Below, piece after piece: positions 1 through 64,000 of a DNA stretch of 64,000 nucleotides (positions are counted from its first letter, which is position 1; every line of letters starts with the position of its first letter). The position numbers were made by a program, and so were the translations under genes. Source of the stretch: Gemmatimonadota bacterium. Its GTDB lineage: Bacteria > JAAXHH01. The DNA lies in contig VXTP01000008.1 in the NCBI GenBank assembly GCA_009837395.1, forward strand, positions 1 through 64,000. The letters are read 5' to 3'. Below the pieces are notes generated by a model. It did no database searches and was not told the DNA's origin. It was given only the letters and a program-made list of their open reading frames with translations.

Positions 1-147
1 GGGGTCGGCTGGGTCGGTGAATCGCCACCGCCGCAACTGGAAGCCCAGAGGCCGCCTGCAAAAACCAGAATGGCAAAACGTATCGTGATCAATCTGAAAG
101 ACGACATACAACCTCCCACCGTATGGTTAGGCTTCACTCGTTCGTGA
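1..147 (+). CDS. possible C-terminal tail of a gene cut by the left edge
   Basis: Reading frame 1 is open from the first base to a TGA at 145-147 and encodes about 48 residues, ending in a mixed charged/hydrophobic tail with a run like RIVINLKDDI. It would converge on dnaE, whose stop lies 27 bp further on. Frame 2 is also open for its first 90 bases, so an open frame here is weak evidence. No family is recognisable. This may simply be intergenic DNA. Confidence 0.2.
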   Translation, partial: GVGWVGESPPPQLEAQRPPAKTRMAKRIVINLKDDIQPPTVWLGFTRS

Positions 148-173
148 TATCAGGGGCTTGCTGTCTCCTCGAC

Positions 174-3100
174 CTAGTTCCCATCCCCGTTCCAGCGGCC
201 GCGGCCGTTCCGTTTCCGGCCGTTCATCTCCACCGGTTTCCATCCGCTTTCGCCGCTGTGCACGGGCGCGCCGGCCAGTCGGACGCGTTTCGCACCGGTC
301 GATTCCCGCAGCGTCTTCAGCAGCTCGTCCGTGGGCCTGACCTGGAGATGGTTCCCCGCCCTGACGCCGATCTCGCCGTGGTCGGCCGTCGACACTTCGA
401 GCACCACGTCACATTTCCCCGGGTAGGTCTCCAGCACGTCCTTGAGCGACGCGAGGTTTTCATCCCCGACCTTTTCGTACTCCATGGACACCACGACGGA
501 CCGCGCCAACCGGTCCCGGGCATCCGTCAACGCGATGATCTCGGAGGCGATGACCTTGTTGTCCTCTTCTTTCTTCGACAGGTGGCCGTTCACGAGGATC
601 AGCGCGTCGATCGACACAAGATCGCGGTACAGGGCGTAAGGTTCCGAAAAGACGAGCACTTCGCCGGATCCGGAGAAGTCTTCGAGCGTGACGAAGGCCA
701 TGGTCTTGCCGTTCCGGTCCACGATGGGCTTGATCTCGGTCACGATACCGCCGACCACGACGCCGTCCTGCCGGCCGTTGGCGAGTTCGAGGCGCCGCAT
801 TTCCGCCGTCGTGAACGCGCGGATGTCCTCCTCGTATTCCTTCAGCGGATGCCCCGTCACGTAGAATCCGAGCAGTTCCTTCTCGAGGCCGAGTTCCTGG
901 CTTGCCGGCCACCGGGGGACCATCGGCAGCACGGGTTTGTGCACTTCCAGCCCGGCGCTGCCTCCCACGCCGTCGAGGTCGAACAGGGACGTCTGTCCCT
1001 TCTCCCGGGCTTGCTGGCGGGTCTGCGCCCCTTCGATGACCGAATCGAGCACGTCCATGAGCTGCGACCGGTGCCCCTCGAGGCTGTCGCAGGCGCCGGC
1101 CTGGATCAGAGATTCGAGTACGCGCTTGTTGACCAGCCGCAGATCGATGTGCTCGCAAAGCCCGAATACATCCTCGAAGGTTCCATGCTCCTTCCTCGCC
1201 TCGACGATGGATTCCACCGCGGCCTGCCCCACGTTCTTGATGGCGCATAGCCCGAACCGGATGGAGGGACCTTCCACGACGAAGGTCTTGTCGCTCCTGT
1301 TGACGTCGGGCGGTAACACCTCGATGCCCATCTTCCGGCATTCGTTGATCAGTACGACGATTTCCTCGGTATTCGACATCGTGTTCGACAACAGCGCAGC
1401 CATGAAAGGCACCGGGTAGTGCACCTTCAGGTAGGCCTCCTGGAAGGCGAGTACGGCATAGCCCGCCGAATGGCTTTTGTTGAAGGCGTAACCGCCGAAA
1501 TACTCGATCAGGCCGAAAACCTCTTCCGCGATGCCTTTCTCGATGCCGTTCTCCACGGCGCCGTCGACGAAATTCCGCCGTTCTTCGGCCATGACATCGG
1601 GCTGCTTCTTGGCCATGGCCTTCCGGAGGAAATCGGCCCGGCCCAGGGTGTAACCCGCCATGTCGCGGGCGATCTGCATCGCCTGCTCCTGGTAGACGAT
1701 GAGTCCGTAGGTCTCCTTCAGGGCCGTTTCCATCACGGCGTGGTGATAGGTGACCTCCTTGCGCCCGTGCTTGCGGTCGATGTAGTCGTCCACGACCCCG
1801 CCGTTCAGGGGGCCGGGCCGGCAGAGCGCGTTCATGGCGATCAGGTCGTCGACGCCGTCCGGCCGGAGCCGCCGCAGGAATTCATGGAGCCAGCCGCTGT
1901 GGAACTGGAAGATCCCCGTGGTCTCGCCCCGGCGGAAGAGGTCGAGGGTCTTCGGATCATCCAGGGGTATGTCGTCCAGCTCGATCTCGTCGCCCGTCGT
2001 GTCCTTGATCATCGCGATCGCGTCCTGGATGACGGACAGGTTCTGCAGTCCCAGGAAGTCCATCTTGGGCAGACCGATGTCCTCCATGAGCTCGCCGGGA
2101 TACTGGGTGACGATCGTATCCTTGTTGCTCGGTTTGTACAGCGGCACGTAGTCGGTCAGTTCGCCCGGCGTGATCACCACGCCCGCCGCGTGTACGGACG
2201 CGTGGCGGGCCAGGCCTTCCAGGGTCCTGGCGTACTGGATCAGCTGACCTTCCGTACCGCCGCCGTCGGCCATCTGCTTCAGTTCCGGGACCTGGTCGAG
2301 GGCCCGGTCGAGGGTGATCTTCAGTTCACCGGGCACCAGCTTGGCCACGCGGTCCACGTCGCCGTAGGACATGCCCAGGACGCGGCCCACGTCGCGGATC
2401 GCCGCCTTCGCCCCCATGGTGCCGAAGGTGATGATCTGGGCCACGCTGTTCTTGCCGTATTTCTCCACCACGTAGTTGATGACCTTGTCGCGTTCGCGGT
2501 CCGCGAGGTCGATGTCAATGTCGGGCATGCTGACGCGCTCGGGATTCAGGAAGCGTTCGAAAAGCAGCCCGTACTCTATGGGGTCGATGTTCGTAATGCC
2601 CAGCACGTACGCCACCATGCATCCCAGGCCGGACCCCCGCGTCATGAGCGGAATCCCCTGCTCCGCGGCGAACCGGGCGATGTCCTCGACGATGAGGAAG
2701 TAGCTCGGATAGCCCATCTGGCCGATGACGCCCAGTTCGTATTCGAGGCGGGCCTTCAACTCGGGGGTGACGGCGTCGTACCGCTTCTCCATGCCGTCGA
2801 AGGACAGCTTGCGCAGGTAGGCGTCCGCGCTGTCATATCCTTCGGGCAGCGGGAAGTGGGGGAATTTGAACTGGCCCATTTCCAGCTCGAATTCGATGGA
2901 TTCGGCGATGGAGACCGTGTTCGCCAGAGCCCCGGAAACGTGGCCGAAGAGCTGGCTCATCTCTTCGGCGTTCTTGAAGTAGAGCGAATCCGTAGCGAAC
3001 CTGAGCCGCTTGGGGTCGTTCAGTTCCTTCCCGGTCTGAATGCAGACCAGCACGTCCTGGGCGGGGGCGTCGCCCTGCTTCAGGTAGTGGGCGTCGTTGG

Positions 3101-3728
3101 TCGCGACGATGGGGAGGTCGAACTCCCGGGAAAAATCGATCATCGCGTTGTTGATGGTCTTGTCGAACTCCAGCCCGTGATCCTGGATCTCCAGGTAGAA
3201 GTTGGATCCGAAAATCTCCTTGAGCTGGGCGCACTTCGTCCGCGCCCGGTCGATCTGGCCGTCCACCACCAGGTTGGCCAGTGGCCCCTTGGCGCAGGCG
3301 GACGTGGCGATCAGCCCTTCGCTGTGCTTCTCCAGAAGCTCCATGTCTACCCGGGGCTTGTAGTAGAACCCCTCGAGGTACCCGGCGGAGGTGAGCTTCA
3401 TCAGGTTCCGGTAGCCGGTCGCGTTCTTGGCGAGCACGACGAAATGCGTCGTCTGTGCGGACCGGTCGAGCCGGTCGCCGCTCCGGACCGGGCGCCTTTC
3501 CTTCCGGCTGCCCGGGGCCAGGTACAGCTCGCAACCGATGATCGGCCTCAGGCCCGCGGCCGTGACCGTCTTGTAGAACTCCACGGCGCCGAACATGTTG
3601 CCATGGTCGGTCATGGCGATGGCGGGCATGTCGAAGGCTTTGGCGGTCTCGGCGAGATCCTCGATGCGGCTGGCGCCGTCGAGGAGGCTGTAATGGGTAT
3701 GGTTGTGCAGGTGTACGAACGAGGACAC
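174..3728 (-). CDS. dnaE: DNA polymerase III alpha subunit (DnaE)
   Basis: Catalytic subunit of the replicative DNA polymerase. The 1184 residues match the usual DnaE1 length. The N-terminus is an intact PHP domain (HLHNHTHYSLLDG at residues 6-18, TDHG at 40-43), so a metal-dependent proofreading-type site may be retained. The C-family polymerase palm carries the catalytic aspartates in PDIDIDL near residue 405, followed by the conserved HASVHAAGVVIT segment. An OB-fold region lies near residue 1000, and the C-terminus is basic and variable. The start is a GTG at 3726-3728 with AAGGA 8 nt upstream. It is divergent from serA and stands alone. DnaE1 is preferred over error-prone DnaE2 because of the length and the intact PHP motif. 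Confidence 0.96.
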   Translation of the reverse strand: MSSFVHLHNHTHYSLLDGASRIEDLAETAKAFDMPAIAMTDHGNMFGAVEFYKTVTAAGLRPIIGCELYLAPGSRKERRPVRSGDRLDRSAQTTHFVVLAKNATGYRNLMKLTSAGYLEGFYYKPRVDMELLEKHSEGLIATSACAKGPLANLVVDGQIDRARTKCAQLKEIFGSNFYLEIQDHGLEFDKTINNAMIDFSREFDLPIVATNDAHYLKQGDAPAQDVLVCIQTGKELNDPKRLRFATDSLYFKNAEEMSQLFGHVSGALANTVSIAESIEFELEMGQFKFPHFPLPEGYDSADAYLRKLSFDGMEKRYDAVTPELKARLEYELGVIGQMGYPSYFLIVEDIARFAAEQGIPLMTRGSGLGCMVAYVLGITNIDPIEYGLLFERFLNPERVSMPDIDIDLADRERDKVINYVVEKYGKNSVAQIITFGTMGAKAAIRDVGRVLGMSYGDVDRVAKLVPGELKITLDRALDQVPELKQMADGGGTEGQLIQYARTLEGLARHASVHAAGVVITPGELTDYVPLYKPSNKDTIVTQYPGELMEDIGLPKMDFLGLQNLSVIQDAIAMIKDTTGDEIELDDIPLDDPKTLDLFRRGETTGIFQFHSGWLHEFLRRLRPDGVDDLIAMNALCRPGPLNGGVVDDYIDRKHGRKEVTYHHAVMETALKETYGLIVYQEQAMQIARDMAGYTLGRADFLRKAMAKKQPDVMAEERRNFVDGAVENGIEKGIAEEVFGLIEYFGGYAFNKSHSAGYAVLAFQEAYLKVHYPVPFMAALLSNTMSNTEEIVVLINECRKMGIEVLPPDVNRSDKTFVVEGPSIRFGLCAIKNVGQAAVESIVEARKEHGTFEDVFGLCEHIDLRLVNKRVLESLIQAGACDSLEGHRSQLMDVLDSVIEGAQTRQQAREKGQTSLFDLDGVGGSAGLEVHKPVLPMVPRWPASQELGLEKELLGFYVTGHPLKEYEEDIRAFTTAEMRRLELANGRQDGVVVGGIVTEIKPIVDRNGKTMAFVTLEDFSGSGEVLVFSEPYALYRDLVSIDALILVNGHLSKKEEDNKVIASEIIALTDARDRLARSVVVSMEYEKVGDENLASLKDVLETYPGKCDVVLEVSTADHGEIGVRAGNHLQVRPTDELLKTLRESTGAKRVRLAGAPVHSGESGWKPVEMNGRKRNGRGRWNGDGN

Positions 3729-3851
3729 GAGGTTCGTCCTTGAGGCAGGTACCGCAGTTCACCTGTTGCGGACGGGTGGGGTCCTGCCTGATGAGTGTCT
3801 TACGGGCTTCAAAGTGGGAATGAAGATAAGCGACTACCCTGGAAAAATAGG

Positions 3852-3881
3852 TTGATAAGAACCACCGGCGCAAGGTATTTT
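3852..3881 (+). promoter_or_regulatory. candidate sigma70-type promoter for serA
   Basis: TTGATA at 3852-3857 and TATTTT at 3876-3881 are separated by 18 bp, in the AT-richer divergent spacer between dnaE and serA. This is a consensus match by eye only. The start of serA lies about 55 bp downstream. Confidence 0.35.
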
Positions 3882-3935
3882 ACGTTTTTTTCCGGCGGGT
3901 CTGAGCACGATCGTAAAAGGAGTACCCGGCGCGTC

Positions 3936-5564
3936 ATGCATCACGTTATCGTCCTCGACAAACTGGCCCGGAAAGGGCTCGAACGGCTCACCGGGGCGAG
4001 TGAAGTATCCCACGAAGTGCGTACTGGCCTCGACGGAGAAGCGCTGCGCGAGGCCCTCATGGAATACGACGGCGCCATCTGCCGGAGCGACACGAAGATC
4101 ATGGCGGACGTGCTGAAAGGCAACGCGCGCCTGCGCGGTATCGTGCGCGCGGGCGTGGGCACGGACAACATCGACCGGGTTGCGGCGACCCGGCAGGGCA
4201 TCGTGGTCATGAACACGCCGACCGGCAATACCCTGAGCACGGCGGAGCACACCTTCACCCTCATTGCGGCCCTTTCGCGCAACATCGCGCCGGCGAACCG
4301 GAGTCTCATGGAAGGACGGTGGGACCGCGGCGCGTTCACGGGGGTCCAGTTGGCCGGCAAGACCCTGGGCATCATCGGCATGGGCCGCATCGGCCGGGAG
4401 GTCGCCGCGCGGGCGCAGGCCTTCGCCATGCGCGTCATCGGTTTCGACCCCTTTCTTTCGCCCGATCAGGCCGCCAAGCTGGGCGTGGAGTACGTCGACG
4501 AAGTGCGCGACCTGCTGCCCGAGGTGGATTACCTGACCGTGCATACGCCGCTGACGCCGGAGACCCGCCACCTGGTGAGCCACGAGGAGATCGAACTGCT
4601 CAAACCGGGCGCGCGGCTGGTCAACTGCGCCCGCGGCGGAATCTACGACGAGGAAGCGTTGATCCGGGGCCTCGAATCCGGGAAGCTGGCCGGCGTGGCG
4701 CTGGACGTCTACGAAGAGGAGCCCTGTGTCGACAGCCCGCTGTTTCACATGCCCGGCGTGCTGTGCACCCCCCATCTCGGGGCGAGTACGGAAGAGGCGC
4801 AGGCCGACGTCGCAGTGGAAGCCGTGGACCTCCTGGTCAACTTTCTGGTCACCGGGGAAGTCCGCCACGCCGTGAACGCCGTCACCATCGATTCGAATAC
4901 GTACCAGACACTGGGCGGCTATCTCGACGTGGCCTACCGGCTGGGCATCCTGCTGTCCCAGTGGCACAGCGGGGGGCCGCGCGCGTGCAGGCTGACCTAC
5001 CGCGGCAAGGTGGTCGACGAGAACACGCGCCTGCTCACCTCCGCTTTCTGTGCGGGGCTGCTCGAGGACGCCCTCGACGAGGAGGTCAATATCGTCAACG
5101 GCGAGATGCTGCTCCGGGAGCGGGGCATCCACCTGACGGAACAGACCCGCAGCGCGGCCGGATTCTTCTCCTCGGCCATCAGCGTGGAGATCGACTGCGC
5201 CGACGAGACGTACCGGGCCGACGGAACGGTTTTCGGAAACAACATGCCGAGGTTGATCCGCCTGGGCGAACACCGCATGGAGGCCTACCTGGACGGCAAC
5301 CTCCTGGTCTTCCACCACAGCGACGTGCCCGGCATCGTCGGCGCCATCGGCGACACCTTCGGACGGTACAAGGTCAACATCGCCCAGATGGCCGTGGGGA
5401 GGCTGGGGAACGAGCCAGGCGGCAAGGCCGTGGGCGTGCTGAACCTGGACGACGTCCCGCCCCAGGAGTCCATCGACGAGATCCTGGGCCACCCGGCCAT
5501 CAACAGTGCGCGGTTCATCCGGCTGCCCGCCCACGGCGCCTTGCCGCCCTGGATGCCCGGGTGA
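3936..5564 (+). CDS. serA: D-3-phosphoglycerate dehydrogenase (SerA, ACT-domain form)
   Basis: Oxidises 3-phosphoglycerate to 3-phosphohydroxypyruvate, the first step of serine synthesis, with NAD. From the ATG at 3936 the protein is 542 residues, the long type 1 form. The Rossmann motif GIIGMGRIG is near residue 145. The catalytic arginine (NCARGG, about 230), glutamate (YEEEP, about 260) and histidine (TPHLGASTEEA, about 278) are all present. An intervening ASB-type domain is followed by a C-terminal ACT domain (from about residue 452), which usually binds serine as feedback inhibitor. The frame is open further upstream, but the upstream residues are unlike the family. AAGGAG at 3917-3922 lies 13 nt before this ATG, slightly long. 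pdxJ follows 130 bp downstream; serine and pyridoxal phosphate synthesis often sit together. Confidence 0.94.
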   Translation: MHHVIVLDKLARKGLERLTGASEVSHEVRTGLDGEALREALMEYDGAICRSDTKIMADVLKGNARLRGIVRAGVGTDNIDRVAATRQGIVVMNTPTGNTLSTAEHTFTLIAALSRNIAPANRSLMEGRWDRGAFTGVQLAGKTLGIIGMGRIGREVAARAQAFAMRVIGFDPFLSPDQAAKLGVEYVDEVRDLLPEVDYLTVHTPLTPETRHLVSHEEIELLKPGARLVNCARGGIYDEEALIRGLESGKLAGVALDVYEEEPCVDSPLFHMPGVLCTPHLGASTEEAQADVAVEAVDLLVNFLVTGEVRHAVNAVTIDSNTYQTLGGYLDVAYRLGILLSQWHSGGPRACRLTYRGKVVDENTRLLTSAFCAGLLEDALDEEVNIVNGEMLLRERGIHLTEQTRSAAGFFSSAISVEIDCADETYRADGTVFGNNMPRLIRLGEHRMEAYLDGNLLVFHHSDVPGIVGAIGDTFGRYKVNIAQMAVGRLGNEPGGKAVGVLNLDDVPPQESIDEILGHPAINSARFIRLPAHGALPPWMPG

Positions 5565-5694
5565 TGCGGCGCAGCACCACAAGGCCGACTGTGCAGCCAG
5601 ACCGACGGCACGGCAAGGTCGATGACGCGGCCCGGACGGCTGCGGCCCCCGGAACGATTGAAGGAAAACAACCGTTTAACGGAATACAAAGTCT

Positions 5695-6456
5695 ATGACT
5701 AAACTAAGTGTAAACGTAAACAAGGTGGCCCTGCTGCGGAACACGCGCCTGCACGGCATACCCAGCGTGACAGGCGCGTCCCGGACCGCGATCGAGGCCG
5801 GCGCCTACGGCATCACGGTGCACCCGCGGCCCGACCAGCGCCATATCACGCCCGGCGATGTGGACGACCTGGCCGAAATGCTGAAGGACTACCCCGATAT
5901 CGAATACAATATCGAGGGGAATCCCTTCCACCAGGTCATGGATATCATCCGCAAGACCCGACCCACGCAGGCCACGCTGGTCCCCGACGACCCGGACGCC
6001 TTCACCTCGGACCACGGCTGGGACGTGAAGGCCCATGCCGAAAGACTCAAACCGATCATCGCGGAACTGAAGGACCTCGGCTGCCGGGTCAGCCTGTTCA
6101 TGGACCCGGACCTGGACCAGATCGAGCAGGTGCCCGGGATCGGCGCCGACCGGATCGAACTGTACACCGAACCCTATGCCGTGGCCTTCGCGGCGGGTCC
6201 CGAAGAGATGCAGCCCGTACTTTCGTCCTTCGCCAGGGCGGCGGAACGCGCCCACGAGATCGGCCTGGGCGTCAATGCCGGCCACGATCTCAACCTGGAC
6301 AACCTGGCGGTGTTCTGCGGCACCATACCGAACGTACTCGAGGTCTCGATCGGCCACGCGCTGGTCGCCGACGCGCTGGACATGGGGTTGAAGCACGCCG
6401 TGGGCGCATACCTGGGCGAACTCGAAAAGGCTAAGACGATATCAACCAGTGCTTGA
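5695..6456 (+). CDS. pdxJ: pyridoxine 5'-phosphate synthase (PdxJ)
   Basis: Condenses 1-deoxyxylulose 5-phosphate with 3-amino-2-oxopropyl phosphate to give pyridoxine 5'-phosphate, the last ring-forming step of the DXP-dependent vitamin B6 pathway. The 253 residues form a complete TIM barrel of normal length. It opens with the family signature LSVNVNKVALLRNTR, then has the catalytic region TVHPRPDQRHI (His43, Arg45) and the late GVNAGHDLN histidine near residue 197. It lies 130 bp after serA on the same strand. SerA-type oxidation of erythronate-like acids and serine metabolism link naturally to B6 supply. Confidence 0.95.
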   Translation: MTKLSVNVNKVALLRNTRLHGIPSVTGASRTAIEAGAYGITVHPRPDQRHITPGDVDDLAEMLKDYPDIEYNIEGNPFHQVMDIIRKTRPTQATLVPDDPDAFTSDHGWDVKAHAERLKPIIAELKDLGCRVSLFMDPDLDQIEQVPGIGADRIELYTEPYAVAFAAGPEEMQPVLSSFARAAERAHEIGLGVNAGHDLNLDNLAVFCGTIPNVLEVSIGHALVADALDMGLKHAVGAYLGELEKAKTISTSA

Positions 6457-6524
6457 TCAAATGGGATCTATCCTGAACGTATCAGTATTGCGCGATCTAA
6501 CAATTTCCCCTGGAGGTTGATTAC

Positions 6525-8045
6525 ATGAAGACCCGATTAACGCGCTATGTCCCAATGGCCGTCATGGTCCTGGTCTTGTCCGGTCCGTCCGGCCCGGCGA
6601 TGTCCCAGGACCTGGCCGCCTTCGAGCAGAACGTCACGGAATTCACGCTCGACAACGGACTCACCTTCATCGTGGTGGAGAACCATGACGCCCCGGTCCT
6701 CAGTGTCCTTACCTACGCTGATGTCGGCTCCGCTGACGAAGTCAAGGGCATCACCGGCATAGCCCACCTCTTCGAGCACATGGCCTTCAAGGGTACCACG
6801 ACCATCGGCGCCATGGACCTGGAAGCCGAGTATGCGGCCATGGAGAAGGTGGACGAGATTTTCGACGATCTCCGGAATGAACGGCACAAGGGCCACCTGG
6901 CCGACCCCGAGCGCCTGGCAAGCCTGGAGCAGGCCTTCGAGGACGCCAAGACGGCGGCCCGGGAACTCGGCCGGTCCAATGCCATGGACGAGGCCATCGA
7001 TCGCGCCGGCGGAACGGGTTTGAATGCCTCGACCAGCCGGGACGCCACGCGGTACTACTACAATCTTCCCTCGAACAAGCTCGAGCTTTTCTTCGCGCTG
7101 GAGTCCAACCGCTTCCTCGAACCGGTGCTCCGGGAGTTCTTCATAGAACGGGACGTGGTCAAGGAAGAACGCCGGATGAGCGAAAGCAGTCCGGTCGGAC
7201 GCCTGGTGGAGGAGATGCTCAGCGCTGCGTATAAGGCCCATCCCTACGGCGAACCGATCGTGGGTCACATGTCGGACATTGATTCCATGACCCGCGCTGA
7301 GGCGATGGATTTTTTCAGGCGGTACTACGGCGCCGGCAACCTGACGATCATCATCTCGGGCGACGCGGACCCCGCGCACGTCAAGGAACTGGCCCACGAG
7401 TATTTCGACCGCCTCCCGGCCGGACCTCCGGTCGAACCGGTTGAGACGACCGAACCCCCGCAAATTGCGGAGCGTCGCGTAACCATGGAAGATCGGTCCC
7501 AGCCGGTGATCCTGATGGGTTACCACAAGGTCGACATCAACCACGAAGACGACGTGGTGTTCAACGTATTGTCGGATATCCTTGGAAGCGGCCGCACCAG
7601 CCGATTGTATACAAAACTCGTCAAGGATCAGAAAATCGCGGTGAACGCCTCCTCCTTCACGGACTTCCCCGGCAGCAAGTACCCCAACATGATCGTGTTC
7701 TTCGCCTTTCCGAGTAAGGACTATACCGCGGCGGACACGGAGCAAGCCATCGAGGAGGAAATCGAACGGATCCGTAACGAGGAAGTCTCCGAAGAGGAGC
7801 TGTCCAGGGCGAAAGTGCGGGCCCGGGTCAACCTGATCCGGGGACTCGAATCCAACATGGGACTTGCGCTTCAAATGGCTTATTTTCATGTACTTACCGG
7901 AGACTGGCGGAACCTCTTCCACAGTATCGACGCAATCAATGAGGTGACCGCCGAAGATATCAAGCGCGTAGCCAACGAGTATCTGGTTTCCAAGAACCGG
8001 ACGGTGGCTTCGATCGTTACCATGGATGATGACGGAACCGAATGA
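6525..8045 (+). CDS. secreted M16 zinc metallopeptidase, catalytic subunit
   Basis: Insulinase/pitrilysin-family peptidase exported by a Sec signal (hydrophobic segment at residues 9-25, cleavage likely after PAMSQ). The inverted zinc motif HLFEH is at residues 81-85, and the downstream ALESNRF...ERDVVKEERR region supplies the third ligand helix. Compared with the minimal family there is an insertion of roughly 60 charged residues (about 105-165) between the zinc motif and the GGTGLNAST block. The start is supported by GGAGG shortly upstream. The next gene encodes a second M16 protein without the zinc motif, so the two probably form the usual active/inactive heterodimer in the periplasm. Confidence 0.9.
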   Translation: MKTRLTRYVPMAVMVLVLSGPSGPAMSQDLAAFEQNVTEFTLDNGLTFIVVENHDAPVLSVLTYADVGSADEVKGITGIAHLFEHMAFKGTTTIGAMDLEAEYAAMEKVDEIFDDLRNERHKGHLADPERLASLEQAFEDAKTAARELGRSNAMDEAIDRAGGTGLNASTSRDATRYYYNLPSNKLELFFALESNRFLEPVLREFFIERDVVKEERRMSESSPVGRLVEEMLSAAYKAHPYGEPIVGHMSDIDSMTRAEAMDFFRRYYGAGNLTIIISGDADPAHVKELAHEYFDRLPAGPPVEPVETTEPPQIAERRVTMEDRSQPVILMGYHKVDINHEDDVVFNVLSDILGSGRTSRLYTKLVKDQKIAVNASSFTDFPGSKYPNMIVFFAFPSKDYTAADTEQAIEEEIERIRNEEVSEEELSRAKVRARVNLIRGLESNMGLALQMAYFHVLTGDWRNLFHSIDAINEVTAEDIKRVANEYLVSKNRTVASIVTMDDDGTE

Positions 8046-8058
8046 TGACGGAACCGAA
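8027..8058 (+). repeat. exact 16-bp tandem duplication across a stop codon
   Basis: The unit TGATGACGGAACCGAA occurs twice in a row (8027-8042 and 8043-8058), with a decayed third start at 8059. The first copy encodes the last residues of the first M16 peptidase, and its TGA stop is formed at the junction. The period is not a multiple of three, so the second copy is out of frame. Confidence 0.9.
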
Positions 8059-8110
8059 TGTTGACGGACCGACGCGAACATCCGCTGCCTTGAACACAGG
8101 AGTCAAACCC

Positions 8111-10249
8111 ATGCGCAGTACCCGTCTTAAAACCGCTACACTTGGCCTGATGGTGGCAGGGCTGGTCTTTTCGGCCATGCCGGTCGCGGCGCAGAAGGAC
8201 TACAGAGATCTGGAATTCCCGCCGCTCAACGATATCGTCACCCCGACGCCCACCAGGGTGGTCCTGGATAACGGGATCATCCTGTACCTGGTGGAAGACC
8301 GCCGGCTGCCGATGATCAACCTGAGCGCCCGTTTCGGTGTCGGCGCCGTCAATGAACCGGCGGACAAGATCGGCCTGGCCGGGATCACCGGCGCGGTAAT
8401 GCGCACGGGTGGATCCACGAGCATGTCGGGCGACGAGATCGACGAAACGCTTGAGGGTCTCGGGGCGGCCGTAGAAACGAGTATCGGCCTGGTTTCCGGT
8501 TCCGCTTTCATGTCCGCTCTCAAGGATAACGTGGATACCGTGCTGCCCATTCTAGCGGACATTCTCATGCAACCCGCCTTCCCCGAAGACAAGATCGAAC
8601 TGGAAAAAGTCACCGCGCGATCCACGATCTCCCGTCGGAACGATGACCCGACCGACATGGCCTTCCGGGAATACCGCAAGCTGATCTACGGCGCGGAGAG
8701 CGTGTACGCGCGCCACGCCGAATACGCCACGATCGACGCCATTACCCGGGACGACCTCGTGGCCTTTCACCGGGACTGGATGCATCCGGACAACACCATG
8801 TTCGGCGTGTGGGGGGATTTCGACACGGACGAGATGGTAAAGAAGATCTCCGATGTATTCGGGGGATGGGAGAAGGCCGGGTTCGTGCGGCCCGATCTTC
8901 CCGATGTCGACTATACCTTCGACAGTTCGGTGAACCTGGTCCGGAAGGACGATATCAACCAGAGCACGGTCGTCCTCGGCCACATCGGCGGCGTCAGGGA
9001 TAACCCCGACTACTTCGCCCTGCGGGTCATGAACGATATCCTCAGCGGCGGGTTTTCCGGCCGGCTCTTTCGCATTGTCCGGTCGGAGCAGGGCCTGGCC
9101 TACGCCGTCTTCGGCATCTACAGCGCCAACTACAATTTCCCCGGGATTTTCTACGTGGCTTGCATGACCAGTTCGGAAACCACGGCGCAGGCGATCAGGT
9201 CTCTCCGGCACGAGGTGGGTCGGATGACGACCGATGAAATCACGGAAGAGGAACTGAACCTGGCCAAGGAAAGTTTCCTGAATTCCTTCGTCTTCAATTT
9301 CGACAGTCGCCGTGAGATCATCGACCGGCAGATGACCTACGAGTACTACGGTTATCCCCAGGATTTCCTCGAGAAGACCAAGACCGGGGTCGAAAAGGTG
9401 ACCGTGGAAGACGTCAAGCGTGTGGCTCGCGAATACCTGCAGCCGGACAAGATGCGCCTCATCGTGGTCGGGAACGACCAGGATTTCGACGAGGCGATGT
9501 CGGCGTTCGGCGAGGTCAACGAGATCGACGTGACCATCGCGCTTCCCGCCGTGGAAGCTCCGGAAGCCACCGAGGACGACGTGGCCATGGGCAGGGAACT
9601 GCTGGTGCGCTCGGCCGAGGCTATGGGCGGGCTCGATGCGATCGCGTCGGTAAAGACCTTTCGCGAGACCGCGGAAGTTACCGTGGCCAGGCCGATGGGC
9701 GAAATGAACATCACCATAGAATCACTGGTTGCCTTGCCGGAACAGTGGAAGACGGTCATGCAGACGCCCATGGGGAATATCGATTTCGTACTCAGCGGGG
9801 ATCAGGGCTGGATAGTCGACCCCATGGGGAATACGCAGCCCCTTCCGACGCAGCAGCGGGATTCGATTATCGAGGATCAGTGGCGGAACCCGCTTATTCT
9901 GTACCAGCGGCTGGATGCCGAAGGGCTTGTGGTCCAGCATCTCGGGCAGGAGGAGGTCGAAGGCACGGCCGTGGAAGCGCTGCTCATCACGCCTCCGGGT
10001 CTGAATCCCTACAGGCTCTACCTCGACGCGGAGACTATGATTCCGGTGAAGTGGGCCGGCCAGACCGTGTCGCAGCAGGGGCCCGTTGAAGCGGAAATGA
10101 CGATGAGCGACTACCGCGAGGTAAGCGGGATCACAGTGCCCTTCAAAAGGGCCGGGACGGAAAACGGAAACCCGAGCAGCACGACCGTGACGCAGACGGT
10201 CGAGATCAACGTGGAGTTACCGGCCGACGCGTTCGCGGCGCCTGAATAA
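8111..10249 (+). CDS. secreted M16-family protein without zinc motif, with LolA-like C-terminal domain
   Basis: Partner of the preceding peptidase. The best start is the ATG at 8111, with AGGAG 8 nt upstream and a clean signal peptide ending SAMPVAAQ, giving 712 residues; the frame is also open from an ATG at 8042. Two M16 domains span about residues 30-480. At the position of the zinc motif the sequence reads ITGAVMRTGG, so HxxEH is absent and this should be the non-catalytic half. The last 200 or so residues (from about 510) form a separate beta-rich domain resembling outer-membrane lipoprotein-sorting (LolA-like) folds, which some M16 proteins carry. No intrinsic terminator is visible before the next gene. 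Confidence 0.87.
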   Translation: MRSTRLKTATLGLMVAGLVFSAMPVAAQKDYRDLEFPPLNDIVTPTPTRVVLDNGIILYLVEDRRLPMINLSARFGVGAVNEPADKIGLAGITGAVMRTGGSTSMSGDEIDETLEGLGAAVETSIGLVSGSAFMSALKDNVDTVLPILADILMQPAFPEDKIELEKVTARSTISRRNDDPTDMAFREYRKLIYGAESVYARHAEYATIDAITRDDLVAFHRDWMHPDNTMFGVWGDFDTDEMVKKISDVFGGWEKAGFVRPDLPDVDYTFDSSVNLVRKDDINQSTVVLGHIGGVRDNPDYFALRVMNDILSGGFSGRLFRIVRSEQGLAYAVFGIYSANYNFPGIFYVACMTSSETTAQAIRSLRHEVGRMTTDEITEEELNLAKESFLNSFVFNFDSRREIIDRQMTYEYYGYPQDFLEKTKTGVEKVTVEDVKRVAREYLQPDKMRLIVVGNDQDFDEAMSAFGEVNEIDVTIALPAVEAPEATEDDVAMGRELLVRSAEAMGGLDAIASVKTFRETAEVTVARPMGEMNITIESLVALPEQWKTVMQTPMGNIDFVLSGDQGWIVDPMGNTQPLPTQQRDSIIEDQWRNPLILYQRLDAEGLVVQHLGQEEVEGTAVEALLITPPGLNPYRLYLDAETMIPVKWAGQTVSQQGPVEAEMTMSDYREVSGITVPFKRAGTENGNPSSTTVTQTVEINVELPADAFAAPE

Positions 10250-10300
10250 GCAGAATTTCCGGCCGACGCCATTGGGGCTCGTGAATAAAAGGAAGCGGAC

Positions 10301-11233
10301 ATGTCCGCAGACATCAAGCACCTGATCGACTGGAAGTACTGGGACGACGGCGAGATCGTGGAGATCCTCGACCTGGCCCGGCGCGTCAAGCACTACCGCT
10401 GGGAATACCAGGGCCGCATGCAGGGCAACACGCTGGTCATGATCTTCCAGAAGACTTCCACGCGCACCCGGGTGTCCTTCGAGGCGGGCATGACCGAAAT
10501 GGGTGGTCACGCCATCAACCTGGACTGGATGACGACGAACTTCACCCTGAGCAAGGTCCGCTTCGAGACACGGTACCTGGGCCGTAACGCCGCGATCATC
10601 ATGGCGCGGCTGAAGGACAACCGGGACCTGGTGGAGATGGAGAAGGCCTCCACGGTGCCGGTCATCAACGGGTGCTGCAACCTGTACCACCCCTGCCAGG
10701 CGCTGGCGGACGTGCTGACCATCGCGGAAGACCGACAGGAGGGCGTGGAAGGCGCGCGGCTGACCTACATCGGCGTGTACAACAACGTGGTCAACTCGCT
10801 GGTTTCCATCGCCGCACCGCTGGGCGTGCACCTGACGCTGGTCTGTCCGATCCGGGAGCCGGCCAGCGTGGACGAGGAAAGCCGGAAGAAGCTGCTGGAC
10901 AGGGGGCTGCTCACGGAGACGCTGGACGCCGGGGAGGCGGTCGCGGAGGCCGACTACGTCTACACGGACACCTGGCTCGACATGGAGCTCTTCAACGATC
11001 CCGCCTACGCGGCCGAGAAGGAAAAGCGAAGCGGGATCATGATGCCCTACCAGATCACCGCGTCCCTGCTCGCCGGCAGCCGCGCGAAGATCATGCACGA
11101 CATGCCCATCCATCCGGGCTACGAGATCGCCGAGGACATGATCGAGCACGAGCAGTCGATCATCTACGACCAGGCCGAGAACCGCCTGGACGCGCAGAAA
11201 GCCATCATGCTGCGGCTGCTGAACCGGTTGTAG
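10301..11233 (+). CDS. ornithine-carbamoyltransferase family enzyme
   Basis: Aspartate/ornithine carbamoyltransferase fold of 310 residues, normal for the family. The carbamoyl-phosphate loop STRTR is at residues 53-57, and HPCQALAD near residue 130 is the second carbamoyl-phosphate site. YIGVYNNVVNSL and YTDTW match the ornithine-binding blocks. The usual active-site HCLP is replaced by HDMP near residue 266, in MHDMPIHPGYEI, so the cysteine that contacts ornithine's amino group is missing. The enzyme could therefore use an altered substrate (an acylated ornithine or another amine). No arginine-pathway neighbour lies in the window to decide this. It converges on the quinoprotein gene with only 16 bp between stops. 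Confidence 0.78.
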   Translation: MSADIKHLIDWKYWDDGEIVEILDLARRVKHYRWEYQGRMQGNTLVMIFQKTSTRTRVSFEAGMTEMGGHAINLDWMTTNFTLSKVRFETRYLGRNAAIIMARLKDNRDLVEMEKASTVPVINGCCNLYHPCQALADVLTIAEDRQEGVEGARLTYIGVYNNVVNSLVSIAAPLGVHLTLVCPIREPASVDEESRKKLLDRGLLTETLDAGEAVAEADYVYTDTWLDMELFNDPAYAAEKEKRSGIMMPYQITASLLAGSRAKIMHDMPIHPGYEIAEDMIEHEQSIIYDQAENRLDAQKAIMLRLLNRL

Positions 11234-11249
11234 CCCTTTCGGCAGGCCC

Positions 11250-13358
11250 TCACGGCAAGCCCAGCACCACCAGTTCCGCCCTTTCCGACGCCCCGCCGAT
11301 CGGAACGGCGATGTACTGCTTGGCACCCATCATATAGGTCATGGGATTGCCCGTGGCGTTGCCGGGTAGCGGGATCTCCGCGATCAATTCGCCGGTATCC
11401 GGATCGAAGGCCCGCAGGAACGCCTCGTTGCTCTCGGAATCGTAGGTCATGGCGTTGCCGCGGTCCGACACCTCCCGGTCCAGCACGATCCCCATCTGGG
11501 CGGCGAACAGCAAAGACTGCGTCAACATCGGAAAGGTGCGGCGGTCCCACCCCAGGGGCGGCAGGTCCAGGCCTTCCAGGGCCGGGTGGTTTTGGGGTCC
11601 GCTGCCCACCGGACTCATCCACACGTGCTCACCCGAATTCAGATCGATGGCGGTGATGCGGCCATAGGGCGGCTTGATCACCGGCAGGCCATCCATGACG
11701 GTGGGGCCGTAGGCGAACCGGCCGGTGTACGAATACGGCGCGTCCTCCTCCGACGCGTTTACGGTCATGATGGCCGGCAGGCTGTAGGACGGCACGTACA
11801 GCATGCCCGTCTCCGGGTTCACGGCCGCTCCCGACCAGCTCGCTCCGCCCACCAGCCCGGGCACCGCGATCACGCCTCTCGTGGTCGGCGGCGTAAAAAG
11901 CGGACCATGGTCGTATTCCGCGATCGCGTCCAGGGCTGCCTGGCGCAGTTCGGGCGTGAAATCGATAAGATCGTCTTCCGTCAGTCCCTGACGCTCGAAG
12001 GCCGCCGGTCTCGTCGGGAAGGGCTGCGTGGGCGAGGCCGTTTCACCGGGTACCGTGGACGGCGGCGTCTCCCGTTCCTCGATCGGCCAGACCGGTTCGC
12101 CCGTTACCCGGTCGAAGACGAAGGTGAAGCCCTGCTTGGTGACCTGGACCGCCGCTTTGATCTCGCGGCCGTCCACCGTGATGTCCACCAGGATCGGCGC
12201 GGCGGGCAGATCGTAGTCCCATATGCCGTGATGCACCGTCTGGAAGTGCCAGACCCGTTCGCCGGTCTCCGCATTGACGCAGACCAGGCTCTCGGCGAAG
12301 AGATTGTCGCCCAGCCGGTGGCCGCCGTAGAAGTCGTTGGTGGGCGTGCTGACCGGCAGATAGACGTAGCCGAGTTCCTCGTCCGCGCTCATCCACGTCC
12401 ACACGTTCGTGCTGCCCGCGGTCATCCAGGACTCGTCCAGCCAGGTCTCGTTGCCGTACTCACCTTCCTGCGGAATGGTCTGGAACACCCACTTCTGTTC
12501 GCCCGTCCGCACGTCGAACCCGCGCACGTCGCCCGGCGGCATGGCCGCGTCGGGCATCCGGTCGACGGCAAATGAATCCAGCACCGTCGCCCCCACCACG
12601 ATCACCCCGCGGACGATCGCCGGTGGACTCGAAACGGCGTAGAGGCTCCGGTCGACGGGACGGCGCAGGCCCTTCGTCAGGTCCACGCGGCCGTTTTCGC
12701 CGAAGCCCGGGATCGGTTCGCCCGTTCCCGCGTCAAGCGCGATGAGCCAGGCGTCACCCGTGGCATAGAGGATGCGCCGGTCCTCGCCCTCCGCCCAGTA
12801 GGCCACGCCGCGATGAACGAAACCCACGTTTGCGGGCGTACCGTCCTTCCACGTCTCGGGATCGTAAGCCCATATCGTTTCCCCCGTGGCCGCGTCGATG
12901 GCCGCCACCTGGCTCAGGGCCGTGCTCGTGTACAGCACGCCGCCGACCTTCAGCGGCGTCGCTTCGTTCACGAATACCCGGAGAGTCGAATCCGACTCCA
13001 GGATGGCGTTGTCGATGGAATCCCAGCGCCACGCGACCTCGAGATCCATAACATTGTGCCGGTCGATCACGGCCAGCGGCGCGTACTTGGTGCTCGCGTG
13101 GTCGCCGGCATACGCGCGCCACTCCACCTGGGAGGCGTCACCAGTCTGGCCGGCGTCACCCGTCTGACCGGCGTCACCGGTACAGGACGACATCACGGCT
13201 AAGCACAGGACCGAGAGCATCAATCCTGTCATGCCGGCCAGACTGGTCCTGACTGCTGGACCCGTTGGTCTTGTCGGGCCGGCCGGTTTCGCGAGCCGGG
13301 CTGGTTTCGAAGGTTTCGCCATTCCCGACAGCTTCGTGTTCGGACGTAACTTACTCAT
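11250..13358 (-). CDS. PQQ-dependent quinoprotein dehydrogenase, lipoprotein
   Basis: Eight-bladed beta-propeller dehydrogenase of the glucose/alcohol quinoprotein family, acting outside the cytoplasmic membrane. From the ATG at 13358 (GGGGAGA about 8 nt upstream) it is 702 residues. An N-terminal Pro/Lys/Thr-rich stretch precedes a hydrophobic segment and a lipobox ending SSC, then a short GDAGQT repeat linker. Blade signatures include WAYDPETW, VRTGEQKWVFQ, ETGERVWHFQT and VNPETGMLY. ETWLDESWMTAGSTNVW and the HHGIWDYDLPAAP block are characteristic of membrane-bound glucose-dehydrogenase-like enzymes. The electron acceptor is probably the quinone pool. No PQQ biosynthesis genes are nearby. 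A 16-bp palindrome lies about 65 bp upstream of the start. Confidence 0.88.
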   Translation of the reverse strand: MSKLRPNTKLSGMAKPSKPARLAKPAGPTRPTGPAVRTSLAGMTGLMLSVLCLAVMSSCTGDAGQTGDAGQTGDASQVEWRAYAGDHASTKYAPLAVIDRHNVMDLEVAWRWDSIDNAILESDSTLRVFVNEATPLKVGGVLYTSTALSQVAAIDAATGETIWAYDPETWKDGTPANVGFVHRGVAYWAEGEDRRILYATGDAWLIALDAGTGEPIPGFGENGRVDLTKGLRRPVDRSLYAVSSPPAIVRGVIVVGATVLDSFAVDRMPDAAMPPGDVRGFDVRTGEQKWVFQTIPQEGEYGNETWLDESWMTAGSTNVWTWMSADEELGYVYLPVSTPTNDFYGGHRLGDNLFAESLVCVNAETGERVWHFQTVHHGIWDYDLPAAPILVDITVDGREIKAAVQVTKQGFTFVFDRVTGEPVWPIEERETPPSTVPGETASPTQPFPTRPAAFERQGLTEDDLIDFTPELRQAALDAIAEYDHGPLFTPPTTRGVIAVPGLVGGASWSGAAVNPETGMLYVPSYSLPAIMTVNASEEDAPYSYTGRFAYGPTVMDGLPVIKPPYGRITAIDLNSGEHVWMSPVGSGPQNHPALEGLDLPPLGWDRRTFPMLTQSLLFAAQMGIVLDREVSDRGNAMTYDSESNEAFLRAFDPDTGELIAEIPLPGNATGNPMTYMMGAKQYIAVPIGGASERAELVVLGLP

Positions 13359-13421
13359 ATACGTTTCTCCCCGTATCGCTGGTGGAATCGGTTTCTGTAT
13401 ATTCGATACCGTCATGTCCTA

Positions 13422-13437
13422 TTGTACAATTGTACAA
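13422..13437. promoter_or_regulatory. 16-bp perfect palindrome, possible operator
   Basis: TTGTACAATTGTACAA reads identically on both strands and is itself two copies of the palindrome TTGTACAA. It sits 64-80 bp upstream of the quinoprotein start, in the spacer after the mandelate-racemase-family gene. That position suits an operator for a dimeric or tetrameric repressor. No matching regulator gene is in the window. Confidence 0.45.
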
Positions 13438-13465
13438 CTGGATGCAGTATGTCTCATCTACGTCG

Positions 13466-13521
13466 CGATGTTTCTCATCCACATCGCAGCACGTCTCAAC
13501 GAGTGTACGATGTTCCTCATC
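13466..13521 (-). repeat. degenerate direct repeat, 42-bp period
   Basis: CGATGTTTCTCATC (13466-13479) and CGATGTTCCTCATC (13508-13521) differ at one base and are 42 bp apart. Because 42 is a multiple of three, the minus strand has a short open frame with a 14-residue repeat (IDEEHR / VDEKHR). That frame overlaps the tail of the neighbouring dehydratase and has no good start, so I do not call it a gene. Confidence 0.5.
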
Positions 13522-13535
13522 GATCACACGATTGA

Positions 13536-14675
13536 TCAGATATACCCCGTAGACCCATCCGGACGGACGTAACACGTGCGCTGCCAGTGCACGACCTCGT
13601 TGTCCTTCACCGTTTCTTCATCCACGTCGATACCGAGACCGGGCGTGTCGCGCAGCGGAAGGTAACCGTCTTCGGGCAGGTAGGGGTCGATAATGCACTG
13701 CTCCCATTCCGTGCCCACGGGCAGGACGTACTCGAGGATCTTGAAACTGGGGGTGGCCGCCGCGAAGTGCACGTTGACCGCCGTGGCCAGGGGTCCCATG
13801 GGATTGTGTGGAGCCATGGTGACGTAGTGCGCCTCGGCGATGGCGGCGATCTTGCGCATCTCCAGCAGGCCGCCGCATACGCAGACGTCCGGCTGGATGA
13901 TGTCGGCGCCCTGCGCGGCCATGAGCTCGAGGAACTCGAATCGTGTATACAAAGACTCGCCCGTGGCCAGCGGGACCTGCATCTGCGACCGCAGCCGGGA
14001 CCAGGCGGGCAGGTGCTCCGGCCGGAGCGGCTCTTCGTAGAAATAGGGGTCGTAAGGCGCCAGGGCGTTGGCGAGTTGCAGTGCCCTGACCGGTTCGAAT
14101 ATCCGCGCATGCGGATCGAAGGCGAACTCCCATCCGTCGGGCGTGGCGGCACGTACGTCCTCGAAAAACCGCGCGGCGGCGCTACAGACCCGGCCCCAGC
14201 GCTCGGCCTCGATATCCACCTGGTACGGGCTCGTCTTGAATACCGTGAAGCCCCACGTCTCGTGCAGTTCGTGCGCCCGTTCGGCGACATTCTTCGCGTT
14301 GCCGCCGATGCCGTGGTACACCCGCACCCGGTCCCGGACGGTTCCGCCCAGGAGCATGTACACCGGAAGTCCGGCCGCCTTCCCGCTGATATCCCACAGG
14401 GCATGATCCACGGCGGACATGACGGCCAGGCCCGTCCCGCCCGGCGGGAAACGGAACTGCTGGAACAGCTTCAGCATAATGTATTCGATGCGGCGGGGGT
14501 CTTCTCCCTTGATCATCTCGAAGATGTAATCGGCGATCGGTTCAACGGACTTATCGGGACCGACCGAGTAGGCCTCGCCCCAGCCGTACAGCCCTTCGTC
14601 CGTCTCCACCTTCAAGAGGCCCCTTGAGCGGTTCCCGAAGGTGCCGGCATACGTTTTGATGGCGGTTATTTTCAT
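13536..14675 (-). CDS. mandelate racemase/muconate lactonizing family protein, likely sugar-acid dehydratase
   Basis: Enolase-superfamily enzyme of 379 residues that would abstract the alpha proton of a carboxylic acid using Mg2+, most likely dehydrating an aldonate in the galactonate/gluconate dehydratase subgroup. The N-terminal capping domain runs to about residue 120. Metal ligands of the barrel are visible in FAFDPHARI (Asp and the general His), YEEPL and ATGESLYTR. IIQPDVCVCGGL and APHNPMGP supply the late acid/base histidine. This Asp-x-His plus late His pattern is that of galactonate-type dehydratases rather than of muconate cycloisomerase. It lies upstream of and co-directional with the quinoprotein, so sugar oxidation followed by aldonate dehydration is a plausible joint role. 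Confidence 0.88.
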   Translation of the reverse strand: MKITAIKTYAGTFGNRSRGLLKVETDEGLYGWGEAYSVGPDKSVEPIADYIFEMIKGEDPRRIEYIMLKLFQQFRFPPGGTGLAVMSAVDHALWDISGKAAGLPVYMLLGGTVRDRVRVYHGIGGNAKNVAERAHELHETWGFTVFKTSPYQVDIEAERWGRVCSAAARFFEDVRAATPDGWEFAFDPHARIFEPVRALQLANALAPYDPYFYEEPLRPEHLPAWSRLRSQMQVPLATGESLYTRFEFLELMAAQGADIIQPDVCVCGGLLEMRKIAAIAEAHYVTMAPHNPMGPLATAVNVHFAAATPSFKILEYVLPVGTEWEQCIIDPYLPEDGYLPLRDTPGLGIDVDEETVKDNEVVHWQRTCYVRPDGSTGYI

Positions 14676-15011
14676 GGTAGTGGGCTCCGGACGGCCGGGG
14701 TACCGGACTCTCGCATTCGCATTATGCTAGTTGTGAGTATCAAGTGTCGAACAGGGTCAGTTGAGCCATTGCAAGATAGATGGGTGGTTTGGGGCTGTCA
14801 AGGAAGGGCAGGTGATTCTAAGGGTACCATGTTGAGTTCGTTTTCTACCCTTCAAACGAGGTCAACCGGTGTGGTTGACTTGGAGTCACCATACCTTATT
14901 TTGATTGGGTACAGTTGTGAATCAGTTCGTCTTGACGTCACAACTTTGTAACAAGCAATTAAACTACCCTCGATTGTTGAGTAGTTCTAAAAAACCAGCC
15001 CGGGATCTTCA
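14676..15011. other. 336-bp AT-richer spacer, no gene seen
   Basis: Divergent spacer between the dehydratase and the NucS-like gene. Base composition drops sharply relative to the left side, marking the edge of a foreign-looking patch. The octamer TGACGTCA occurs near 14934. I see no convincing RNA gene, repeat or terminator. A 75-residue open frame inside it has no recognisable features. Confidence 0.6.
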
Positions 15012-16061
15012 ATGAGAGTATTCAGGATTCAAGCAGACAACAGGTTTGTTAATTTCAATCAATTACCTTTCAATGCTGAACATGATGAATCGACCTTGGA
15101 AGACTGGCTGGAAAAAAACACTGACAAGATTCTGGATGACAGTCGGCTGTTGGTGATAGGACGCCAGGTCCATACTTCCCTTGGTGGATCCATTGATCTG
15201 CTAGGGATAGATAGCCAAGGAGACATGGTTGTAGTTGAACTAAAACGAGACAGAACTCCACGGGAAACTGTAGCTCAGGCTCTCGAATATGCATCCTACA
15301 TAGCGGAGCTTGAGTTTGACGAACTGGAAGAAATCTGTCGTTCATACACGAAAGACGAAACACTGAATCTCACGGAGCATCATAGAGATCACTTCAGCCT
15401 CGGCACCAACATCGCGGTATCGTTCAACAAGGATCAGCGGTTGGTAATCGTAGGCCAGCAAATCTCGCCCGGGATTATAGAAACCGCTCGTTTTCTCGGC
15501 TCTAAGGGTGTACGGGTAACCTGTGTCGAGTTTACCTATTTTATATCTGAAGACGGCGAAGATCGCCTGATGACTCAGGAGACGGTAGTTGAAGGGAAGG
15601 CCGAAAAACTTACCCCATCTTCTTCCATGTCAAAACCGATCATCGACGCTGATAAACTACTCCAAGATTGCGATGAAAACAGTCGTGAGGTGTTTTCACG
15701 TTTTCTTGACTGGTCCAAAGAGAATGAAATGGCCATCAATTGGGGTTCCAGCGGATGTTCATTAAATGTGCGAATAAACAACACGAATGTCGGAGTCATG
15801 TGGATGCAGACAACTGGTTCTCCACCGAAACATTACATCTATGTCGGTTTAAAGGATAAACGGTTCGTAGGTAAAAGCGCTGTACCGGATGAGTTGATAG
15901 ACGAACTTTGGGAGAAGGGGCTATCTACAGGGGTTTTCACCCCAACGGATCAGTATCTGAAGTGTCAGGTATCTCGTAAACTTGAAGAAAACGAACTGGA
16001 TTCACTTGTTGAATACTGTAATTCCATTGCCCAGGTTATTGACAGATATGGACTGAGATGA
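15012..16061 (+). CDS. NucS-like (DUF91-type) PD-(D/E)XK nuclease domain protein
   Basis: Protein of 349 residues whose N-terminal half looks like the archaeal/actinobacterial NucS (EndoMS) catalytic domain. After a conserved WLEKNTDKIL segment comes GGSIDLLGID (Asp near residue 62), then VVVELKRDRTPRE (Glu and Lys near 77-79). These together give the D...ExK nuclease core, followed by the QALEYASYI helix. The C-terminal half (about 200-349) is a separate domain of unknown function with several conserved-looking tryptophans. Composition is markedly more AT-rich than the surrounding metabolic genes, suggesting transfer. It has no partner except a small secreted protein downstream, so it may be a stand-alone repair or defence nuclease. 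Confidence 0.72.
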   Translation: MRVFRIQADNRFVNFNQLPFNAEHDESTLEDWLEKNTDKILDDSRLLVIGRQVHTSLGGSIDLLGIDSQGDMVVVELKRDRTPRETVAQALEYASYIAELEFDELEEICRSYTKDETLNLTEHHRDHFSLGTNIAVSFNKDQRLVIVGQQISPGIIETARFLGSKGVRVTCVEFTYFISEDGEDRLMTQETVVEGKAEKLTPSSSMSKPIIDADKLLQDCDENSREVFSRFLDWSKENEMAINWGSSGCSLNVRINNTNVGVMWMQTTGSPPKHYIYVGLKDKRFVGKSAVPDELIDELWEKGLSTGVFTPTDQYLKCQVSRKLEENELDSLVEYCNSIAQVIDRYGLR

Positions 16062-16172
16062 TCGCATTTGGACTACCTGATACACAGGAAGTCTGGAAGT
16101 TTCTGAACCTCAATTGGAAAGTCGTAGCCATTCATCCGGTTTTGCTAATCGCATAGTATTAGGAGGGGTGAC

Positions 16173-16472
16173 GTGAGGTACCTGCTAATCGTGTTCCTGT
16201 GGATCTTCGTCGTCAACCTCGCACCCAACGAGAAGTTTTGGGACCCAGAAGATAAAGAAAAAGGAACCAGGGCCGTTACGCGGGATTTTCTGCTTAGTGT
16301 GTTTGACGATATCGAAACAGGGATCGTGTACACGGTAGACGGGACCTACGATATCAAAGTCAGGGAATACGGGAAGCTGATCTTGTTCGTCGAGACTAGT
16401 CTGAACAGGACGGGGTTTTGGGTTATGAACCTCATGGCGGGTGGTTCCCTGGATGACGTTTATTTCAGATAG
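16173..16472 (+). CDS. small secreted or membrane-anchored hypothetical protein
   Basis: 99 residues starting at a GTG at 16173, strongly supported by AGGAGGGG at 16161-16168. The first 17 residues (RYLLIVFLWIFVVNLAP) form a signal peptide or single membrane anchor. The rest is a charged mature domain with a DPEDKEKGTR segment and alternating beta-type stretches. No family is recognised. The stop lies 6 bp before an open frame leading into the next gene, so the two are probably co-transcribed. Confidence 0.6.
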   Translation: MRYLLIVFLWIFVVNLAPNEKFWDPEDKEKGTRAVTRDFLLSVFDDIETGIVYTVDGTYDIKVREYGKLILFVETSLNRTGFWVMNLMAGGSLDDVYFR

Positions 16473-16520
16473 ACCGCCGTGGTACGGAGTTCCTATTATA
16501 CATGGAAATGGATGTTGGCA

Positions 16521-17054
16521 ATGGGTTATGCGATCGAACTGTTTTACGACGAAGCGAGCGAAATGGCCGTTCACCATATCTGGGACGGTCTGGGCACGGC
16601 CCTGGGGCAACCCTCCCTGTCGGAACTCGGTGCCCGGCCTCACGTATCTCTCGCGGTCTACCGCGACGGCCTCGATACGAACGGTTTCCCGGAGAAACTG
16701 CTCGAATACGCGCGATCCATCGATCCATTCGACTTCACGTTGAGCAGCCTGGGGACTTTCGCCGGCCGGGAAGGGGTGGTGTTCCTGGCGCCCGTGGTTA
16801 CCCGCCGGCTGCTGGAAGTCCACGCGCGATTTCACGAGGTGTTTTCGAAGCACGAAAACGCGGGCATGGGCTACTACCTGCCCGGTAACTGGGTACCACA
16901 CTGTACGGTCGCCATCGACCTGTCGGCGACCGAAGTCACCGCGGCCTTAGCGTACGGTCGAGAGGCCTTCCAACCGATTTCCGGACAATTCCGGGAGATC
17001 GGACTGGTCGAATTCCATCCCGTGAAGGAACGGTTTACCTGTGCGCTCGGTTAG
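16521..17054 (+). CDS. 2'-5' RNA ligase/2H phosphoesterase family protein
   Basis: The 177-residue protein has the two HxS/T motifs that define 2H phosphoesterases: PHVSLAVY in the N-terminal half and PHCTVAID in the C-terminal half. Each provides a His and a Ser/Thr to the active site for cyclic phosphate hydrolysis or RNA end processing. The opening MGYAIELFYD matches the first strand of the family, which favours the ATG at 16521. In-frame ATG (16512) and GTG (16479) codons lie just upstream and cannot be excluded, as no strong ribosome site is visible. The exact substrate cannot be read from sequence. Confidence 0.82.
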   Translation: MGYAIELFYDEASEMAVHHIWDGLGTALGQPSLSELGARPHVSLAVYRDGLDTNGFPEKLLEYARSIDPFDFTLSSLGTFAGREGVVFLAPVVTRRLLEVHARFHEVFSKHENAGMGYYLPGNWVPHCTVAIDLSATEVTAALAYGREAFQPISGQFREIGLVEFHPVKERFTCALG

Positions 17055-17066
17055 TATAAGTATGGG

Positions 17067-17126
17067 CCGCAAACACAGTTACCGTAAACACGGTTGCCGC
17101 AAACATGGTTACCGCAACCCTTGTTA
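17067..17126 (+). repeat. four tandem 15-bp degenerate repeats upstream of murA
   Basis: Units CCGCAAACACAGTTA, CCGTAAACACGGTTG, CCGCAAACATGGTTA and CCGCAACCCTTGTTA follow one another without gaps. The array ends 25 bp before the murA start codon. The units diverge by 2-5 bases, so the array is not freshly made. Confidence 0.88.
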
Positions 17127-17151
17127 GCTCATCGAATCTGTAAGGATCCCC

Positions 17152-18453
17152 ATGGCCAGTCTGATCGTTGAAGGCGGAAAGCCCCTTTCCGGCACGGTCG
17201 TACCGTCCGGCAACAAGAACGCCGTGCTGCCCATTCTCTGCGCCACCCTGCTGACCGACGAGACGGTGACGATCCGGAACGTACCGGACATCACCGACGT
17301 GCAGAAAATCGTCACCTTCCTCGAGGCCCTGGGCTCCCGGATCGAGTGGGACCGGGAAGCCGGTTCCCTTCGGGTCAACAACGCCGGGTTCCATGACGAC
17401 ACCGGCGAGGTGGCCCTGCCGGAAGGCATGCGCTCGGCCCTGCTCCTCCTGCCCGGTCTGCTGCATCGCACCCGGTCCATCCGCTTCGCGAACGTCAAGG
17501 GATGCGCCCTCGGCGTGCGGGAGATCGACCCGCACGTGGAACTGCTGCGCTCGCTGGGAGGCCGCATCGTTTCGGAAGATCCCATTGAATTCGAACTGAA
17601 CGGCCGTTTCAGGGGCGACCGGATCTGGCAGGATTACGTGTCGGTGACCGGGACGGAGAACTTCATCATGGCCGCGGTCCTGGGCGAGGGCAGATCGACC
17701 CTGGTCAACGCGGCGTGCGAACCCAACGTGCAGGACCTGTGCCATTTCCTCAACGCCCTCGGGGCAAGGATCGAGGGCATCGGGGCGAACGTCCTGCATA
17801 TCCAGGGCGTGGACCGGCTCGGCGGCGGCACGGTGGAGATCACGCCCGACCACCACGAGATCACGACGTTCCTGGCCGTGGGCGCCATGACCGGCGGCGA
17901 AGTCCGGGTCGAGCAAGCCATACCCCACCATTTCGACCTGATCAACCGCTGCTTCAGGAAACTGGGCGTAACCGTCGAATACGAGGGCGATACCGCGCTG
18001 GTGCGTAACGGTCAGCCACACCGGATCGAAAACCCCTTCACGTCAAATATCCTGGCCAAGATCGAGGCCGCGCCCTGGCCCTACCTGCCCGCCGACCTCC
18101 TGCCCCTGATGATCCCCCTGGCCATCCGGGCCGAGGGTTCGATCATGTTCTGGAACAAGGTCTACGAAGGCGCCTTCTTCTGGATCTCGGAACTGGTCAA
18201 GTTCGGCGCCCACGCGGTCATCAACGACCCCCACCGCATCATCGTCTTCGGTAACCGTCCCCTTCAGCCGGCCACCGTGGAGGCGCCCTACATCATCCGG
18301 GCGGCCGTGGCCCTGTACATGACCGCCGCGAGCATCCCGGGCACCAGCGTCATCAACGGCGCGGAGTCCATCAACCGGGCCCATCCGAATTTCGTGGAGA
18401 ACCTACGCGCCCTGGGCGCGGAAGTGTCTTGGGACGGGTTGGAAGAGGATTGA
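17152..18453 (+). CDS. murA: UDP-N-acetylglucosamine 1-carboxyvinyltransferase (MurA)
   Basis: Transfers enolpyruvate to UDP-GlcNAc, the first committed step of peptidoglycan synthesis in the cytoplasm. The 433 residues form the expected two-domain inside-out barrel. SGNKNAVLPIL near residue 18 gives the substrate-binding Lys and Asn. VKGCALGVREIDPH near residue 117 contains the reactive cysteine (in the fosfomycin-sensitive position) and the following arginine. The loop is GCALGVR rather than the common GCAIGAR, so this may be a paralog, but all the key residues I can place are present. It stands alone, preceded by a tandem repeat array. Confidence 0.9.
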   Translation: MASLIVEGGKPLSGTVVPSGNKNAVLPILCATLLTDETVTIRNVPDITDVQKIVTFLEALGSRIEWDREAGSLRVNNAGFHDDTGEVALPEGMRSALLLLPGLLHRTRSIRFANVKGCALGVREIDPHVELLRSLGGRIVSEDPIEFELNGRFRGDRIWQDYVSVTGTENFIMAAVLGEGRSTLVNAACEPNVQDLCHFLNALGARIEGIGANVLHIQGVDRLGGGTVEITPDHHEITTFLAVGAMTGGEVRVEQAIPHHFDLINRCFRKLGVTVEYEGDTALVRNGQPHRIENPFTSNILAKIEAAPWPYLPADLLPLMIPLAIRAEGSIMFWNKVYEGAFFWISELVKFGAHAVINDPHRIIVFGNRPLQPATVEAPYIIRAAVALYMTAASIPGTSVINGAESINRAHPNFVENLRALGAEVSWDGLEED

Positions 18454-18505
18454 AGGGAAAGCTGTGTGAGTCGGTGTGAGTGGCTCGCCTGGACGTCGAG
18501 CCCGG

Positions 18506-20314
18506 CTAGCCGATAACCCGAATGGGCATGAGGGGTTTGGAGGCGTCGACCCCGAAGTCCAGCCGTACTTCCTGGTCCCCCTTGCGAAACGTCATCCTGC
18601 CCGTTCCGGCTTGCGCGTCCACCCCGGGCGCTTCGTACAGCGGGTAGGCGTCGTAGTCGATGGCCTCGCCGTCCACCCTGTGCTGGCCATGCTGACCATC
18701 GAAGTACATCTCCATCTGGTTTCCATCCAATGTCTCGACGGCGACGCGGTCGCTCCCCGGCCATCCGGACAGGTCGGGTTGCAAGGCGGCCCGGCGCGCG
18801 CAGAACGCTTCGAAGGATGCTTCGCTTTCCGCCTCCCTGGCTTCAAGCACCAGTCCGCCATGCACGTCCGGGATCCTGAGGAGCCAGCCGTCGATCTGGT
18901 CGGGATTCGCCGCCAGGTGGCGCATGGACCCTTCCTCCCGGATTTCCGACCAAGCATAGGGACCGATCGGATAGAGGGCGACATAAGCGCCGTCGCCGGT
19001 ATCACCCATGATCCAGCCGTCGCGCTCCACCCAGCCGATCGAACGGGGCAGGAACAGGTTGATGAAGGGGGCCTCGTCTTCCGGCGGGATCTTGTACAGG
19101 ACGATGACGGTGCCCTCGTGCTGCATCATCCTTTCATAGGGCGATGCGCCGAAGAGCCGGTCGGGCCATTGGAGGTAGGGTTTGTCGGACCCGATCTGCC
19201 GTCTGATCTGCTGCGGATAGCCCACGAGAAAGGCGCTGAACCGTTCCGGGCTTCGATAGGGATGGTTGCAGCAGATCTTGGCCTGCTGGTTCTCTCCCCG
19301 CCAGGTCAGGTCCCATGAAATCAGGTCGATGGGGCCGGCCCCCGGGCCAGGCAGGCCCAGCTGAGACGACCCGAGGGCGAAGGACGGGCTCATATACGTG
19401 TATTTTCGGACCGGACGCGCCTCGTGCTCCACGCGGCGGTAGATCGTTCTGGGGGCCTTGGTCTTCTTGACCACATGGGCCGTGGACCGGTCTACCGCCA
19501 TCTCCGCGAATAAGGCCGGGGGCCGGTAGGCGGCCGTGGCCGGCGGGATGCAGAAGCCATGGACGTGATGCTTCGGTTCGAATTCCTCGTCGCCGAAGTA
19601 CAGATACTGCAGCGCGGAGATCGCTCCGGATTTCCTCCAGGTGTTCTCCCGGTAGCCTTCGCGGCTGTGACCGCCCGCCCAGGAACCGTAGTAATACTCC
19701 AGCGCCATGTCCGCCACGTACAGGGACAAAACCTGCTCGACCTGGTGGCGCAGGTGGGGGTCGACCGCGTGGTCCGCGAGCGTGATCATCGGCACCATGT
19801 GCTCCACGTGGTACTGGGGAGAGTCGTATTCGTGGTGGCCATTGACGGCGGTGCGCTCGATCATGCCCAGGATCCAGCGTGTGGCTTCGGCGCGGTTGGC
19901 TTCCGCGGACAGGCCGTTCCACATGCACTTCGCGTCCGGCCACCGTTCCGCCGCCAGCAGGTTGCCCACGTAGAACATCAGCCAGTGGTTCTCCGTGTTG
20001 CCGCGCTCGAGGACGCCGTCCATCATGAAATCCCGGATGATTTCAAGGGCTTCCTCCGGCAGCCGGTCGGGCCACCGGGCGATGAGCGCGCCGCAGGGAT
20101 ACACGTGGAACGGACCGCCGGCGGGGCGGCCTCCCCAGCCATCCGTCTGGTCCGAAAGCGCTTTTCGCACGATGTCGACGACCTTCGCGTCGTCCATGCC
20201 CGTCGCCAGGTGCGCGTTCAGGTCCCAGAGACCGCCGCCGTCACGCGTCGACCACTGCCGGACGACCCGGTCGGCCCGCTCGTCGACCTGTTTGTTGTAA
20301 GTTGTCTGGTCCAT
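18506..20314 (-). CDS. unrecognised 602-residue protein, possibly a polysaccharide-lyase-like toroid
   Basis: I cannot name this protein with confidence. The first 350 or so residues are helical and rich in aromatic and His motifs (ENHWLMFYVGNLLAAERWP, SPQYHVEHMVP, YYYGSWAGGHSREGYREN). The rest looks beta-rich (TWRGENQQAKICCNHPYRSP, GWLLRIPDVHGGLVLEA). That order, an alpha/alpha toroid followed by beta sheets, recalls alginate/heparin lyases, but no catalytic motif can be fixed. No signal peptide is visible. The ATG at 20314 is 10 bp after the stop of the upstream gene; an in-frame TTG at 20341 is an alternative. It is likely co-transcribed with the propeller gene. Confidence 0.7.
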   Translation of the reverse strand: MDQTTYNKQVDERADRVVRQWSTRDGGGLWDLNAHLATGMDDAKVVDIVRKALSDQTDGWGGRPAGGPFHVYPCGALIARWPDRLPEEALEIIRDFMMDGVLERGNTENHWLMFYVGNLLAAERWPDAKCMWNGLSAEANRAEATRWILGMIERTAVNGHHEYDSPQYHVEHMVPMITLADHAVDPHLRHQVEQVLSLYVADMALEYYYGSWAGGHSREGYRENTWRKSGAISALQYLYFGDEEFEPKHHVHGFCIPPATAAYRPPALFAEMAVDRSTAHVVKKTKAPRTIYRRVEHEARPVRKYTYMSPSFALGSSQLGLPGPGAGPIDLISWDLTWRGENQQAKICCNHPYRSPERFSAFLVGYPQQIRRQIGSDKPYLQWPDRLFGASPYERMMQHEGTVIVLYKIPPEDEAPFINLFLPRSIGWVERDGWIMGDTGDGAYVALYPIGPYAWSEIREEGSMRHLAANPDQIDGWLLRIPDVHGGLVLEAREAESEASFEAFCARRAALQPDLSGWPGSDRVAVETLDGNQMEMYFDGQHGQHRVDGEAIDYDAYPLYEAPGVDAQAGTGRMTFRKGDQEVRLDFGVDASKPLMPIRVIG

Positions 20315-20324
20315 GTATTGTATT

Positions 20325-21263
20325 CTATGCTTCAGGCGCAATGATCGCGCGAACGTTTACGAATCCCGGTATCTGTTGCCACCCATGACCGCCGTCTTCC
20401 GTGTACCACAGTCCGCTCGGTGTGGCGCCGGCCAGCCAGGTCGACGTCGAACCGGGATGGCATCGCACGGCCGCGCACAGGTGGCGGGGTCCGGTTCGAA
20501 CCCAGTGGCCCGACCCATCGCCAATGGCCACGCCGTGTTCCGTGGCGGCAACGATATCGTCGCCGGCCCGCATCAATTCGAAGACCGCTCCGCCGTCCGC
20601 CGTATGGCCCACCGAATCCCAGCGCTCACCGTCCTCGCTGTACCAGATCCCCCGGTCGTCGGTGCCCGCCCAGAACTGCCCGCGCATACAGGCCAGCGCG
20701 CGAACGGCGGTGCCCGAAATACTGGTCCGCCGCCACGCCGCACCCGAGTCGTCCGCGATCAGGACGCCACCTTCGGTGCCGATTAACCACGTCTTGGGCT
20801 CATCGGGATGCACGAGAATAGCGTTGGTGAAACGCTCATTGACGCGGAGCGCGTCGGAGTGGTGTGTCCAGCGGACCGCCCCGAGGTCGTCGTAGCGACC
20901 CGTGGCGATACCGTAAGGAGATCCGGCGACCACACCCGGAGATCCTTCGATCGGTGCGATGGCCATGATCTCGGTGAGCGTCTCGTCGTGCAGTTGCTTC
21001 CAGCGGTCGGTCAGATCGGGCCGACCGGACTGCTCGGACTGGTCCGCCTCGCCCGCGTCGTTCGGCCACTCCCAGAGTCCGCTGCCCCAGCTCGCGCCCG
21101 CCACCAGGCGGTCCGGTTCACGGATCAGGCTGGAGATACCGTACTCCTGGGCGCCGATGCGCGACCAGGATCCGCCGATGGTGCCGTGATAGACGCCCTT
21201 GGAACCGATGAGCCAGTGGTCGCGGGGGACAGTTACCAATGAACGCTCCGAATGTAACTGCAT
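20325..21263 (-). CDS. BNR/sialidase-type beta-propeller protein
   Basis: 312-residue protein built from repeated Asp-box-like turns: SGSKGVYHGTIGGSW near the start, IADDSGAAWRRT, YSEDGERWDSV and YTEDGGHGWQQI. Each contributes a strand-turn-strand of a six- or seven-bladed propeller. Such proteins monitor or bind glycans, or serve as photosystem-stability-like assembly factors; no catalytic acid is evident. No signal peptide is seen, so it would be cytoplasmic unless the start is wrong. It is followed at 10 bp by the 602-residue protein, suggesting a two-gene unit. Confidence 0.72.
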   Translation of the reverse strand: MQLHSERSLVTVPRDHWLIGSKGVYHGTIGGSWSRIGAQEYGISSLIREPDRLVAGASWGSGLWEWPNDAGEADQSEQSGRPDLTDRWKQLHDETLTEIMAIAPIEGSPGVVAGSPYGIATGRYDDLGAVRWTHHSDALRVNERFTNAILVHPDEPKTWLIGTEGGVLIADDSGAAWRRTSISGTAVRALACMRGQFWAGTDDRGIWYSEDGERWDSVGHTADGGAVFELMRAGDDIVAATEHGVAIGDGSGHWVRTGPRHLCAAVRCHPGSTSTWLAGATPSGLWYTEDGGHGWQQIPGFVNVRAIIAPEA

Positions 21264-21511
21264 GTAATTATTGTTTTTATCGGTTGTATTGCAACATCAT
21301 CAATTTGGCTTCCCGGCGAGGTCCGTCCTGCGTGAGCGGGACGATTTCAACGTTCATCTCGCGGAAACACCGCCCCAAAATACATACTGGCCATGGGCTA
21401 AACAAGCACCTTTCCCGGTAATCTGAAAGTTTAGGGTTGCGCGACCGCGCGCAGGGAATCCAGATTCCAGAAACACCCCAAAGCCCCGTGCCCTTACCGA
21501 GGGAAGTCGAT

Positions 21512-22573
21512 TTGTCGAATATCCGGGAACTCGCCGACTGGCTGAATCTGTTGCCCGACCTGCCTCGCGCACCGTTGGTTCAACTACCCACGCCGATTCA
21601 TCAACTCGCGAATCTTGGCGCGCACCTGGGCGGGCCGGAGCTTTGGATCAAGCGCGACGACCTGACCGGGCTGGCGGGGGGCGGAAACAAGTCGCGCAAG
21701 CTGGAGTTCCTGGTGGGCGACGCCCTGCGATCGGGTGCCGATACCCTGGTCACGGTCGGGGCCATTCAGTCGAACCACACCCGGCAGACGGCGGCCGCGT
21801 CGGCCCGGTGCGGGTTGCGGTGCGCACTGCTGCACTGCGCCTGGACCAGGGATGCGGGACCCGGATACCGGAACGTGGGCAACATACTGCTCAGCAATAT
21901 CCTGGGCGCCGAACTCTACCTTGACGACCGCGAACGATCCATCGAGGACAAGAGTCCGCTTGAAGACCTGGCCGAACACTTGCGCCGGCAGGGACGCAGA
22001 CCTTATCTCATCCCGGGCGGCGCTTCCGATCACGCACTGGGCAGCATGGGTTATGTCGCATGCGCCGCCGAGATCACGCGGCAGTCTCGTGACCAGGGCC
22101 TTCATTTCGACTACGTGGTACACTGCACGGGCAGCAGCAGCACGCAGTCCGGACTGGTCGCCGGTTTCGCGGCGATGGAAGCCGATACGCGGGTGATCGG
22201 CGTGTCGGACGATAACGAGGTCGAGATCAAGAAGTCGAGGGTACTGCGGCTCGCCAATGCTACGCTGGAGACCCTGGCCCTGCCGCAGCGCGTCCGTCCC
22301 GACGACATCGAGATCGTCGCCGCCACGGCCGACCCCTATGGCGTCGCGAACGAAGAGGTGCTCCAGGGGATCCAGCTTCTCGCGCGCAGCGAGGGGATCA
22401 TGGCCGATCCCGTCTACGAGGGGAAGGCGATCCGCGGCCTGCTCAAGCTCGCGGGCGAAGGAAGGTTCGAGCCTGGCAGCCGGATTCTGCTCATGCACCT
22501 GGGCGGTAACCCGGCGGTCCACGCCTACGCCGACCAGTTTCCTCCGGTGGAGTTTACGCGATTCGAGCCTTGA
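21512..22573 (+). CDS. D-cysteine desulfhydrase / ACC deaminase family PLP enzyme
   Basis: Fold-type II pyridoxal-phosphate enzyme. WIKRDDLTGLAGGGNKSRKLEFL contains the Schiff-base lysine (in GNKSRKLE) and VGAIQSNHTRQTAAA the substrate/PLP loop, both family-specific. CTGSSSTQSGLVAGF binds the phosphate. The TTG at 21512, with GAGGGAAG 5 nt upstream, gives 353 residues, close to family size. The frame extends to a TTG at 21437 without a ribosome site. The reaction is beta- or ring-opening elimination yielding pyruvate or 2-oxobutyrate plus sulfide/ammonia. Desulfhydrase versus deaminase activity cannot be separated by eye. Confidence 0.87.
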   Translation: MSNIRELADWLNLLPDLPRAPLVQLPTPIHQLANLGAHLGGPELWIKRDDLTGLAGGGNKSRKLEFLVGDALRSGADTLVTVGAIQSNHTRQTAAASARCGLRCALLHCAWTRDAGPGYRNVGNILLSNILGAELYLDDRERSIEDKSPLEDLAEHLRRQGRRPYLIPGGASDHALGSMGYVACAAEITRQSRDQGLHFDYVVHCTGSSSTQSGLVAGFAAMEADTRVIGVSDDNEVEIKKSRVLRLANATLETLALPQRVRPDDIEIVAATADPYGVANEEVLQGIQLLARSEGIMADPVYEGKAIRGLLKLAGEGRFEPGSRILLMHLGGNPAVHAYADQFPPVEFTRFEP

Positions 22574-22585
22574 GCGGGTCGTGCC

Positions 22586-22648
22586 GGATTACCACGGTGC
22601 GGTTCGCGCTGGATTACCCCAGACCGGTCGCGCTCGATTACCCCGATC
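22586..22648 (+). repeat. imperfect 25-bp tandem repeat in a spacer
   Basis: GGATTACC starts at 22586 and again at 22611, with GATTACCC again at 22636. Each is followed by a divergent GGT(T/C)CGCGCT segment, giving two full copies and a partial third. It lies just after the PLP enzyme stop. Confidence 0.7.
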
Positions 22649-22694
22649 TCCCCATCCTTGACCCGCTAATCCCGCCCGGCTATACTCTCCTAGC

Positions 22695-24044
22695 ATGTAC
22701 CGGACCCTATTCTGGTTCCTCCTCCCCCTCGTCATCACCGAACTGATCTATGAACTGGGCATCCAGGTCATCAACGGCGGCATCGCCCGTGTGCCCCGGC
22801 CTACCGAGACCCTGGCCGCGTACGGTATCGCCTGGGGGCTGACGTCTTTCCTGGCCGGCACCGTCTCCCAGACCCGGCAGATGTCCATGGTCCTCGTCCG
22901 GGACCGGGCGACTTTCCACACGGTGTTTCGATGCGTCGCCGGATTCGGCGGCGTGCACTTCTTCATCCTGGTGTGCCTGGCGTTCACGCCGGTGGGGCTT
23001 TGGGTGATCGACGAGCTTCACGCGGTGGACCCGGTCCTCGGCGGTACGGTGCGCCGCGCGCTCGGGCTCCTGCTGCCTATTCCGCTGATTGTGGGGATCA
23101 CGAGGTTCCTGTCGGGCCTGTTGCTGCGGATAAGGCGGACCGACCTCGTCAGCTATGCCATGATGGCGGGTATCAGCATGAGCGTGGTGTCCGTGTTCCT
23201 GTTCCTTCCGACACCGACCGTCCAGGCCGATCCTATCCTGCTACCGGTGGCTGCGACCTACTTCGGCGTCCTGACGGAACTGGTGGTGATTATCTACGGC
23301 TACCGGCGATTCGTTCGGCGAACGCTGCGGAAGAGCGGGAGCGATGATGGGGAGCGTGCGACCGGGCAGGATGTGGTCGGGCATGATGCTAGCGGCGAAC
23401 CGGTCGCCCGGAGACAGCGCCCGCTGACCGTGGCCTATGTACTGCGGTTTTACTGGCCCCTGGCCGTAACGATCGGCATACAGGCCCTAAGCCGGCCCAT
23501 CATCAATCTCTTCGTCGCCCGAGGCGCAGACGGCACGGAATCCCTGGCCGTGCTCACCATCGTGTACGCCCTCGCGCATCTGCCCTATGGGTGGCTGAAC
23601 GAACTCAAGAACCTGCCGCCCGCCTTTCAGCGGCAGGACCCGGAAGGCCGGATCATCCGCCGGTTCACGGCCGTCTGCGGTCTGATTTCCTTCGGGACCA
23701 TGGCCCTGATGTTCTGGACCCCGGTGAGGTTTTTCCTGCTGGAGACGCTGATCGGCGTGGATCACGATTTCGCCGTGCGCTGCACCGTGCCGCTGATCAT
23801 CTTCTCCTTCTTTCCCCTCGCCGTCACGATCCGGTCCTACCTCCACGGGATCGCGCTGCGGGACCACCGGACAGGCGCGATCGCACCGAGCGGGCCCGCC
23901 CGGGCCGGCGCGATCGTCATCGTCGTGAACGTACTCGCGCTCTTCGACCTGCACGGGGCGATCCGCGGCGTGGCCGCCCTTTACAGTGGGTTTGTCACGG
24001 AAACGATCGTGGTCCGGTGGCGCATGGGCAGAAGGCGCGGCTAA
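22695..24044 (+). CDS. polytopic membrane protein, MATE/ANK-like transporter
   Basis: 449 residues with about eleven to twelve hydrophobic segments from the first residue (LFWFLLPLVITELIYELG) to the end. The opening helix, the SQTRQM motif near residue 57 and the two-bundle layout, broken by a charged loop near residues 210-245, resemble MATE-type exporters and their ANK (progressive ankylosis) relatives, which export small anions or drugs. The C-terminus is basic. The stop overlaps the stop of the convergent aminotransferase by 3 bp. The substrate is unknown. Confidence 0.7.
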   Translation: MYRTLFWFLLPLVITELIYELGIQVINGGIARVPRPTETLAAYGIAWGLTSFLAGTVSQTRQMSMVLVRDRATFHTVFRCVAGFGGVHFFILVCLAFTPVGLWVIDELHAVDPVLGGTVRRALGLLLPIPLIVGITRFLSGLLLRIRRTDLVSYAMMAGISMSVVSVFLFLPTPTVQADPILLPVAATYFGVLTELVVIIYGYRRFVRRTLRKSGSDDGERATGQDVVGHDASGEPVARRQRPLTVAYVLRFYWPLAVTIGIQALSRPIINLFVARGADGTESLAVLTIVYALAHLPYGWLNELKNLPPAFQRQDPEGRIIRRFTAVCGLISFGTMALMFWTPVRFFLLETLIGVDHDFAVRCTVPLIIFSFFPLAVTIRSYLHGIALRDHRTGAIAPSGPARAGAIVIVVNVLALFDLHGAIRGVAALYSGFVTETIVVRWRMGRRRG

Positions 24045-25303
24045 CTGGCCGCTTCCCTCCAGCCCTTCGTGATGTCCAGGAAGGCGTCAATGTCCTGCTC
24101 GTTGTTGAACAGGGCGGGCCCCACGCGGATCTGGGCGTTGCTCTCCCGGAAGGACAGTTTGACGCCCGCTTCGGCAAGTTGCCCGCTGATCGCTTCGTGG
24201 TCGGCGCCGTGGTTGAAGGACACGATGGCGGACTGATTGCCGGGTGGCGTAAAAACCTCGAACCCTTGCTCGGTCAGTCCGGCGTGCAGGCGGTGCGCCA
24301 GGGCGACCGTGTGCTGTTCGATCCGGTCGGTACCCACGTTAAGCAGGTACTCCAGCGACCCAGAAAGCTGGTAGATCGCCGCGAAGGCGGGCGTGGCGTA
24401 TCCGAATTTCCTGGCGTCGGAGTAAATCGTGTACTGGTAGTCGGGCAGCCGCTCATCCACCATCCTCCATCCCAGGCGGTCGGGCTTCACCACGTCCATC
24501 ACCGATTCCCGCACGTAGAACGGCGCCACGCCGAAGCCACCGAGCAGCCATTTGTACGACCCCGTGGTGAGGAAGTCGACCCCCGTCGGCCCCACGTCGA
24601 GATCGACCATGCCGACACCCTGTACGGCGTCCGCATACAGATATGCGCCGCTCGCATGGGCGATGTCCGCCAGCGCTTTGAGGTCGTGGCGGTAGCCGTT
24701 CCGGTTGGATATCCAGGCCACGGAGATGAGCTTCGTGTTCTCGTCCACCATCTCGGCGAAGGCTTCGGGCGAAGCCACGCCGTCCACGTTCCGTACAATG
24801 CGCGTTTCGATGCCCAGGGTCTCGGCCAGCTGGCTGTACATCACCAGCGACGTCATGTAGTGGAGATCGTCGATCACCACGTTGTCGCCGGCCTTCAGGC
24901 CCAGGGAATTGACCACGATGTTCTCGCCCTCGCTGGTGGACGACACCAGGCCGACTTCCCCGATCTGCGCGCGGATGAGACGGGAGAACTTCTCCCGCAC
25001 GGCTTCCTCCTCCTCGAGCATGGAACCGAGCAGGACGGGATCGTGGGACTTCGCCGCGAGGAACTCGATGGTCTTGTCCACCGCGGGCTGGGGCGACGGA
25101 CCGATGTAGGGCGTATTCAGGTAAAGGGACTCAGTGGCGGCCGGAAAGTCCGCGCGAACGCCCAGGGGATCGTCGCCTGAGAGGACCTGCGCCGTGGCGT
25201 CGCCCGGGGTCTGGCCCGCTTCGTTGCCGCACGCTGCACCGGCGACGCCCGCAAGCGCGGCCGTCGACACGATGCCCATGAACTCCCGTCTCGATACGGA
25301 CAT
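24041..25303 (-). CDS. Tat-exported class V aminotransferase-like protein
   Basis: 420 residues. The start SRREFMGIVSTAALAG is a twin-arginine signal and is followed by AACGNEAGQ, which could be a lipobox, so the folded enzyme is likely exported. The PLP lysine lies in TTGSYKWLLGGFG. YADAVQGVGMVDLDV holds the ring-stacking/Asp pair, as in cysteine-desulfurase and isopenicillin N epimerase-like enzymes. The length is normal for the class. Cofactor loading in the cytoplasm before export explains the Tat route. A second Tat-exported PLP enzyme (HisC-like) occurs at 38.4-39.6 kb. The substrate is unknown. Confidence 0.84.
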   Translation of the reverse strand: MSVSRREFMGIVSTAALAGVAGAACGNEAGQTPGDATAQVLSGDDPLGVRADFPAATESLYLNTPYIGPSPQPAVDKTIEFLAAKSHDPVLLGSMLEEEEAVREKFSRLIRAQIGEVGLVSSTSEGENIVVNSLGLKAGDNVVIDDLHYMTSLVMYSQLAETLGIETRIVRNVDGVASPEAFAEMVDENTKLISVAWISNRNGYRHDLKALADIAHASGAYLYADAVQGVGMVDLDVGPTGVDFLTTGSYKWLLGGFGVAPFYVRESVMDVVKPDRLGWRMVDERLPDYQYTIYSDARKFGYATPAFAAIYQLSGSLEYLLNVGTDRIEQHTVALAHRLHAGLTEQGFEVFTPPGNQSAIVSFNHGADHEAISGQLAEAGVKLSFRESNAQIRVGPALFNNEQDIDAFLDITKGWREAAS

Positions 25304-25524
25304 GAGTTGCTCCTTGGAATCAGTGGTTTACGTTGAATCTAACTGTGGATTCTTGTCAAGATTTCGTACAGGAATGGGTGTAAAGAAAACTGTATAGCAC
25401 GACATTCAGCGCGTCAAGAGAAGATCGGAGATGGATAAAACTCCAAGAGTTCCGTGCAGATTCTGCCCTACGAAGGCAACTTGGCACCTCCCATAAAAGA
25501 GAGACTAAATCGTCATCGGCCACC

Positions 25525-25553
25525 TTGACACAGCAAGCGTTTCTAAGTTAAAT
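25525..25553 (+). promoter_or_regulatory. candidate promoter of the helicase-AlkB-methyltransferase cassette
   Basis: A consensus TTGACA (25525-25530) is followed after exactly 17 bp by TTAAAT (25548-25553). It lies 60 bp before the helicase start, inside the 309-bp AT-rich spacer 25304-25612. Nothing else is evident in that spacer. Confidence 0.5.
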
Positions 25554-25612
25554 TTACGTTAAATCAACATCCTGATTCGATTTACTCCAGTGCTTGAGAA
25601 ATGGACTCCTGA

Positions 25613-26710
25613 TTGCTTTTTCCCACCTACGACGAAATCGCAAGGGATCCCAAGCAGCTGGAAGTTTGGGAATGGCCCCTTGACAGTTCTCTTTTCGTAG
25701 TTGGACCTCCAGGCTCTGGCAAGACAACGTTGGCCGTCATGCGAGCCAATTTGACGGCTCGAGAGACAGGTAGGCCAACGGTGCTCGTTACCTACAACCG
25801 CATGTTAAGGCGTTTGATGGAGTTACATAATAAAGGAGGTTTGCATCCTGTAACCATGCATGCCTATATCGGCGACGATTATCGCAGTCGTATCGGCAAC
25901 GCCCCCCCGACTACGCACGACGATTATGGTTTCGATTGGCAATCAATTCTCGCCAGATCGCGTCAGGAGGAAATCGAACCCTATTTGTCGCATGTCGTCG
26001 TAGACGAAGGACAGGATCTCCCTTCAGGTTTTCATGCGTATCTCAGTCGTCACTGCACCCATGTTATCACGGTGTTCGCCGACGAAGACCAAGCGCTTTC
26101 GGATCGGCGCACGACATTGCTTCAAATCCAGAAATGGGCAGGTCTTGACAGACCTATAATCCTTAAACGTAATCACAGAAATCGACCGGAAGTCGCACGT
26201 CTGGCGGAACACTTCCACAGTGGGGGTCTGCCAGCGGCTTCGGTCGTTCGCGAACCATCCGGTGAACTGCCTCGCATAGAAAGGACGGAGGGAATCGGCC
26301 ACACAGCATCAAAGGTGGCGAATTGGCTAAGGGTTCGTGGAGGTTCGGTGGGTGTGATCGTCTACCAGAACGATACGGGAGAGGAAATACACCGTCAGCT
26401 TACGCAACGCCTTTCGGGTTCCCGTGTCGATGTCTATCGGCACGAGCAGAAAAACGACGCCGGAATAAACGTTCTGGAAGACGGTGTTACGGTGATAAAC
26501 AAGGAATCTGTCAAGGGGCAGGAATTTCGCTGGGTCTTCATCCTGGAACTCGAGCGGTTTATTCCCTGTTCCAGTGACACCGAACTCCGCGCAATGTATA
26601 TGATGTGCTCTCGAGCCCGCGAGAATCTCACCCTGGTATATGGACCTGCTGAACTTTCTGAAGCTGCTTTTCGGTCATTACCGGGACCAACGATCCTGGA
26701 ACATAGTTGA
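25613..26710 (+). CDS. superfamily 1 (UvrD-like) helicase-type ATPase, compact form
   Basis: 365 residues, short for a helicase but with the SF1 motifs in order. Walker A is GPPGSGKTT near residue 31, and motif Ia-like VLVTYNRMLRRLM follows. Walker B is VVVDEGQD (128-135), and ADEDQALSDRR is motif III-like. RNHRNRPEV is motif IV. Motif V is VTVINKESVKGQEFRWVFI and motif VI is MMCSRARENLTLVYG. The 1B/2B accessory domains of UvrD are essentially absent, as in many defence-associated UvrD-like ATPases. The start is TTG at 25613. It is first in a co-directional three-gene cassette of unusual, AT-richer composition. Confidence 0.82.
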   Translation: MLFPTYDEIARDPKQLEVWEWPLDSSLFVVGPPGSGKTTLAVMRANLTARETGRPTVLVTYNRMLRRLMELHNKGGLHPVTMHAYIGDDYRSRIGNAPPTTHDDYGFDWQSILARSRQEEIEPYLSHVVVDEGQDLPSGFHAYLSRHCTHVITVFADEDQALSDRRTTLLQIQKWAGLDRPIILKRNHRNRPEVARLAEHFHSGGLPAASVVREPSGELPRIERTEGIGHTASKVANWLRVRGGSVGVIVYQNDTGEEIHRQLTQRLSGSRVDVYRHEQKNDAGINVLEDGVTVINKESVKGQEFRWVFILELERFIPCSSDTELRAMYMMCSRARENLTLVYGPAELSEAAFRSLPGPTILEHS

Positions 26711-26725
26711 TCCTGGAACATAGTT
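26692..26725 (+). repeat. exact 17-bp tandem duplication across the helicase stop
   Basis: GATCCTGGAACATAGTT occurs at 26692-26708 and again at 26709-26725 without mismatch. The helicase stop TGA (26708-26710) is at the junction. The perfect match indicates a recent event. Confidence 0.92.
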
Positions 26726-26782
26726 GATGTAGTGATATAGTATTGGGGCAAACGCACAAAGGCATTCGATAGAGGTTAGACT

Positions 26783-29230
26783 TTGGCTAACGACAATCCT
26801 GGTATTCAATCTGAGCTGAATTTCGGCACCAAGCAAGAAGGCCCAGCAGCTACAGGTGACCCACCAACCACCGATGGTGCTTCTACAGGTGATAGCGCCG
26901 CGACAGACGATACCGGACAGGCAGATAACCAAATGGAGACCGCAGCAGACCAATCTTCTGCCGAGAATGAGTCTCGTGGACGCGATCTGTCGACCTCAGA
27001 AGCAGTCGTCACCTACAAGGCAAAACAGGTCGCGGCACGCTGTTTAGGATTGACCGTGCCTCACAGACGTCTGTTAGATGCCCTGCAAAATGGCTGGTTA
27101 CCTCCTCCATCTGAGGCAACAGGACATATGCTTGGGGCTGGTGTTTTCATTCGGGAACCCGGTGAACCGGGAAAACATGCAATCCTAGTTTGTCTGAAAC
27201 TTGATGTAAGGAAGTTGCCGAACCTCCCCGCTTACGTATTCCGTGATGAAGCCTGGTCCTACGCGTCACCTACCGAAACCATACTCGAGGAGGAAATGTG
27301 GTTCTGGCCGGGGATGCTGCCTACTTCCGCGATCACGGAGTTGTCCGTGCCGACAAACGAGGAACGCATACGACTCATCGGCATGGCTGATCAATTATCC
27401 AACGTGGCCCTTCCCGTAGACGTTCAAATCACGCAGGCTGAAGACGTTTTGCAGGGCCCTTTTCCACAGTGGTCACAGCAATCGACACCAAATGACCATC
27501 AAACGTTAACTGAGATACCGGCTGGGATGGATGCGATTCATGGCGCTTTGGCCATGGCGGTGTGGGCGGTTCCGCGAATAGATCCCTGGCTTGACTTGCT
27601 CGTGGCGAGTTTGTCCGACGACCAGGAACTATTGGCCGAATTAGCAGTGCGCACAGCGGCCCCATGGTGGCGTGTACCCCCATGGGTACGCGGTCAAGGC
27701 CGCAGTGAACCACTCAAGCAATCAGTACCAGAAATTGCGCAGGAAGTTCAGGATGCACTCTGGTGCGCGGCCATTGATGTATTGGGAGACACATCGGGGA
27801 ATCCAGGTAGAAATCCTCAAATCTTGGCCAAACGCATTGCCGATATGGCCCGTGATGCCGTATCCGAAAGGGTACCGAGAATCTCTGATTGGCTAGACGA
27901 TCTGTGCCGAGTTCTTCGGGCGGAATCTACAATTCGACCTAATCTGTGGTGTGATTTCCCAGTTGGATTGGCGATCCAGCTCGTGCTGGCACGTCAAGAA
28001 CCAATCACATTCAAGAATTGGCCCCGTGAACAACCGAATCTGCCGCCCAGTGTTTGGTGGTCAGCTGCGGTCCTCTGTGGATGGGGCCATGGTTACAGAC
28101 GATTGGATACCTGCTTTCGCGGCGAACCGTCACTCCAGGAAGCGCTTTCCGTTCACGCGCTACGTACGAGCTCACCCGACCATCACGGGATCGCGTGGCC
28201 GTCTATGGAGGGAAAACCCGGATGGAGAAAATCCGGGGAAGGGTTTGAATTGCTTTGGGGAAAGGTGACTATTGCCCGCAAATCGGATACTGTGCGCAGT
28301 AGATGGTACGCCGCGGATTTCTCCGACGAACGCATCAGACAGGAGGCTTTCCGTGTTGCGAAGAATCTGGGCTGGCCATGCGGACATCGTCGGGTTCGGT
28401 TGCCGTCGGAAAGCAGGATAATCGTCAAAGGTTCCTATGTCATGGAAGTAGGCGAAGGAAAGCGTTCGACTGAGATTCGAGGTGAGATGGATATTCAACT
28501 ACCATCGAATACCGAGGTTGATGAGGTACTGGATAAAAACGCCTTCCGCGAACACATCGCCAGTGCGCCCGGCAGTCTTACAGAACCTCCCGCACCGCAT
28601 ACTCCGGCGCTACATGTCGGAACGAACGCAGAGGAATCACCAAAGGATAGCACTCTCGTCCCTGGCCTTAGATACGTACCCGGTTTCCTGAACGAAGCCG
28701 AGGAGATAGAAATAACTGGAAAGATCGACGAAGATCAGGCGAACTGGAGCAATGTACTAAAGCGGCGCGTGCAACACTATGGCTGGCGATACGACTATAA
28801 AGCTGGTCAGATCGACCGGCGAATGCGCATCGGACCGCTACCGGGTTGGGCAGCGAAAATCGCCCGGCGGCTTGTCGATCAAGGTCTGGTTCCCGATGAG
28901 CCAGACCAGTTAATCGTCAACGAATACCGGGGTAAACAGGGCATAGCCAAGCACGTGGACAGCATAGCGAGCTTTAACGACTATATCGCCATGATCAGCT
29001 TGCTGGAATCCTGGGAGATGGTTTTCAGAAAGGGATTGGAAAAGCGTCCGGTCCAGCTCGAAAGAGGTAGCGCAGCTGTTATGTCAGGTCCGTCCCGAAC
29101 CCAGTGGACCCACGAGATACCTGCTAGGCAAAACGAGCTGGGGCCAATAATGCCTGACGGAAAGAGGAAGAAAGTACCGCGAGAACGCCGGCTGTCACTT
29201 ACTTTTCGTAGAGTAACGGGAAGCACGTAG
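26783..29230 (+). CDS. large protein with C-terminal AlkB-type Fe(II)/2-oxoglutarate dioxygenase domain
   Basis: 815 residues from a TTG at 26783, with AGAGG 7 nt upstream. Residues 1-70 are acidic, low-complexity and Ser/Thr-rich. Residues 75-620 are an unrecognised region with conserved-looking Trp clusters (APWWRVPPWVRGQ, PSVWWSAAVLCGWGHGYRR, RSRWYAADF). The C-terminal 170 residues are an AlkB fold. YVPGFLNEAEE opens the domain, VNEYRGKQGIAKHVDS gives the iron ligands HxD near 724-726, and WTHEIP near 775 gives the distal His. RERRLSLTFRRV carries the 2-oxoglutarate-binding arginines. The AlkB part could demethylate or hydroxylate a nucleic-acid base. Between a helicase and a methyltransferase it suggests a nucleic-acid modification or defence cassette; that role is inference. 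Confidence 0.8.
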   Translation: MANDNPGIQSELNFGTKQEGPAATGDPPTTDGASTGDSAATDDTGQADNQMETAADQSSAENESRGRDLSTSEAVVTYKAKQVAARCLGLTVPHRRLLDALQNGWLPPPSEATGHMLGAGVFIREPGEPGKHAILVCLKLDVRKLPNLPAYVFRDEAWSYASPTETILEEEMWFWPGMLPTSAITELSVPTNEERIRLIGMADQLSNVALPVDVQITQAEDVLQGPFPQWSQQSTPNDHQTLTEIPAGMDAIHGALAMAVWAVPRIDPWLDLLVASLSDDQELLAELAVRTAAPWWRVPPWVRGQGRSEPLKQSVPEIAQEVQDALWCAAIDVLGDTSGNPGRNPQILAKRIADMARDAVSERVPRISDWLDDLCRVLRAESTIRPNLWCDFPVGLAIQLVLARQEPITFKNWPREQPNLPPSVWWSAAVLCGWGHGYRRLDTCFRGEPSLQEALSVHALRTSSPDHHGIAWPSMEGKPGWRKSGEGFELLWGKVTIARKSDTVRSRWYAADFSDERIRQEAFRVAKNLGWPCGHRRVRLPSESRIIVKGSYVMEVGEGKRSTEIRGEMDIQLPSNTEVDEVLDKNAFREHIASAPGSLTEPPAPHTPALHVGTNAEESPKDSTLVPGLRYVPGFLNEAEEIEITGKIDEDQANWSNVLKRRVQHYGWRYDYKAGQIDRRMRIGPLPGWAAKIARRLVDQGLVPDEPDQLIVNEYRGKQGIAKHVDSIASFNDYIAMISLLESWEMVFRKGLEKRPVQLERGSAAVMSGPSRTQWTHEIPARQNELGPIMPDGKRKKVPRERRLSLTFRRVTGST

Positions 29231-29264
29231 AAGGATTATTGGAAACTCGTTCAGACCGTGGTAC

Positions 29265-30179
29265 TTGCGGGATTTCGGACCTGAAAGCGGCGACCCCGAC
29301 CCCGATACTGACAACGTTGCAATCAGGGATGTACTTTTGAACACGAGTAACTGTTCAACGGTCACGTTTCCATCGTGGCTTGAATCACTGAGATCAATGG
29401 AAATACTCGAAAAGGTCAGAAATGATCCTCGTACTACAGCGGACAAGATCCTTGGTGTCAGCAGATCGATCGCCCTTGACTCGGTGATCGGCAGAGGGCA
29501 GGCGGATTTCGACAGCCCTTGGGACCATCTCACTCCATACGATCGCGTACTCCTGTACGCCTACTTCAATCAGAGAGGACACTTGGAAGAGCTTGTCGAG
29601 GCGTTTCGGCAACTATTCCCAGATGGTTCTCCTCCCAACAAGCCGATAGTCGTCGATATTGGGTGTGGTCCTTGTACTGGCGGGCTCGCGTTCGCAGGAA
29701 TGTGCAAGGAAGTCAAACAGTTCGTCTATATCGGCGTGGACCGGTCGGAAGCCATGCGAGACTTTGGCGAAAGTCTTGCGGCCGCCGCGCCGCAAATGGA
29801 TCAATCCCATCGTCAGTGGGCAAGCACGTTGCCAAAAGTCGCTTGGAATGATGCCCCGGGCTGGAGACCGGTGTTCGTCATCGTTTCATACCTGCTTGCG
29901 AGTCCGACACTGGATTCTGTCGACCGGCTCATCAGGGACCTTGATGGACTACTGACAAAAATCGGGCGCGGACGGGCAACGGTGATTTACACGAACTCGA
30001 CCAACACTACACCTAACCGCCGTTTTCCTGAGTTCCGTGACGCGCTTTTCGACCATGGATTTTCGCTTTTTGCCGACGATACAGGTACAATTCCAGTTGA
30101 ACGGTCGGGTGAGACTGTACCACGCAAACTGCGATATGCCCTGTTTGATCGACCGGAGAGACGCATCTTGGAACTCTGA
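29265..30179 (+). CDS. SAM-dependent methyltransferase, class I
   Basis: About 304 residues. VDIGCGPCTGGLAFAG near residue 128 is the glycine-rich SAM loop, and YIGVDRSEAM supplies the acidic residue that binds the ribose. FVIVSYLLASPT is strand 4. No DPPY/NPPY motif of an amino-DNA methyltransferase and no Pro-Cys motif of a cytosine methyltransferase is visible, so a DNA base target is not indicated. The start is uncertain: TTG at 29265 is the first conventional codon, while AAGGA at 29231-29235 sits just before ATT codons in the same frame. It is the last gene of the helicase-AlkB cassette. Confidence 0.75.
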   Translation: MRDFGPESGDPDPDTDNVAIRDVLLNTSNCSTVTFPSWLESLRSMEILEKVRNDPRTTADKILGVSRSIALDSVIGRGQADFDSPWDHLTPYDRVLLYAYFNQRGHLEELVEAFRQLFPDGSPPNKPIVVDIGCGPCTGGLAFAGMCKEVKQFVYIGVDRSEAMRDFGESLAAAAPQMDQSHRQWASTLPKVAWNDAPGWRPVFVIVSYLLASPTLDSVDRLIRDLDGLLTKIGRGRATVIYTNSTNTTPNRRFPEFRDALFDHGFSLFADDTGTIPVERSGETVPRKLRYALFDRPERRILEL

Positions 30180-30194
30180 GAAAAACACGGGACA

Positions 30195-30221
30195 TTGGAC
30201 TTGTGATTATGTCTGTATAAT
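30195..30221 (+). promoter_or_regulatory. candidate promoter of the SMP-30 gene
   Basis: A perfect TATAAT lies at 30216-30221, with TTGGAC 15 bp upstream at 30195-30200. The spacer is short, so the -35 is tentative. It lies 33 bp before the downstream start codon. Confidence 0.4.
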
Positions 30222-30253
30222 CCAGCACGCCTTTGATGCCGGGAGGAAAGAGG

Positions 30254-31372
30254 ATGTTACTACCATTTCCACGCATTTTTCGTCCATTTCAGCAAACCGC
30301 GTCGCAGGTTGCACAAAAGTACAACATTTCGTCTGCTCTACGATTGCTCATCCTGATAGCCGTCTCTTTCGGAAACGCACCCCTCCAAGCCCAGGAAGTC
30401 GATCCGCCCTTTGGCGATCCGGAGTTCATCTCGTCCGATGCCCGCCTGGAGATGGTGTTCAATGAAGGCCTCGCCCTGACCGAAAGCCCCGCCGAGGGTC
30501 CGGACGGGATGATCTACTTCAGCGACATCACCTTCACCACGTCGGCGGGGGCGGACGGCATCGAGGCCGGCCACATCTGGCGCTTCGACCCCAGTACGGG
30601 CGAGACCACCATTTACCGGTCGCCCAGCGGGATGTCCAATGGCCTCAAGTTCGACGCCCAGGACCGGCTCATCGCCGCGGAAGGCGCCGACCAGGGCGGA
30701 CGGCGGGTGACGCGTACGGACATGGAGACGGGCAAGGCCTACATCATCGCCCACGAGTACGAGGGGCGGTCCTTCAACGCCCCAAATGACGTGGCCATCG
30801 ACGAGCAGGGACGGGTCTACTTCAGCGATCCCAAGTACATTGGCAACGAATCGGTGGAACAGCCCGTGATGGCCGTGTACCGCATCGACACGGACGGCTC
30901 GATCCACCGGATCATCACCGACGCGGGCAAGCCGAACGGCGTGGTGGTCTCTCCCGACCAGCAGACCCTCTACGTGGTCAGCAACGACAACGGTTCCATC
31001 GACCTCGGCAAGATCACCCTGGACATCCCCGTGCACAAGGGACGCATGGCCCTGCTGGCCTATGACCTGCACGAGGATGGATCCGCCACGTTCAGGAGCG
31101 TTCTCGTGGACTACCTGCCCGAGGACGGACCCGACGGCCTGGTCGTCGACGTCGAGGGCAACCTGTACGTGTCCGAGCGCGACGTGACCCGGCCGGGCAT
31201 CGCCATCCGCGCGCCGGACGGCACCGAAAAGGCCTTCATCCCCACCGGCGTGCTGCCTACCAACGTGGGCTTCGGCCGCGGCGAGAACAGCAAGATCCTG
31301 TACATCACCGCGGGTACCGGGCTCTACCGGATCCCCGTGATGAAGGACGGCTATCACCTGCCGCGGGAGTAA
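30254..31372 (+). CDS. secreted SMP-30/gluconolactonase family protein
   Basis: 372 residues from the ATG at 30254 (GGAGG 7 nt upstream). A long signal sequence ends PLQAQ near residue 47. The mature part is a six-bladed propeller with family motifs ESPAEGPDGMIYFSD (calcium-binding Glu region), NGLKFDAQDRLIAAEG, FNAPNDVAIDEQGRVYFSDP (catalytic Asn) and PNGVVVSPDQQTLYV. It closes with GPDGLVVDVEGNLYV (catalytic Asp). It probably hydrolyses a sugar lactone in the periplasm, which would complement the quinoprotein and aldonate dehydratase elsewhere in the window. Composition returns to GC-rich here, marking the right edge of the AT-richer island. Confidence 0.88.
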   Translation: MLLPFPRIFRPFQQTASQVAQKYNISSALRLLILIAVSFGNAPLQAQEVDPPFGDPEFISSDARLEMVFNEGLALTESPAEGPDGMIYFSDITFTTSAGADGIEAGHIWRFDPSTGETTIYRSPSGMSNGLKFDAQDRLIAAEGADQGGRRVTRTDMETGKAYIIAHEYEGRSFNAPNDVAIDEQGRVYFSDPKYIGNESVEQPVMAVYRIDTDGSIHRIITDAGKPNGVVVSPDQQTLYVVSNDNGSIDLGKITLDIPVHKGRMALLAYDLHEDGSATFRSVLVDYLPEDGPDGLVVDVEGNLYVSERDVTRPGIAIRAPDGTEKAFIPTGVLPTNVGFGRGENSKILYITAGTGLYRIPVMKDGYHLPRE

Positions 31373-31405
31373 ATGCGCAACCCTGGCCCCACGCGTCCTT
31401 AACCC

Positions 31406-33112
31406 ATGTCCTTTCTAGACTGGACCATCGTCTTTCTCGTAAACGGCGGCATCGTCCTGTACGGCCTGCTGGCGTTCCGGGAGAAAGGCGAAAGCTTCGA
31501 CTGGTACCTGGCGGCCAAGTCCATGCCCTGGTGGGCCATCGGCCTTTCCGCCTTCGGCACCGCCGTGGACAGCGGCGACTACGTGGCCATCGCCGGCGGC
31601 TCGTACCAGTTCGGACTCTCCCAGCTGTCGCAGTGGTGGCTCGGGATCGCCATCGGGTGGTTCGTCCTCAGCTTCTTCGTCATCCTGCCCATGTACCGGT
31701 CGGGGGTCTTCACCAACGCCGAGTGGCTGGAATACCGCTTCGGGCCGTCCGTCCGCATCATGGCGGTCCTCATCAACATCCAGTCTCGCACCAACGTCCT
31801 CGCCAACATCTTCTTCTCCATGTACCTGGTGCTGAGCGTCCTCGCCGGGTTCTCCGCGACCGCCAGCTGGTTCGTCGTGGTGGCGGTGGCCGCGTCCGCG
31901 ACCCTCTACGTGGTCCGCGGCGGCCTGCAGGCAGGGGTGTTTACCGACGCCGTCCAGGGCGTGGCCATGATCATCGGATCCTTCGTGCTCTGGATCGTAG
32001 TCTGGGTCCGGGGCGGCGGATGGTCGGGGCTGAACGAGCGCCTGGCCGCCGTGGACCCCGGACTGCCCGACGTGATGCTCCACGTGGGCGGTTACGCGCC
32101 GCCCGGCGTCCCCGCGGCCGTGGTCATCCTCAGCTTCATCGTCGTGCTGACCATGTACGCCGTCATCAACCAGTACGAGGCGATCCGGTTCCTGGGCGCC
32201 CGTTCGGAGTGGGACTTCAAGATGGCCGCGGTGGTGGCCAGCACGGCTACGGCCGTATGTCTCTGGTTCAACATCACCATGGGCCCCATGGCCCGGGCGG
32301 ATTTCCCCGCCCTGGAAACCATCGACCAGGCCTATCCCCTGATGATCCAGGCCTACCTGCCCCACGGGCTCATCGGGATCGTCGTGGCGGGGCTCATCGC
32401 GGGCGGCTATTCCACCTTCGACTCCATCGGCATCGGCATATCGAGCCTCTTCGTCCGCGACATCTACGCCCGGTTCATCGTGAAGCGCGCGTCGGACGCC
32501 CACTATACCCGCGTGGGCCGCATCACGGCCCCCTTCATCATGGCCCTGGGATTCGCCTATGTGCCCTTCATCCAGGAGGGCATGCTGGCCTTCTACCTCC
32601 GGCTGGCCGGCGCCATCGCGGTACCCCTCATGACGGTGATCCTCATGGGGGTCTTCACCCGCGTGCACCGGCAGACGGGCATCGTGGGCCTGTTCGTCGG
32701 ACTGACCTACGGTGTGACGGCGATCCTGGGGGAAAGCTTCGAATGGGGCCTGCCGGTCTGGTACACCAACACCTGGTGGACCTACCTGTGGAACATCGTG
32801 CTGCCCGCAGCCGGCATGCTCGTCGCGTCGGCGCTGATCACGCTCCGGCACGGTCCCATGTCCGACGCGGACCTGGAAGGACTCGTCTACGCGCGGGAAA
32901 ACGACATCCCCTCGGTGCGCAACCGCATGGCCCACCGATTGAAAACCCTCGAAGGCACCTGGCTGCAGAAGACCCTGGTGGAGACGCCGATCCGCGGCGC
33001 CTATCCCTTCAAGCTGCCGCCCGGGGGACTGACGCTGTTCCGCCGACCCGGCGTACTGGCCCTGGGTTACTTGGCCATCGCGTCGGGCTTGCTGTTCGGG
33101 GTGCTGTGGTAG
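31406..33112 (+). CDS. sodium:solute symporter (SSS family)
   Basis: 568-residue inner-membrane transporter with about 13 hydrophobic helices. DWYLAAKSMPWWAIGLSAFGTAVDSGDYV near residues 32-60 is the family's first unwound helix region with the sodium-site Ser/Thr. The VAGLIAGGYSTFDSIGIGISSLFVRDIYARF block near residue 330 is the signature SSS segment (sodium site in the SxxDS-type motif). The C-terminal 100 residues form a cytoplasmic tail before a final helix. It follows the lactonase by 33 bp on the same strand, so a sugar or sugar-acid substrate is a reasonable guess. Confidence 0.9.
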   Translation: MSFLDWTIVFLVNGGIVLYGLLAFREKGESFDWYLAAKSMPWWAIGLSAFGTAVDSGDYVAIAGGSYQFGLSQLSQWWLGIAIGWFVLSFFVILPMYRSGVFTNAEWLEYRFGPSVRIMAVLINIQSRTNVLANIFFSMYLVLSVLAGFSATASWFVVVAVAASATLYVVRGGLQAGVFTDAVQGVAMIIGSFVLWIVVWVRGGGWSGLNERLAAVDPGLPDVMLHVGGYAPPGVPAAVVILSFIVVLTMYAVINQYEAIRFLGARSEWDFKMAAVVASTATAVCLWFNITMGPMARADFPALETIDQAYPLMIQAYLPHGLIGIVVAGLIAGGYSTFDSIGIGISSLFVRDIYARFIVKRASDAHYTRVGRITAPFIMALGFAYVPFIQEGMLAFYLRLAGAIAVPLMTVILMGVFTRVHRQTGIVGLFVGLTYGVTAILGESFEWGLPVWYTNTWWTYLWNIVLPAAGMLVASALITLRHGPMSDADLEGLVYARENDIPSVRNRMAHRLKTLEGTWLQKTLVETPIRGAYPFKLPPGGLTLFRRPGVLALGYLAIASGLLFGVLW

Positions 33113-33264
33113 GGATAAGGAATCGGCGCTCATCCCCGAGGCAGGATCCTTTTAGCAAGTTTCCCGTTATTGAAACATCCGGCAAATTTGGCGGGTCTTA
33201 ACTTCAATCCACTAGCGGAAATCCCATACCGGGATAATCCCGCCGTTTATACATGGAGTACATG

Positions 33265-33396
33265 ATGAGCTCTTTTGGAATGTTCGAGTTAGTCATTGGG
33301 GTCATTGTGTTGTTTTTGTTGGCAACCGTAGCGCTGCCCATTTGGTTTACCTATAAAATCATCAGTCACAGAATACGGAATAGAAACAGACCTTGA
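33265..33396 (+). CDS. 43-residue single-span membrane protein
   Basis: ATG at 33265, with GGAG at 33255-33258 six nt upstream, gives MSSFGMFELVIGVIVLFLL followed by a membrane span to about residue 30 and a basic tail rich in Arg and Asn. In-frame ATGs at 33262 and 33253 are alternatives. It occupies the 397-bp gap between the symporter and the first permease. The ribosome site and span/basic-tail layout support a real small gene, possibly an accessory subunit of a neighbouring membrane complex. No family is recognised. Confidence 0.5.
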   Translation: MSSFGMFELVIGVIVLFLLATVALPIWFTYKIISHRIRNRNRP

Positions 33397-33509
33397 GGAA
33401 TCCATTTTAATAAGGATTCCGGTTAAACCACGCTCATCCAGCGTTCGTTTTCAACGCTTCCGGGACAGAACTACCTCGAATCGGACCCGCCCCGTAACGG
33501 ACCCGCCAC

Positions 33510-35918
33510 GTGTTCAAAAACTACCTGACTATCGCGATAAGAAACCTGCTCAGGCACAAGGGTTATTCGGCGATCAACGTCCTGGGACTGGCCATCGGTA
33601 TTGCCTGCTGCGTGTTGATCCTGCTCTACGTGCAGGACGAGCTCAGCTACGACCAGTATCACGAGAAGAAAGACCGGATATACCGCGTGGTGGAATCCGC
33701 GACGGTAGCGGGCCGGTCCATCGAAGCCGCGGTGACGCCTCCGCCCTGGGCCCCCGTGCTGGCAAATGACTATCCCGTCATCGAGGCGTATACCCGGATC
33801 AAGCCGCCGGCCTCCCGGTGGCTGATACGGTACCAGGAAAAGCGGTTTTACGAGCGGTATTTCGCCTTCGTAGATTCATCGTTCTTCGACATCTTCACCT
33901 TCCCCCTGGTTCAGGGCGATGCGAAGACGGTGCTGGCCGACCCCCATACCGTGGTGCTGTCGGAATCTATGGCCGGCAAGTACTTCGGGGATGAGAACCC
34001 GGTCGGCAAAGTCATTACGGGCGATGACCTCTATGAGTTCACGGTGACCGGCGTTATGCGGGACATGCCGGAGAACTCGCACTTTCACTTCGACTTCCTG
34101 GCCTCCTATGGCTCCCTGGCGCCGCACGGACTCTACAGTGAACCGTCCACGATGCAGAACCACGGCTTCAGCCACGACCTGTTTACCTATCTACTGCTTC
34201 GAGAAGGATATGCACCCGAAGACCTGGAGCGAGAACTCCCCGGGTTCCTGGACAATTACCTCGGCGAACTGCTCGAGTCCGTGGGTATCGAGGCCCGACC
34301 CTACCTGCAGCCCATCACGGATATCCACCTCCATTCCAACATGGAAGCCGAAATCAGGGCGAACAGCAGTATCCTGTACGTATACATCTTTTCCTCCCTG
34401 GCCGTCTTTGTCCTGCTGATCGCCTGCGTGAATTTCGTGAACCTTTCCACCGCCCGTTCCGCCCGCAGAGCGCAGGAAGTCGGCATGCGGAAAGTACTCG
34501 GCGCCCTTCGGAATCAACTGATTAAACAGTTTACTGGCGAGTCGATCCTGGTCGCCGTCGTCGCCCTCGTCATCGCACTGGGCCTGGTTCACCTGCTCCT
34601 GCCGCAGTTCAACCTGTTCTCCGGCAAGTCGCTGGCGATGGAATACCAGTCCACCTGGCTGGTGCCGACCCTGGCAGGCATCGCCCTGGTGACGGGGATC
34701 GCCGCAGGTGGATATCCCGCTTTTATCCTGTCCTCCTTCAGGCCGGTGGCCGTACTGACCGGCGCACTCAAGGCAGGCGCGGCCCATTCGCTGCTCAGGA
34801 AAGTCCTGATCACGTTCCAGTTCGGTATTTCCATCCTCATGATCATTGGCACGCTCGTAGTCCTCGATCAGCTGGAATACATGCAGAACAAGCCTCTGGG
34901 TTTCGATGAAGACAACCTGGTCGTCGTTCGTCTGCCGGATGAGGAAGCCCTTAATGGTTATCCGGCTTACAGGGACGCCTTGATGCAGTATCCTGAAATC
35001 CTTAACGTGAGTACGGCGAACAGCATACCCGGAGGTCAGACGAGCCTCAACCTGGTTACGCCGGAAGGGGTGCAGGAGGATGAAAGCCCGGTGTACCAGA
35101 TGATCCAGGCGGACTTCGGCTACATAGAAACACTTGGCATCGAGATGGCGTCGGGACGCACGTTTTCCCGGGCATTCGGCTCGGACTCCACCGCCTGCCT
35201 GGTCAACGAGGCGGCCGTCCGGACTCTGGGATGGGAAAACCCGATCGGCAGGACTTTCAGGTTGACCGGCGAGGATGATGACCCGCCTCTGAGCGTCATC
35301 GGCGTCATGGCGGATTTCCACGTCCAGTCGCTGCGCCAACCCATAACGCCGCTCATGGTGCGTCTGGATACAGAACCCGCTTCATTTATGGTCGTCAGGA
35401 TACAGGGTACAAACGTATCACGTGGGCTTGAAACACTCCAGGAACAGTGGCGGAGTACATACCCGAATCATCCAGCCCTGGATTACTCGTTTCTCGATGA
35501 CGACCTCAGGCAACTATACCAGGCCGAACGGCGACTGGGTTCCGTGTTCATCGCCGGCGCGGTGCTTTCGATCCTGATCGCCTGCCTGGGACTGTTGGGG
35601 CTTGCGTCCTTCATGGCGGAGCAACGGACACGGGAGATCGGTGTGCGGAAGGTCCTCGGCGCGACAATATCAAACGTTATCCTGCTGTTGTCGAGGGACT
35701 TCACCAGGCTGATCCTGCTGGCCTTCGTGCTCGGAGCGCCGGCGGGTTATTACGCCATGCACTCGTGGCTGGAAGACTTCCCATACCGCATCGAGCCGGG
35801 CCTGTGGGTGTTCCTTTTCGCGGGCGTCGCGGCGCTGTCGGTCGCCTGGTTGACGGTGGGATTCCAGTCGTATAAGGCCGCGGCCGCCAACCCGGCGGAA
35901 GCGGTGCATGCGGAGTGA
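33510..35918 (+). CDS. FtsX/MacB-like ABC transporter permease (stand-alone, double unit)
   Basis: 802 residues from a GTG start. The MacB-type opening (KNYLTIAIRNLLRHKGYSAIN) leads into helix 1 (residues 20-40), then a large periplasmic core domain to about 280. Three helices (about 290-450) include the FtsX block TARSARRAQEVGMRKVLGALR. A second periplasmic domain and three final helices (about 690-800) repeat the block as EQRTREIGVRKVLGA. The protein is therefore a fused tandem of two permease units. No ATP-binding subunit is adjacent. Such permeases work in lipoprotein, peptide or macrolide handling across the envelope. A close paralog follows immediately. Confidence 0.88.
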   Translation: MFKNYLTIAIRNLLRHKGYSAINVLGLAIGIACCVLILLYVQDELSYDQYHEKKDRIYRVVESATVAGRSIEAAVTPPPWAPVLANDYPVIEAYTRIKPPASRWLIRYQEKRFYERYFAFVDSSFFDIFTFPLVQGDAKTVLADPHTVVLSESMAGKYFGDENPVGKVITGDDLYEFTVTGVMRDMPENSHFHFDFLASYGSLAPHGLYSEPSTMQNHGFSHDLFTYLLLREGYAPEDLERELPGFLDNYLGELLESVGIEARPYLQPITDIHLHSNMEAEIRANSSILYVYIFSSLAVFVLLIACVNFVNLSTARSARRAQEVGMRKVLGALRNQLIKQFTGESILVAVVALVIALGLVHLLLPQFNLFSGKSLAMEYQSTWLVPTLAGIALVTGIAAGGYPAFILSSFRPVAVLTGALKAGAAHSLLRKVLITFQFGISILMIIGTLVVLDQLEYMQNKPLGFDEDNLVVVRLPDEEALNGYPAYRDALMQYPEILNVSTANSIPGGQTSLNLVTPEGVQEDESPVYQMIQADFGYIETLGIEMASGRTFSRAFGSDSTACLVNEAAVRTLGWENPIGRTFRLTGEDDDPPLSVIGVMADFHVQSLRQPITPLMVRLDTEPASFMVVRIQGTNVSRGLETLQEQWRSTYPNHPALDYSFLDDDLRQLYQAERRLGSVFIAGAVLSILIACLGLLGLASFMAEQRTREIGVRKVLGATISNVILLLSRDFTRLILLAFVLGAPAGYYAMHSWLEDFPYRIEPGLWVFLFAGVAALSVAWLTVGFQSYKAAAANPAEAVHAE

Positions 35919-35972
35919 TCGGTCATTGCTTCGGGGTTGCTTTTTGGGCTGCCATGGCCATACAATAAGCAC

Positions 35973-38383
35973 ATGATCCGGAACTACCTGACCGTCGCCT
36001 TGCGAAACCTGCGCAGGCACAAGGGCTATTCGGCCATCAACGTCCTCGGGCTGGCCATCGGCATGGCGAGCTGCGTGCTGATCCTGCTCTACGTGCAGGA
36101 CGAACTCGCCTACGACCAGCATCACGAGAAAAAAGACCGCATCTACCGCATCGCGGAATCCGCTGTGATAACGGACCGGCCGATCGAAGCGGCCGTCACG
36201 CCCCCGTCCTGGGCGCCGGTCTTGCGCGGGACTATCCGGAAATCGAAAGCTACACCCGGATCAAGCCGCCGGGCTCCCGCTGGCTCATCCGGTATGAGGA
36301 GAACCGGTTCTACGAGCGGTACTTCATTTTTGCGGACTCGTCGGTCTTCGACATCTTCACCATCCCGCTCGTACAGGGTAACCCCGCCACCGCCCTGGTC
36401 GAACCGCATACCGTGGTGCTGTCCGAATCCATGGCCGGCAAGTACTTCGGAGACGAGAACCCGATCGGGAAGGTGATCACGGGGGACGACCTCTACGAGT
36501 TCACCGTGACCGGCATCATGCGGGACATGCCGCGGACCTCCCACTTCCATTTCGACTTCCTGGCTTCCTTCGCCACGCTGGCGCCGAACCAACTCTACTA
36601 CAGCGATCCGGACGACATTCAGAACGGCGGGTTCAACCACGATCTGTATACCTACCTGCTGCTCCGGGAAGGCGCCACGCGCGAGGAAATGGAATCCAGA
36701 TTCCGCCCATTCCTGGACAAATACCTTAGCGAAACGCTCCAATCCGCGGGCATTGAGGCCAACCCCTACCTGCAGCCGCTCACGGAGATTTACCTGCATT
36801 CCAACATCGAAGCCGAGCTGCGGCCCAACAGCGACATCCGTTACGTCTATATCTTCACGTCCCTGGCCGTCTTCATTCTCGTCATCGCCTGCGTGAATTT
36901 CATGAACCTGTCCACCGCCCGGTCCGCCCGCAGGGCGCAGGAGGTCGGGATCCGGAAGGTCCTGGGCGCCCAGCGTATTCAGCTGATAAGGCAGTTCATC
37001 GGCGAATCGGTACTGCTCGCGCTGGTCGCGCTGGTCATCGCCCTCGCCCTGGTGCACCTGCTGCTGCCGCAATTCAACCTGTTGTCCGGCAAGTCTCTGG
37101 TCATGGACTACGGGTCGGCCTGGCTGGTGCCGGCGCTGGCGGCCATCACGCTTTTCGTCGGTTTCGCCGCCGGAGGATATCCCGCGTTCCTGCTCTCTTC
37201 CTTCAGGCCGGTGGCCGTGCTGACCGGCGCGCTGAAGTCCGGCGCCTCCCATTCGGTACTCAGAAAGGTGCTGATCACCTTCCAGTTCAGCGTCTCTATC
37301 CTCATGATGGTGGGCACGGCCGTGGTCTTAAGCCAGCTGGAGTACATGCAGAACAAGCGGCTGGGATTCGAAAGCGAGCACCTGGCGGTCGTCCGCATGC
37401 CGGATGAAGCGGCCCTCAGGGGGTACGGGGCCTACAAGAACGCGGTGCTGCAGTATCCCGAGATCCTGAAAGTGAGCACTTCGAGCAGCGTACCCGGGGC
37501 GCAGACCAGCCTGAACCTGTTGACGCCGGAGGGGTTGCCCTCCGACCAGAGCCCGGTTTTCCAGACGATCTGGGGGGACTTCGACTTCGCGGAAACCATG
37601 GCATTCGAGCTGGCCGCCGGACGTACGTTCGACACCGCCTTCGCCACCGATTCATCGGCCTGCCTGATCAACGAGACCGCCGTGCGCGCCCTGGGTTGGG
37701 AGAATGCGATCGACAAGACCTTCCGGTTCGCGGGTTCGCCGGAAACCGCGCCGTCGCACCGGGTGATCGGCGTCATGAGGGACTTCCACCAGCACTCGCT
37801 GCGCCAACCCATCGAACCCCTGATGATCCTGTTCAACGCACCCGGACCGTACATGGTCATCCGGATACGGGGGGAGGCCCCGCGGCGGGGCATGGAGATC
37901 CTGCAGGACCAGTGGCGGCAGATCTATCCGAACCACCCGGCCATGGAGATTTCGTTTCTCGACGCGAACCTCGAGCAACTTTACTCCGCCGAACAGCGGC
38001 TGGGCAGCGTCTTCATCGCCGGCGCCGCGCTTTCCATGCTGATCGCCTGCCTGGGGCTCCTGGGCCTTTCGTCCTACATGGCCGAACAGCGGACCCGGGA
38101 GATCGGGATCCGCAAAGTCCTCGGCGCCACGATATCGAACGTGATCGTGCTATTGTCCGGGGACTTCACGAAACTCGTCCTGCTGGCCTTCGTGATCGGC
38201 GCACCCGTGGGATACTTTGCCATGGGTGCGTGGCTCGAGGACTTCCCGTACCGGGTCGAACTGGGTATCGGCGTTTTCGTACTGGCCGGTCTGGCCGCGC
38301 TGATCATTTCCTGGCTGACGGTGGGATACCAGGCGTTCAAGGCGGCCACGGCCAACCCGGCGGACGCGGTGCATGGGGAGTGA
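35973..38383 (+). pseudogene. second FtsX/MacB-like permease, interrupted by a one-base frameshift
   Basis: Tandem paralog of the preceding permease, highly similar along its whole length. The frame from the ATG at 35973 (MIRNYLTVALRNLRRHKGYS) matches to the PPSWAPVL segment. At about 36221-36224 the reading frame shifts: one base is missing relative to the paralog, and the correct continuation (ARDYPEIESYTRIK) is in another frame that stays open to 38383. Joined, the product would be about 803 residues with the same two FtsX blocks (RRAQEVGIRKVLGAQR, EQRTREIGIRKVLGA). The rest shows no further damage, so a sequencing or assembly error is as likely as a recent mutation. Confidence 0.85.
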
Positions 38384-38394
38384 GGGGGATTACT

Positions 38395-39624
38395 CTAACT
38401 ACTCACCAGCACCTTCTTCAGCGCCGCGATGAAGGCCTCGTTCTCCTCGGGCAGGCCGGCGGTGACGCGGATCCAGCCTTCGATATTCCAACGCGCTCTC
38501 GCGTTGCCCACCAGGACATTGTGTTCCTCGCGCATACGGCGGACGAGTTCATCCACGTCGGACTTCATGTTCATCATCACGAAACTCGACTCGCTCGGCG
38601 CGTATTCGATGCCCATGGCGTCCAGCTGCTCGTAGAAATACCGTTTCCCCCGGCTCACCAGTTCCTGTGAACGCCGCAGGTGGTCCGTGTCGTCGAGGGC
38701 CGCCGACGCGGCGTGGGTGGACAGAAGGGTAAGCGTGTTGGCCCGGTGGCGGCCGATCCGCTCGATCACCTCCGGCCGGGCGACCGCGTATCCCACCCGC
38801 ATGCCGGCCATGCCGAAGACCTTGGAAAACGTGCGTGTCACGATCACGTTGGGATGGTCTGCAATCAACGATGCCGCGCCTTCGCGGTCGTCCTCGTTCT
38901 CGGCAAATTCGATATAGGCCTCGTCGACGAGGACCAGGACACGCTCGGGGATCGACTCGACGAAGGGCCTCAGCTGCGACATGGGGGTCAACTGGCCCGT
39001 GGGATTACCGGGGGTGGTCACGACGACCATGGCCGTCCGGTCGGTCACGGCCGCGCTGAGACCGTCCAGATCCGGTTTCATGCCTTCCAGCAAGGGAACC
39101 CGGACCGGTTCCGCGTTGGCCACGCCGGCGAATCGGGTGATGAAACCGAAGCCTGGCAGGCTTTCCACGACCTCCGTACCCTCGCGAACGTAAGCGTGGC
39201 CGATGGCGAACAGCAGGTCCGACGACCCGGCGCCGACAGCGACCCAAGCGCCAGGTACCGGGGCGAAGGGACTGTCCGTCCACTCCACGACGGGAACGCC
39301 GTGCCGGCGGGCAAGCTTGCCCAGCAGGTCCGGGTTCTGGCCATACCGGTTGATGCTGGTCACCAGGGACAAAACCGCCTCGACCGCCCGGGGAGACGGT
39401 CCCAGGGCGTTCTCGTTGGAATCAATGCGCACCAGGCCCGGTGGTACGCCCCAACCGCGTACGGAAGGGCCGCCCACCATCTGTGCCACCGCTTCGTAAC
39501 TGCCGAACGAAATCGCACCGGCCCCCGCCAGGGCGCCTTTCAGGAATCCCCGGCGCGATAGCCCTGGCCTGGTCCGCGAAAGCCCCGGCCTGGTCGTGGT
39601 ACTTGCTTCTTTTCTGTCGGACAT
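38395..39624 (-). CDS. Tat-exported histidinol-phosphate-aminotransferase-like PLP enzyme
   Basis: 409 residues from the ATG at 39624 (AGGAG 8 nt upstream). A duplicated RPGLSRTRPGLSRRGFLKGAL stretch carries the twin-arginine signal. The catalytic part is class I/II HisC-like: NENALGPSP, TTPGNPTGQ, LVDEAYIEF (PLP Asp/Tyr) and RTFSKVFGMAGMRVGYAV (Schiff-base Lys in FSK), ending with the substrate arginine in GWIRVTAGL. Export makes a role in histidine synthesis unlikely; transamination of an amino acid outside the cytoplasm is more plausible. It is divergent from metH. Confidence 0.86.
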   Translation of the reverse strand: MSDRKEASTTTRPGLSRTRPGLSRRGFLKGALAGAGAISFGSYEAVAQMVGGPSVRGWGVPPGLVRIDSNENALGPSPRAVEAVLSLVTSINRYGQNPDLLGKLARRHGVPVVEWTDSPFAPVPGAWVAVGAGSSDLLFAIGHAYVREGTEVVESLPGFGFITRFAGVANAEPVRVPLLEGMKPDLDGLSAAVTDRTAMVVVTTPGNPTGQLTPMSQLRPFVESIPERVLVLVDEAYIEFAENEDDREGAASLIADHPNVIVTRTFSKVFGMAGMRVGYAVARPEVIERIGRHRANTLTLLSTHAASAALDDTDHLRRSQELVSRGKRYFYEQLDAMGIEYAPSESSFVMMNMKSDVDELVRRMREEHNVLVGNARARWNIEGWIRVTAGLPEENEAFIAALKKVLVSS

Positions 39625-39745
39625 TGGAACACTCCTAACCCGGATTGTCGAATGCTCGGACTGTCGATCCGTGGTAGACACCTGTTGATTTCTTGTTATT
39701 ACTTCATGATATATCGGCGTATCACGGATGGGAAGACCAATTGCG

Positions 39746-39840
39746 TGGACCTTTACGCCCCTCGGACCTTGACGCACGCCGACGTTGGCACTCTCACCGA
39801 CCTTAACGTGCGCTCCGACCTTGACGATCCCCCGGACCTC
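39746..39840 (+). repeat. six degenerate 17/18-bp repeats upstream of metH
   Basis: Copies related to CGGACCTTGACG begin at 39746, 39763, 39779, 39797, 39815 and 39833. The period is 16-18 bp, with 1-5 mismatches per copy. The array fills most of the divergent spacer 39625-39947. A shorter pair with the same spacing (CGGATTGTCGA / CGGACTGTCGA) lies at 39641 and 39657. Confidence 0.7.
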
Positions 39841-39882
39841 CCGTAGATTTATGGCACGCCACTCGCGTAGTACATCCTCGAT

Positions 39883-39888
39883 AAGGAG
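39883..39888 (+). promoter_or_regulatory. strong AAGGAG ribosome site without a usual start codon
   Basis: AAGGAG here is followed at 5-nt spacing only by ATC (39894), in frame with metH; an in-frame TAA at 39882 closes the frame upstream. The first conventional start in frame is TTG at 39948, which has no ribosome site of its own. Confidence 0.5.
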
Positions 39889-39947
39889 ACCGCATCTTCA
39901 GCCAGTTCCATCCCGTAACAACTGAAACCCACCTCCTGCTGGACCGG

Positions 39948-43649
<3,702 letters not shown>

Positions 43650-43769
43650 TCTGCAGCCTGCTATCCCGCCGTAGACCGCAGCTATTTGCCAATCGCTCTG
43701 GCATATTTTCCAAGGGTTGACAACCGGATGTCTTCCGCAAGATCTCCGTCAGGCTTCCGGCCACGTATC

Positions 43770-44132
43770 TCACGACGGGGGTTCCCATAGTTCGATCGCG
43801 TTTCCTTCGGGGTCATGTATGCGGGCGAAGCGGCCGATGCCCTCCATTTCGATTTCGTGGCTGACCTCGATATCCGCGGACTTCAGTTGCGTGATCATCG
43901 CATCCAAATCAGCCACGCGGAAATTCAGCATGAATGACTTATCCGGCGCGAAATAGTCCGTGTCAGCATCGAAGGGTGAGAAAACCGTCACACCGGACTC
44001 GGTTACCCATGGCGCCATCTCCATGTCTGTCGGAGCGGGATTGATGCCAAGATGATCCAGATACCATTTCGCAAGTCCTTCTGCATCCTTTGCCCGAAAG
44101 AAGAACCCGCCGAATCCCTGAACTCTTTGCAC
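43770..44132 (-). CDS. glyoxalase/VOC superfamily protein
   Basis: 120 residues with the paired beta-alpha-beta-beta-beta units of the vicinal oxygen chelate fold. GFGGFFFRAKDAEGLAKWYLDHLG opens the first unit, and FARIHDPEGNAIELWEP closes the second with the usual metal-ligand glutamate. The first-unit ligand is not obvious, so the function may be lyase-like, dioxygenase-like or binding only. It is a single gene, not obviously linked to its neighbours. Confidence 0.82.
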   Translation of the reverse strand: MQRVQGFGGFFFRAKDAEGLAKWYLDHLGINPAPTDMEMAPWVTESGVTVFSPFDADTDYFAPDKSFMLNFRVADLDAMITQLKSADIEVSHEIEMEGIGRFARIHDPEGNAIELWEPPS

Positions 44133-44181
44133 GCTTCGTCCTTTCTTTGATGGTCAGGCCGACATCTTCTTTTCTCGCCGA

Positions 44182-44835
44182 CTACCTGCTTAACACCGCC
44201 GTGCCCCACGTGCTGGGGTCCACGTGGACGCGCAGGTCCCGCCCGGCGCACCACCACTGGGCGGGGTACTCCGAATTGTTGAGGAAATAGGTGAAGCCCA
44301 GCCGGGGGAACTCTTCCGGGTCGTATCCGCTGAGGGTTTCGGTCGGGAGGCACACCTCCAGGGTGTAACCGCGGTCCGTGATCAGGGACGCGATGGGAAG
44401 CGCTTCCGGTTCCGGCATGTTCCAGTTCTCGCGGGAACGGTCGACCTGCGAGGGCTTGACCACGGGCCGGTCCCCGCGGTCGCCGCCCCCTGTGGGCAGG
44501 CAGTTGAACTGGTGGCAGTACCTTCCCGCCCGCCTGGCGGTCTTCACGTCGCGCGTGTCCAGCCAGATCTGGAAACTGTCCCCGGTCCAGTGCCGTCCGT
44601 AGTGGGACTGTACCGGCTTTCGCTTGCGCACGTCCACAGCGAAGTACAGGCCCTCGTCGTTCCAGGCCATGTAGACGTCCGCGGCTTTCGGCCGGTTCTC
44701 CAGGAATCCCAGGTCGGGTACGAGGTATTCGTCATTCCAGTCGTCCAGGACGCCGTTGATCCGGGGCGCCTGCTCGCGGTATCTGCACTGGAAGGCGTAG
44801 GCGAAGTAGACTCGGTTGGGAATGTCCAGCGGCAT
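44182..44835 (-). CDS. CBM9-like carbohydrate-binding family protein
   Basis: 217 residues forming one CBM9-like beta-sandwich. It opens with the family phrase PRINGVLDDWNDEYLVPDLG and continues VYMAWNDEGLYFAVDVRKRK and GDSFQIWLDTRD. No signal peptide is visible. Related proteins with two copies of this domain occur at 52.5-54.3 kb. The family is often fused to enzymes or found alone in polysaccharide-degrading bacteria; the ligand here is unknown. It ends 6 bp after the alkyltransferase gene and is probably co-transcribed with it. Confidence 0.78.
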   Translation of the reverse strand: MPLDIPNRVYFAYAFQCRYREQAPRINGVLDDWNDEYLVPDLGFLENRPKAADVYMAWNDEGLYFAVDVRKRKPVQSHYGRHWTGDSFQIWLDTRDVKTARRAGRYCHQFNCLPTGGGDRGDRPVVKPSQVDRSRENWNMPEPEALPIASLITDRGYTLEVCLPTETLSGYDPEEFPRLGFTYFLNNSEYPAQWWCAGRDLRVHVDPSTWGTAVLSR

Positions 44836-44841
44836 AGGCAG

Positions 44842-45360
44842 TCAGCGGTTATAGTCCGTACCTTCGAGATCGAGCAGAAACGCCTTGACCTCCGGCCGGC
44901 CGCCGTAGCCTCCCAGGCGTCCGTCGCTGGTGATCACGCGGTGGCAGGGAATCAGGAGGCCGATGTCGTTACTGCTGTTGGCCTGGCCCACCGCCCGGGC
45001 GGCCCGGGGCCTGCGCACCTGCTCGGCCACCCACTTGTAGGAGCGCCACTGCCCGTATGGAATAGCCTGCTGCGCGGTCCAGACCTGCCGGGTAAAGGAC
45101 GTGCCCCGCAAGAAATCCACCGGGAGGTCGAAATCCTTCAGCTTGCCTTCGAAATACCGCGTGATCTGGTCTTCGACCGCGGCAAGCAACCTGTCGTCCG
45201 GGACGAAGGCGAGTTGCGCGTCGAAGCGGTTCAGCACGTCCGTCGCGAATGCCTCGTCCGTGACACCGGAGGTAACCCGGCATACGCCCGCTTCACTGGC
45301 CGCCGCGTACATGGGGCCGAGCGGCGTGGGGAAGACCGTGTATTTCAGTACCTGCTTCAA
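44842..45360 (-). CDS. ogt: methylated-DNA--protein-cysteine S-methyltransferase (Ogt type)
   Basis: Repairs O6-alkylguanine by irreversible transfer to its own cysteine. The catalytic domain has IPYGQWRSYKWVAEQV (helix-turn-helix entry), RAVGQANSSNDIGLLIPCHRVI (Asn hinge and the reactive Cys in PCHR near residue 139) and GRLGGYGGR. The N-terminal half is the short Ogt-type cap. A TTG at 45360, 12 bp after the upstream gene's stop, gives 172 residues, the normal size. No ribosome site is clear, so translation may be coupled to the preceding hydrolase gene. Confidence 0.88.
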   Translation of the reverse strand: MKQVLKYTVFPTPLGPMYAAASEAGVCRVTSGVTDEAFATDVLNRFDAQLAFVPDDRLLAAVEDQITRYFEGKLKDFDLPVDFLRGTSFTRQVWTAQQAIPYGQWRSYKWVAEQVRRPRAARAVGQANSSNDIGLLIPCHRVITSDGRLGGYGGRPEVKAFLLDLEGTDYNR

Positions 45361-45371
45361 TAGGTTCTGGG

Positions 45372-46421
45372 CTATCCTACGATGTCGCGGTCCCGCAGGC
45401 CCTGGGCCAGCGCCCGCGCGATGACCTCGCTGCCTTCGATGGTGGGATGCCAGGTATCGGCGAAGTACCGTTCGCGTTCTCCGTCCATCCCGGTAAAAGC
45501 GGCGTTGAGATCGATGAGGTCCGTATCTTCTTCCATGGCCAGCCGGCGGATCGAGCCATCGTAGATATCGTAGAGTTGCCTGAGGCGGTCGAGGTCTCCC
45601 CGGGCCAGAAAGGACGGATACCGCATCTTGTCGAGGCTTTGCATGGACATCTCCGCGCCGTTGCCGGATATGAGCGTCGGAAGGGTCGTCAGGACGACGC
45701 GGATCCGGTCGTTTTTCGCCGTCTGGATGAGGCGGCGCATATTGTATTCGTAGTTCTCCGGGAGGAAGTCCTCGAGGTCGAAGGAGCCGATGGGCGGCGG
45801 CGGGTTCAGTTCCAGGATCTCCTTGGCTTCGTCCAACAGCCTCAGGCCCGTGTTTCCGCCGTTGCCGTAGTGCCAGTAGGACTGGGTCTTCCTGCGCATG
45901 TCGGGATAGTGCTTCGGATTTCCCAGCCACATATCGTTCCAGCCGATGTATACGATCAGGATATCCGGATCGAAAGCCAGGAGCCGTGGAAGGCGCAACT
46001 GGGCGTTGATGGACGCGTGGTCGTCCACGCCAGCGTTGATCACCTGGTGATCGCGTTCCAGGTCCATCTGGGCCAATTGCCGTTCCAGCTGGTAGGGATA
46101 GGGTGAATCATCCCCGGGCGCGCCGAAGGTGCAGGAGTCGCCGAGACACATGATCCGGACGGCTTCGGGATCCTTCCGTATCGGAAAGTCCGTCCCCCGG
46201 AACCCGTAGTCGTTGATCCGGATGCCGGCCACGCTGTATCCCGGCATCAGTTCCCAGCCGCTGCGGTTGTGGAACACGATGTAGGGATGGGCGCCGTCGT
46301 ATTCCTCGTGGAACCAGCGGTCCCTGTTGTACGCGTGATCCTGACGGCGGAGGTAGAACTCCGCCCCCACGAGGGCGCCTACGGCGGCGCCGGCCATGGC
46401 GGCAAATGCGTAACGCTTCAT
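45372..46421 (-). CDS. SGNH/GDSL-type hydrolase with N-terminal membrane anchor
   Basis: 349 residues from the ATG at 46421 (GGAG 7 nt upstream). A hydrophobic segment at residues 4-22 anchors or exports the protein. SGNH blocks are present. Block I is CLGDSCTFG near residue 95 (nucleophile Ser after Asp), block II is the VINAGV glycine, block III is IGWNDMW (oxyanion Asn), and block V is DTWHPTIEGS (Asp and catalytic His). DYGFRGTDFP near residue 70 is typical of a lipid- or glycan-esterase subgroup. Likely an envelope esterase or deacetylase. Confidence 0.84.
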   Translation of the reverse strand: MKRYAFAAMAGAAVGALVGAEFYLRRQDHAYNRDRWFHEEYDGAHPYIVFHNRSGWELMPGYSVAGIRINDYGFRGTDFPIRKDPEAVRIMCLGDSCTFGAPGDDSPYPYQLERQLAQMDLERDHQVINAGVDDHASINAQLRLPRLLAFDPDILIVYIGWNDMWLGNPKHYPDMRRKTQSYWHYGNGGNTGLRLLDEAKEILELNPPPPIGSFDLEDFLPENYEYNMRRLIQTAKNDRIRVVLTTLPTLISGNGAEMSMQSLDKMRYPSFLARGDLDRLRQLYDIYDGSIRRLAMEEDTDLIDLNAAFTGMDGERERYFADTWHPTIEGSEVIARALAQGLRDRDIVG

Positions 46422-46799
46422 TCCCGTTCTCCGGCTGTCATGCACCCTTTTCCGGCCGATTGGACCGGACGGTTCGCAAACTTCATCCCAATCCACGTTG
46501 CCGTCGCGCTCCCCCTGAATTTAAGGGCACGCAGGCCGAAATCGCAAGTGAAAACGCATGCCCGTTTTTGTTTGACGACAACGCCTCCGTTCCCTGTATA
46601 ACCATTAGTGAAAGGTCTTGACGGTGACCGGAGCGACTTCCATATTCATAGGGTGGTTCCCTACCCGTTTACCACAGGACACCGGTCTTGCCGGTTCCGG
46701 TTCTCGTGATTACTCGCCAGCCGGATGCTGTCGTCAGCACTTCGTCCGTTCCGGCTGGTTTAAATTTGATGGCACATATTCGTAGATTGAGGAGGTCCT
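46422..46799. other. 378-bp divergent spacer before the aldehyde oxidoreductase operon
   Basis: No gene is supported here. A possible sigma70-like pair lies at 46572-46602 (described separately), and a strong GAGGAGG ribosome site lies just before 46800. No repeat or hairpin stands out. Confidence 0.55.
46572..46602 (+). promoter_or_regulatory. candidate promoter of the pao-like operon
   Basis: TTGACG at 46572-46577 and TATAAC at 46597-46602 are separated by 19 bp, about 200 bp upstream of the first operon gene. The spacing is long, so this is tentative. Confidence 0.3.
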
Positions 46800-47462
46800 A
46801 TGGCTGATCGACACGATGAAGCCAGGCCCGATGAATCGTCCCATCCCGAAACGAAATCGGGGACCCGGTTCACGCGCCGTGGTTTTCTCAAGGGCGCGGG
46901 TGCGGGTGCGGTAACGGCTGCCGTAGCGCCGGCCATCCTGGTTTCAGAAGCCGGGACGGCGGCCGCCCAGGAAGCCGAGGGCGTCATGTCGGCGACCATA
47001 ACGCTCGACGTAAACGGCCAGTCGCACAACGTCGAGGTGGAAGCGCGCACGACCCTGGCCGACGCGCTGCGGGACAGGCTGGAGATCACCGGTCCCAAAG
47101 TGGTCTGCGACAAGGGCGAATGCGGGGCCTGCACCGTGGAGTTGGACGGCAAGCTCGTCTTCAGCTGCATGACGCTGGCCATGGACGCCCAGGGCCGAAA
47201 GATCGAGACCGTGGAAGGCATGGCGGACGGCGACAGTCTGCATCCCATCCAGGAAGCCTTCGTCGAGAAGGACGCCCTGATGTGCGGATTCTGCACGCCG
47301 GGGTTCCTGATGTCCTCCAAATCGTTGCTGGACGCCAACGACAACCCGACGCCGGAAGAGGTCCGGGAGGGTCTGTCCGGCAACATCTGTCGCTGCGGCA
47401 CCTATCCCCACGTGTTCGAGGCCGTGATGAGCGCCGCCGAAAAGATGCGGAAGGGAGGGTGA
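46800..47462 (+). CDS. aldehyde oxidoreductase 2Fe-2S subunit (PaoA-like, Tat-exported)
   Basis: 220 residues. The twin-arginine signal TRRGFLKGAGAGAVTAA occupies residues 20-50. The plant-type 2Fe-2S domain has CDKGECGACTVELDGKLVFSC near 103-125. A second 2Fe-2S helical domain has CGFCTPGF and CRCGTYPHV. Length, signal and domain order match PaoA/YagT of the periplasmic aldehyde oxidoreductase rather than cytoplasmic xanthine dehydrogenase. It is first in a four- or five-gene set with stops and starts 3-5 bp apart, and passes electrons between the molybdenum and FAD subunits. Confidence 0.9.
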   Translation: MADRHDEARPDESSHPETKSGTRFTRRGFLKGAGAGAVTAAVAPAILVSEAGTAAAQEAEGVMSATITLDVNGQSHNVEVEARTTLADALRDRLEITGPKVVCDKGECGACTVELDGKLVFSCMTLAMDAQGRKIETVEGMADGDSLHPIQEAFVEKDALMCGFCTPGFLMSSKSLLDANDNPTPEEVREGLSGNICRCGTYPHVFEAVMSAAEKMRKGG

Positions 47463-47466
47463 GCCG

Positions 47467-49686
47467 ATGCAGCAGAAGATGAAGACGGTCACGATCACCA
47501 TCCAGGAAGACGGTGAACCCAGAGAAATAGAGATACAGGTCCCCGATACCGGCGAAGGCGGCTGGGGAGACCTCTCGAAGAACACCTATATCAACAAGCC
47601 CCACACCCGCGTGGACGCGGTCGACAAGGTCACCGGCCGCGCCAAGTACACCGCCGACATCAAGTTGCCCGGCCTGCTCTACGGTCGCATCCTGCGGTCG
47701 GCCCATCCCCGCGCCCGGATCAACCGCATCGACGCCACTCGCGCGATGGCGCTGCCCGGTGTGAGCGTGGTGGTGCTCCCCAACGACGACCCCGAGGTCT
47801 TCTCGCGGGAGTGCCGATTCGCCGGACAGGAAATCGCGGCCGTGGCGGCAACGACGCCGGAGGTCGCCGAAGACGCGCTCCACGCCATCGACGTGGATTA
47901 CGAGGTGCTGCCCTTCGTCGTGGACGAAGACGCGGCGCGGGACCCGGACGCGGCCCAGGTGCACAGCGACCGCGGTAACGTGGGCGAGCCCAGGGTCGGC
48001 GAGCAGGGCGACATCGCCGCGGGATTCGCACAGGCCGACGTGACCCTCGAGGCCTCCTACCGGTGCCAGGTGCAGTCCCACATCGCGCTGGAGACCCACG
48101 GCAACGTGTGCCAGTGGGAAGGCGACAAGCTGACGGTCTGGGCCTCCACCCAGGGCGTATTCAGCGTGCGCGGCGAACTGGCCGGGCATTTCGGGATTCC
48201 TGAGACGAACGTACGCGTGATCACGGAGTTCATGGGCGGCGGGTTCGGCGCCAAGTTCGGCGCCCGCAAAGAGGGCGTGATCTGCGCGCTGCTCGCCCGG
48301 AAGGCCGGAGCGCCCGTGAAGCTGATGCTGACGCGCAAGGAAGAGCACCTGGCCACCGGAAACCGGCCCTCCGCCGTGCAGCACGTGAAGCTGGGCGCGA
48401 CGAGCGACGGCAAGCTGGTCGCCTACGAGCGATCCAACTACGGTACGCCCGGCGTCGCCGGCAGCGCCAATATTCCCGGTGCGCCGTACCTGTACGAGAT
48501 CCCCAACTACCGCATCGAACAGACGAGCGTATTCACCAACGCCGGGCCGATGGCCGCCCAGCGCGCGCCGGGGCACCCCCAGGCGGCCTTCGCCATGGAA
48601 TCCATGATGGACGAGATGGCCGAGGCGCTGGGCATGGATCCCATCGACATCCGCCAGATGAACGACCCGGATGAAGCGCGGCGCAACATGGTGGCCATGG
48701 GCGCGGAGCACATCGGATGGAAGACCCGCCGGAGCGCCACGCCCAATTCCCAGACCGGTCGGATCAAGACCGGCATGGGCGTGGGATCGTGCCGGTGGGG
48801 CGGCGGCGGCGGAAGGACGCAGGCCGAGTGTACCATCAATCCCGATGGGAGCGTGCAGGTGAAGTGCGGCACGCAGGACATCGGTACCGGGACGCTCACC
48901 CTGGTGCACATGGTCGCGGCGGAAGAATTCGGGTTGAAGATAGAGGATATCGACGTCCGTATCGGCGACACGAACTACCCTTATTCGGGCGGAAGCGGCG
49001 GAAGCACCACGGCCGCGTCGGTATCGCCCGCCATCAAGGGTACGACGATGCTGGCGAAACTCGAACTGTTCAATAAGATCGCGCCCAACTTCGGCGTGGA
49101 ACCGGGTGAACTCGTGGCCTCGGACGGCAGCGTGTTCGTGGGCAGCGATCCTTCCAAGAGCATGACCTGGCAACAGGCGACGGCCCAGCTCGGGGACGAG
49201 CCCATCTTCTTCCACGGCCAGTGGCTGCCCGGCTACTCGGACAGCGGCGTGCCCGGCGTGCACTTCGTCGAGGTCAGCGTCGACACCGAGACCGGCCTGG
49301 TGAAGGTCGACCGGGTCGTGGCCGTCCACAACAGCGGCATGATCCTGAACCCGCTCACGTGGGCGAGCCAGGTAAACGGCGGCGTCCTGATGGGCATCGG
49401 TTACGGCATGTACGAGAACCGCATCATGGATCCCGCGACGGGCTACATGGTCAACGCCAACCTGGAAGACTACAAGGTCATGGGCTCCACGGACATCCCT
49501 GAAATAGAAATCCTCAGGTACGACGAACCGGAACGAGGCGTCATCGGCATCGGCGAACCCGCGACGATCCCGACCCCCGCCTCCATTGCCAACGCCATCT
49601 ACAACGCCTGCGGCGCCCGGATACGGGAGATGCCGTTCACTCCCGACAAAGTGCTCAGTGCGCTGGCCGCAGTGAAGGAGGGCTGA
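47467..49686 (+). CDS. molybdenum-cofactor-binding large subunit (PaoC-like)
   Basis: 739 residues of the xanthine-oxidase family large subunit. DAVDKVTGRAKYTADIKLPG opens the family fold. GGGFGAKFGAR near residue 257 binds the cofactor, and QRAPGHPQAAFAMESMMDEMA contains the conserved Arg. The GCGTQDIGTGT-like block and the essential Glu in GIGEPATIPTP (near 695) complete the active site. There is no signal peptide, so it would be carried through the Tat system by the 2Fe-2S subunit. The start at 47467 is 4 bp after the previous stop. The likely reaction is oxidation of aldehydes or heterocycles to acids in the periplasm. Confidence 0.9.
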   Translation: MQQKMKTVTITIQEDGEPREIEIQVPDTGEGGWGDLSKNTYINKPHTRVDAVDKVTGRAKYTADIKLPGLLYGRILRSAHPRARINRIDATRAMALPGVSVVVLPNDDPEVFSRECRFAGQEIAAVAATTPEVAEDALHAIDVDYEVLPFVVDEDAARDPDAAQVHSDRGNVGEPRVGEQGDIAAGFAQADVTLEASYRCQVQSHIALETHGNVCQWEGDKLTVWASTQGVFSVRGELAGHFGIPETNVRVITEFMGGGFGAKFGARKEGVICALLARKAGAPVKLMLTRKEEHLATGNRPSAVQHVKLGATSDGKLVAYERSNYGTPGVAGSANIPGAPYLYEIPNYRIEQTSVFTNAGPMAAQRAPGHPQAAFAMESMMDEMAEALGMDPIDIRQMNDPDEARRNMVAMGAEHIGWKTRRSATPNSQTGRIKTGMGVGSCRWGGGGGRTQAECTINPDGSVQVKCGTQDIGTGTLTLVHMVAAEEFGLKIEDIDVRIGDTNYPYSGGSGGSTTAASVSPAIKGTTMLAKLELFNKIAPNFGVEPGELVASDGSVFVGSDPSKSMTWQQATAQLGDEPIFFHGQWLPGYSDSGVPGVHFVEVSVDTETGLVKVDRVVAVHNSGMILNPLTWASQVNGGVLMGIGYGMYENRIMDPATGYMVNANLEDYKVMGSTDIPEIEILRYDEPERGVIGIGEPATIPTPASIANAIYNACGARIREMPFTPDKVLSALAAVKEG

Positions 49687-49689
49687 TCC

Positions 49690-50667
49690 ATGCAGAACTT
49701 TTCCTACGTCAATGCGACGTCGATAGAGCAGGTGCCTTCCCTTCTGGGCCGTAGCTGGGACGACGCGGTGGTCATGGCAGGCGGAACGGACCTGGTCGGC
49801 GAGATGAAGGATTACGCCGCAGTCCCGAAGCGCGTGGTCAACCTCAAGTCCATCGAGGGGCTGGACTACATCCGGCAGGATGACGCCGGGATGCGTATCG
49901 GCGCGCTGACCACGCTGACGGACGTGTTGGACAACGGCGCCGTGTCACAGGAATATCCGGTGCTTCACCAGGCGGTCTCCGTCATCGCCTCGCCGCAGAT
50001 CCGCAACATGGCCACGCTTGCCGGGAACATCCTGCAGCGCCCGCGTTGCTGGTATTACCGCAGCGAGGACTTCCCCTGTCTCAAGAAGGGCGGTGCACGG
50101 TGCTACGCGGTGGGCGGGGTAAACACCTATCACGCGATCTTCGGATCCGGGCCGAGTTACATCGTCCATCCCTCCGACGCGGCCCCGGCGCTTATGGCCC
50201 TGGGCGCCTCGGTGAACATCCACGGCCCCCGCGGCGCGAACGAAGTCGCCATGGACGATTTCTTCACCATGCCCGAAATGAATATCCGCCGGGAGAACAT
50301 CCTCCGGCCCAACGAGATCGTGACGGAAATCACGATTCCGAAACCGGAGGCGAACAGCAAGGGCATGTTCCTCAAGGTGCGGGAGCGGGAATCCATCGAT
50401 TTCGCCCTCGTCAGCCTTGCCGCGCAGATGACCGTGGTGAACGGGACCTGCGAGCGGGCCAGTCTCGTGCTGGGCGGCGTGGCGCCCGTTCCGTGGCGCG
50501 CCCTCGAAGCGGAAGACTACCTCCGGGGCCGCAGGATCACGGAAGCCCGGGCGGAAAGTGCCGCGGAGGCCGCGGTGGAAGACGCCGCGCCCATGCCGCA
50601 CAACGGTTACAAGGTGGAGATCGCGAAGAACCTCGTGAAACAGGCCGTTCAGGCCCTGGCGGCGTAG
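49690..50667 (+). CDS. FAD-binding medium subunit with 4Fe-4S insert (PaoB-like)
   Basis: 325 residues of the CO-dehydrogenase/xanthine-oxidase flavin subunit. MAGGTDLVGEMKD binds FAD near residue 32, and NLAGNILQ-like TLAGNILQ near 110 is the second FAD site. It is followed by RPRCWYYRSEDFPCLKKGG and ARC, a three-cysteine insertion as in PaoB/YagS that holds an extra 4Fe-4S cluster. YIVHPSDAAPALMALGA then returns to the family core. This insertion is the best argument for a Pao-type enzyme. Gene order here is 2Fe-2S, Mo, FAD, whereas the E. coli order is 2Fe-2S, FAD, Mo. Confidence 0.9.
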   Translation: MQNFSYVNATSIEQVPSLLGRSWDDAVVMAGGTDLVGEMKDYAAVPKRVVNLKSIEGLDYIRQDDAGMRIGALTTLTDVLDNGAVSQEYPVLHQAVSVIASPQIRNMATLAGNILQRPRCWYYRSEDFPCLKKGGARCYAVGGVNTYHAIFGSGPSYIVHPSDAAPALMALGASVNIHGPRGANEVAMDDFFTMPEMNIRRENILRPNEIVTEITIPKPEANSKGMFLKVRERESIDFALVSLAAQMTVVNGTCERASLVLGGVAPVPWRALEAEDYLRGRRITEARAESAAEAAVEDAAPMPHNGYKVEIAKNLVKQAVQALAA

Positions 50668-50702
50668 GCAGGCTGCGCAGCGCCGCAAGCAAGGAGTCTA
50701 TC

Positions 50703-50912
50703 ATGGCACAACCCGTATGCCGGTTCCTGAGGACGAAATCGTTCTACACGGCGGAGAAGAACGACACGACCCTTACAGAAGAAAAACCGGGCCGCTCGTT
50801 CTGGTGCGTCCGTTCCGTGTCGGGCATCGGTCCCGATGACAAGGTCGTGGGACCGGCGGAATGCGACGCCCACCGCACCTGCTTCGAAACCGTCGACGTG
50901 CGTTTCGTATAA
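50703..50912 (+). CDS. small 69-residue hypothetical protein
   Basis: ATG at 50703 with AAGGAG 6 nt upstream; stop TAA at 50910-50912. [19 protein letters not shown] is followed by a polar segment, [15 protein letters not shown] and [12 protein letters not shown]. Four cysteines in 69 residues suggest a metal or cluster site or a disulfide protein. It sits between the oxidoreductase operon and fumarase, with its stop merged into the fumarase ribosome site. No signal peptide and no recognisable family. The strong ribosome site and tight spacing support a real gene. Confidence 0.68.
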
Positions 50913-50925
50913 GGAGACGTCCGGC

Positions 50926-52531
<1,606 letters not shown>

Positions 52532-52548
<17 letters not shown>

Positions 52549-54259
52549 CCAATTCCAGTTCCAGGTGGGTTTCGGGCATCCGACCGTCTACCAGGACAAG
52601 CGGTTGCCACGTCCACGTGGCCTGCCAGCGATGGCTGCGCTGGTCGATCACCTGCCGGCGCAGCAGTCCGATCCGCCATACGTCTCCCGGCGCGGGGGCG
52701 GTAGCCTGCCCGTCGGCCAGCCCATCGGCCAGCCATTTCAAGCCTACCCACGGCAGGGCCAACTCCACGGTCCATCCCCGGTCGACCCGGTCCCTTCTCC
52801 CCGGTTCGCCGTCCACTTTCACCCCGGTCCGCAACCCGGGCATGCGCCAATCCGGAAAGGCCCAGCGCATGGCGCGGATGTCGGTCCGCGTGTGGCCGCC
52901 CAGCACCTCGGGCTGGTGGACCGCCAGGTCGAATTCCGGCAGGTGGAACCGGTCGTCGTCCCGGTAGGCTTCCTTCCAGATGTAGCACATCTCCGAAGTG
53001 GCGCCCAGCGGATTCACGGCCAGGTCGTAGTACGCGCCGGGACCGGTGACGAGCACGCCCACGTGGCTGTCCTCCCGTACCTCGTGGGCGGATTCTTCCT
53101 GCGTGGCCTGTATGTCGCGATCCTCCAGCCAGAACCCGATGTAGAGACTCCTGTCATCCCAGGCCATGGCCGCCGTGGTATCGAACAGCGCACGGGCGCC
53201 CGTGTGATCGCTGAACAGCGGAGATCGCTCTGCCAGTGTCCACGTTTCCTCGGCCAGATCGCCGTCCACGACCAGGTCGTCCCGCGTCCTTTGGCACCTG
53301 TATCGTGCGACCTGCCCGGACTGCCCGGTCCGTGTTGCCGCCGCAGGATGTGCGGTGCCGATCACGCCCTCCGGCACCTCGAGATTGCTCGGATCGCTGC
53401 TTGTCGCCTGCGGTTCGCCGCCCGTCGCTCGCCGCTCGCTCTCACCCACCGTTTTCTCGGAGAAATGGATCACGCTGAATCGATCGGGGATGTGCGAATC
53501 GTAGATCCCGTGGCTGTTCCAGGCCCATCCCGGACACGTCCTGAATCCGCCTTCGTCGATCCACTGGAACCGCGAGAAATCCATGCGCCAGATATCCCCT
53601 TCCCGCGCCGGGAGCGAACGCCCGTCCGCAAGATGCTTCAGGCTTTGCCAGGGGAAGGCGATCTCGGCCGTCCATCCCCGGTCCCGGTCGGACGGGTCAT
53701 TGATGGTGCCGTCCACGTGCACCGCCCACTTCAAGCCAGGCAGGTCCCATTGGCGGAACGCCCAGCGGCGGCCGCGAGGATGGGCGTGGCCGGTCTTGAT
53801 TCCCCCGAGCGTATCCACGAGGTCGGTGCCTTGCAGATCGAACTCGGGATGCGTGCCGAATCCGGCCTCCACGTAGGCGTTCTGCCACACGTAGAACCGT
53901 TCCATGATGGTTCCCAGGGGGTTCAGTTCGAATTCATAGTAACTGTCTTTCCCGGCGATGAAGACTTCCACGTCGTTTTCCTCGCAGATCATTGAATCGC
54001 GCTCCGTGTACGTCGCCCGCACGTCGGGGTCCTCCACCCAGAAGCCCACGTACAGGTAGTCGTCGTCCCAGAGCACCGCGGCTCGCGTGTCGAACAGCGC
54101 CGGCCGGCCCGGCTCCTCCAGGTCCTCGAAGCGCGGCGAACGGACCGCGTGCAGCCACGAAGGCTCGTCGAGCCGCCCGTCCACCACGATGGGACCGATG
54201 GTCCGGCACGCGGTGTAGTGCTTAAGCCCTTCTTCTGAATAACCCCAGTCACTGGTCAT
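52532..54259 (-). CDS. protein with two CBM9-like domains
   Basis: 575 residues from the ATG at 54259 (GGAG 9 nt upstream). Two copies of the same sandwich domain lie at about residues 15-270 and 320-575. Both carry the motifs [14 protein letters not shown] / [34 protein letters not shown] / [31 protein letters not shown] / [11 protein letters not shown] and [11 protein letters not shown] / [11 protein letters not shown]. The Gly/Ser/Thr-rich linker lies around 285-315. No signal peptide is seen. The internal duplication is old, with identity only moderate. The function is probably carbohydrate binding; the ligand is unknown. Confidence 0.82.
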
Positions 54260-54343
54260 GCGTTTGATCTCCAGAGTGGTCCAATCCCTTGACGCTCCGG
54301 GCATTAACGTTCACGAACCGCCATCCCGGACATTCACGTCCGC

Positions 54344-55387
54344 CTAATCCTTCCAGGGCACTTCCAGCCCGAATTTCTCCGCGACCTCGATGAGCTTGTC
54401 CCGGGTACCGGCGGGCAGGGGGATCCCGTCCTCGATACGCTCCCGAAGGACGAGTTCCTCCGGCTCTCCCGGTACGAAGAGTTCGTCGACCCCTTCGACA
54501 CGGGGCAGGCCCTTCATGGCCGTGACGAGCTCATCGATCTGCGTGCGGTAGGTGTCCGGATCGGTAAACGCCGCGATATCGATGGCGCCGATGAAGCTGT
54601 TCTGCGCGCCGGGCCTTGCGCCGCGTCCCGAGATGGCGGCGGTCAACAGGGGATTGCCGACCATCAGGCTCGACAGGCACTCGAAGATAAGGGCCAGCCC
54701 ATAGCCCTTGTAGCCGGCCGCGGGCTGCAGGAACCGGGCCTTGTGGGGGTCCGTCGTCGGATGTCCGTCGCCGTCCAGCGCCCACGTGTCGGGGATGGAC
54801 TCGCCCCGGTCCACGGCCACGTCCAGCTTGCCGAAGGCGGCCACGCTCGTGGCCATGTCCAGTGAGATGGTTCGGCCGTTGCTGCCCGGCACGGCGATGG
54901 CGATCGGACTGTTGTGCACCCCCGGCGCCCGCGCGCCCGGAGGGGCCATGTTCGGGGGATTGCAGACGGAGGCGATGCCGGCCATGTTCTCCCGGGCGGC
55001 CATCTGGGCGTAGTAAGCCATGGCGCCCTGGTGGGTCGTGTTGCGGATCAGCACCCATCCGATGCCCGCCCCACGGGCCTTCTCGATGGCCTGCTTCATG
55101 GCGTAGGTCGTGACCACCGGCCCGAAGGCGCAATCGGCCTCTATGAGCATCGTGGCGGGCGTCTCCCGTTCGATCCTGATGTCCGGCCGGGTATTGTAGT
55201 GTCCGGCTTCCACCGCATGGACATATCCGTTGACCCGCTGGACACCGTGGGAGTCCACTCCGCGCAGGTTCGCCCATACCAGCACTTCGGCTTCGATGGC
55301 CGCGTCTTCAGGCGTCAGGCCGACCTGCTCGAAGACCGCCGCCGTGAAAGCCCGCATTTTCTCCCCATCCACGCGGATGTCCGCCAT
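54344..55387 (-). CDS. Ldh2-family malate/L-lactate dehydrogenase
   Basis: NAD(P)-dependent 2-hydroxyacid oxidoreductase of the MDH2/Ldh2 fold, 347 residues from the ATG at 55387 (AGGAAGGAAG 6 nt upstream). The catalytic His is in NLRGVDSHGVQRV near residue 45. Further family blocks are NTTHQGAMAYYAQMA, PNMAPPGARAPGVHNSPIAIAVPG and AAGYKGYGLALIFECLSS. The substrate could be malate, lactate, sulfolactate or ureidoglycolate. It is upstream of and co-directional with the CBM9-like gene. GC-rich composition ends shortly upstream at about 55.45 kb. Confidence 0.88.
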   Translation of the reverse strand: MADIRVDGEKMRAFTAAVFEQVGLTPEDAAIEAEVLVWANLRGVDSHGVQRVNGYVHAVEAGHYNTRPDIRIERETPATMLIEADCAFGPVVTTYAMKQAIEKARGAGIGWVLIRNTTHQGAMAYYAQMAARENMAGIASVCNPPNMAPPGARAPGVHNSPIAIAVPGSNGRTISLDMATSVAAFGKLDVAVDRGESIPDTWALDGDGHPTTDPHKARFLQPAAGYKGYGLALIFECLSSLMVGNPLLTAAISGRGARPGAQNSFIGAIDIAAFTDPDTYRTQIDELVTAMKGLPRVEGVDELFVPGEPEELVLRERIEDGIPLPAGTRDKLIEVAEKFGLEVPWKD

Positions 55388-55528
55388 GGTTCTTCCTTCC
55401 TGCCTAGAGACCAAATCGGGGGAGTAATGGGAAAGGGAATACCGTTCAGGTCGAGTAACTGGACGGGTTAGTTTCTACCGAAGGCATGCCGCCTGCGAAT
55501 CTGAATCAGCAATCCTAAACGAATCAAG

Positions 55529-58500
55529 CTATTCCTGATCTAGACTCTCGATCTTTTTCTCATTCTCACGAACAGCGGTTCTTGTAACTCCGCCATGCTG
55601 CGTAATGCGAGGACGGCATTTAACCTTAACTGCGCCTCTCGTGAATGCTTCATCTGAAGCTTTACTCGACCACACATAAGCTTCGCCTGTGTCGAGTTTA
55701 TTCATTTTTTCAGAAGTTAACTCATTTAGGGAGGCATTAGCCTTCTGAATATGCTTCAGCCAAGCCGGCGAGTTGAATTTGTGCATGATTATCTGCGATG
55801 AAAGCTCAATCAGCGAGACCGGGACCGATGGTGGGTCCTGAGAGGCTACCATGATGCTGGTTCCTTTGTGTCGCATCTCACGAACGACCTCGACCAAACC
55901 GGAAACCAAATCATCGTTTTCGATGTACTTATGTGCCTCATCAAATACTACCAGTTTGTTAAACGCGCTTCTCTGATAGGTTGCTTCTGAGAAAATCTGC
56001 AACATCACCACGAACAGACCAAGCGCCTCGTCCTTTTCAATGTACTCGTCGCGCAAATCCACGATTATCAAACGGCCCGGGCGAATTAGATCCTGTAGTT
56101 TTTGGTTGTCGTTGATGTATTCGTTAGCGAACTGAAGGCGTGTTAGGGCTAACTCTTTCAAGTGGTCGGACAAAACCGAGTTTTCAATTCCTGCTCGTAG
56201 GCTGTCTAACGTCAGGTTCTCCCTTAGACTCCTCATGATGAGGTTCATTTGCCGCAAATACATGCTCTGACTGCCAATCGCGCCCATTAAAAACTTCCAG
56301 TGAGCCGCCTTGAGTTCTGATGCAGAAAATGCAATTGGCTTAATCTCGATATCTGGGTATTCGGACCGTCTGTCATCCACCTTGTTAGCCGGTGTAAGGA
56401 TCAACACATCCCTAAGAGCCTCGGGATTAGCGTTGTAACGCTCACGAAGGATACGGATCTCGTCATCGACCGAGTTGGCCTGGATCATAGAAGTAAACTC
56501 CGGAGCATATTCCTGAGTCGGACTGTAATGGAAAATAACCGTAGCAAGTGGGCTTGGAAGTACATTGATGCGCTGAAACGGCATGGAGGCCATCTCTATC
56601 ACCGTTCCAAGGGTGTAGCTCTTGCCGCCGCCTTGTACCCCAAAAAGACTTAGCGTGTGGGTGTGGTTGAGATCCAGCGCGACCTTTCTGCCGGAAACCT
56701 CTCCGAGTAATCCAAATTGCGGTGAGTCGTCTCCGACGCCAAGTACGATGTCGTAACTGGTTTCTGCTTGAGTTGTAGCTACAGGTGCTGGATGTTCTGG
56801 GATTTCTGGCGAGGGTTCGGCAGTTGTTTCCGATTCTGCGGTTGCTCCCGGTTCACTAGCCCCGGTGGTGAGGTGTTCGACCTCTTTTCCCTCTTCAGGT
56901 GCATGCGCCAGGATTTCAGACTGTTCTTCTGATTCCTTGTGAGCGGACTCTGGTGTTTCTGCTGCATCTGTAGATGACTTTGGAATCAGTGGGGCTTCTA
57001 GCTCATCTTGCCAGCGCTCATTCACTGTCCAAGACGTTGAGCGTTCTCTCTTGGGTGCTATAAAGGTCGCCGTCTCGAGCTTCGGGACGTTCGGTATTCG
57101 TTGTTCCCTGAGAAGATACGCCGACTGTTCTTCCTCAATCTGGGATGAGACGGGTGTACGACAGCTTTCCAGCAAGGTCTGAACAAGATCCTTGCCGATG
57201 CGGTGAAATTCAATGCCCACCTCATTTTCTGGTTCCTCAGTTCCGGCCTTGTCGAAGTCGAAGATCAATGCGCAACGTCGGAACTGAAGCGAATAGCCCT
57301 GCTCTATGGTTTCGAGTAAACTTCGAGCTTCCTGAGCGGCGGTGGTGTCAAAGATCTGGTAACGCATAGAGCGCTCCAAATAGAAACGAAGGATCTGTGC
57401 TAACTCACGGCTTTTGAGCAACCTATCCGGCCGATCTGGCTTTTTAAGTTCTGGGTCGAAGTGACGCTGGAGAATGCGCTCACTCTGACCGATTTGTGTT
57501 GAAATCCGCTCCTTCAGTTGGTTGAAAGCTGCGAAGTCTCCCACCTGAGAATAGCATTTCACCTCAACCAAATTGCAGGTTATTGTTCTGGAGTTTAAAT
57601 CCAGGTCGAACAGCCCCAAGTCGGTACGGCGAAGGCTGATGGCATCATTGAAGTCATCCGACTCACCGCTCGTGCGGTAAAGGTCGGTGTGTGCATCCAG
57701 AGGAACAATGACTTGGTTGCTTAACGCGCCTTGATATTCAAGGTAGATCCGCGCCAAAGCCAGACCAAGTGCTTCAGCCTGTTGTGTGCGTGCAGAGATA
57801 AGTTTTAAAGCAAGTTGGCCAGATAGCGACCGCAGGTGTGCCAAGATTTGAACCAACTGCTCACCGTCGGCGGACAAACCGCGCTCCAGCAATACCGGCT
57901 TCAGCATCGCCTCTAGTTCATCTTTCGAGCGCGAGGAAAGGATCAGGTTATGTGTCGTCCGAGAACTGTTTCCCGGTACATAATCAATCAGGTATTCCGG
58001 TCTGTTCTTCCGTCCGCCATGGTCGAAGAACTCAATCCCCATATTACGGTCGATGGTGAATACCCAATCACTGATCTGGTGGACTTCATAGATAAGTTCT
58101 CTTTGTGCTACGTCTAGGCTAAGAGTCACGACTGGCACGGCTTTAAAGCTGGCACCAGAGGTAGCGACCGCTGAGGTAGCAAAGCATAGGTGCCGGCTCA
58201 AGTCGGACAACAAATCGAAGCACGCTGCATGGTTGTCAGTATCGAGGGGCCGTCCAACAATCGGACCGTTTCTCCAGAAGGTACCCGAGTCATCATCTAT
58301 GAATTCGGTGTCGAAATCCTGTATCAGCCCATGCAGCGAGGTTACCCCCATTGGCTTTTCGGTAATTGAAAGATCCTCAGCGGGAAATACATCAAGGAGC
58401 ATACTGATGTGTGCGGAATATCTCTTTGCATTTACCCGGAAGTCTTTCAACGCGTGCTTGGCCAAGTTCAGCTTTGAGAACAGATGACTGCCTGTTGAGG

Positions 58501-61039
58501 TAGCAAACGCATCGGCGGCCTCGTTTACCGTGGTTCCGGGACGTATCATCGATTCAAGCGCTTCACCCAAAATCGGCGAATCGGGGTCTGATGTGAAGAG
58601 TCGGATGTCATAACGCAGATCGGAATATTCGCGTTTCTGCTGGAGTGACAACAGCGCATCCGCAACCAACGATCCGGCTCCTGGGTTGAAAACGTTCAGT
58701 GACAACTCTCTCACATATGGATGCTGGGAGAGATACCGCTCAATCCTGTCTGCAATGACCTTCCCGGATATACCGTTTCCCGCCATGGTGGGCTCAGCCA
58801 ATCCCAGCGCCGTAGAGATTTCTGCCATCAGGCCACGCAAATTCTCCTCAGTTGTTGGCGCATAGAGCGCCCAGAATGCATTCAGGTTGTCGACCGGAGT
58901 AAAGATACGACCATCTTCGACTGGAACGCCAACTGGATAGGCATACGGAACAAAACCATCCAGCAGCGCGGAACGGACATGAGGGAGATGGCTTTTTCCG
59001 CCTGCTTTGATTTTTTCGATCCAATCCTTCCCCAAGGTAACCCAGTTGTTTAGCCACAAGGCGCGTAGCGGATGAGTTGGCGAGACCAGGACCGCTTCCC
59101 GATTCTTTCCGCGAAAATCTGTCAAAACGACGTGAACGGAATCAACGGCCAAAATGTCTCGTAAAGCTTGTAGGTGTTGCTGACGCTCGGTACCAGAAGT
59201 CGTCTCAGCCTGATGGCTCAGATTCCTTACCAAGTCCAGGTAGCTTTCCGCATACGTGAGGCATTCCTTTTCCGAGTCTCGGAAGGAAAGTCCCTGCATG
59301 ATAAGCTCGGTAGTGTCATTACGCACTGCTTTAAAAAACACCTCTCGAGCGGAAAGAAACGAGGCCATCGCAGCTGACGACGGTAGTGTGAGCCCGACCA
59401 CGGAAGGTGACTCGGCAGTAGCCAGATTGATCTGCATTCGACGGCCCGACAAGTGTTTGGGCTCCGCCAAGATGCGCTGTTCTATAGTCTTGAGTGCGCG
59501 CGAAAGTGGAATTTGCACAGCGCCTTCACGACTGAATTTGGCTAACAAGGTTTCTTGACGGGCGATCTTCCTCGAACGACCACCTTCACCCCACACGACG
59601 CTGTTGATGGCTATCTCGTCCGGATCGCGCTCATCTCCCAAGGCTGTAAACTGTAGCGCGAAGCGCCCGTGCTCCAGACTCTGTTCGATGGGAACTGCTC
59701 TCTGCGGCGGCTCTTCATCGATGCTTCCGCTTGGTAGAACATAGAAAGGCTCGCTTTCGTAGGAGCGTTTAGCACCATCGAAGCCGGAATCCGATTCCAG
59801 TGGAATTGGATCACAATCGGACGTCCAGGGCAGTATACGGATGTAATGCCATCCTTCCTCGAATTCGATCTTATTTAACTTAGTAAGACTGGTGCTGCAT
59901 TGCAGGCGACTAGGCGTCCAGGTTTTGACCTTCTTGGATTTACCTACAGGACCATCACTTTGAGAAATGATCTGAACCGTAAAGTGGTCGAGTCCATTGA
60001 CCTTACCAGGATGAGGTTTGACTTCAAACACCACACTCATTTTTCGGCGGTCATTGGGAACCAGAACCTGTTGTCCAATCAGGCCAGAGAATGTGTCATC
60101 AGTCTCATCCTCCTGCACGACCGGCAAGTCGGTTTCCAGAACCGTTAGCAGTACTTTGTCTAGGGAAATCTCCTCTTGGAACGTCCATTTGTCGAAAGAA
60201 ACGCCCCACCAGTTTTGGTCGGTTGCTATAGGCGGCGTCCAAAATTCCGGCTCTTGGACTTCGTATTTCTCAAAGTAGTCAAACAGGCGCGATTCCAGAG
60301 TCTTGTCCCTCAGTCCAAGATCGGCGATTCTGCCTCGAACTGACTTGTATGAGTTCATTAGATTCCGGACACAGTCGAGATTTCGACGAATCTTGCCATT
60401 GACTATGGTGGGATCGGCAAAGAGTTTGAAATCTGGAATCAATGTCAATTCATACAGACTAGCCCCGAGAGTCTCACCATCAATCCCGTTCTCGAGCGCA
60501 GTGAGTAGGTATCGCACACGGGAAACATCGTCGGCAGGAAGCCATTCCTCTTCGTTGAGAAAAGTCAATAGATCACGTACATGACCGACCAGCGATGCAG
60601 GGAGCCGATCAAGCAGCGAGTCTATGAGGTCCTGGTAGATATCGGTGAATGTCAGTTCTTCGAAGGTCGCTATTCCAAATGAATCTTCAGCGCTGGTGCG
60701 AAGCGAGGTTGGTATGAAGACCAGCAAAGGCTGACGTAGTTCGCCGTTTACGTCAGGATTACGTAGTTCAACGAGTTTGGTGGAAGTGACTCGGAGGGGT
60801 TGATCCTCATTGTCCTGACTGGCTAGTATAAAGATGTTTCGATCGGGTTGGTTTCGGCGTAGTTCCTTGCATGCTGATTCCATCACATCGTAATCGAGAT
60901 CGGTAACTCGCATGCAATGACCTGGTCCACGTTCACCCAGAATCGCTTCGATACGAGGGCACAGTAGGCAAGCAATCGCTGCGTTCAGTTTATCCTTGGA
61001 AAGCTCGCTAAACTCGTTACTCAATTGCACCTCTTCCAC
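55529..61039 (-). CDS. DptH-like HerA-family ATPase with internal PD-(D/E)XK-like motif
   Basis: 1836-residue protein starting at a GTG 4 bp after the upstream stop. Residues 1-300 are an N-terminal domain with LLVFIPTSLRTSAEDSFG near 105. The long middle is unrecognised. TDLGLFDLDLN then VEVKCY (about 1140-1162) reads as the Asp...Glu-x-Lys core of a restriction-endonuclease fold. An acidic, Pro/Glu-rich linker (about 1340-1420) leads to a HerA/FtsK ATPase domain: GVQGGGKSYT near 1470 (Walker A), then LVVFDEAHKYIE near 1698 (Walker B), and MVASQDPPSVP (sensor). Size, architecture and operon position fit DptH of phosphorothioate-dependent restriction; membership in another HerA defence family is possible. 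Confidence 0.68.
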   Translation of the reverse strand: MEEVQLSNEFSELSKDKLNAAIACLLCPRIEAILGERGPGHCMRVTDLDYDVMESACKELRRNQPDRNIFILASQDNEDQPLRVTSTKLVELRNPDVNGELRQPLLVFIPTSLRTSAEDSFGIATFEELTFTDIYQDLIDSLLDRLPASLVGHVRDLLTFLNEEEWLPADDVSRVRYLLTALENGIDGETLGASLYELTLIPDFKLFADPTIVNGKIRRNLDCVRNLMNSYKSVRGRIADLGLRDKTLESRLFDYFEKYEVQEPEFWTPPIATDQNWWGVSFDKWTFQEEISLDKVLLTVLETDLPVVQEDETDDTFSGLIGQQVLVPNDRRKMSVVFEVKPHPGKVNGLDHFTVQIISQSDGPVGKSKKVKTWTPSRLQCSTSLTKLNKIEFEEGWHYIRILPWTSDCDPIPLESDSGFDGAKRSYESEPFYVLPSGSIDEEPPQRAVPIEQSLEHGRFALQFTALGDERDPDEIAINSVVWGEGGRSRKIARQETLLAKFSREGAVQIPLSRALKTIEQRILAEPKHLSGRRMQINLATAESPSVVGLTLPSSAAMASFLSAREVFFKAVRNDTTELIMQGLSFRDSEKECLTYAESYLDLVRNLSHQAETTSGTERQQHLQALRDILAVDSVHVVLTDFRGKNREAVLVSPTHPLRALWLNNWVTLGKDWIEKIKAGGKSHLPHVRSALLDGFVPYAYPVGVPVEDGRIFTPVDNLNAFWALYAPTTEENLRGLMAEISTALGLAEPTMAGNGISGKVIADRIERYLSQHPYVRELSLNVFNPGAGSLVADALLSLQQKREYSDLRYDIRLFTSDPDSPILGEALESMIRPGTTVNEAADAFATSTGSHLFSKLNLAKHALKDFRVNAKRYSAHISMLLDVFPAEDLSITEKPMGVTSLHGLIQDFDTEFIDDDSGTFWRNGPIVGRPLDTDNHAACFDLLSDLSRHLCFATSAVATSGASFKAVPVVTLSLDVAQRELIYEVHQISDWVFTIDRNMGIEFFDHGGRKNRPEYLIDYVPGNSSRTTHNLILSSRSKDELEAMLKPVLLERGLSADGEQLVQILAHLRSLSGQLALKLISARTQQAEALGLALARIYLEYQGALSNQVIVPLDAHTDLYRTSGESDDFNDAISLRRTDLGLFDLDLNSRTITCNLVEVKCYSQVGDFAAFNQLKERISTQIGQSERILQRHFDPELKKPDRPDRLLKSRELAQILRFYLERSMRYQIFDTTAAQEARSLLETIEQGYSLQFRRCALIFDFDKAGTEEPENEVGIEFHRIGKDLVQTLLESCRTPVSSQIEEEQSAYLLREQRIPNVPKLETATFIAPKRERSTSWTVNERWQDELEAPLIPKSSTDAAETPESAHKESEEQSEILAHAPEEGKEVEHLTTGASEPGATAESETTAEPSPEIPEHPAPVATTQAETSYDIVLGVGDDSPQFGLLGEVSGRKVALDLNHTHTLSLFGVQGGGKSYTLGTVIEMASMPFQRINVLPSPLATVIFHYSPTQEYAPEFTSMIQANSVDDEIRILRERYNANPEALRDVLILTPANKVDDRRSEYPDIEIKPIAFSASELKAAHWKFLMGAIGSQSMYLRQMNLIMRSLRENLTLDSLRAGIENSVLSDHLKELALTRLQFANEYINDNQKLQDLIRPGRLIIVDLRDEYIEKDEALGLFVVMLQIFSEATYQRSAFNKLVVFDEAHKYIENDDLVSGLVEVVREMRHKGTSIMVASQDPPSVPVSLIELSSQIIMHKFNSPAWLKHIQKANASLNELTSEKMNKLDTGEAYVWSSKASDEAFTRGAVKVKCRPRITQHGGVTRTAVRENEKKIESLDQE

Positions 61040-61043
61040 TTAC

Positions 61044-62702
61044 CTATTCTGTCTTTTCCCCGATCGCATATCGAGGCGATACCTTCTGGGCGACAAAAGC
61101 ATCCGACAGATCTTCGTAGAATCCAATTTCACGTAGACGACGCTTGAAGGCTTCAAGGTTGAAGCGCAAGGCACGTCTGTCAAGAATGCTGCTGTTAGTC
61201 TGGGCCCCTTTCGGCAACTGTTCGATGTGAATACCGTACCGGTTTCTTAGAAAAACCAACAACTCCTCGATGCGGATCTCACGGGTCACAAAGCGCCCAT
61301 CGGCCTGGGTGAGTACGGCCACCTGAAGCAGTACTTCCAGTAGCTTACTACCAAGCACAAACCTTCGTGGACTTCCCTTAGTACGGGACTGGGCTAACAT
61401 GCCGTTCTCTTTGTTTTTCAGCAGAAGAGAATCCAAACACTCGGTGATGTACTGGTGGTGATACTTACCGCGATACGCCATCAGGATTTCTATGAAGGAC
61501 TCGAATTCATCAAGCCCCATAGAGGAAACCTCCCTGATTTCCGGATCAACGTTCTCATTCCCAGAGGTGGACTCCTCGATTAGGCTGGCCAGACGAAATC
61601 TAAAGTAGGCTTGCCGTTCAGCCTGATGCTCGGGTTTCAATAAAGCCACCAGATCGCTGACGCTAAACTCGCCACCTTGGGGCGATTCGAGCTTGCTTGC
61701 CTTTTTCTTGAGGTATTCGGCCATCTCATCGAGCTTCTTTACGACGTAATTCGCCTGCACATAGGCCGGGATCTGACGATAGAAACGGTCTGTAGACTTA
61801 CGAGCCAATTCGGCCATATGCTCATTGTTGACATCCCCCATGTCCACGATCAGTACCACCCGATAGGGACAGCATGTCATAACGTTGTTGAGGTCAGAAT
61901 TGACCGGACATTCCTTGGTGGTGCAGAGATCATCGCATGAGCGCTGTTTTACCAGTTTGGGCAGCATCTGTAACAGCTTGAGGTGATAGAGCGCCAGATG
62001 GAATGCCATTAGCGTTTTAAGGTAATCCACTAGCACTGAACGCGGAACGTAGGGTTCGTAGGCCAGAAGTCGTAGAATGTCGTCAGACATGATATCTGCC
62101 TGGCCGATACACAGCGGTCGGAAACGTGAAGGCTCCTTGGAGTCTTTCATGTCCTGGGTAACTTGGTGATCTAGGCGCAGGATGGCCTGGGTTTCCACAT
62201 CCACTGATGCGTTTGGGTCGTATCGGTCCGTCACCAAGTCGATTCCTGGGAAAAAGAAGCGCTTCAGGGCGTCTCGCACTGCTTGACCTTTGCCTTTACG
62301 AGCGTAGTAAAGCATCCAATATATCTGCTCGGCTGTACCGTAATCACGCGTATGCCGAGCATTGCGGAACTTATAGGTGTTTCCATGCAACGGCCTTGGG
62401 GCGGCAAGCGCCTGATTACTCTTCCCACGATTGACCATGTCCATCAGATCAGTCTCGATCCAGGCACGGGTGATCTCAGAATGCTTGTCAAACCCTGAGA
62501 ACCACTCTGGATGCTCAAGAAAATCCGCTAGAAACTCTTCGACCGTGAGATCCCTGCCACGCGGAGGCCTACGACTTGCATATCCGTCCCATTTTAGGCG
62601 CGGAAACAGCATCGTTAGGACGCGATCCATCTCGATATGCTTGAAGTCGACATACGTAACCTTAGGGATTCTGAACTCCCTGTCGCGTCCCTTAATTGGC
62701 AT
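61044..62702 (-). CDS. cysteine-containing middle protein of the HerA operon (DptG position)
   Basis: 552 residues from the ATG at 62702, which overlaps the end of the upstream gene by 11 bp; the next gene starts 4 bp after its stop, so all three are coupled. Its sequence is mostly helical. At about 285-310 a cysteine cluster (CDDLCTTKECPV, then CCPYR 12 residues on) suggests a zinc or iron-sulfur site, directly before a hydrophobic strand VVLIVDMGDVNNEH. The C-terminus is basic and looks like a winged-helix region (IRIEELLVFLRNRYGIHIEQL). I do not recognise the family from its sequence; the DptG suggestion rests on gene order only, and it is longer than typical DptG. Confidence 0.6.
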   Translation of the reverse strand: MPIKGRDREFRIPKVTYVDFKHIEMDRVLTMLFPRLKWDGYASRRPPRGRDLTVEEFLADFLEHPEWFSGFDKHSEITRAWIETDLMDMVNRGKSNQALAAPRPLHGNTYKFRNARHTRDYGTAEQIYWMLYYARKGKGQAVRDALKRFFFPGIDLVTDRYDPNASVDVETQAILRLDHQVTQDMKDSKEPSRFRPLCIGQADIMSDDILRLLAYEPYVPRSVLVDYLKTLMAFHLALYHLKLLQMLPKLVKQRSCDDLCTTKECPVNSDLNNVMTCCPYRVVLIVDMGDVNNEHMAELARKSTDRFYRQIPAYVQANYVVKKLDEMAEYLKKKASKLESPQGGEFSVSDLVALLKPEHQAERQAYFRFRLASLIEESTSGNENVDPEIREVSSMGLDEFESFIEILMAYRGKYHHQYITECLDSLLLKNKENGMLAQSRTKGSPRRFVLGSKLLEVLLQVAVLTQADGRFVTREIRIEELLVFLRNRYGIHIEQLPKGAQTNSSILDRRALRFNLEAFKRRLREIGFYEDLSDAFVAQKVSPRYAIGEKTE

Positions 62703-64000
62703 TGTAGTCAATTCCTTTGTCCGAAACGCTCATCTGAAGCAAACCGTCGTCATGACGATGGATTTCGTAAAACTTGTGCCCCGTCGTAGTTAGCAATACC
62801 TCTTGGTAGGGCATCGAGGCCAAGCGGTTTTTGAAGACGGTGAGACTCAGGTAGAAGCCTTCTTGTTCCTCGACACTTGGGCGATAACCGAAGTTGAGCC
62901 GCATCAGCATTTCATAAATATCGAGATTGATACGCAGGCTGGCCTTGTGTCCTTCCCCAGAGTCGTATAGCAACATCAGGGCTTGAGAAAGGCACTCGAG
63001 AAATGGATGCGCCACTGAGTCTTTTTCGGTACGGAGTGTGAAACGGTTGCCTTCAAACAGGCGGTAACTACGGATCGTTCCCTTATCTACCTGGCGGACA
63101 CGAAGGGCTAATTGATTGCCTAGTCGCACTGGATCGCTCAATCCTTCGCCCCGATTGATGGCGCGGAGAATAGCTGTAACCTCTTGGGCACTTTTTGTTC
63201 CTGACTTGTTAATTGCGTCGAGAAAGGGATTGATGCTTCTGTAAGGCAGCATCTCTTTCCATCCGCTGTCGCGTCGCTCAAAGTAATGGCGACGTCGCGT
63301 GTGTGAGAGGTAGTTTCGATGTTTGGCGATCTGGCGCAGGTTATTCTTCGAAGTGTAACCTCGTGGTAGTTTGTGAAACAACGATTCCAACAGCTCTTCA
63401 TCATACCCAGTTCTTTCGGCGAAAGAAAAGCGACTTACAACATTAGTCTTAGGGTTGAGGAACTCAAGTTCACGATCTAGATCGGGGTTGCTGACTTCTG
63501 CGACATCTATCTCGCGAAGCAGGGAAATCAGACGGTCAATGGAGCCTTTTGCACCGCCAAGCCATGAATTGAAATAAAAACCGTCAAGGATGTTATTCTG
63601 ATTCTCTTCGCCGCTGTTTTTATAAAGCTGGTGAATACCGTCACAGTCCCGCGTGCCCACCAGCATGAAGGCCAGTGCTGAACGTAGGTCACGCATAGTG
63701 ATGTGTAATCGGCCGCGCAGGTGGGTGATTGTGTAAAGCGTCTTCAGTCGTTCGAGCACCTTGGGGCCAACAACCGGATCCTGGAAGGTCCGGGCATTAT
63801 GGTAGGAATAGCACTTGGCTTTGAGGTCGCACTTTTCGCAAGCCAGCCAGTAATCACGCTGCGTCATGCGAGCAATGAGACGCTCCAGAATCGAAGGTTG
63901 ATCTTTATCGAGTTCGGCGACCACTGAGCGCAGGTTGAGGTTGATGACCACAATCCCACCTTCGGGAGCTGCTCCGGACAGTCCCTGCTGGATCTGCTTT
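62692..64000 (-). CDS. DptF-like ATPase-associated protein, 5' end cut by the window
   Basis: The frame is open to base 64000, so the N-terminus, where a P-loop would be expected, is missing. The visible part starts with PEGGIVVINLNLRSVV, which looks like an ATPase core strand. A zinc-type CEKCDLKAKC motif and HLRGRLHITMRDLRSALAFML follow. The C-terminal RINLDIYEMLMRLNFGYRPS segment recalls the DptF tail as I remember it. It is first in the visible operon, with the second gene's start overlapping its stop. DptF is the best guess; a related defence ATPase is possible. Confidence 0.6.
   Translation of the reverse strand, partial: KQIQQGLSGAAPEGGIVVINLNLRSVVAELDKDQPSILERLIARMTQRDYWLACEKCDLKAKCYSYHNARTFQDPVVGPKVLERLKTLYTITHLRGRLHITMRDLRSALAFMLVGTRDCDGIHQLYKNSGEENQNNILDGFYFNSWLGGAKGSIDRLISLLREIDVAEVSNPDLDRELEFLNPKTNVVSRFSFAERTGYDEELLESLFHKLPRGYTSKNNLRQIAKHRNYLSHTRRRHYFERRDSGWKEMLPYRSINPFLDAINKSGTKSAQEVTAILRAINRGEGLSDPVRLGNQLALRVRQVDKGTIRSYRLFEGNRFTLRTEKDSVAHPFLECLSQALMLLYDSGEGHKASLRINLDIYEMLMRLNFGYRPSVEEQEGFYLSLTVFKNRLASMPYQEVLLTTTGHKFYEIHRHDDGLLQMSVSDKGIDYNAN

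Follow-up and report, generated by a model that had tools for sequence, protein, structure and literature searches.

A mobile cassette of a compact SF1 helicase, an ALKBH8-type dioxygenase fusion and a METTL17/Rsm22-like methyltransferase in a Gemmatimonadota genome

What brings a compact helicase, an AlkB-type oxidative enzyme and a methyltransferase together in a stretch of otherwise metabolic genes, and do the three form a system? The question was raised by a 64,000-nucleotide stretch of a Gemmatimonadota contig (VXTP01000008.1; hereafter, the window), in which a sequence-only reading had proposed a cassette that edits or senses modified nucleic acid. The three genes are present as that reading had them, all on the forward strand and with short spacers (72 bp between helicase and fusion gene, 34 bp between fusion and methyltransferase gene; Table 1), and Pfam domain matches upheld the identities given to the three proteins. 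They are flanked by a MATE-like transporter/aminotransferase pair on one side and an SMP-30-like lactonase/transporter pair on the other. The break in composition that had been described, an AT-richer segment within GC-rich metabolic DNA, was likewise confirmed, with 52-54% GC (GC3, 52-55%) in the cassette genes compared to 64-65% (GC3, 85-90%) in the two flanking genes.

Table 1. Positions of the cassette genes and associated features in the window
Feature	Position	Strand	Basis
Aminotransferase gene, left neighbour of the acquired segment	24041-25303	-	Conserved flank
Horizontally acquired segment, borders approximate	25430-30377	.	Similarity to empty-site sisters
Promoter-like TTGACA-18-TAAATT, 59 bp 5' of the helicase start	25525-25554	+	Consensus, 10/12
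Compact SF1 (UvrD-like) helicase/ATPase, 365 aa	25613-26710	+	ORF list, Pfam
Fusion protein, 815 aa, with C-terminal ALKBH8-type dioxygenase	26783-29230	+	ORF list, Pfam
Dioxygenase domain of the fusion protein, ALKBH8-type 2OG/Fe(II)	28655-29227	+	Sequence comparison
Class I SAM methyltransferase, METTL17/Rsm22 fold (predicted), 304 aa as longest ORF	29265-30179	+	Pfam, predicted structure

TTG is the start codon of all three genes in the list of open reading frames; for the methyltransferase, the true start is probably the TTG at 29337 rather than 29265, giving a protein of 280 aa, since its relatives start at about that position. The single good promoter claimed for the cassette stood only in part: the promoter-like sequence matches the consensus well and is well placed 5' of the helicase gene, but such sites were found at chance level (4 found vs 3.5 expected from shuffled DNA), and its role as a promoter is unproven. 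At 26690-26735 the 3' end of the helicase gene is duplicated, with gatcctggaacatagttgat occurring twice in tandem across the stop codon.

To find relatives, we used profiles of the helicase or of the N-terminal domain of the fusion protein. The three genes were adjacent at seven loci, the window included, of which six are intact and one (L061, in G476) has a frameshifted methyltransferase; an eighth (L062, in G501) retains only decayed remnants of the helicase and fusion genes. The remaining loci lie in a genome of the same genus (G010, L007), an uncultured member of the Pseudomonadales (L008), a 92-kb IMG/VR contig (L017), G625 (L060), and G954 (L064). Identity to the window proteins is about 50-56% for the helicase, 38-47% for the fusion protein, and 49-55% for the methyltransferase. 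In the window's genus the helicase gene comes first, followed by the fusion and methyltransferase genes; elsewhere the methyltransferase gene precedes the helicase and fusion genes, and there stop and start codons overlap at most loci. The neighbourhood search that had been suggested thus recovered the same set in two gene orders, and the singly scattered homologs that would have spoken against a cassette were not seen: all intact relatives of the central protein adjoin the other two genes, and no unlinked intact copy of its N-terminal domain was met. This kept linkage, at six intact loci and the frameshifted one, rules out chance neighbours or an ORF artefact, and comparison of six helicases, six dioxygenases, and five methyltransferases showed every catalytic motif to be invariant. 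With these motifs intact, the three genes are a unit that is conserved and moves horizontally. They are also rare, occurring in 2 of 12 genomes of the genus, in 4 of 371 genomes in the sampled order of G016 (one copy decayed), and in 2/355 and 1/398 genomes of wider samples, with G016 itself included in every count; a further match in a wider sample (E 5.6e-4) was a CobS-like false positive. None of the three proteins matched any of 50,697 phage records, and the reading as a phage gene was rejected on this basis; scans of the viral_contigs sets A3 and A4 gave nothing, and A2, A8 and A11 all lead to one contig for the cassette.

Horizontal acquisition between conserved metabolic genes is supported by eight sister genomes of the genus, in which the site is empty and the aminotransferase and SMP-30 genes lie about 330 bp apart. 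The acquired segment takes the place of about 330 bp, among them the start of the SMP-30-like gene (its 5' end and signal-peptide codons). Similarity to the empty site is regained on the left at 25316 (weakly up to about 25430) and on the right at 30377. Both occupied genomes of the genus share the insertion borders as far as they can be placed, the left one close to the promoter of the SMP-30 gene and the right one within its signal-peptide codons. The cassettes of these two genomes are 47-56% identical in protein and about 29% at fourfold sites, compared to 87-98% and 73-86%, respectively, for the flanking genes, and their GC contents are 53% and 45%. Since the cassettes have diverged and their synonymous sites are randomised whereas the flanks are conserved, sequence comparison indicates that versions of the cassette were independently acquired or swapped at one site in the genus; vertical inheritance with fast evolution is ruled out by the saturated fourfold sites. 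In both genomes the 5' end of the SMP-30-like gene has been replaced by unrelated sequence (window 30233-30420; L007:13908-14010), including its promoter and signal-peptide codons, and its expression signals and signal peptide are therefore changed. Elsewhere, the copy on the IMG/VR contig adjoins a TrwB-like T4SS coupling protein, that of the Pseudomonadales member adjoins tRNA-Ser and a truncated integrase, and those of G625 and G476 lie within a queA-tgt-yajC-secDF operon and between metH and nfuA, respectively.

The helicase carries the Pfam domains AAA_19, Viral_helicase1, and UvrD_C_2, and its PDB matches are UvrD and HelD. Walker A (GPPGSGKT), Walker B (VDEGQD), motif V (NKESVKGQEF), and the motif VI region (MCSRAR) are invariant in the six cassettes, as in an SF1 UvrD-like enzyme. 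In PADLOC it gave a partial, generic match to GajB (about 1e-10). Its closest plasmid relatives, from Deinococcus, Streptomyces, and two Photobacterium plasmids, are all encoded directly 3' of DrmA-DrmB, as is the next-best match among 398 Pseudomonadota genomes (G233); where scanned, PADLOC scores in these loci reached 1e-204 for DrmA and 4e-84 for DrmB.

The fusion protein consists of a low-complexity acidic N-terminus, a conserved domain at about residues 86-620, and the C-terminal dioxygenase (Pfam 2OG-FeII_Oxy_2, 4e-20, residues 668-809 of 815). The sequence-only reading had called it an AlkB fusion, which held for the dioxygenase and could be sharpened, since the domain is of the ALKBH8 type and not the E. 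coli AlkB repair type. The iron ligands H724, D726, and H777 (the HxD...H triad) and the 2OG-binding R803/R809 (Rx5R) are invariant in the six cassettes compared, and the domain is closer to ALKBH8 than to ALKBH2/3 or E. coli AlkB, both by sequence (ALKBH8, 1.6e-19; ALKBH2, 0.016) and by profile (2.7e-31 vs 4.5e-5). We found no RRM domain in the cassette. The AlphaFold model of the N-terminal domain was unusable (pLDDT 48). Compared with the protein encoded after the helicase in DrmA-DrmB loci, however, the domain scored 38.5 in hhalign, with 100 column shuffles scoring at most 20, and, leaving aside families that the same profile had selected, this protein ranked first of about 145 real ones. 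Considering that the E-values from single-profile HMMER for the same pairing, 0.003-0.02, do not surpass that of a spurious CobS-like match (L025), this kinship is no more than suggestive.

The methyltransferase matches a Pfam SAM methyltransferase family and, weakly, Rsm22 (1.5e-5, above the Rsm22 cut-off); its PADLOC match, C3a159 (1.4e-9), is partial and generic. In its predicted structure (pLDDT 71), the top six matches, in a PDB ranking drawn from Foldseek hits only, are METTL17/Rsm22 proteins, with Z scores of 17.1-19.2 over 240-257 residues and the next fold at 15.9, which places the model in the METTL17/Rsm22 fold. Motif I reads DIGCGPCTGG. The motif-IV position (SYLLASPTL) reads SYLLAS in place of a DNA-methyltransferase motif IV (DPPY, NPPY, or PCQ). 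The cysteine ligands of the METTL17/Rsm22 Fe-S cluster are also absent, each protein having 2-4 cysteines with none invariant outside motif I, and METTL17/Rsm22 proteins may themselves be binders rather than active enzymes. A further match in G183 (L029), with transport/siderophore-like surroundings, looks like an unrelated class I methyltransferase and was set aside.

Is the cassette a known system? The earlier reading, which knew of no described system with this set, agrees with our searches: no system in PADLOC, Pfam, or NCBIfam matches the three genes, and we found no description in the literature searched (AlkB with defence, DISARM, Rsm22), most subscription papers lying outside its reach. 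It is not DISARM, as Pfam and PADLOC found no DrmA or DrmB (DUF1998) in the three proteins and the flanks are metabolic; nor Gabija, as the GajB match is partial and the three proteins include no GajA (OLD-family nuclease); nor MADS (mad1-8), to which there are only weak generic matches (mad2, 6e-5; mad8, 5e-6), genuine mad7/mad8 homologs lying apart from the cassette at 55.5-62.7 kb. ARMADA type II is a defence operon with several helicases, a GajB-like UvrD enzyme among them, and a methyltransferase (PMC12458937), but the defining ARMADA genes are absent among the three, the cassette lacks YprA-, BrxHII-, and PglX-like proteins, and it has a dioxygenase, of which the paper makes no mention.

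The nearest likenesses are partial. The DISARM-type loci compared (Deinococcus gobiensis P4, the Photobacterium plasmids, G233, and, up to the helicase, Streptomyces fungicidicus p1) share the same compact helicase family (28-31% identity along most of the helicase), and in all except Streptomyces a hypothetical protein follows the helicase directly; unlike them, the cassette lacks DrmA, DrmB, and a PLD gene, carries a dioxygenase fused to the partner protein, and has a methyltransferase in addition. The methyltransferase has exactly three plasmid relatives, all in Picosynechococcus (pAQ5, pAQ6, and a PCC 7003 plasmid) and each followed directly by an ALKBH8-type gene, with about 25% identity for the methyltransferase and 38-40% for the dioxygenase. 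Unlike the cassette, this pair is preceded by a P-loop kinase/WYL protein, and at L005 neither the compact helicase nor the N-terminal fusion domain was found beside it. Since the pairing occurs on all three plasmids, the methyltransferase-ALKBH8 pair is probably a module of wider spread than the cassette. Eukaryotic ALKBH8 unites the same type of dioxygenase with a methyltransferase in one chain; there, the methyltransferase is of the Trm9 type, whereas that of the cassette is METTL17/Rsm22-like, and the cassette adds a helicase. Hydroxylation of mcm5U in tRNA is the hallmark activity of the ALKBH8 type.

The surroundings are in part those of defence genes. A putative MADS/Ssp-type defence locus, cut by the end of the window, occupies an AT-richer island on the reverse strand (55532-63951). 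It encodes a homolog of mad7 (2.6e-114), a protein resembling SspF, and one of 1836 aa that has a DndH-like stretch and, at its C-terminus, a mad8/HerA-like ATPase. A single low-GC gene on the forward strand (15012-16061), nuclease-like and matching PADLOC PDC-S11 (1.2e-42), would be an isolated defence-candidate insertion. In the sister genome G008, a five-gene cassette (L037:7049-13315; HATPase-like, STAS-like, MBL-fold, E1-ThiF+JAB fusion, and patatin-like) lies a few kb from the equivalent site, on the far side of the aminotransferase and MATE genes; it seems that different conflict cassettes have entered the gaps between genes around this metabolic cluster. Of the three Picosynechococcus pairs, two have type III-B CRISPR genes as neighbours, and the third has a reverse transcriptase and an Abi gene nearby. 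In G625, G476, and G954, the cassette sits among housekeeping genes with no evident defence island.

An ALKBH8-type dioxygenase together with a METTL17/Rsm22 fold lacking motif IV points to RNA rather than DNA, although, with good repair of etheno adducts in DNA reported for the Rhizobium etli ALKBH8 (PMC4051686), a DNA substrate is possible. Our preferred reading, to which we give a little less than an even chance, is that the cassette is a mobile anti-phage or anti-plasmid (conflict) system that modifies nucleic acid, probably RNA. We infer its defence function and substrate from the protein families, mobility, and company, the conflict role in particular because the cassette is mobile and keeps defence-type company. 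In such a system, the ATP-driven helicase and its partner, the N-terminal domain of the fusion protein, would recognise or open a nucleic-acid structure that is damaged or associated with an invader. Recognition would license successive reactions of the methyltransferase and dioxygenase at an RNA base, which would be methylated or esterified and then hydroxylated or demethylated, by analogy with the two halves of eukaryotic ALKBH8 on wobble uridine. As a result, translation would be blocked in infected cells, or RNA damage inflicted by the infection would be reversed. The more specific proposal that phages or plasmids are kept from propagating by infection-triggered, ATP-gated hypermodification of RNA bases (METTL17-like methylation with ALKBH8-like oxidation, in RNA of the invader or in tRNA/rRNA of the host) seems to us rather unlikely.

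Other roles could conceivably account for the same genes. ALKBH3 works with the ASCC3 helicase in alkylation repair, and the cassette could similarly be an acquired stress-resistance module, in which the AlkB domain removes methyl or etheno adducts from DNA or RNA opened by the helicase. The catalytic residues are intact, no second AlkB gene (PF13532) occurs in the host genome, and the R. etli activity cited above is of this kind. However, the methyltransferase is a constant partner with no role in repair, the other relatives of the helicase sit with DrmA-DrmB, and canonical bacterial ALKBH8 proteins repair poorly, an Agrobacterium mutant being insensitive to both MMS and chloroacetaldehyde (PMC4051686); we consider repair unlikely. 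A DNA modification-restriction system, with the methyltransferase marking host DNA, the dioxygenase stripping or oxidising foreign marks, and the helicase as restricting motor, would fit the occurrence of helicase kin with DISARM-type DrmA-DrmB and the familiar restriction set of helicase, methyltransferase, and modification sensor. It is nonetheless very improbable, given SYLLAS where a DNA-methyltransferase motif IV would stand, a fold closest to METTL17/Rsm22, and no nuclease gene or domain found by Pfam or PADLOC in the cassette proteins.

The enzyme types would equally suit a housekeeping-type tRNA/rRNA modification module that spreads by transfer and has no defence role, for example in tuning translation under stress, and the copy in the queA-tgt-yajC operon does adjoin a tRNA-modifying gene. 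Yet the very patchy distribution in the genus and in the sampled order of G016, the repeated replacement at one site, the copy on a mobile element, and a helicase family common to DrmA-DrmB loci argue against such a role, which appears decidedly unlikely. As for the chemistry, bacterial ALKBH8 was inactive on tRNA-Gly(UCC) in Agrobacterium; the authors of that study favour RNA modification, and the physiological substrate of bacterial ALKBH8 proteins is still an open question (PMC4051686). With its helicase and METTL17-like methyltransferase, the mobile operon described here gives these proteins constant genetic partners, and the substrate question therefore becomes testable with three defined genes and modified nucleosides. 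If the cassette is defensive, it would represent immunity based on a dioxygenase and RNA modification, unlike the systems modelled in PADLOC, and would tie the helicase module of DrmA-DrmB loci to a non-nuclease enzymatic effector; if immunity by RNA hypermodification were true, bacterial ALKBH8 enzymes would gain their missing biological role.

Two further gene arrangements came to light. On the Picosynechococcus plasmids (L005, L015, and L016), the P-loop kinase/WYL protein forms a three-gene unit with the METTL17-like methyltransferase and the ALKBH8-type dioxygenase, and this unit looks like a second undescribed ALKBH8 system. At four loci (L011, L013, L014, and L055), none of them with an annotated PLD (drmC) gene, DrmA-DrmB is followed by the compact SF1 helicase and then an unannotated protein of 470-580 aa, and a fifth (L012) matches this layout up to the helicase; these loci are apparently a variant of DISARM.

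What the first reader, a model, noticed from the sequence alone, without database searches (positions are those of the whole stretch)
55529..64000. Coupled three-gene HerA ATPase operon, DptFGH-like but with an unfamiliar middle gene
Three minus-strand genes overlap or lie 4 bp apart, in AT-richer DNA unlike the flanking metabolic genes. The order (DptF-like, middle protein, giant HerA ATPase) matches phosphorothioate-dependent restriction. The first protein's C-terminal INLxxxxMxRxxxGYRP pattern and the HerA protein's architecture agree. The middle protein is longer than DptG and carries a cysteine cluster I do not associate with that family, so the operon may be a divergent Dpt type or a separate defence system.
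Basis: partly seen in the sequence, partly recalled or inferred. Interest (0 to 1): 0.78.

Follow-up and report, generated by a model that had tools for sequence, protein, structure and literature searches.

The report
Six-gene methylation-associated phage-defence operon (MADS)
The three odd genes at the window's end are the last three of a six-gene, recently acquired anti-phage operon of a known type (MADS), in a form that carries a second, altered DNA methyltransferase where the standard form carries two other genes.

Summary
In detail: tightly coupled minus-strand genes in AT-richer DNA. But the "three-gene" operon is cut by the window end. On the contig (228,752 bp) it is six genes, 55,529-72,265. 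The "DptF-like" ORF is the C-terminal third of a 1,383-aa protein. NCBIfam equivalog models identify, all above curated cut-offs, MAD2, a second MAD2-like methyltransferase, MAD5 (HsdS-like), MAD6 (NERD nuclease, two kinases, DndF-like NTPase), MAD7 (the "unfamiliar middle gene") and MAD8 (nuclease plus HerA). This is the methylation-associated defense system, MADS. The operon is an insertion, absent from the same site in sampled congeners. The less expected part: the second methyltransferase ("mad2b") occupies the slot that holds mad3-mad4 in the standard system. It forms one clade with an invariant altered catalytic motif (NPWF, 26/26; MAD2 is NPPF, 39/39). The slot has been exchanged repeatedly, in three loci leaving mad2b remnants. 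By analogy with PacII M1M2S, MAD2+MAD2b+MAD5 probably form an asymmetric methyltransferase. Annotation pipelines already label both genes "mads2"; I could not read the founding MADS paper.

The parts
55529..61039 (-). mad8: 1,836-aa DndH-like protein; PD-(D/E)XK nuclease motif (D1145, E1159-x-K1161) and C-terminal HerA/FtsK ATPase (Walker A 1466-1474, Walker B 1699-1701)
   Evidence: NCBIfam NF047742 MAD8 238 bits (cut-off 175); PADLOC mad8 2e-42, DndH 1e-7; D1145, E1159, K1161 40/40 and Walker motifs near-invariant
   Evidence: NCBIfam NF047733 MAD7 669 bits (cut-off 410); PADLOC mad7 3e-114, SspG 1e-7; conservation
62692..64000 (-). mad6, C-terminal third only (whole gene: contig 62692-66843, 1,383 aa, runs off the window): DndF/SspF-like P-loop NTPase. 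The part outside the window holds a NERD nuclease domain, an inactive-looking kinase domain, an active-looking kinase domain and the Walker A
   Evidence: NF047741 MAD6 820 bits (cut-off 460); Pfam NERD 4e-17, Pkinase 2e-58; SspF 8e-21; full translation
55402..64000 (.). window part of the inserted segment (whole insert about contig 55402-72660, about 17.3 kb); mad5 (66844-68250), mad2b (68247-70265) and mad2 (70265-72265) lie beyond the window end
   Evidence: same-genus genomes have 256-336 bp between the flanking genes here; the flank alignments stop at 55389-55402 and at contig about 72661-72667

Best explanation
This is a horizontally acquired MADS (methylation-associated defense system) operon of the order mad2-mad2b-mad5-mad6-mad7-mad8. 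Inferred working: MAD2 and MAD2b pair on the HsdS-like MAD5 to form a type-I-like methyltransferase that marks host DNA at a bipartite site chosen by MAD5's two target-recognition domains. MAD6, MAD7 and MAD8 form the restriction machine. MAD8 translocates on DNA with its HerA/FtsK motor and cuts with its PD-(D/E)XK domain. MAD7 contributes DNA binding or discrimination, as DndG does. MAD6 senses nucleotide or protein signals through its DndF-like NTPase and kinase domains and adds a second nuclease (NERD). Unmarked phage DNA is attacked; marked host DNA is spared. Shown here: gene identities, domain content, conserved catalytic residues, intactness, foreign origin, and the mad2b/mad3-mad4 exchange. 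Inferred: complex formation, methylation site, and the order of events on infection.
For: NCBIfam equivalogs above cut-off for all six proteins: MAD2 1001 bits, second MTase 769 against the MAD2 model (cut-off 720), MAD5 487 (400), MAD6 820 (460), MAD7 669 (410), MAD8 238 (175). The same gene order is seen in over 20 loci across many phyla at 70-87% identity and in E. coli, where 10 of 5,426 genomes hold a close MAD7 and in both loci opened RefSeq itself writes mads1-mads2-mads2-mads5-mads6-mads7-mads8. Catalytic residues are conserved: NERD E46, D48, K63 (40/40) and D61 (38/40); kinase-2 H-x-D-x-K and DFN; MAD6 Walker A GNAGDGKT 40/40; MAD8 D1145 and E1159-x-K1161 40/40. MAD5 is far more variable (median 41% identity) than its neighbours (77-85%), as expected for a specificity subunit. 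The insert is missing at the same site in congeners. MAD6's fusion (NERD, inactive kinase, active kinase, DndF core with Asn in place of the Walker B Asp) is the architecture described for some DndF proteins in PMC10853773.
Against: mad1 (HTH regulator) was not found here and mad3-mad4 are absent, so this is not the full eight-gene set. MAD2b's active site is altered, so its methylating role is unproven. No methylome, expression or phage data exist for this organism. The founding MADS paper (Maestri 2024) is not in the library, so mechanism statements rest on homology and on my own knowledge of its abstract.
Confidence: 0.88

Rival explanations
1. Same MADS operon, but MAD2b is a catalytically dead partner: it completes the M-M-S clamp, only MAD2 methylates, and the mark is on one strand only.
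For: Motif IV is NPWF in 26/26 (second proline replaced by Trp), motif I is DC[SA][SC]GTGTF instead of DP[AS]CGTGGF, and the stem branch is very long (2.5 changes per site). One-strand marking exists in BREX and type ISP systems (own knowledge).
Against: The residues that hold the target amino group (Asn and first Pro), the SAM motif GTGxF and the pocket aromatics are invariant, which is more than a scaffold needs. In PacII both M subunits methylate (PMC9613975).
Confidence: 0.4
2. Same MADS operon, with MAD2b an active second methyltransferase making a different mark (m4C, or m6A on the other strand), as M2 does in PacII-type non-canonical type I systems.
For: A Foldseek search with the predicted MAD2b structure finds BsaXI, HsdM proteins and PacII M1M2S among the best hits (E 6e-22 to 4e-12). 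In PacII, M1 (NPPF) makes m6A and M2 (NPPY) makes m4C on opposite strands (PMC9613975). MAD2b keeps the Asn, the Pro and the aromatic ring.
Against: The change in MAD2b (P to W at the third position) is not the PacII change (F to Y at the fourth). No methylome was tested.
Confidence: 0.45
3. A divergent phosphorothioate system (Dpt/Dnd or Ssp).
For: Weak but real profile matches to SspF, SspG, DndF and DndH; same FGH order.
Against: The MADS models score far higher; methyltransferase and HsdS genes occupy the modification slot; dndB and dndC are not found anywhere in the 95.6%-complete genome.
Confidence: 0.02
4. A BREX/Pgl-type system, because MAD6 resembles the kinase PglW.
For: PglW profile 227 bits over residues 14-700 of MAD6.
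Against: That is far below the PglW cut-off (990 bits) and covers only the NERD and kinase part. In the operon no protein matched pglZ or brxC models, and PglX scored only a background methyltransferase match (at most 25 bits against cut-offs of 400 or more).
Confidence: 0.01
5. A decayed, non-functional island.
For: mad1 is missing and the composition is foreign; mad2b decay is seen in some relatives (L020, L022, L033).
Against: All six frames are full length with catalytic residues intact and with the overlaps seen in relatives.
Confidence: 0.05

Closest known systems
MADS, methylation-associated defense system (Maestri et al. 2024, Cell Host Microbe 32:1412; NCBIfam MAD1-MAD8)
   Same: mad2, mad5, mad6, mad7 and mad8 in the same order, all above equivalog cut-offs
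   Different: A second MAD2-like methyltransferase stands where mad3-mad4 stand in, for example, the Piscinibacter plasmid; no mad1 found here
Two-methyltransferase MADS loci in RefSeq E. coli (for example EC11)
   Same: Same gene order mads2-mads2-mads5-mads6-mads7-mads8, 74-85% identity for the conserved proteins
   Different: E. coli copies also carry mads1 and sit beside an integrase (and tRNA-Leu in EC11); here neither was found at the locus
DndFGH / SspFGH restriction modules (PMC10853773, PMC8092258)
   Same: MAD6 C-terminus, MAD7 C-terminus and MAD8 match SspF, SspG and DndH; MAD6 has the DndF features (Walker A; Asn in Walker B; N-terminal NERD plus inactive and active kinases, as described for some DndF); MAD8 has nuclease plus HerA like DndH
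   Different: Paired with methyltransferases, not phosphorothioation genes; sequence similarity is remote
PacII M1M2S non-canonical type I methyltransferase (PMC9613975)
   Same: Two different M subunits with one S subunit; one M has the standard NPPF motif, the other an altered catalytic motif
   Different: PacII M2 is NPPY; MAD2b is NPWF. PacII is coupled to an HsdR; here to MAD6-8
BREX PglW and PglX
   Same: MAD6 N-terminus resembles PglW; MAD2 is the same broad methyltransferase superfamily as PglX
   Different: No PglZ or BrxC; scores far below BREX cut-offs

Membership tests
MADS | MAD2 DNA methyltransferase (NF047738, cut-off 720 bits) | tested here: met
   1001 bits and 769 bits for two adjacent proteins
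MADS | MAD5 specificity subunit (NF047740, cut-off 400) | tested here: met
   487 bits
MADS | MAD6 kinase (NF047741, cut-off 460) | tested here: met
   820 bits
MADS | MAD7 (NF047733, cut-off 410) | tested here: met
   669 bits
MADS | MAD8 (NF047742, cut-off 175) | tested here: met
   238 bits
MADS | MAD1 HTH protein (NF047737, cut-off 80) | tested here: not met
   Best match in the genome 15.7 bits on another contig; no HTH ORF upstream of mad2. Two-methyltransferase MADS annotated by RefSeq (E. coli) do have it
MADS | MAD3 ATPase and MAD4 (NF047739, NF047734) between mad2 and mad5 | tested here: not met
   That slot holds mad2b; proteins scanned against NCBIfam gave no MAD3 or MAD4, tblastn with Piscinibacter MAD3/MAD4 gave none. 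RefSeq still annotates the proteins of such loci as MADS
MADS | Methylates host DNA and restricts unmethylated phage DNA | not testable with these tools
   No methylome or infection data for this organism
Dpt/Dnd or Ssp phosphorothioate system | Phosphorothioation genes (dndB, dndC) in the genome | tested here: not met
   TIGR03183 and TIGR03233: no match in the 95.6%-complete genome; sspBCD were not searched separately
DndFGH / SspFGH restriction superfamily | F, G and H homologues in order | tested here: met
   SspF 8e-21, SspG 1e-7 (C-terminus only), DndH 1e-7; Walker A and Asn-type Walker B in MAD6, nuclease plus HerA in MAD8
BREX | pglZ, brxC and pglX | tested here: not met
   No pglZ or brxC hits among the operon's proteins; PglX only background methyltransferase similarity, at most 25 bits
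Non-canonical type I M1M2S | Two M subunits with one S, M2 motif NPPY, HsdR | tested here: not met
   Two M-like and one S-like genes are present, but the motif is NPWF (26/26) and there is no HsdR among the six genes

The most novel reading that the evidence does not exclude
Two-methyltransferase MADS is a distinct, exchangeable subtype. mad2b, a paralogue with an unusual, invariant NPWF active site, replaces mad3-mad4 in the same slot and turns the mark-writing enzyme into an asymmetric MAD2-MAD2b-MAD5 trimer, with the second subunit either writing a different mark or acting as a non-writing reader. The slot between mad2 and mad5 is a general module-exchange site (mad3-mad4, mad2b, SoFic, or empty).
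Probability: 0.5. Interest if true: 0.6.

Novelty: new variant of a known kind. Interest (0 to 1): 0.4.

Why it matters
What is worth following is that the mark-writing half of MADS is modular. A conserved methyltransferase pair, one with a fixed but altered catalytic motif, stands in for an ATPase plus small protein, and public annotation hides this by calling both methyltransferases "mads2". It offers a direct test of what mad3-mad4 do and of how a Dnd-type restriction complex reads base methylation instead of phosphorothioate.

Tried and rejected
Phosphorothioate system (no dndB or dndC). BREX (scores far below cut-off). mad1 remnant upstream of mad2: tblastn with 24 mad1 homologues gave only chance-level matches. 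Phage or plasmid carriage of close relatives: no phage record, four plasmids, one viral contig for mad2b. MAD7 fold: AlphaFold model of moderate confidence (pLDDT 75, pTM 0.80), but no meaningful match in the PDB (best E about 1), so the fold says nothing about function. PDB by sequence for MAD7: none. An unbiased estimate of the share of the two-methyltransferase form failed: among 369 genomes of the class of the locus L009 only that genome passed the MAD7 cut-off. The 38 relatives were fetched with patterns taken from this window's MAD7, so their make-up is biased towards this variant. The founding paper could not be read.

Full report
1. Observation. The window's last three minus-strand genes are as described: 55529-61039 (1,836 aa), 61044-62711 (555 aa) and an open frame from 62692 upward; 4-bp gap, 20-bp overlap; G+C about 0.51 against 0.60-0.66 around them. 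The window is bases 1-64000 of a 228,752-base contig. Reading on shows that the third frame continues to 66843 (1,383 aa) and that three more genes follow in the same operon: 66844-68250, 68247-70265 and 70265-72265. The low-G+C stretch ends at about 72.7 kb.

2. Identity. NCBIfam equivalog models place every protein: MAD2 1001 bits, a second protein 769 bits against the same MAD2 model (cut-off 720), MAD5 487 (400), MAD6 820 (460), MAD7 669 (410), MAD8 238 (175). PADLOC agrees: mad2, mad5, mad6, mad7 and mad8 are each matched. This is MADS. The standard eight-gene order, seen on a Piscinibacter plasmid, is mad1 (HTH), mad2, mad3 (AAA ATPase), mad4, mad5, mad6, mad7, mad8. Whole MAD6 is 1,391 aa there, so the fusion here is normal, not special.

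3. Anatomy. MAD6: NERD nuclease (E46, D48, K63 40/40; D61 38/40), a first kinase domain with HRN instead of HRD in 37 of 40 (an inactive-looking copy), a second with H-x-D-x-K and DFN, then a P-loop domain with invariant GNAGDGKT, an AINEG strand and a Cys cluster CxxCx5C (40/40). A comparative study describes exactly this for some DndF proteins: NERD plus inactive and active kinases fused to a P-loop kinase whose Walker B has Asn, some with a Zn-binding insert (PMC10853773). MAD8 has an invariant D1145 and E1159-x-K1161 nuclease motif before a HerA/FtsK ATPase, as described for DndH. MAD7's C-terminus matches SspG. dndB and dndC are absent.

4. Foreign origin. Within the genus only this genome (1 of 12) has MAD7. 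In congeners the two flanking gene blocks lie 256-336 bp apart (for example G006 256, G007 257, G010 328), whereas here they are about 17.3 kb apart. The flanking alignments break at 55389-55402 and at about 72661-72667. Relatives of MAD7 at 70-86% identity come from Pseudomonadota, Thermodesulfobacteriota, Verrucomicrobiota, Acidobacteriota, Chloroflexota and others, which means frequent transfer between phyla.

5. The second methyltransferase. In 26 full-length sequences (this one included) it sits between mad2 and mad5 where mad3-mad4 sit in the standard form. It forms one clade (support 100) on a stem of 2.5 changes per site. MAD2 has motif IV NPPF in 39 of 39; mad2b has NPWF in 26 of 26, with motif I DC[SA][SC]GTGTF and pocket loop EGRYPTP against RGQYFTP. 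An active site altered in one fixed way and invariant among full-length copies points to function. The predicted structure (pLDDT 83) matches BsaXI, HsdM proteins and PacII M1M2S. PacII is a type I enzyme with two different M subunits, M1 (NPPF, m6A) and M2 (NPPY, m4C), acting asymmetrically (PMC9613975). This is the nearest working model for MAD2 + MAD2b + MAD5; it is an analogy, not a test.

6. The slot is exchanged. Besides mad2b and mad3-mad4 it holds a SoFic-type Fic protein in L020 and L041 or nothing (L006, L007, L022). On the mad2 tree the mad3-mad4 state needs 4 changes and on the MAD8 tree also 4, with at least 4 forced by well-supported branches in both; all states together need 8-9 changes where 3 would be the minimum. 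These are quick trees with long branches flagged, so the counts are approximate. Independent support: L034 carries mad3-mad4 plus a C-terminal remnant of mad2b (E 2e-16), L020 carries SoFic plus an N-terminal remnant (E 9e-21), and L022 an empty slot with a C-terminal remnant (E 1e-8). So mad2b has been replaced or lost more than once.

7. Specificity. MAD5 is 36-72% identical to the window copy (median 41%) while its neighbours' medians are 77-85%; the second half of the protein is the most variable. This fits a target-recognition subunit under diversification and suggests each host has its own site.

8. What is and is not new. The system is MADS, and RefSeq already annotates E. coli loci of this form as MADS (10 of 5,426 genomes hold a close MAD7; both loci opened have this layout), with both methyltransferases named mads2. 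I found no paper in the library that separates the two, but the founding paper and any non-open follow-up could not be read, so priority cannot be judged. The claim made here is limited to: an intact, horizontally acquired MADS of the two-methyltransferase form; mad2b is a distinct conserved family with an altered catalytic motif; and the slot is a module-exchange site.

Noticed in passing
window 25613-30179 (+): Another low-G+C block (0.53-0.54): UvrD/GajB-like helicase (365 aa), an 815-aa protein with a C-terminal AlkB-like 2OG-Fe(II) oxygenase domain, and a methyltransferase-like protein (304 aa), apparently one operon; possibly a DNA-repair or defence island.
   Followed up: partly
window 15012-16061 (+): 349-aa protein with a NucS-like nuclease domain, matching the candidate defence family PDC-S11 (1e-42), in a G+C dip.
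   Followed up: partly
L020 2956-4077; L041 3115-4239: A SoFic-type Fic protein, itself a known defence family (PADLOC SoFic 7e-111 for L020), sits in the mad2-mad5 slot of MADS operons.
   Followed up: partly
L021 1315-2442; L044 3343-4452: Two MADS operons carry an extra roughly 370-aa protein with a metallopeptidase-like HExxH stretch beside mad2b; no Pfam match for the L021 copy.
   Followed up: partly
L006 8375-24940: A Bacteroides plasmid MADS lacks mad3, mad4 and mad2b and is followed by a PP2C phosphatase and a Fic protein, a possible counterpart to the MAD6 kinase.
   Followed up: no
L046, L047 (E. coli): Two-methyltransferase MADS sits next to an integrase, beside tRNA-Leu in EC11, and upstream of the arc genes; 10 of 5,426 complete E. 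coli genomes carry a close MAD7.
   Followed up: partly
L014 about 3311-4437; L033 2462-4483: mad2b is disrupted by an IS3-like insertion in L014 and broken into three frames in L033, while the rest of the operon looks intact.
   Followed up: no
L057 7986-17227: A viral-collection contig (IMG/VR) carries mad2b followed by open frames of the sizes of mad5, mad6 and mad7, so these operons may ride on mobile elements.
   Followed up: no
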